Origin: Trachipleistophora hominis
Lineage: Eukaryota; Microsporidia; Pleistophoridae
NCBI GenBank assembly: GCA_000316135.1
Contig: JH994038.1
Coordinates: 72,949-100,224, forward strand
DNA: 27,276 nt
Reading direction: 5' to 3'
Position numbers and translations under genes: made by a program. Positions 1 through 27,276 of the stretch are shown here, one piece after another. Under the pieces are notes generated by a model. That model was given only the letters and a program-made list of their open reading frames with translations. It searched no databases and was not told the DNA's origin. Each line of letters opens with the position of its first letter. The first letter of the stretch is position 1.

Positions 1-221
1 TACCTGAAATATTCGGTACAGCGATGATCTGTGCTATGATTAGACCTAATAATCATTTCCTGCAAATTTTAGTTACAGTAACAGGCAATAAACAAAACAA
101 GTAGAGTTATCATAACAATCTACGTATTTGAAATGAATAGCATAGGAAACGGAATGTAGTTACTATCAGTTCTTTGTAAACTCATTTTAATTATCAACTT
201 ACAACATATCATCCAACCAAA

Positions 222-295
222 CTAACTCTTCTAGTCCGTTGGAACCGAACATGGCAACCGGTCTTTGGTTCATGGATAAACCATCAGTTCCACGG
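222..295 (+). repeat. Dispersed two-hairpin element, copy 1
   Basis: Seen: ACATGGC at 249-255, 13 nt, then TTCATGG at 269-275, the signature of this element. Hairpin 1 is ACCG 244-247 with CGGT 259-262 around an 11-nt loop. Hairpin 2 is TGGTT 266-270 with AACCA 279-283 around the loop CATGGATA. An outer stem, CCGTTGGA 236-243 with TCCACGG 289-295 (one bulged T), closes the two hairpins into a three-way junction. The left flank CTAACTCTTCT is nearly identical to that of copy 3. It lies 70 nt upstream of the proteasome gene on the same strand, so it could be part of that promoter, but the other copies are not placed in this way. Function unknown. Confidence 0.7.
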
Positions 296-357
296 CGTTT
301 TTCCCTTGCACTTATTGGCGCGTTATTACGTAATTAAATTTTTGTGAATTTTTGATA

Positions 358-363
358 CCCCCC
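358..363 (+). promoter_or_regulatory. CCC-type start signal of the proteasome gene
   Basis: Six C's end one base before the ATG at 365. C-rich signals directly upstream of start codons are known in microsporidia and imply a very short 5' untranslated region. The same arrangement occurs before TAF5 and before the gene at 5638. Confidence 0.65.
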
Positions 364-364
364 A

Positions 365-1096
365 ATGTCGTTTTTCAGAGAGATGCTCGTAACAGAAGAT
401 AATCCTTTTAAAATACAAGAAGTTGCAAACAAAGGACCGAAGAAACATTTGGATGTTGATGATTTATACGCCAACAACAGCGGTACAGTTTTAGCCTTCA
501 AACAGCAGGACTATGTCATAATAGCTGCCGATACGCGGCATTCCTCAGAAATGGGCATAAACTCTCGCAAGATGACCAAGATATTTGAATTTGACGGCTT
601 CATTTTTTCAGGCACGGGTTTCTACGCAGATTTGAACGAAGTGTATTTCCGTCTTCGATATGAGGTAGAGAGATACGAGAACGAGGTAGAAAAACGGATA
701 GGTATCAGCGCATTAGCTCACAAGCTGCTAAACATCCTCTACAGTCGCAGAGGAGGTCTTATATACTACGTGTTTAGCGTTCTAGTGGGAAAGGATGAAA
801 CAGGAGAGCCCGTTTTATATTCGTTTGATCCGATCGGTTCGTACGAACAGGTGATGTGTAAGTGCTATGGCAGTGCATCACCTATGATACAACCGTTGTT
901 GGACTCGACAATTATGAAATACAACCAAGAGAATGCGAGCTATCAAAGCTTGTGCATGGAGGAGAGTGTTGAATTGACCAAGAAAGCCTTTTTTGCGGCT
1001 GCTGAACGAGATGTCAACACCGGTGATTACTTGCAGATTGTTGTGTATAAAAGAGACGGTGTTAATGAAGAATTGGTTGATTTGAGGAAAGACTAA
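365..1096 (+). CDS. PRE7: 20S proteasome subunit beta type-6 (PSMB1/PRE7-like)
   Basis: A 243-residue structural beta subunit of the 20S proteasome core, the barrel that degrades ubiquitin-tagged proteins. Residues 1-39 form a propeptide-like leader. The beta fold starts at the NSGTVLAF segment (residues 38-45), followed by AADTR (54-58). The YSFDPIGSYEQ stretch (152-162) is the hallmark that points to beta-6 rather than another beta subunit, and the C-terminal EELVDLRKD resembles the family's usual tail. Beta-6 is a non-catalytic position in the ring, and the typical catalytic pattern after the threonine (T-D/T-T) is absent here, as expected. The start is supported by the C run at 358-363. 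An AATAAA at 1100-1105 lies 3 nt after the stop TAA (1094-1096), so the 3' untranslated region must be short. No intron is needed. Length is normal for the family. Confidence 0.93.
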   Translation: MSFFREMLVTEDNPFKIQEVANKGPKKHLDVDDLYANNSGTVLAFKQQDYVIIAADTRHSSEMGINSRKMTKIFEFDGFIFSGTGFYADLNEVYFRLRYEVERYENEVEKRIGISALAHKLLNILYSRRGGLIYYVFSVLVGKDETGEPVLYSFDPIGSYEQVMCKCYGSASPMIQPLLDSTIMKYNQENASYQSLCMEESVELTKKAFFAAAERDVNTGDYLQIVVYKRDGVNEELVDLRKD

Positions 1097-1105
1097 AGAA
1101 ATAAA

Positions 1106-2528
1106 CGAGTTGACATTTATTTAAAGGTAAAGTACGTGTTTATACGGAAAGAGTAGCTTATGTTAGTGTCACTGTGTTATAAATGATTTATTGTACCATT
1201 GTTTGTTGATAAATACTGTGTTAATATCATTTCTATCATTTTTTTATAAAAGTCAGTTTAATTATCTCCTTCATACGCACCACCTAATCAAACATTATTT
1301 CTACCAGTTTGTTACTTTTTACCGTTATTTTTAGTTCTAGGATGCATCGTCTTAAAAGATACTCATCAAATGATCGGCTGAAGAGGAGATCGTGCGCTTT
1401 AGATGATAATTTGTAAAATTTAATAATTAACCATATCATTCCTGTTTATAAAACGGCGTTATTATCCTAAGCAATCCATTGTTAAGATAAAGGTTTATAC
1501 CAGACGAGTAGTATGAGGTGGCGTGATGAATAAATAAACATGCTTTTAGTAAAAAAAGATGGTTTTATTGTTGACATAAGGAGTTTTTCGTTCCACTGGT
1601 ATAAATTACCGTTCTGCATGGTAAGTTAGTTCACTTATAAAATTACCTATGGCTCATCTGTGAACACTTCTTTGTAATTCTCACTCTCTATTAGAGCTTA
1701 AATTAACACCGTTGCTTAAAAAGAATTTTTATTCAACGTTGTTGTGAAGAAAAGCCGATTGAAATGACTTGCTGTTCAAATTCTTATCATAGCTGTTGGA
1801 ATTACCATCAATACTTTTAATAACAGTGTGTTCATAATTATTGTTTAGAAGGATTGAGGGTTATTATTAAATGTAAGACTTGTCTGTCATAAGGGGTCAA
1901 TCGTTAATCAATATAAAACATTTAATGAGTATTTATAGTGATTGTCATCTTAACAATAACAATAATAAGATAACGTTGTATATTCCAAAAAAAGAGCGCA
2001 AATTAAATAACGAAATGCTATTTTTTATCTCCTGTCAGGTATAAACAAAGGTTTTTGTCTTTTAAAAGGCGTAAATAATTGGCTCTCTTGAACCTGCCGG
2101 TCAGCTCATATCTACGATGGTTTTATCATCCTAGTATTGTAATATCATCTAAGTAACCATTATGTCTCTTAAACGTATATATTGATTGCATCGGCAGTAT
2201 TTTTGTTGTACGAAAACTTTTTATTCATCACTAATATTAAAATTATTAATTGCACAGCAATTATAATCTAAACATACAAAAATCGTTTGATTTATTGGGA
2301 TAGATTGATAATACACGGTGAACAAAATATCGTGGCTGATAAATCGATTCGTAAGGTCTTATACGTTCTAATAAAGGATAAACGCGGGGTATGACTGAAA
2401 AACGGTGGTATTGAAGAGAAAAGAATATAAAACGCGTTAAAAAAGGTTGTAAGACCTAAGCACTAAGAACTGTAATTGTCGTAAATAGCGTCTTTCTTTA
2501 TATCCAATACAAGGATTAGAACAATATC
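1106..2528. other. Non-coding AT-rich spacer
   Basis: About 1.4 kb between the convergent proteasome and TAF5 genes. No ORF of useful length or composition is visible on either strand, and there is no tRNA-like fold or GC island. A brief GC-richer patch near 2085-2105 (around AACCTGCCGG) was checked for a tRNA T-arm on the minus strand and does not fit. Confidence 0.6.
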
Positions 2529-2568
2529 GTATTTAACACGAAAGTAGAGTAATGTTATATCACACCAT
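2529..2568 (+). repeat. 40-nt direct repeat, copy a (downstream side of TAF5)
   Basis: GTATTTAACACG at 2529-2540, then a 13-nt unrelated spacer, then GTTATATCACACCAT at 2554-2568. The same two blocks with the same spacing occur at 4586-4625, with one mismatch in 27 conserved positions. This copy starts 28 nt beyond the TAF5 stop codon. The function is not known. Confidence 0.7.
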
Positions 2569-2595
2569 TACAACACAAAATCTTAAACAAATAAT

Positions 2596-4176
2596 TTATC
2601 CTTGGTACGGACCTACACAGCTAACAATGTTTCGGAAACCAAACTTGGCATCGATCAGCGGAGTATTCTTCGTGTGATACACGGCCAGCATATTCTTAAA
2701 GTCCCACACTCTGAGAGACAGGTCTGCCCCACAAGACACGAAAACATTGCCAAAATAGCAGAATGAAACGGAGTAGACCGTTTTAGTGTGCCCTTTAAAC
2801 ACGTTTACCTTCTTCGATGTCATTATATCCCACAAAATGACTGTCCTGTCCTTTGATCCTGATAGCAGAAGCTTGCCATCGGGTGATACTGCTAAGGCTG
2901 TGACCGTATCCGTATGCCCTATAAAAACACGTACCAGCTCGGCTGATTCTATCTCGTGCATCCTTATACGATGATCACACGAGCCAAAAATGACATACTG
3001 CGAGTTTGGATGAAAAACGAGCGAAGAAACATCGCTGAGTGCCGAGGTGAAGAGACGTTCAGGAGAGAAACTGTCAATGTTAAATAAACTGACGGTCCGG
3101 TCAGCACCGCCCGAGCAAAACATCAAATCGTTATTAGAAATTGCGAGGGACCAGATAGGGAACGCACACGCCTTGTACGTGCTCACCAGACAGAATAGGT
3201 CAAGAGACCAGAGATAAACACGATCCATATCGCACGACAGAACGTATTTCTTCGAGTTGAAGAATTTTACGTTCAAAACACACGTGGTATGTCCGATCAA
3301 TCTGGTGCTCTTTCCAATGTCCTCGTAGAGATCCTCGTCCAGGTTCTTCAGCTTCATCAGGTCGGCCGTGTTTTTCAGCTTCTTGAGCGTGCCCTCAAGC
3401 GCATGGATCTCAAGAACTGAATCGCTGTAGCCAAGCGCAAGCAATTTGAGATCTTTGCTTATCTCTGCACAGCACACCCGTTCAAACGTATTGTTGACCG
3501 TATAACAGCAAACGGATGGAAGATTGTTCTTGTTGAGAGAGACCCGCTTACACAAATCCTTCAGATTTTCAATTTCTTGCTTGATAAACGATGACGAGGG
3601 CATGACCTTCTCTTTCTCCCTGTTTCTGTTCTTCAGTCCCAGAACAAACGATTCCAGGTGGTCGTATCGATACTGTTCGTCCTTAAGGATGGCCTCCTCA
3701 GTGTACGAACTGTATAAATTTGTATCAAGCGTTATGTTCTTGTTGATCTTCTCAGTAAGACCCTCAATTTCTTCGTTCTTCTTTATTCCCTGGTGTACCT
3801 TTATGTTCAGGTATTGGTTGACGAGCACCAAAATTTGTGTCATTTGGTTTCTTTCCAAGAAATTGATGAAAAGATCAAACGCGTACTTTCCCATCGAAAT
3901 GCTGTATTTATTCGTCCGGTACGCACTCACCAACGTATTTTCGTTGAGATGCTGTGGTGTACAGATACTCTCAAGTATCTGTAGTTCTTGGTTGTAGAAA
4001 TCATCCTTGTTGGCGTTGAAAAATTCTTTTGCTCCCTTTATGTCGTTGGCGAAGAGAAGATCAAGGTAAATGTGGATAAAGAGCGGGTAGAGTAGATTCA
4101 TTAAATCATTTCTGAATTGATCTAGGCTGTCCTCTATCCATGCTTTAAGCTTGGCGTATCCTTGATCGTCGATCAT
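2596..4176 (-). CDS. TAF5: TFIID subunit TAF5 (WD40 protein)
   Basis: A 526-residue WD40 protein, the TAF5 subunit of the general transcription factor TFIID (also shared with SAGA in fungi), acting in the nucleus at RNA polymerase II promoters. Residues 1-130 match the TAF5 N-terminal helical domain (NTD2), with recognisable segments YPLFIHIYLDL (30-40), CTPQHLNENTL (72-82) and NKYSISMGKYAFDLF (89-103). Residues 130-220 are a charged linker. The C-terminal half is a seven-bladed propeller: blades near 225-260, 293-325, 335-367, 378-409, 418-451, 461-493 and a short last blade 500-522. The GHTDTV/ILWD (420-450) and GHTKTV/RVWD (462-491) repeats are canonical. The LisH motif of animal TAF5 is missing and the protein ends soon after the last blade, so it is a shortened form, as is common in microsporidia. 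The start is fixed by CCCCC one base upstream. Confidence 0.93.
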   Translation of the reverse strand: MIDDQGYAKLKAWIEDSLDQFRNDLMNLLYPLFIHIYLDLLFANDIKGAKEFFNANKDDFYNQELQILESICTPQHLNENTLVSAYRTNKYSISMGKYAFDLFINFLERNQMTQILVLVNQYLNIKVHQGIKKNEEIEGLTEKINKNITLDTNLYSSYTEEAILKDEQYRYDHLESFVLGLKNRNREKEKVMPSSSFIKQEIENLKDLCKRVSLNKNNLPSVCCYTVNNTFERVCCAEISKDLKLLALGYSDSVLEIHALEGTLKKLKNTADLMKLKNLDEDLYEDIGKSTRLIGHTTCVLNVKFFNSKKYVLSCDMDRVYLWSLDLFCLVSTYKACAFPIWSLAISNNDLMFCSGGADRTVSLFNIDSFSPERLFTSALSDVSSLVFHPNSQYVIFGSCDHRIRMHEIESAELVRVFIGHTDTVTALAVSPDGKLLLSGSKDRTVILWDIMTSKKVNVFKGHTKTVYSVSFCYFGNVFVSCGADLSLRVWDFKNMLAVYHTKNTPLIDAKFGFRNIVSCVGPYQG

Positions 4177-4177
4177 A

Positions 4178-4182
4178 GGGGG
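4178..4182 (-). promoter_or_regulatory. CCC-type start signal of TAF5
   Basis: On the minus strand CCCCC is followed by one T and then the TAF5 ATG (4176-4174). It is the same start-proximal C-run as at 358-363. Confidence 0.65.
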
Positions 4183-5628
4183 TATTGTATTTTAAATTAC
4201 AAATCAGCGCTCACTTTCAAACTTTTATTATAACAATTACGCGATTTCTCTTACACTTTACGTTAATTCTAAACTTTTAGCTTTAATACACGTGTGTATT
4301 ACGTGATGGTAACGATTTTAACACTATTTGCTATCATTATGAATAGTTTAATATTATTATTATAGTAATACGGGATAAACTGTAGAAATACGCAAACAGA
4401 GATATTTTTGGAATTAAAGGTATATTAATATGAGCTGTGCAATAAATTAACGAAATATACCACAGATGTATTATAAACTGTTGTTACACAGTTCTTAAGC
4501 TTTATATAAATGGTGTATGGTAATATTAATACGTTTATCGTAAATTACGTTTTTAATTATATCTAATGTTGGCAGGATAATCATAGTATTTAACACGCCG
4601 ATATGGTTGTGTTATATTACACCATGATAGCGGTATTAAGTTTGTTGAAGATAATGTTATTAAATTAGTATTTTCTGTTTCACTATCGAGTATGATCTTT
4701 CTAAAACAACATATTACGGTGTTCTAGGCATATTATAGTTTGATATTAGAGCTTTTTGATGTATTTGCAAAAATTTGAATTATTACGGTAAAGAAAGGAA
4801 CTTTCATATACTTTTACAGTTATTTATCTTTATATAGTTTTTTAATGGGTAGTTACTTTGTTTTAAATCATATTATACGTGCTATGATAGTATTACCTTT
4901 TTGCTCAATTCCTATAACGTTATAATAAACCGTTATTGATTCTCTATTACAATGATATACCTATGATATCATGTCCTTCATGTCATGTGTTAAGTTATTT
5001 TTTTAGTTATAAGTATGATTTACTTTTAATATCAAGAGTTTAAAATATCAGTGTGAATTTATGTTTAATCCAACAATGTCTTAGATATTTGAGTTATATG
5101 TGAAAATATCTGCAGAATAGTCTTTTATGTGTAATACTAAATAATACGTCCGCTAGTTTCAGATTTATATGAAAGTACCCATTTTATCCAACATGTGGCT
5201 TGTAATTCTTCAATAATACTTTAATACTCAAGTAAAAATTTATTTGTTGCTTGCTATTTCCGATTATAGGCTCATATAACATAATTTATAAAATGCACTG
5301 TGAAAATAAGACAATCAGCAATATCATGTTGGTAGTATTACTAAGAAATCACGATGATTGAAAGCGGGAATAACCAAAAAAACGTTCTCTTATTATCTAT
5401 AATATAGCCATATAGCTATAACGGCACTTGATCATCATTTTATGGCTAGAATTATTTTTAGTTTCATTATAATTAAATTTTTGTCGTTGTTTACTTATGA
5501 ACAATACGATACAATGCAGCTAAGTAGAATTTGTATGTAATATTTAACAATTGTCCGATAACAAAGTGCATTACGAAGTGCAACTGGAATGATATGTAAA
5601 TTCGTTATTTTATTCCGCGTTTTAGTTG
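4183..5628. other. Non-coding AT-rich spacer
   Basis: About 1.45 kb between the divergent TAF5 and the gene at 5638. No credible ORF or RNA was seen. It holds copy b of the 40-nt direct repeat (4586-4625), 410 nt upstream of the TAF5 start. Confidence 0.6.
4586..4625 (+). repeat. 40-nt direct repeat, copy b (upstream side of TAF5)
   Basis: GTATTTAACACG at 4586-4597, a 13-nt spacer, then GTTATATTACACCAT at 4611-4625. Spacing and sequence of both blocks match copy a at 2529-2568, while the 13-nt spacers differ. The conserved-variable-conserved layout looks more like a bipartite binding site or a decayed inserted element than a recent duplication. Confidence 0.7.
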
Positions 5629-5632
5629 CCCC
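5629..5632 (+). promoter_or_regulatory. CCC-type start signal of the gene at 5638
   Basis: CCCC followed by AAATT and then ATG at 5638. Both C-run and AAATT-like signals are reported near microsporidian start codons. This selects 5638 over any upstream start. Confidence 0.6.
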
Positions 5633-5637
5633 AAATT

Positions 5638-5916
5638 ATGAATCAATACAGGGTGGTTTTATCGCTTCTTTCACAAAAAGATGCGCAATTGCACGATGTA
5701 ACAGACATAGACTTAGATTTTATAAACTTGATTGGCCAGATATCACCAGGGTCTGGACTGGTTGGAGACGTTTTCTACCCCAAAATACTTCTACAGAATA
5801 TGTCAATAGAATATGACTTTAAAATACCCGATTTCGTGCTATATAAACGCATTGCTGGTCATTCTTCCGTTTTTGAAGATAAAAATCGTTTTGATCGGGG
5901 CAACAAACCTTTGTGA
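5638..5916 (+). CDS. Unrecognised protein, N-terminal part (frameshifted gene)
   Basis: First part of a gene that runs to 6742 in two frames. It starts at an ATG placed 5 nt after a CCCC signal and reads 92 residues (MNQYRVVLSLLSQ...) before a TGA at 5914-5916. The total from 5638 to 6742 is 1,105 nt, that is 368 codons plus one base, so a single extra nucleotide explains the break. The crossing point must lie before 5914, and the G4 run at 5897-5900 or the T4 run at 5889-5892 are the natural suspects. It has no family resemblance I can name. The other reading, that this is an unrelated small ORF, is less likely because the start signal would then have no full gene behind it. Confidence 0.55.
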   Translation: MNQYRVVLSLLSQKDAQLHDVTDIDLDFINLIGQISPGSGLVGDVFYPKILLQNMSIEYDFKIPDFVLYKRIAGHSSVFEDKNRFDRGNKPL

Positions 5917-6742
5917 AAAGAATTTGGTTATCGAGAAAAAGGATGTAAGTGAATATTCGAAACGTGATGATAAAAAAATTCTTGAGGGTGAGCAAAAGAA
6001 AGCATCGAACAAGAGGGGATTTAAAAAGAATGATAATCAAAGTGATACTGTGAAAAAGCACGTGCAGCCGCCTATAGAATCAAATGATTGTTTTGATGTG
6101 TGCTTTATGAAGAAATGTGAGGATTTTGACAAGAGCATCGATTCGTTACCAATAAAACTAAGCGTAATGAAATTATTCGGGGCGGAAATACAACATAAGA
6201 TTCTCAGGAGAGGATTTAATAGCACAAAGGGCAAGTTAGAGTTGGTCAACACACAAATATTAGAAAGGTTTGAGAGTATAGAACTAACAGAAAATAACTG
6301 TACGAGAATAAACACCTTCATAGTTTCCTCTCATCTAAGCGATTTCTTGCCTAAAAGCATCAGATCAATAATCAAAAAAAATATACCGGATGCACGAATA
6401 GATATGGATAGAAATAAAGACAGTGGGACGGTTGGTCTGCAGGTTTTAATGCATTGCGAATATTTTTATTGTGAAACATACAGAATTAGCCGTGTTGAGG
6501 AGTGTTGCGAAAAATTGATGAAATATATTTTTGAGTGTATATTATCTGAGAATGTATTTGATGATAAGTTAATTGATCTTGTTTTTGTATGCATGAGCTT
6601 AGCAACTGGTGTATCACAGGTGAGAATACGTGGTTTAGAATCAATTCTTTGCCTGGTTAAGGCTTTTTATCCGGTTGAAGTAGTGGAGAAGGATGGTATT
6701 ACCAGTATTGTAGGTGCTGATTTTTTAAATATTTGGCAGTAG
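5813..6742 (+). CDS. Unrecognised protein, main part (frameshifted gene)
   Basis: Continuation of the gene starting at 5638, in the next frame; the in-frame ATG at 5813 is probably not a true start because the N-terminal part overlaps it in the upstream frame. After the likely crossing near 5890-5912 come about 45 residues rich in K/E/D/N (a disordered, basic stretch, roughly 5930-6070) and then a folded, mostly helical region to the end. The last 80 residues, with the segments ILSENVFDDKLIDLVFVCMS and LESILCLVKAFYPVEVVEK, read like helical-repeat (HEAT/ARM-type) hairpins; this is inference from pattern only. No transmembrane segment and no signal peptide is seen. Stop is TAG, with no AATAAA close by. 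Function not assigned. Confidence 0.65.
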   Translation: MTLKYPISCYINALLVILPFLKIKIVLIGATNLCEKNLVIEKKDVSEYSKRDDKKILEGEQKKASNKRGFKKNDNQSDTVKKHVQPPIESNDCFDVCFMKKCEDFDKSIDSLPIKLSVMKLFGAEIQHKILRRGFNSTKGKLELVNTQILERFESIELTENNCTRINTFIVSSHLSDFLPKSIRSIIKKNIPDARIDMDRNKDSGTVGLQVLMHCEYFYCETYRISRVEECCEKLMKYIFECILSENVFDDKLIDLVFVCMSLATGVSQVRIRGLESILCLVKAFYPVEVVEKDGITSIVGADFLNIWQ

Positions 6743-7998
6743 TACGGCATATTAATGAAAATCACGGATATATTAAAGATAAATGATCGGCGCGAATAAC
6801 GTTTAAGTCCAATATTTAAAACAAAGGCTGGGTTACATCTATTATACATCAATTAAAATACTTTAGTATCTTCTGATCATCATATCATGGTTAAAACCTT
6901 TTATTTTTATATGAGCTGAATGCGTTGTATGATAACAATGCAGATTTTCAATATAAATTTTAAATATGATTTGATAAATCTTATGGTGCTATATTTTATT
7001 TATAGATAATAATTTATTTATTTTAATGATAGTTATATAATCGTAACCTAATCGCGTTTCCCAAAAATTGCTTTTATTCACCACTTCACATACATTATAA
7101 AACATGTTCATCAGATCCGCTGAGACTAACCATGGCCACGGGTCATTAGTTCATGGAGAAACTAACGCTCTATCTAACATAACATTACGGTACGCGCTCT
7201 CGTCACGATAAAAAAATATATTGTAACCATAGTATTGACTTTAATACAAAAGTCATAGCTTAAATGATACTTCTCTCACGAGAGTACCCGAAAAACTTTT
7301 GTTTTAAAAAATCTTACCACTTAACACATAATTTTTGATTTCCATATGATTAATCGAAGTCACAAGTGTTTAAGTATAAATATAATATTCTGAACAAAAG
7401 TATGTAACTTTCTTTCTCTGAGCTGTTATATTCGCCAAAAACCTTTGTAACTAGTGGAATTATAAGATGATTAACTAAACCAATTATAGAGAGATTAAAA
7501 CATTATTCTCAGGAACAATATTACAGGAATAATTTATTTTATTCCTTTATTGGTCGACGATAAAGTGGTTTAAAAGTTAAAAAACGGGAATAAAGTAAAC
7601 TGTAAACAACTCACACATTTTTCTGTTTAAACGTGTTTTAGAAGTATAAAATGAAAAATATACAAAATTTATCTTTTCATACGGTTAAAAATGCTGTTCT
7701 CAAAATGCCGATATAAATTATTGATCTTTCAAGGAGTGATTGAAACGCTAATACAAGGAATTTGATTTATCAAATATGTTTTGGTTCCGTTGGATAAATA
7801 CTTAATCGGCATTTTCATGTTGGAGGCTAGTTTTGAACACTTAGAAAGGAATTTATGTTGAAATAGAACCAAACATTTCCTACAAAGTGGTGTTTGAAAT
7901 TTAAATGAAATTAAAATCGTATATTCGCGTAGTATTATGAGATATAATAGTAGGAATTATTATTTAATTGGTCCTATCGTATCCAACTGCTGCAACCG
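6743..7998. other. Non-coding AT-rich spacer
   Basis: About 1.25 kb between the 3' ends of the convergent gene at 5638 and paralogue A. It contains copy 2 of the two-hairpin element (7112-7170). Nothing else was recognised. Confidence 0.6.
7112..7170 (+). repeat. Dispersed two-hairpin element, copy 2
   Basis: CCATGGC 7130-7136, 13 nt, TTCATGG 7150-7156. Hairpin 2 is perfect: TTAGTT 7146-7151 with AACTAA 7160-7165 around CATGGAGA. Compared with copy 1, the second base of the shared core changes from G to A and its partner from C to T, so pairing is kept. Hairpin 1 is GACT 7124-7127 with GGTC 7141-7144. The outer stem of copy 1 is not clearly kept. No gene start is nearby, which argues against a promoter role. 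Confidence 0.7.
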
Positions 7999-10872
7999 CT
8001 AGTTGTTCAGGTCAATATCGTGCTGCCTTGGCACTATTTGTAGAACGTTCGAGGAGAAAGGACAAATTCTTATGTATTCCTCGGCGGAAATGAACACTAA
8101 ACTGCTGAGTGATTTCAGATCAATATATTTCGATAGCGGTTTCAAATAAACTTCGAATGCGTGGTTGTCCTTCGTGATTTTTGACGAAATGGTTATTTTT
8201 TTTTTAGTTTCAACAATTAACTTACACACTTGTACCTTTTTTGTGTCTAAAACCACCGACCGCGACCACGTCATCCTAACGTTAAAATGAACTTTGAGTA
8301 TTCGCAGAGAGGGCATCAGGCTACTTATGTTGTATATAAACGGTAGCGAAACAGTATCAACGACCAAAATTTTTAGCATGCCGAGTGTCAAATGATCGGA
8401 TAAATGGAAGTTTTTATAATCTGGTCGCCATTTCGGATCGTGGTTAAATGAATTTGAAATATCAAGCAACCTAAGATTTGGTGGTAAACTAGATAAAAAA
8501 CTGCTCGATACCTTTGGAACCATCACTTTTAGAATTTTCAGGTTACAAAACTCACTAAATCGTCTATAACAGCACTTTGTAATCACAATGGATTTAAACT
8601 CAAGCTTCTCGATAGAATATGTGATTTGGGAATTCAAAATAGCATTTACGATTTGGTTTACAGCGAAATTCACATCCCTATAAACGGAACGATGAATTCT
8701 TTTTGTTTTAGATGGAAACCGTTTCATTGAGATGGTTGAGCTTCTGTTATAACCTTTTACTTGTAGATAACTCCTCATTTCATCGTATATAACTTGCTCA
8801 GTCCCATCGAGGGATTCGTTCGTGTAGTTGCTTTCGAATTTCAAAATGCTTAGTTCTTTGAAAATAGGTAACAAGGATATAACAAAGTTGTAACATCGGC
8901 GAACATTACAAATTTCCAAGCTAGTAACATAGACATCACCAATAAAATTGATATTATCTAGTCCATCCGCTGCAAACCAAATTTTTATTCGATCAAAAAG
9001 CACAACTTTGGTGACATCAATCGTACAATTACATTCATAAATCTCAAGATCGGTACAATTATCATTTATGACCACTCGAGCCGAATTACAAGTGGTTATC
9101 TTGCACAAAGTAGCACACTTGTTTCTTTGTCCCAGTTCAATGCATGTATGTGTGCGGATATTGCACAAAAAAATATGATTTAATAGGATGTATGGGATTT
9201 GTTGAACTCGTATTTTCATATTGTCGTAGATGTAGAGTTCTGTACCTATATATGGTGTTAAATCCATCAGTCCCTCTGATTTTGTGATATCTATATGTTC
9301 ACTGTCCTCGTGAAGTATTAATTGAGAATTAGGAGATATCTGTACATATTCTAACGTTATTTGATCAATTCCTTGGTATAAACACACCATTCCTTCAATA
9401 TTCGCATGCCTGATTGTAAGAATTTTTGGTTGAAGATCGTCTCGAATATCGAACTCAAAAAACATTCTCTTATGTTTTTTTAGCACTATCATATTAAAAC
9501 ACTCCATACGCGGTAAATTAATTAATCCGCTTGTATTTTCAATAAAAATACGGTCGCATTCCTCGTTAAATAAAAATTTCATCGACTTTTTTATTGTTGA
9601 GTTTTTGATTTTAACCATTTTCACATGGTGAGGGAAGCTAAAGTCACTTTCGAACACAAAGTCGGCATACTGTAAATTTACTTTACATTTCGAGAAAAGA
9701 CCGATTGCTTCTAGTGATTGGTTTTCAAGCCTAACCTGCCTATTATCGATGTTTATAGGCATTGAATTGATAAAATCGGCGGTACATAAATCGTATTGCA
9801 CGGTGGATAAATTCTTCATAGCAAATAGAAGCGATGACGAAACCGGAAACGTGATTTCTTTGAATTCCAAAGTTAAATCTTTAACACGTTCACTGTTCAG
9901 GAATTCGCAGCGAGAAAGAAGAATGAGTTTCTGGGTGAATCTTTCATTATCTTCTGGAGTTTTCTTTGAGCTCATGGTGATATTAATCACGCGCACATTA
10001 AATGAAAATTTTTTTGGCCAAAAGCCCAATTTGTCCAACAAAATATATCCGTTATTCATCAAATAATTGTATGTTATTGTCAAATTTTTTATCAAAAACC
10101 CAAGAATTAGCTCGTTGAGATTAATGAAATAGCAAATATGTTCCGATAAATTATTTTTTTCGACAGTTTCGGCTATTTCACCGGTGCTATCCTTGATGCA
10201 AAACGCTATATACGAATTAGCTATTTCTCTGAAGCTATTCGCGGAACCACTTACATCGAACACAACCGTAGTAAGTAGCTTTATATCGTCAGAATACTTT
10301 TCTTTGCTCGTGTCATTGTCACATCGTTTTAACTCGTAGACTAAATCGGAGTTTTTTTGAAGAAATACGCATATTGCATATGCAATAATACTGACTTTGT
10401 CTTCCAAAGGAAAGAAATGAGTGATGATGAGACAAATTTCTTCCAATGTAAACTCAGGAACTTTTTTTTCTGAGGAATTAATTATTTTTTTAAACAAAGC
10501 TTTTGGAAGAGGAACATTAATAATCTCAAGTATTACCTCCTTATTATACCTTGTAGCATCAGTATAGTCATTGCGTTCATGCTCTCTGCTACGACAAAAT
10601 ATGTCAAAGACTGATATTCTATGGCCCACTGTTGCGCTGTCAGAAGTTTCTGAAGCAATGTCAAAGTTATTCGTGGAAACATGTTGACCAGCACAAGTTA
10701 ATGGCAGAAACATCTCGTCCACCGTCCTACACCTATTTAAAAAATTAGGAACACCCGTGTCTTCCAAAAAATCAACAATCATGTGTTCATTACGCTGTTC
10801 GCCGCTATCATTAACAAAAAACAACAAATATCTGGTTGTCAGTTCTACATACTTATGTAAATTGTAAAACAT
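7999..10872 (-). CDS. Large LRR-like family protein, paralogue A
   Basis: A 957-residue member of the three-gene family in this window. The frame stays open to an ATG at 10944, but the ATG at 10872 is preferred because its product (MFYNLHKYVELTTRYLLFF) aligns with the N-termini of B and C. Layout from 10872: a hydrophobic N-terminal helix; a conserved module near residues 115-180 (VPLPKALFKKI, FTLEEICLIITHF); a middle of irregular leucine/isoleucine-rich strands with three unit marks whose Cys (or Ser) codons lie at 9556, 9301 and 9055, 85 and 82 codons apart; and a C-terminal module with SLPPNLRLLDIS and YIDLKSLSSL. No catalytic motif and no convincing transmembrane helix. It is probably a protein-binding solenoid; role unknown. 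No C-run signal lies at either candidate start. Confidence 0.85.
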   Translation of the reverse strand: MFYNLHKYVELTTRYLLFFVNDSGEQRNEHMIVDFLEDTGVPNFLNRCRTVDEMFLPLTCAGQHVSTNNFDIASETSDSATVGHRISVFDIFCRSREHERNDYTDATRYNKEVILEIINVPLPKALFKKIINSSEKKVPEFTLEEICLIITHFFPLEDKVSIIAYAICVFLQKNSDLVYELKRCDNDTSKEKYSDDIKLLTTVVFDVSGSANSFREIANSYIAFCIKDSTGEIAETVEKNNLSEHICYFINLNELILGFLIKNLTITYNYLMNNGYILLDKLGFWPKKFSFNVRVINITMSSKKTPEDNERFTQKLILLSRCEFLNSERVKDLTLEFKEITFPVSSSLLFAMKNLSTVQYDLCTADFINSMPINIDNRQVRLENQSLEAIGLFSKCKVNLQYADFVFESDFSFPHHVKMVKIKNSTIKKSMKFLFNEECDRIFIENTSGLINLPRMECFNMIVLKKHKRMFFEFDIRDDLQPKILTIRHANIEGMVCLYQGIDQITLEYVQISPNSQLILHEDSEHIDITKSEGLMDLTPYIGTELYIYDNMKIRVQQIPYILLNHIFLCNIRTHTCIELGQRNKCATLCKITTCNSARVVINDNCTDLEIYECNCTIDVTKVVLFDRIKIWFAADGLDNINFIGDVYVTSLEICNVRRCYNFVISLLPIFKELSILKFESNYTNESLDGTEQVIYDEMRSYLQVKGYNRSSTISMKRFPSKTKRIHRSVYRDVNFAVNQIVNAILNSQITYSIEKLEFKSIVITKCCYRRFSEFCNLKILKVMVPKVSSSFLSSLPPNLRLLDISNSFNHDPKWRPDYKNFHLSDHLTLGMLKILVVDTVSLPFIYNISSLMPSLRILKVHFNVRMTWSRSVVLDTKKVQVCKLIVETKKKITISSKITKDNHAFEVYLKPLSKYIDLKSLSSLVFISAEEYIRICPFSSNVLQIVPRQHDIDLNN

Positions 10873-10944
10873 AGAACTTGATTTCAATGTTCTTTTATTT
10901 ATAATAAAAATATCGTACGTATTGGTCAAATTTTCATTTACCAT

Positions 10945-12732
10945 TTAATCACGCAGATAATTAATTACTGTAGTATTCTGGCTAATTAAATACAAGAATG
11001 TGTGATAAGGCATTAGTGAAAAACACTAGACGTTTTACTTCCTTATTATTTACGTGGTACCGTGTCTGTTGGCGTTAAATTTTGCAATCCGGTGAGAAGC
11101 GGGCAGTATTGCTGATTTGAACTTATGACTGAATTGCTAACGTGTATTTATTCTTTAAATATTTATATTTCTACTTCTTTCTACTAATTTTTTTATACCT
11201 GTTACCTATTAAAAAGTAGTAACGGAGCGTGAAATACGTGCCTAAAGTGTTTCAGCATTTTTATTGCTGTAGTGACTGCCAAATAGAAATTTTTTTGAGT
11301 ACAATTTCAATTGTAATGAATACTTGTAAATTATAACCATACATAATAGTATTTTAAACACATTATATACTTTATCGGGATGATTGCTCGATGAAGTAAA
11401 AATGTTTGGTATTTTCTACTGTTTTAGATGCTTAATACCACTAATATCCGAAAATACAATGTTCTATCAATCAGTTTGTTACCATTTTATTTCAGAGGTA
11501 AAATATTGTATCATTCTTTTTGTTTCTAGGTATTAATATAATAAAAGTATAGTGTTCTGACGAAATAAACCAGAACAATGATGAGAACATTTGTCTGAAT
11601 AGGTCATATGCTATAATATGGAACACAAAATTACTATATTTAATAAAAGATGCCGGAGTATTGTAAAAAATAAGGATAAAACACGTGGCTTTGTACAAAA
11701 AATGATGATAAAACAAACCGAGAAATAAGATATAACAATAAACACGTATTTGTGCAGAAAGATATAATAGGCATACAAGTGAGAAAAATTAAGTAACAAA
11801 ACTCTGTTAGTAAAAGAGCCTATCGTTTAAAATATTGAATTTTTTAAAGAAAGCTTATTTAATTGAACTTACGTATATATCAAAACGTTCAGACCAACTT
11901 CACTGACGCATTAAACATCTATCCTAGATTAAATATTTTTAATCTATAATTATTGTTAATTATATACCATTTTGACATATTATGGTGCTAGTTCGATGAA
12001 AAAGAATTATTTATAACTCTATGGCTTACAATTAGAGTATTATTCAAATAGGTTAAACATGGATTATATTAGAAGCAAGATATTTGTACTTAAATTACGT
12101 TTTGTGTATTTCTGGAATAAATAATGATTCTTATATTATGAACCAAAGGCAAAACAGACCATGGTAGATGCTAACGCACCTGGAAGAGCATGTTAAATGG
12201 ATGTTGAGATGAATGTTGAAAGTTAATTCATATGTTTTTTCAAAAAAAAATGATTTTTTATAATTTTTTATTAGAATAAATTCGTTCAGTCCAACTGTAT
12301 TTATCTTGATCTCTTTCGTTTTTATAAAAATCAAAGCACATTAACCCGTTCATCGTTACAGCGTCATCCGACAAACTCGTTATATGTCAATAGCATTGAG
12401 ATATCATCCGATATAGATTGTATACGATTAAGATTACTTAGATATATCATGTAAACCAAGATAAGATTTGATTTATAACCTCATCAGGATTACGACTAGC
12501 ACTCGAAGTTTATCACCAATCTCGTAGTCTGATATAAAAAACGTGAGTCGATCTTATAGTAGATGAGAACATATGTTTGTGCACTTGAAATATAGTATAA
12601 AAAGTATTGTTTGATATAAATAAGTACTAAGAATATCAAATACCCTCAATAAAACTCTTATTTTACCTGTTTCAGAAACAAACCGCAACATTTTTACATA
12701 ATTTTATTTATTTTTTTTAAATATTTTTTTCG
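10945..12732. other. Non-coding AT-rich spacer
   Basis: About 1.8 kb upstream of paralogue A and of the SRP RNA. ORFs here are short and of AT-driven composition (F, I, Y, N, K rich) and none has a start or poly(A) signal. No repeat was recognised. Confidence 0.6.
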
Positions 12733-12918
12733 AACCCTCTGATTGACCTAAGGATGACGTCCGGGTTGTCGTGAGGGCGCGCGTCAGGTCTGCTGTGGCC
12801 TATCTGCTCTGCCTTAAGGCGGGTCAGATGGCCTTTAAAGAGGGCAATGCGTGAGGACGGTAACGTAGCAGCGAAAACCGAAGCAGCAGTTAGTCTGGCG
12901 CCGCAGACCTTGCTTTTT
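12733..12918 (+). ncRNA. Signal recognition particle RNA (SRP RNA)
   Basis: RNA scaffold of the particle that brings ribosomes making secreted proteins to the ER. It is a roughly 180-nt GC-rich island in AT-rich spacer. Domain IV (helix 8), the SRP54 site, is clear: stem ACG 12857-12859 with CGT 12864-12866 and GTAA tetraloop; symmetric loop GAGG 12853-12856 opposite AGCA 12867-12870; stem CGT 12850-12852 with GCG 12871-12873; then the A-rich asymmetric-loop strand AAAAC 12874-12878, as in animal SRP RNA. Immediately upstream is a long hairpin (12797-12833: GGCC/GGCC, ATCTG/CAGAT, GCC-TTAA-GGC) in the position of helix 6. AGGTCTGC 12786-12793 pairs perfectly with GCAGACCT 12903-12910 as helix 5. 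T5 at 12914-12918 is a polymerase III terminator. The 5' end (Alu domain) is uncertain: CCCTC 12735-12739 can pair with GAGGG 12773-12777, but I could not fit the usual UGUAA turn. Confidence 0.85.
12914..12918 (+). terminator. RNA polymerase III terminator of SRP RNA
   Basis: TTTTT directly after the last helix-5 strand, followed downstream by further T5 and T7 runs (12925-12944) that could act as back-up terminators. Confidence 0.65.
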
Positions 12919-14577
12919 CGTGTTGTTTTTAAAAGTTTTTTTGATAGCTGCATCAGTATATTATTTTTTATCATAAATTAGGTGCTTAATGAATCAAAAA
13001 ATGAACTTTTCTGGGATATATTTTATTTGGAATGAAACTGTCTATATTGTGATTCTTAGTGTATCATACCATTGTGTTAAACATGATGATTATTTTCTCC
13101 TTGCGTTGGGTATAAGTAATGGCGCAGTTTATGATGGATATAAATTTTATAAGTTTGATTGCAGCATCTACGTCCAGGTAAAATATTTTCTTTGACTCTA
13201 AACTACATTTTTGTTTTGAGTTGAATGATTTTTAAATCATTGTTTTAAAATCATGGAAGCTCTTTTAATGGTATAGGGTAATATCATGTTATAAATCAAA
13301 TTTGCTTCACGATATGGTTAGTTAGTAATGAGTATAGTTGAAATTAGTTTACTCTCGTGTCAGTATTAGATAAAATATCTTCTTTAAGTAACAATTATAT
13401 TCTTTGAAGTTCGGTTAAATAAGCACGTTTTATTTTAAACAGCAGCAAAGTATGATAAATTGAGGATTAGCAGCTTTAGATAAAGATTATTCTATTATTT
13501 TCTAAAATATTCATAAATTAGTGAGTTGCGCTGTTTCATCCATTTGGTAGAATTGTTAAGTTAGTAAGAGTTCAATAAATTCTATTCTTCATTGTTTTTG
13601 ACTGCGTTCTATGTTGATCTTTTTGTATTAATCGTGCTTTATTAATAGAGAGTAGAGAAATAATCCGTAGTCTGCGGTAGTGTTTTTATCAAAAATCACA
13701 GGTAAAAGATTGCGGAATGGATTTTGAAGCATGAAAGCTTTGTAACAATGCGCCACTTCATGTTTCCAAGGAAAACATGCAATCATTTTTTACTTTCCCT
13801 CTAACTTAACAATCAGCTTTCGAATTGTTTTTTTGTTAGAATGATTGGTTACTATATTTCGTATAAAGAGCGGATGGTCAAATTAGAATACCTTTGATAG
13901 AAACAATCTTTTCATGTTTTTAATTTCATTCAGATCACTTGCCATTTCAGCACTGTTTATATTTCTCAGCAAAATTGGAAAATTGATTTTCTGTATACAT
14001 ACGTCAGCGATTTATCTGAACATTAGTCATAAATAACTGCTGAGTGAGATTCAAAACATATGAATTCTATAACGATGCCTAACTTTTATTTTCTAAAAAA
14101 TTATAATAAATTTTTTTGGTTTTTTCCTTGGATTGACCAATCAACCCGCAAGTTTATCTTTTTACCACTGTAATTATTGTTATATTTACTGGTAATGCAT
14201 TAAATATAGTGCCATGGTTTATCGTCAACTTGTTACTGTTTATTGTCTATGTTTTGTTATTTTTTACTGCTATCATGTACGTTTACTTTCCTATTATTCG
14301 CATCCACTTCGACCTCGTTTTGATTTTTTAAGAGAGCATATGTGCTGAACAAGTTATTTTACGCTGTTTCTTTTCGTATTAAAAGTAGTTTATTTTTGGT
14401 GGGAACTAAACTTGAAACATGTCCGAGCTATTATAATTAGAGAAACGTTTCATTTATTTTCAAATTATTGATATTTTCGATTTGATCAACTAATTATTGA
14501 TTTGATATTGTAGTGGCCCACATCTAAAAGGAATAATAAAAGGCTAATATTAGTCAATTAATTCACTAATTAACTAT
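12919..14577. other. Non-coding AT-rich spacer
   Basis: About 1.65 kb. A 68-codon ORF at 12989-13195 (+) has no start or poly(A) signal and is not called. No structured RNA or repeat was recognised. Confidence 0.55.
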
Positions 14578-14766
14578 TTAAGAGGATAATAATAATCCCA
14601 AGAGAACCACTAACAAAGATGATGCCATTACAGAGCCAACGACCACAAGGTAATAACAATAACACTTATCGTACTCAATCATACCGGAAGTCCGAGTTAC
14701 TATCAAGATGAATAGTGACGTAAGAGCTAACGAACCAGTTGCTAGAGAGAGCTCTAATAAAAGCAT
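14578..14766 (-). CDS. Possible small two-helix membrane protein (62 aa)
   Basis: No family recognised. The predicted product has two clean hydrophobic segments, about residues 2-24 (LELSLATGSLALTSLFILIV) and 35-60 (YLVVVGSVMASSLLVVLLG), joined by a short polar loop containing RTSGMIEYDKC. Its G/S/A/L/V-rich composition differs from the F/I/N/K/Y composition of chance ORFs in this AT-rich DNA, which is the main reason for calling it. It is divergent from paralogue B, whose ATG is 167 nt away. A CCC lies 18 nt upstream of the ATG (14785-14787). No AATAAA follows the stop. It could still be a chance ORF. Confidence 0.4.
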   Translation of the reverse strand: MLLLELSLATGSLALTSLFILIVTRTSGMIEYDKCYCYYLVVVGSVMASSLLVVLLGLLLSS

Positions 14767-14933
14767 TATTGATAAATACCTAAAGGGTATTGGTCAGTCA
14801 AGGGGAGGCCACTGCAGTACGATGTTGGTATGACCAATATTCTTTGATCTTTTTTTCGACATGTTAAAATTTATGCAATACTTTTTTAAAAGGCTAATTG
14901 AATACGATAAAAGAAAAAATTCAACAATAGCCT

Positions 14934-17756
14934 ATGTGGTCAAATTTGTACAACTATATTGATGTGTGCGTCAAATATATTTTTCTATTCGAGAACGAAA
15001 ATAATTCTGTAAGTGAGGATTTTCTGATTGCGGGGCATCCAGCAGATTTACAAATGCCTGGTTTATGGGAAACACAGAAATATATAGAAGAAATACAATC
15101 ATTACCATACATTGCTGAAAATTACCTTTATGTAAGTCGGAAACTGCTCGGCATTCTGGTTGCCTTTGATCGAACGCATTACTATGGTCATATTGCAGGT
15201 ATCAAGAAACTTATTTATCAGACACATCGTGACGTGATTGAAAAGAACACAAATATTCAATTTAAAGTTATTAAAGTTCCTATGTCCTTTGCATTATATC
15301 ATAAAATCGTGAACTTATCATCAGCCCATAAATACTTCAATAACGATGAAATCTGTACAATATTGCAACATTATACACAATTTGATAAGCCTATAATGAT
15401 ACAGCTTGTAAAAGTTATATGTGAATATCTCTTAAACAACAAAGAAATACTATATGAAATACAGAAATATGGGGAACATCCTAGTAGCTATCAATGTACG
15501 TCTCAAATCATGGGTCATTTAATTTCTATATTTGGTACAAAAGAGACCTTAACCCAGTTTAAGAGACTTGTAAGTTCCCATATCACATTATTTCTGACCG
15601 ATGAAAAATACTCTACAGTGAAATTATGTGGACAATCCTTATCAGATGAAAATTATCGCTTTGAGATAGATCAAGATGGTTTTGCACTAGTTTTTCTTTT
15701 TGATGAAGTGAGAATAGAATGTGAATGGCTGATGAATAATGAGGACGTATTAGATACATTATTTGGTAATAATATGATCTCTTCCCCATATATGGTAATC
15801 CTATACGGTGATGGAAAAATATTTAATGATCTTAAAGTAATCGATATTTTTAAAGGAATTTCGAGCATAATATCAACTAGTAAGTTTCTTAAAGGGGAAA
15901 ATGTCAGTCAATTAATTCTGAAATTTGAAATTTCCTATGATGATGTTGATATATCATGCATTACAGATATAGATGCTTTAACGATTGCCCAATACATATA
16001 TTTTCTACCCGATTTTACAAAATCATTACCAGAATACGTTAAAATGGAAGCTGATATTGATATGCACCTCTTTATCACGAAACTTGATCATATTCCCAAA
16101 AATTTGACGAGAATTTTATGTGAAAGAATAGAATGCGATAATGACATAATAATACCAGATCATATTGAGAAACTTGATATTAAAAAATGTGTTCTTGCCC
16201 AGAATAAAACACTTACAGTGGGCAAGAATTGCAAAAGTATTGGAATAGCGGATATGCAGGGAAAATTTGTAATTCCAGAATTTATAGAATGTGAAATCGG
16301 ATTATATGGTATGTCTGGAACACTGTGTTTTAACTTTGGCATGAATGGAAGAAACGATGAAAGATCGTTGGTATTGTGTAGAGTGACAGTTTATATGACA
16401 GTTAATATCAAAGAGAACATGGAGAGAATATACTTTGATGATGTGATCGTAACATCTGAATCGATCGTTGTATTTAACGATAAATGCAAGAATTTGCATA
16501 TAACAAACTCAAAAGGTAGGTTTGATTTAAGACCGTATATTGGAATAGTGCAAATTTTTAACCACAAAATGAAAATAGAAGTAGTAACTAGAAAACAATC
16601 TACTTTTAATCTCGCCAGAATTACATTTAATAATTGGTGTTTTACACAGACGGCAAAGCTGTCAAATATTTACGACTACGTCCGATTAATACATGTATCT
16701 ATGGCAGAAAATACAGAGATAATTTTAAACAAAGCATGTAAAGTACTATTAGTTCATAATTGTGAAGTTACTATCAATTTTCAGGAGGTCGAATATCTCG
16801 AAAGTTTAGATATATGGCTTTCTATGGATAAAAAAAATAACATCAGACTAGTTGGTTTGAAACAAGTCAATCATCTTTGCTTTTTTGGTATGTGTTGTGA
16901 CACGAATTTAATAATTGCTATACTGGCGAGTATCGAGAATATGCAACATGTGAAATTTGACCATAGCTGTATCGTGATGAATACGCAGTTTTTTAATCGA
17001 TGTTATGATGGTTTAATGACGTTCTTAACATCTAATGGAAGGTTTGAAAACAATCCAGACTTATTATCAAAATTTCCCGCAATACAGGATGAGGTGCCAA
17101 AAGTGTTTGTCCTTGAAATGCTTGGTATTATGGTTAATTATATTCTGAGAAATGTTTTAGATCAGGAAATAATGGATACTGTTTCTATGTTAGAATTTGA
17201 GCATATTGCCATCGATTCAGATAATTGTAGGTTGCTCAGAAAATTGAAGAGATTGAAAATTCTTCGAATACGCACGAAAACTATCACTAATGAATTCCTT
17301 TATAACCTACCGCCAAATATCGAATTGTTGGATATAACCGGTTTATTCTTTGATGAAATAAACCGGACAGAAAAGTACGTGATAAAACCATCGGTCATCA
17401 TCCAGCCATATAAAAGGCTTAAAATGTTGATAATAGATGTCGATTTTTTATACAATATACGCTCCCTTTCAGTTTTGATGCCTTTTCTTGAAGTAATTGA
17501 AATACAATATTCTCCATTAATCAAAACTAATTCTCTAATGCAATGGAAAAAAATAAAGGTGAACGAATTATTTATTCACAGTGATAATTTTGGGCGAGAT
17601 TATCGACGTGAGTTTAAATTAAAAGATGATGAAATGCTTTGGTTTGTGGAACAACTTAAATTTTATATCGAATTTGAATCACTCCAATGTGTTGCATCTG
17701 TTTTATTAGACGAATGTACATTTTTGGATCCTATAACTCTTGAAGTTGTTAAATAA
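14934..17756 (+). CDS. Large LRR-like family protein, paralogue B
   Basis: A 940-residue protein, the cleanest member of the family. Start at ATG 14934 gives MWSNLYNYIDVCVKYIFLF, alignable with A. The conserved module (VPMSFALYHKIVNLSS ... FNNDEICTILQHYTQFDK) lies near residues 115-155. The middle carries three unit marks with Cys codons at 16230, 16485 and 16737, that is 85 and 84 codons apart: GKNCKSIGIADMQGKFVIPEF-type and NDKCKNLHITNSKGRFDLRPY-type segments. The C-terminal module contains YNLPPNIELLDITG and FYIEFESLQC. The stop TAA (17754-17756) is inside an AATAAA (17752-17757), so the transcript end is probably very close. The hydrophobic first 20 residues are weakly signal-peptide-like, but the conserved W/Y/D pattern fits a packed helix equally well. 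No enzymatic motif. Confidence 0.88.
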   Translation: MWSNLYNYIDVCVKYIFLFENENNSVSEDFLIAGHPADLQMPGLWETQKYIEEIQSLPYIAENYLYVSRKLLGILVAFDRTHYYGHIAGIKKLIYQTHRDVIEKNTNIQFKVIKVPMSFALYHKIVNLSSAHKYFNNDEICTILQHYTQFDKPIMIQLVKVICEYLLNNKEILYEIQKYGEHPSSYQCTSQIMGHLISIFGTKETLTQFKRLVSSHITLFLTDEKYSTVKLCGQSLSDENYRFEIDQDGFALVFLFDEVRIECEWLMNNEDVLDTLFGNNMISSPYMVILYGDGKIFNDLKVIDIFKGISSIISTSKFLKGENVSQLILKFEISYDDVDISCITDIDALTIAQYIYFLPDFTKSLPEYVKMEADIDMHLFITKLDHIPKNLTRILCERIECDNDIIIPDHIEKLDIKKCVLAQNKTLTVGKNCKSIGIADMQGKFVIPEFIECEIGLYGMSGTLCFNFGMNGRNDERSLVLCRVTVYMTVNIKENMERIYFDDVIVTSESIVVFNDKCKNLHITNSKGRFDLRPYIGIVQIFNHKMKIEVVTRKQSTFNLARITFNNWCFTQTAKLSNIYDYVRLIHVSMAENTEIILNKACKVLLVHNCEVTINFQEVEYLESLDIWLSMDKKNNIRLVGLKQVNHLCFFGMCCDTNLIIAILASIENMQHVKFDHSCIVMNTQFFNRCYDGLMTFLTSNGRFENNPDLLSKFPAIQDEVPKVFVLEMLGIMVNYILRNVLDQEIMDTVSMLEFEHIAIDSDNCRLLRKLKRLKILRIRTKTITNEFLYNLPPNIELLDITGLFFDEINRTEKYVIKPSVIIQPYKRLKMLIIDVDFLYNIRSLSVLMPFLEVIEIQYSPLIKTNSLMQWKKIKVNELFIHSDNFGRDYRREFKLKDDEMLWFVEQLKFYIEFESLQCVASVLLDECTFLDPITLEVVK

Positions 17757-18789
17757 AAGGTTTCTAGTTGATTTTGCTATCTATTAAAATAGTGGCTGTG
17801 TAATACGCATAGTTATATTAGTTACAAATAATTTAATCTCAAGTTACAGCTCGCTATACAACAAGGACATTAAACCACATTTTACTCCTCAAAAAATATT
17901 ATTTGGTCAGGAAAGCTTGACATCTATGTTTGATCAATGAACCAGCTGCTGAGTTGTCGCTTGCAAAACAGAATATGGTTTTAGTTTTAGCTTAGTGTAC
18001 ATCATTCTCTGATTATCTATCTCCTTACCTCATAATCATTTTCTTGTAGGTTGTATTTCCAATATGAGTTAACATAACCGGATTTTGGCTAAAATTTTTA
18101 TTTTTTATATGTATGATAAAAATGACTGAGAATGATCTAGAGGAAATGGCACTAACTCGTCAATTTCTATTGAAAGCTAAACCAATAGAAAGATGACTCG
18201 CAAGATGATTGACCAATTTGTGTGAATCAATTTTTTAACCTTCTATGAAATAAACTATTTTTGTTTCTCATTTTTGCTAACACAAAAACTTGGTGATATA
18301 ACTGCTGTTTTCTATTAAAACTTTTGATTTATCATCTCTAAATCTCACTTAAAAATTTTCTGGTCTGCAGAAACCAATAATAATCACTGACAAGTTCTGT
18401 GTTGTAACCAGCCCATTGAACAAGTGGCTATCCACCAAATCATAATTAGTAGAAAAGCCAAAAGAAGAACGAATTACACGCTTCCAATACAACGTTCCAT
18501 ACCGTCATGCAACAATAAAAATTTGTTTTTTACTTGTCCCGCGCCCGCTTCACTACACGAATGGGGATACAACGATACCTTCTTATAAAATTTCTATCTT
18601 CCGAAACACACTCACCTTTCTTTTTTCGAAAATATTTATCGATAACACTAACGCAGCTATAAATTAATTTGTCGAATAAATACTTGGAAATTCGAACAAC
18701 GCTAAGCTGGATGGTTTAGAATAAAACCGCAACCAAAGAATGAATAGATATTATAGAATGTGTGTTAATTTAAATTTTAGTTTGTAAAC

Positions 18790-18806
18790 GGAATAGCGTA
18801 GCTAGT
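18790..18806 (+). repeat. A-box-like repeat, copy 1
   Basis: GGAATAGCGTAGCTAGT. It differs at two of 17 positions from the copy 584 nt downstream, and TAGCGTAGCTAG fits the tRNA/polymerase III A-box consensus TRGCNNAGYNGG at 11 of 12 positions. No B-box or cloverleaf follows. Confidence 0.45.
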
Positions 18807-19373
18807 GTTTATTAAAATGATTTATCACATGACCAATTTTTTGTTGGTCGATCTTAGCAAACTATAAGAGTATGTTTGGCCAAATGATGCCTGTGATGAA
18901 GATAATCTAAGGATATTTCTCGAATAAAAGAACGAGTTGTTGTTGAATTATGATATATATGGTTTAAAAACAAAGTCTCTTATTTTTCAAAACTGATGAA
19001 TGACAAAAATTCCTGTTAAATTAAGATTATATATGATCTATGGATGAAAAAAGGCACGACAACAATTATATTTTGTGAGCAAGTCAAGAAAATATAAAAC
19101 CAGATTCAAGCATTCATAGATAGGTGTTTATAAATGAATTGTTAGCGTCTAATAAAAGACGATTCTATGCAGAATAAAAACATTGGAAATGTTTAAAACA
19201 GGTTTTAACATACTGTTTTACAATTTGATAATACTATATTTATGTTTTAATCACAATAAATAAGCGATGCTTATTCTAATGTTGGTGTGGTGAAATGATA
19301 TTTGTCATTATCTAAAAATCAAAAGAATTAATCTTATTGAATATACACTAATCTGATTTTCCGTTTTACAAAG

Positions 19374-19390
19374 GGCATAGCGCAGCTAGT
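19374..19390 (+). repeat. A-box-like repeat, copy 2
   Basis: GGCATAGCGCAGCTAGT. Downstream AGTGAGGTCATCGATT recalls the end of an anticodon arm and T-arm of a tRNA, but no acceptor stem forms, so at best this is a decayed tRNA-derived sequence. Confidence 0.45.
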
Positions 19391-20674
19391 AATCAATATA
19401 AAGTTTGTAGTGAGGTCATCGATTATTACATCACATAAAAATGAACGGTAACATGAACATCTCTTATATTTTGTTCAGAGTCTGTGTGGACAGTGTACGT
19501 GGTGAACATGAGCCAGTGTGATAAGTTAAGTAGAATTATGTGCCATACGTGCATTAAGTATAATTAATATTGGTATTCACCGGAGGATAATTGCAGATTT
19601 GTATGGCAGTGTTATGATATGAGAATAAACATTTTATTCGTCTAAAATTTAAAACAAATAAAACAAATATATTTTTTAAGGAAATATTGTATATATTAAC
19701 ACTTATGTTACGTAAGAAATGCGTCTTAGTTTTAAATATAACCAGCCATACATAAAACTCGCTTGAAAAACTTAATGTGTGATTACATAACAATAATTTC
19801 GTCATGCAAAACATATCGAACACGGAGAAATGACTTTTTACTGACGAATACGTACAAATGTATGCGAAATGTTTTCACATTATTAATAGTAATATCTCAA
19901 GAAAATACAAAAACTTTTCCGATTTTGCATAACATAAAAGTTACACGTTTTTGTAGATTTTTTTTTAATCGAAACACACTTGTTATCTGATGATGCCGAA
20001 TCAAATAATATTTTTCGGAACGAATCGTTTTTATGTTCATTAAAAAGCACAGCATACAATGAGCTTAACAAAATTTAAAGATAAATTTTAGAAAAAAATA
20101 TTTTCTTAATTGAAAGCGATTCTTTTTGAAAAATATATTATCTAATTTTTCATTATAACATCTATTTCAACAAAAAAGCATATTAAATCGATTTAATAAA
20201 TGAACTTAAGTTCAATTTTCTGTGGTAGAATAACATATTAATCACCATTTATCAACAAAAACAAAGAAACAATTTGAGATATGATCAGTTGATTTTATTG
20301 GGAATAGATAGTTCGTAGCCTCATGGAAAAAACCCTACTTCCTTATTGGAGTTAAATTAAAAAAATTATGTTATTTTATTTATATCTAGGAACATTCTAC
20401 TCTCATTATCAATTATCTATGAAAATTTAATATGGCGCAATAACTTATTTATTATAAAATACAGCGAAGAAGTTTGTTTTTGAAATGGGGTGCAGACAGA
20501 CGAAGTAGAATTCAAACTAAATCCTCTGTTAATAATAACTTCACAAAGTAGTACCTGATAGGCGTATACCAATGAATTTAGTATACGGTATCATTGTTAT
20601 ATATAATATACCATAAATGGATATGAATTCGAAGCTTATATATGCATCGCGCCCTTCTAAAATAAACTCTTTGA

Positions 20675-21262
20675 ATGAATTTGAACTCGTTACAATCAAC
20701 TGTTTTAGCTTCGGTTTTTGTCATAGTATTTAATCCAAAGTATGAAGAAAAAGTAATTGGTGAGAATGATTATTTAGTGGTCGATGATACGACAGATATT
20801 TGGTTTAAACCAGAAGACCTGTTTATTTATGGGGAGTGGAACGGTAACAAATCAGTGGAACAAATATGTTACAATATTTTTGGAAGTGAGATTGCTGTAA
20901 AACCGAAATCAGAATCCCGCGGTGATAATATGAATGATAACGGAAAAGACTCAACGAACAAAACTGATGTTGATTTACGAAATAATGTTGCTGCTTACAA
21001 ATATCAGACGATTACACTGCCAATTAGTAAAGCTCTGTATGAAAAGATATCCAATTTATCATTTATATCTGATACAAAGTTCACATTTGGTGAAATATGT
21101 GATCTTCTTACAATGTCTCCACGATTATTCGACAAAGAAGCTCTTATTATGTTCAACGTCTTCAAAAATCTTGTTAATGATAGAAATTTGTTCTTGAAAC
21201 TGAATCAGTTTTTTCGGAAAATATCAGTATGCAAGAAAAGGCACATCTATTCAATGGATTGA
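20675..21262 (+). CDS. Large LRR-like family protein, paralogue C, part 1 of 3
   Basis: N-terminal part of one 4,500-nt gene (20675-25174, exactly 1,500 codons with stop) split by two opposite frameshifts. The start MNLNSLQSTVLASVFVIVF corresponds to the N-terminal helix of A and B and is the most hydrophobic of the three. The conserved module (ITLPISKALYEKISNLS ... FTFGEICDLLTM) lies near residues 110-150. The family match ends at about residue 180 (FLKLNQFF), exactly at a T6 run (21209-21214). Beyond this the frame gives unrelated residues to the stop at 21262, while the family-like reading continues in the -1 frame from 21214. The sequence between residues 70 and 108 is rich in N, D, S, K and is probably a flexible linker. 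Confidence 0.75.
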   Translation: MNLNSLQSTVLASVFVIVFNPKYEEKVIGENDYLVVDDTTDIWFKPEDLFIYGEWNGNKSVEQICYNIFGSEIAVKPKSESRGDNMNDNGKDSTNKTDVDLRNNVAAYKYQTITLPISKALYEKISNLSFISDTKFTFGEICDLLTMSPRLFDKEALIMFNVFKNLVNDRNLFLKLNQFFRKISVCKKRHIYSMD

Positions 21263-22197
21263 ACTGGTATGAAAATGCCTTTGTGTTGTTCTGTGAAAAC
21301 GGATATTTTATATTGAAGGATCAACTTAACAATGTAATTGTGACTGCGAATGATTATGAACAACAATATAAAATTCCCATCTATGTTGAACCCGCAAACG
21401 AATTATTCTTCCCGATTCTGGTTGATTATTTGGCTGTTGATTATAGATTACTACAAAATTCATGTATAGATTTATCAATTTTTTACTACACAAAATCTGG
21501 TTTAACACTTGATATTGATTTTACTGGATTTTTCGCTGAAAAAGAAAAGGCAAAATTGTCTGTAAATGTAATTAGAAATCGGATACGATCCAAACATTTG
21601 AGTGATTTCTATGAATTGTTCAATAATCCACTTTTATTGTTAGAATGTGTTAATAAGATTATCCTACGCATATCATTTGTATCATATACTTTTGATTTTA
21701 ATTTTATAATGACAAAGAAAATTCAGTTACATTGTGACAATTGTATTTTTAGTGAGAGAATATGCTTCCCCATTAACCTGACAGCATTAACCATCAGTGC
21801 CTCGGCAATCAATACAAAACTGGAGCTACCTCAACGTTTAGATACACTTCAAATAGAGAATTGTTACATAAATACGGAAGGCTCATTACTCATAAACGAG
21901 AATTGCAACGAAATTACATTCTATGATGTATATGGCAGCATTAATTTTCCATTTAATTGGAGTTTACAGGCTATCAAATTCCATGAGTTGTTTGTAAGAA
22001 CAAATTTAAAAAGGAACCAAGATAGTTCTTTTGAGATTTTCCATATTTCTGATGTTGAAATCATTGATAATATAGAAATCGGACACAATATTCAAACTCT
22101 CTATCTAGAAAGTGTACAGGTTGATGAAAGCATTACACTTAAAATACATGGATCATGCAAAAACATTGTACTGAAAAATTGTGCTGGATGCTTTTGA
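21229..22197 (+). CDS. Large LRR-like family protein, paralogue C, part 2 of 3
   Basis: Second part, in frame -1 relative to part 1; the ATG at 21229 is unlikely to be a real start because family-like residues extend back to the T6 run at 21214. It contains two unit marks, Cys codons at 21904 and 22156 (84 codons apart): NENCNEITFYDVYGSINF and GSCKNIVLKNCAGCF. It ends with TGA (22195-22197) at a T4 run (22192-22195). Dropping one T restores the expected G-x-F-D ending of the unit and leads into part 3. Confidence 0.75.
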   Translation: MQEKAHLFNGLNWYENAFVLFCENGYFILKDQLNNVIVTANDYEQQYKIPIYVEPANELFFPILVDYLAVDYRLLQNSCIDLSIFYYTKSGLTLDIDFTGFFAEKEKAKLSVNVIRNRIRSKHLSDFYELFNNPLLLLECVNKIILRISFVSYTFDFNFIMTKKIQLHCDNCIFSERICFPINLTALTISASAINTKLELPQRLDTLQIENCYINTEGSLLINENCNEITFYDVYGSINFPFNWSLQAIKFHELFVRTNLKRNQDSSFEIFHISDVEIIDNIEIGHNIQTLYLESVQVDESITLKIHGSCKNIVLKNCAGCF

Positions 22198-25174
22198 TCT
22201 AACAGACTTTGCAGAGTGGTTGAAACTGAAATTTACAAAAGAACGGAGCAGTTTTAATTTGACAAGTAAAAAGGAAAGAAATACAAGCAATAAATCTATA
22301 AAAAGTATCGACTTTGATGTATATATGGATAAGAACACGGAATTTAATGTTTTTGGATTGATTATTCCTAACGATAAGTTATGTTCTCAAATTGATAATA
22401 ATCAAAACATGGAAGGACAGTATTATATCAGTACTCCCTTAGAACTTCTTTTTCTTTCCTATATCAAAGTAATATCTAAATTTAATCCTTGCTACAATCT
22501 TAACTTGCGTCTCTTTATTAAAGAAGAAAATAGTGAATTGACCGCAAAAAATATTAATATTTGCCGAAACGTTTCAATTAATGGCATACAGAAAATATTA
22601 TTAACCCGTGTAAGAATTGCGGACGACCAAGTCGTAAAAATTACTTCTGAATATAACAGTCTGATACTCGAATATTGCACTGGTCGGTTTATTGTTCCGG
22701 GGATACAAGTCGGAGTAAAAAAATATATAAACCTACAAAACACCACTTTTATTCAATTTTATAGGATAGAAGAAGATATTTATAGTTGCAAAATGACGGG
22801 AATTAATTTTGAAGACAAACTATTGGTTTCACATAAAATAAGAATAGCTCAATTAGAGAATTCTGTGTTATATGAGGATATCGGTCTTGAATTCAAGTAT
22901 GGATGTGAGATTTTACACCTATTCGACACCAAAGGTGTGATTATTTCACCCGATAATAACTTTAAGAAAATAATATTAAGTTCTTATTATCAGAATTTTC
23001 CGGTTTACTACCTATCATATCCTGTGTACGAAATCATAATTTCATCTTGCACGATCAATCATCAAATTTTAATTTTTACTGATTCTACGAAGAGGATACG
23101 GCTATATAGCGTCCAACTGACAGGACATTCGATGGTTGCTATAGATCATGAATGTGAGAAAATTGCCATCTGGAAGACTACTGGTCGCTTTGTTATCTCA
23201 AATATCATAAAGACATCACCATTGCGCCAAGCGATCCTAAACCTACGTAACGGGGTTTTCATTTTTGGAAGCAACTTTTCTAAAACACAATGCAGTTTGT
23301 TATTAGAACACGTTGTAATCAAGAGACGCACAATTGTACGAGAAAATGTACATGTATTAAATTTAATCTCTGTTGTAATACGCAGGCGAGCTGTATTGAA
23401 AATAAACGATGACTGCGAAGTTTTATTGATCGATAGTTGCAAAGGTAACATTGATTTCTCTGGATGCACTAATTTGAGGTCTCTTACTATAAAAAACCAC
23501 AAGTTTATTTACCATAAAGGTATTTACGACAATCTTCTTTCGTTGCATCTTGAAAATGTGAATATAAATACGACACTTAGACTGGGAGGGAATATCAAAA
23601 ATGTGAAATTAGTGGGTGTAACGACGAGGTTGTTTAAATCAGTACAGATTGATCGCAATTGCGAAATGGTACATGTGCGTAATTTTGTTGGAAGTTTAGA
23701 TATACCGGATTTATTCATTTATTCTGGTAAAATGTTCACACGAAGAATGATAACTATTGCTTACGAAAGGATGTCTGATACATTCGGTGGTGTAATGTTT
23801 TTTAATGACATTTATTTAAAAAATGACTATGAAATTCCAAGTAATGTAGAATCTTTAATTCTGCGAAATTTTATGACAAATGAAAACGCTAGACTAAAGA
23901 TAAATGAATCATGTAAATATCTAAAATTGAACGTTTACCAGGGTTACATTGATGTATCTAAAATGAAAAGTATAAAAAAAGTAGCCTTTCTAAAGTATTT
24001 GCCTATTTTTGGAGATAATTGCTGGGAATTTTCTGACCAATGTAAATACCCGGTTAATAAAATAGGTAAAAAGAAGATAAACTTGCCAATCAATATCGAC
24101 AATGTAATAATAGAACGAGTGAATATCCAATCGAATTATTCACTGGTAGTAAATGAGAATTGTCAGAATGTCGCTATAATTTTCTCAGAAGGAAATTTTG
24201 ATCTATCTAGGATAAAAAAGTTGGCAAGTTTAAAATTATTAATCGAGAAACAAGGCCTTATTAACATTCAATTTCCTGATTTAAGTAATGTTACAAATCT
24301 GGAGGTATCATTTGATAGCAATGAGGAATATTTTAATTTATTGTTATCGAAATGTATTAACGCTAAGAAATTAGTTTTATATAACGTGGTATGTGAGTTA
24401 CATGATTGGATAGAGAATCAAAGTTTGTTAGGTTATAAAGAGGAAATGACACCGTACGAACTAAGTGAACTGAAATCGATAGTTGGGGCCGAAAGTCGAG
24501 CTTATCAATGTCGATTATCCTATGATTTGCACAGAAATTTTATAACCCATTCCAGGCCTATTTTTGATTACAATAGGCAAGTAATTATAAGAGATTTGAG
24601 TATAATAGCATTTTCTATTGATAAAGAAAGTTTAAAGCAACTAAAACGATTTTTCATGTTAACGAGGCTATCTATTGTAACGCGAACAATATTTGCTGGT
24701 TTATTTGACAGTCTACCGTTCAGCCTAAATGATTTTTCGTTGATGTTGATTCCATGCCATGTAACTGTTGATCTCGGTATTTATGCCGCTGAAGACATAG
24801 ATTCGAAAAAAAAGAATACAAAAAATATAAACCTGGTAAATTTAAGATTGCACGGACTTTTTATCGTAAAGATGGAGCAGTTTCTATCATTTCCTGATAA
24901 AGTAGATGTGTTGGAGGTCATGCCTTTGGCGATGCTTAGCGATAAAGAGATACAAGTTCGTAAAAAGATGTGGGTCAAAAAGTTAATTATCATGCAAATG
25001 AACAGTAGAACACGAGAAATAATTCGTAGTGATTATGCATTAGAAGAATATTATAATCATCTGCTGAATGTGTTGTCACAATATATTGATTTCAGTTATT
25101 TAGAAGAAATCAAAATTTTAGACCAAGATACTGAAAAATTAGTTGATCCTCGAGATTACAGCACCAATCGATGA
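22181..25174 (+). CDS. Large LRR-like family protein, paralogue C, part 3 of 3
   Basis: Third and largest part, in the same frame as part 1, 997 codons open from the ATG at 22181, which is again an internal Met rather than a start. It carries seven unit marks at codons starting 22652 (Tyr in place of Cys), 22904, 23153, 23414, 23660, 23912 and 24161, spaced 84, 83, 87, 82, 84 and 83 codons. Typical marks are NDDCEVLLIDSCKGNIDF, NESCKYLKLNVYQGYIDV and NENCQNVAIIFSEGNFDL. Between 22156 and 22652 one unit mark is missing, and the gap is twice the period. The C-terminal module is present (DSLPFSLNDFSL; YIDFSYLEEIKILDQ), so the gene is complete apart from the two single-base shifts. A start at 22181 as an independent gene is possible but would lack the N-terminal module. 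Confidence 0.8.
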   Translation: MLDAFDLTDFAEWLKLKFTKERSSFNLTSKKERNTSNKSIKSIDFDVYMDKNTEFNVFGLIIPNDKLCSQIDNNQNMEGQYYISTPLELLFLSYIKVISKFNPCYNLNLRLFIKEENSELTAKNINICRNVSINGIQKILLTRVRIADDQVVKITSEYNSLILEYCTGRFIVPGIQVGVKKYINLQNTTFIQFYRIEEDIYSCKMTGINFEDKLLVSHKIRIAQLENSVLYEDIGLEFKYGCEILHLFDTKGVIISPDNNFKKIILSSYYQNFPVYYLSYPVYEIIISSCTINHQILIFTDSTKRIRLYSVQLTGHSMVAIDHECEKIAIWKTTGRFVISNIIKTSPLRQAILNLRNGVFIFGSNFSKTQCSLLLEHVVIKRRTIVRENVHVLNLISVVIRRRAVLKINDDCEVLLIDSCKGNIDFSGCTNLRSLTIKNHKFIYHKGIYDNLLSLHLENVNINTTLRLGGNIKNVKLVGVTTRLFKSVQIDRNCEMVHVRNFVGSLDIPDLFIYSGKMFTRRMITIAYERMSDTFGGVMFFNDIYLKNDYEIPSNVESLILRNFMTNENARLKINESCKYLKLNVYQGYIDVSKMKSIKKVAFLKYLPIFGDNCWEFSDQCKYPVNKIGKKKINLPINIDNVIIERVNIQSNYSLVVNENCQNVAIIFSEGNFDLSRIKKLASLKLLIEKQGLINIQFPDLSNVTNLEVSFDSNEEYFNLLLSKCINAKKLVLYNVVCELHDWIENQSLLGYKEEMTPYELSELKSIVGAESRAYQCRLSYDLHRNFITHSRPIFDYNRQVIIRDLSIIAFSIDKESLKQLKRFFMLTRLSIVTRTIFAGLFDSLPFSLNDFSLMLIPCHVTVDLGIYAAEDIDSKKKNTKNINLVNLRLHGLFIVKMEQFLSFPDKVDVLEVMPLAMLSDKEIQVRKKMWVKKLIIMQMNSRTREIIRSDYALEEYYNHLLNVLSQYIDFSYLEEIKILDQDTEKLVDPRDYSTNR

Positions 25175-25394
25175 ATGTCAATTATTAAATGAGAGTCTAA
25201 AAATTAATTGAGAATCTTTAACTTTTCATATAATTTTGCTTTATCGGAAAATATGATGACTTATTACTCGTTCATCAAAATTAAAACCATTTTTGTTAAA
25301 ATTATTATTCTTTCGTCAAGCCTCATGACACGAAGAGCTAAATAGTTAAATTTTGGGTAAAAATGAGCAGATAGCTTGACTGCGAACAATCCTC

Positions 25395-25459
25395 AGCGAA
25401 AAAAACCATGAACTGAAGGCCGATGGCCATGGACGGCCTCAGCGGACCAGAAGAGTGAG
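25395..25459 (-). repeat. Dispersed two-hairpin element, copy 3
   Basis: On the minus strand: CCATGGC (25432-25426), 13 nt, TTCATGG (25412-25406). Hairpin 1 is the strongest of all copies, GGCCG (25438-25434) with CGGCC (25422-25418) around an 11-nt loop. Hairpin 2 is altered: TCAG and CTGA can pair around a longer T-rich loop. The left flank CTCACTCTTCTGGTCCG matches copy 1 (CTAACTCTTCTAGTCCG) at 15 of 17 positions, so homology extends beyond the core. Confidence 0.7.
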
Positions 25460-25507
25460 TTTAATCGAATGTTGTGTTGCTAAGTTATAATTAAACAGAC
25501 TTTTAGT

Positions 25508-25549
25508 AAAAAAAATTCGGTGTTCGAGTGCCATCTGAGTCACCGGAAT
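25508..25549 (-). terminator. Hairpin followed by T8 on the minus strand
   Basis: On the minus strand ATTCCGGTG (25549-25541) pairs with CACCGAAT (25522-25515), one bulge, 18-nt loop, and runs straight into TTTTTTTT (25515-25508). It looks like the 3' end of a polymerase III transcript. A second small hairpin TGCG/CGCA lies just upstream (25576-25561). No known RNA family was recognised. Confidence 0.4.
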
Positions 25550-25942
25550 AGAACGCTGGTTGCGCAGGCTGTCGCATAACAAAAAGCAATCTAGACGTTG
25601 AATCTAAAATGATTGAGTAGTGTCAATTACCGATAGAAATACAATACCCAACTTCAAACATAGGAATTTAATTAATTTACCTCATTGTCTTGGAAGGCTG
25701 TCGTCGTAATTCTAGCGATTTACAGAGGATCAATAGTATCGATTAAAATGTGTATCAGCGCATTCGTTATGTCTAATTAAATACGGTGCAATCGTTACGG
25801 TTTACGGGAAAGTACCTATTTTACGAGAGTAAAGAAAAGGGAACCGCATGGGATCAGATATTGAAGTGTGAAAGATGAACTGAATGCAAAAAAAGGTTCA
25901 TTGTTCTGATGTTAGGAACTACCATTTGACGACGATTCCAGA

Positions 25943-26155
25943 ATGGAAGAGTTTCTCGGGGTATTTCTAGGAGGGAGGTGTCACGCAAGCTATGACTTGT
26001 GTATTAAGTTAGTTGCTGAAGGTGCGGAATATCTTTCTCTTGTTGTGAAGGAGCATGCGACATTGTGCAAGCTGGTTACAGATTTCTTACATGAAATGAA
26101 AGCCATAGCCAGTCTTACAAACCAGAAGAATATGCATGTGATACAACAAGAATGA
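25943..26155 (+). CDS. Small helical protein of unknown function (70 aa)
   Basis: Not recognised. The 70 residues read as mostly helical and soluble, with mixed hydrophobic and charged faces (YLSLVVKEHATLCKLVTDFL, then HEMKAIASLTNQ), and three Cys. The case for a real gene is the ordinary amino-acid composition and, above all, an AATAAA at 26155-26160 that overlaps the TGA stop (26153-26155) by one base, the same arrangement as in paralogue B and close to that of the proteasome gene. The start context is weak: only CC at 25938-25939, and the frame opens at 25916. A 64-codon ORF on the opposite strand (25990-26184) is judged its shadow. Confidence 0.55.
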   Translation: MEEFLGVFLGGRCHASYDLCIKLVAEGAEYLSLVVKEHATLCKLVTDFLHEMKAIASLTNQKNMHVIQQE

Positions 26156-26870
26156 ATAAATCGACTTTTATTGAAAAACCACATTTATTAAAAAATGAAA
26201 ACCAGTTGAGCTGAAAATACCGAAACGGTTAAAACAAAACCAAAATTTCTTGTGGCAAAAATGTTGCTAAAAAAGCCTTTTAATTTATTATGTACATTAT
26301 TTATCTCCTCTCATTATTTTTGTTTTGGTAGTGGTGTCTATTGTACGAGCGCAATCACACATGATACGAAGCAGCAAAATAATCATACGCTTATGAAATT
26401 TACATCCATTTATTTTTGATGCGTTAAGTAATACGATAATATAAGCCATTTAACAAAAATGTTTTCGGTTTATGTACACATATATCTAACATTTGACATA
26501 AAATAGTTCCTTGCTTGTATATTTCGCTCTGTTTGATTATTTTTTCTTTTATATCGAGAATCGTAATTATTTTTAGCGTGAAATCCTCTCAAAAAAGCTA
26601 CACTACATTCACACGTTCTTCTGGAAATATCTTGAGATCTCAGACGTTACAATTAGTCGTTTACAAGTCGTTTCGCACTAATATTTACGAGTGCAATTAT
26701 GTAACAGCTTTTTGTAATATTCATAGATGACCGTATCATTTTTCTGAACAATACAACGTGCTTTTAGTATCTATTTGTGGTAAGATATTGTCGGTTTAAA
26801 AATCAGCGGTCAGGTCAAAAAGTACTTTATAGAAGCAAAAATTAGATTGAGAAGAAATTTATTAGTAAAA

Positions 26871-26954
26871 TTTGTTGGGCCGATACATGTTTCAACATAA
26901 GGGGTGTTTATTTAAGTGATTAAATAGAGGAGGTTGGCTCCGGGCCAACAAAAT
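26871..26954 (+). repeat. Inverted repeat with competing hairpin
   Basis: TTTGTTGGGCCG at 26871-26882 and CGGGCCAACAAA at 26941-26952 are inverted copies with one mismatch. The right arm can instead pair locally: GTTGGC 26933-26938 with GCCAAC 26944-26949 around TCCGG. The two folds exclude each other. Confidence 0.45.
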
Positions 26955-27038
26955 TAATTCAAAACATAATACTTAATGATGTGTCAGGCTACCTCATTAC
27001 AAGGAATGTTATCGTTTTATACTGAAACTGGCTATGTA

Positions 27039-27065
27039 CCATGAATTAGAAATTAGGAGCCATGG
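27039..27065 (-). repeat. Dispersed two-hairpin element, possible decayed copy 4
   Basis: CCATGGC (27065-27059), 13 nt, TTCATGG (27045-27039) on the minus strand, the exact signature and spacing of copies 1-3. The hairpin arms are largely lost, so this is either a decayed copy or coincidence. Confidence 0.4.
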
Positions 27066-27276
27066 TCGATGGGAGTGAAGTAGAAAAGTATTGATATGTT
27101 ATTATGCGGTGAAAAATCAATAAAGGTTTTTACAAGACAAAAAGCTGAAAAGGGTATCACGAGTATTTGGATGACGAGCCCCGAAACCCATCTACATTCA
27201 AATAGGTGATAAATATGATATATCTGTTCTAAATAGTGGTTTAACACTTTTTTTCATGAATTTTTTATGTATTTAT

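Follow-up and report, generated by a model that had tools for sequence, protein, structure and literature searches.

A Dispersed Repeat of Trachipleistophora hominis Consists of Short, Poly(A)-Tailed Retroposons with the Same 3′ End as a LINE

Introduction

Some SINEs share the 3′ end of their partner LINE; they are short and poly(A)-tailed, and they carry target-site duplications. Most SINEs form independent lineages, and their heads come from RNA genes. Microsporidia, the parasites to which Trachipleistophora hominis belongs, are known for small genomes. The T. hominis repeat described here resembles the SINEs that share a partner's 3′ end in being short and poly(A)-tailed, in having duplications, and in matching the 3′ end of a LINE of the same genome. 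It differs from those SINEs in that the short copy corresponds over its whole length to the LINE 3′ end, no separate head having been found, and in that short and LINE copies are intermingled in the phylogeny of class A (one of four classes of the repeat, A to D).

Short non-autonomous retroposons with defined 5′ ends have been described elsewhere. The accessible part of one report presents R2/R1 SIDEs as internal deletions that keep the 5′ ribozyme (PMC3414825). The present repeat likewise appears as a short non-autonomous derivative of an R2-type element and has a precisely defined 5′ end, but only the 3′ end is kept here, and an HDV-like fold is unsupported. In trypanosomatid L1Tc-ingi elements, the available text places the HDV-like ribozyme Pr77/L1TcRz at the 5′ end of both the LINE and its short forms (PMC4035085). 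As with Pr77, one short conserved domain is common to long and short retroposons and forms the 5′ end of the short ones, whereas in T. hominis this domain lies in the LINE 3′ UTR.

Among microsporidia, expanded and frameshifted non-LTR elements are reported from T. hominis itself, and the accessible sections of that account describe no short form or 3′ UTR structure (PMC3486916). Transcripts of relatives of these elements are mentioned for Spraguea lophii in the portion available (PMC3749934). The repeat table of Nosema bombycis contains a SINE category (28,669 bp, 0.18%) and also lists Dong-R4 LINEs (PMC3614468), a microsporidian SINE and LINE as in the present case when compared by table entry alone; since this category already exists, SINEs in microsporidia are not new as such. 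Within the accessible parts of the literature, no description was found of the unit, its fixed start or its covarying stem. LINE/SINE pairs are known; a short form that recurs with a single fixed start is an unusual variant of them. A short form arising repeatedly from a LINE 3′ UTR at one base would show the birth of a SINE from its LINE.

Copies and Extent of the Repeat

The window, that is, the whole stretch of DNA analyzed (27,276 nucleotides of contig JH994038.1), had been described in a first-pass annotation as containing three clear copies and one weak copy of a dispersed element. A sequence check found the underlying motif at all three main positions and at 27039-27065. Across the 5,508,218-base (5.51 Mb) genome, 33 occurrences of the motif were counted (14 on the forward and 19 on the reverse strand), against 0 of the reversed pattern, which bears out the proposal of a dispersed mobile family with dozens of copies. 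The sample consisted of 29 loci around motif matches outside the window and 27 around further matches of a 149-nt query; at least 44 matches of this query were listed, a lower bound, as the best 40 of 142 candidates were scored. The loci examined besides the window amount to about 0.26 Mb, with partial overlap. The spacing of exactly 13 nt that had been given for the motif was imposed by the search pattern, and class C and D copies have 2 nt more between the motifs.

Self-BLAST of the loci revealed one fixed and one variable edge. The homologous unit is about 94 nt long, plus a tail, and both the strand and the borders first assigned to it had to be revised: it is longer and reads on the opposite strand, at 182-275 (−), 7068-7156 (−) and 25406-25501 (+), with nhmmer edges being approximate. 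Copies in transcript sense typically span CCATGAACC to AATTAAACTAACTTTTAATAAAAA. In the original orientation the fixed edge is TTTTTTTATTAAAAGTTAGTTTAATTATC, which corresponds to a poly(A) tail on the other strand.

Copy 1, a class A short copy in unrelated flanking sequence (182-275, −; nhmmer E 3.9e-23), has its RNA 5′ end at 275 and an A-rich, degenerate tail just below 182; it lies about 90 nt upstream of the start codon of a proteasome gene. Copy 2 (7068-7156, −; E 7.9e-16) is a diverged class A copy with its RNA 5′ end at 7156, and copy 3 (25406-25501, +; E 7.1e-23) is a class A short copy with an A-rich tail after 25501. A covariance model scored these three at 68.1, 55.9 and 64.9 bits, values that are high by construction because all three belonged to its 29 training sequences. 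The weak fourth copy, absent from the training set, reached 17.5 bits (E 0.013) at 27039-27088 (+) and is probably a decayed copy; the three main places in the annotation stand as copies, and the fourth only as this probable remnant. Three further copies had been missed: a class D copy at 12138-12225 (+; nhmmer E 7.7e-4), a copy cut inside the unit with only the 3′ half left at 1251-1296 (−; E 8.2e-5, model 51-96), and a partial copy at 18845-18907 (+; E 7.8e-6, model 25-87). The window copies look like dead remnants. Elsewhere in the genome, at L024:800-1130, a class A copy is nested in the core of a second class A copy, with a poly(A) tail at the junction. The 24-nt core had no match in viral contigs, a search from which near relatives may be missing.

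Tails, Target-Site Duplications and the Search for a Borrowed Head

The repeats are old copies of short, poly(A)-tailed retroposons, transcribed opposite to the strand first annotated. A poly(A)-type 3′ tail is present on the RNA strand at the fixed edge, degenerate in window copies 1 and 2. Three loci (L009, L017 and L020) are bounded by perfect direct repeats of 15, 26 and 14 nt, respectively, which end exactly at the first C. A significant duplication (p ≤ 0.01 and score ≥ 8) was found in 9 of 78 copies tested, most copies being without a detectable one. Four of these nine stop exactly where the element begins and one stops at +1; those of window copy 1 and L027 stop short of the first base by 4 and 15 nt, respectively, and the remaining two belong to copies cut inside the unit. 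In copy 1, the duplication on the RNA 5′ side (280-290) is an 11-nt direct repeat that stops 4 nt before the element and is 91% identical to its diverged 11-nt partner on the tail side (162-172). No clear target-site duplication was found for copy 2 (p 0.645), and no significant one for copy 3 (p 0.42).

A MITE, or a repeat bound by protein at the DNA level, would also be short, non-coding and dispersed over both strands in spacers, as these copies are. Such an origin is nevertheless extremely improbable: the copies have poly(A) tails and direct duplications of 14-26 nt, a LINE body lies upstream in 27 of 58 copies, and no terminal inverted repeats occur at the element ends in the four copies inspected (L009, L017, L020 and window copy 1). 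The A/T-rich inverted pairs seen in L009 and L017, one in each, involve host flank.

A head borrowed from an RNA gene was also sought. The tRNA search returned a single tRNA across 29 loci, and as it sits outside the unit, a tRNA-derived head was rejected. No Rfam family matched within the unit up to E 1, matches outside it being a below-threshold S15 leader and, at another place in the window, an SRP RNA. A and B boxes of a pol III promoter were judged by eye alone, and none was convincing. A conserved small open reading frame on the RNA strand was likewise rejected, as the frame, inspected by eye, is not kept between classes.

The LINE Partner

The unit of about 94 nt is also the 3′ end of a LINE with broken remains of an R2-like reverse transcriptase. 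When the flanks of 58 copies were compared, 27 were joined to one and the same LINE-A 3′ body, 30 had unrelated flanks (a few of them doubtful, e.g., L044 and L007_922m) and 1 was intermediate. Conversely, a 90-nt piece of the LINE-A body gave 26 matches, and at least 23 of them adjoin unit matches, the other three being C96:19964, C97 and C15. The genome contains nine matches to the reverse transcriptase family RVT_1. Six of these, at four places, lie upstream of units in the same sense: two on C111, one on C107, one on C12 and two on C21, both of the latter below the curated cut-off. Reading frames are broken, with stops inside several RVT_1 matches. Both reverse transcriptase pieces that were compared with solved structures match RVT_1 in Pfam; one has R2 as its best structural match (E 2.6e-9, with named LINE-1 chains at 2.2e-5), and the second gave a chance match only, so that one of the two pieces tested matched a reverse transcriptase structure. 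No APE endonuclease (PF03372) was found in the genome.

Two features of the LINE copies lie close to the unit. A GC-rich inverted stretch (GUGCGC...GCGCAC) ends 9 nt upstream of it, and about 60-80 nt upstream, LINE-A bodies contain a small hairpin, GTTGC-GGTT-GCAAC versus GCTGC-GGTA-GCAGC, which seems by eye to covary. A separate locus, L070 (C108:46500-53500), holds the best RVT_1 match together with frames that by eye resemble an LTR retrotransposon (integrase-like and RNase H-like pieces), and is unrelated to the unit as far as seen.

The evidence leans towards the element being a SINE-like retroposon derived from the last ~94 nt (plus tail) of a microsporidian LINE, with short RNAs starting at CCAUGAAC as its templates. 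The unit would serve as the 3′ RNA domain on which the LINE machinery initiates target-primed reverse transcription. RNAs with the 5′ end CCAUGAAC would be cut out of the LINE 3′ UTR, or started within it; reverse transcription would run to the end of these RNAs, and the products would be inserted as short copies. Candidate origins of this 5′ end are cleavage by a ribozyme, processing by a nuclease and an internal promoter.

A Fixed Start

Because CCATGAA was part of the pattern that chose the first loci, starts were counted only in copies not so chosen, outside the window and not joined to a LINE. This left 32 of 35 listed copies, after omission of two search-pattern seeds (L013:1027 and L002:1057) and the deletion derivative L044; six window matches had been excluded beforehand. 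Half of the short copies (16/32) start at model nt 1-4 (CCATGAAC), and the other 16 start at nt 6-47, a clustering that departs from a uniform spread with p 1.2e-9. A discrete 5′ end is therefore present in the family, the other half of the short copies being cut inside the unit.

The same starts could be explained without any short RNA if reverse transcription of the full LINE RNA by the LINE enzyme often halts at a particular site, such as the one before the GC-rich stretch, the short copies being 5′-truncated LINEs with a hot spot. Ordinary truncation does occur, as the 16 of 32 starts at model nt 6-47 indicate, and the inverted stretch is close by. Despite the 9 nt that separate this stretch from the unit, however, the ends of five good duplications fall at 0 or +1, and class C and D copies share the start with no LINE body seen. 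In L009, L017 and L020 the junctions are exact, which fits run-off at the end of an RNA better than a stop before the GC-rich stretch, and premature stopping on the full-length RNA is regarded as rather unlikely.

Repeated Origin of the Short Form in Class A

The relationship between short and LINE-joined copies was examined by building a tree from 47 units of class A, of which 26 are LINE-joined and 21 short, with the junction omitted; 11 of the 58 copies were dropped, namely five of class C or D, the L052 chimera, L007_922m, L044, L034_4726p, L054_3372m and L014. The two forms are intermixed, with 15 changes on the tree against a shuffled mean of 15.6 (225 of 500 shuffles as low), and a single clade of short copies is rejected (p-AU 8.8e-7). 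Starred branches are few, 5 of 44, and force at least 4 changes. Since short and LINE-joined copies are intermixed and the one-clade tree is rejected, the class A short form arose several times; as judged from these sequences, repeated origin is established for class A only. In this class, no source lineage of its own, such as a SINE would have, was seen, the short copies being mixed with LINE copies. Congruence between body and unit was low (r 0.17-0.18, p 0.13-0.15), a test without power, because two halves of the body itself give a mutual r of −0.10.

The remaining classes bear on another explanation, in which a SINE superfamily with source genes of its own (classes A, C and D) existed and LINE A and LINE B each captured the unit at their 3′ end. 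Outside the window, all 7 copies of classes C and D are short, and all six class B loci are LINE-joined, to a second, unrelated LINE body that carries the core at the same boundary. Two unrelated bodies with the unit at one boundary would be expected from capture, as would the locus L052 (C7:11259-16259), where at about 2062 (−) a LINE-A body and a class B unit form a chimera joined near the unit start. However, the class A short and LINE-joined copies are not separate lineages, and the unit contains no tRNA gene and no Rfam family. Capture from an independent SINE is accordingly held to be improbable, and derivation of the short copies from the LINE 3′ end is preferred.

A Stem Covarying Between Classes

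The first-pass annotation had proposed selection on RNA structure, and this was right in general, through a stem that it did not name. This stem, H2, has the consensus GGTCC-CAGC-GGACC in class A, AGCCC-TAGC-GGGCC in class B, GGCGC-TCAGC-GCGCC in class C and GGTGC-TAAC-GCACC in class D, with single-copy variants GGTGC/GCACC in class C and GGTAC/GTACC in class D. In the window, copy 1 has H2 at 233-246 (−; GGTTC-CAAC-GGACT), with five of five pairs including two G-U. Four of five pairs form in copy 2 (7114-7127, −; AGTCT-CAGC-GGATC) and copy 3 (25435-25448, +; GGCCT-CAGC-GGACC), both positions being taken from the model, and also in the class D copy, within 12138-12225 (+; GATGC-TAAC-GCACC).

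Pairing was tested in 78 copies (A 55, B 7, C 11 and D 5); 1 of 86 copies failed to parse, and of the other 85, seven misparsed or indel rows were omitted. In these copies, 82.6% of cells are paired versus 72.3% after shuffling, and two-sided changes number 38 versus 13.6. None of 2000 shuffles reaches either value, and 4 of 2000 do so when shuffling is confined to classes; the shuffles keep relatedness in, and a small number of class-level events underlies the two-sided changes. With all 85 rows, at most 0.4% of shuffles score as high for each of the five pairs. H2 covaries between classes, with the evidence coming from the diverged classes B, C and D; in class A alone (28 distinct copies) no H2 covariation exceeded the shuffles.

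The stems originally proposed fared differently. The covariation read from three class A copies has no counterpart in class A as a whole, where 28 distinct copies give no signal beyond shuffles. For hairpin 1, RNA-sense pairing in these 28 copies is 89.3% of cells, reached by 172 of 500 shuffles, and its covariation score is reached by 96 of 500. The hairpin 2 arms AACCA (279-283) and AACTA (7160-7164) fall in host flank, beyond the ends of the element at 275 and 7156, and the copy 1 arm overlaps the target-site duplication at 280-290. Stem positions that vary without keeping their pairing had been named in advance as evidence against the structure; such variation was found for hairpin 2 and not for H2. 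A kissing contact between two CATG loops is contradicted as well, one of the two being the RNA 5′ terminus rather than a loop.

Other stems gave less. An inner stem, GGCC/GGCC, is matched by 48 of 2000 shuffles. Two candidates were set aside: H1alt, a non-overlapping relative of hairpin 1 (74 of 2000 shuffles as high, all classes), and an outer stem ACC/GGU (1890 of 2000). RNAalifold on 49 MAFFT-aligned copies did not predict H2, returning only H1alt at −1.87 kcal/mol. Folding energies are mostly unremarkable, with z from +0.90 to −2.58 and −0.68 for the LINE 3′ region.

A ribozyme of HDV type, as in R2 and L1Tc, would account for the fixed start by self-cleavage just 5′ of CCAUGAAC. The copies begin where such a ribozyme would cut, and the strand order P1-P2-P3-P4 can be drawn. 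Against this, P1 shows no covariation (95 of 2000 shuffles as high) and has A-C as its third pair in 9 of the 11 copies of class C, P2 is about equal to the reversed control, no catalytic C was found by eye, and Rfam gives no match up to E 1. An HDV-like fold is therefore considered very improbable.

For a SINE-like retroposon templated by short RNAs, the shared start and the covarying hairpin together hint at a hitherto undescribed signal that sets the start. A more specific form of this idea, put forward tentatively and itself unlikely, is that a new kind of RNA-processing signal, perhaps a self-cleaving ribozyme with an undescribed fold, resides in the LINE 3′ UTR and sets its last ~94 nt free as a mobile RNA that begins at CCAUGAAC. 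If so, every LINE lineage would generate a SINE-like parasite of its own anew, and exchange of LINE bodies and 3′ units could take place at that boundary, as L052 suggests.

Other Features of the Window

Besides the repeats, the window contains a Metazoa_SRP match at 12786-12894 (+; 45.1 bits against a gathering score of 70, E 1.6e-8), which is probably an SRP RNA gene. A frame at 5813-6742 (+) has a sub-threshold match to RNA 3′-phosphate cyclase, and a WD40 protein with a TFIID_NTD2 domain (TAF5-like) is encoded at 2596-4176 (−). Large proteins at 7999-10944 (−), 14934-17756 (+) and 20675-25174 (+), comprising 940-997 aa plus shorter frames, are alike by eye and leucine-rich-repeat-like; the one tested had no Pfam match. 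A leucine-rich-repeat family is reported for the T. hominis genome in the accessible part of its description (PMC3486916). The gene at 365-1096 (+), downstream of copy 1, encodes a proteasome beta subunit that matches unnamed proteins at up to 84%; its named matches are all from microsporidia, the closest of them being Pseudoloma neurophilia (51%).
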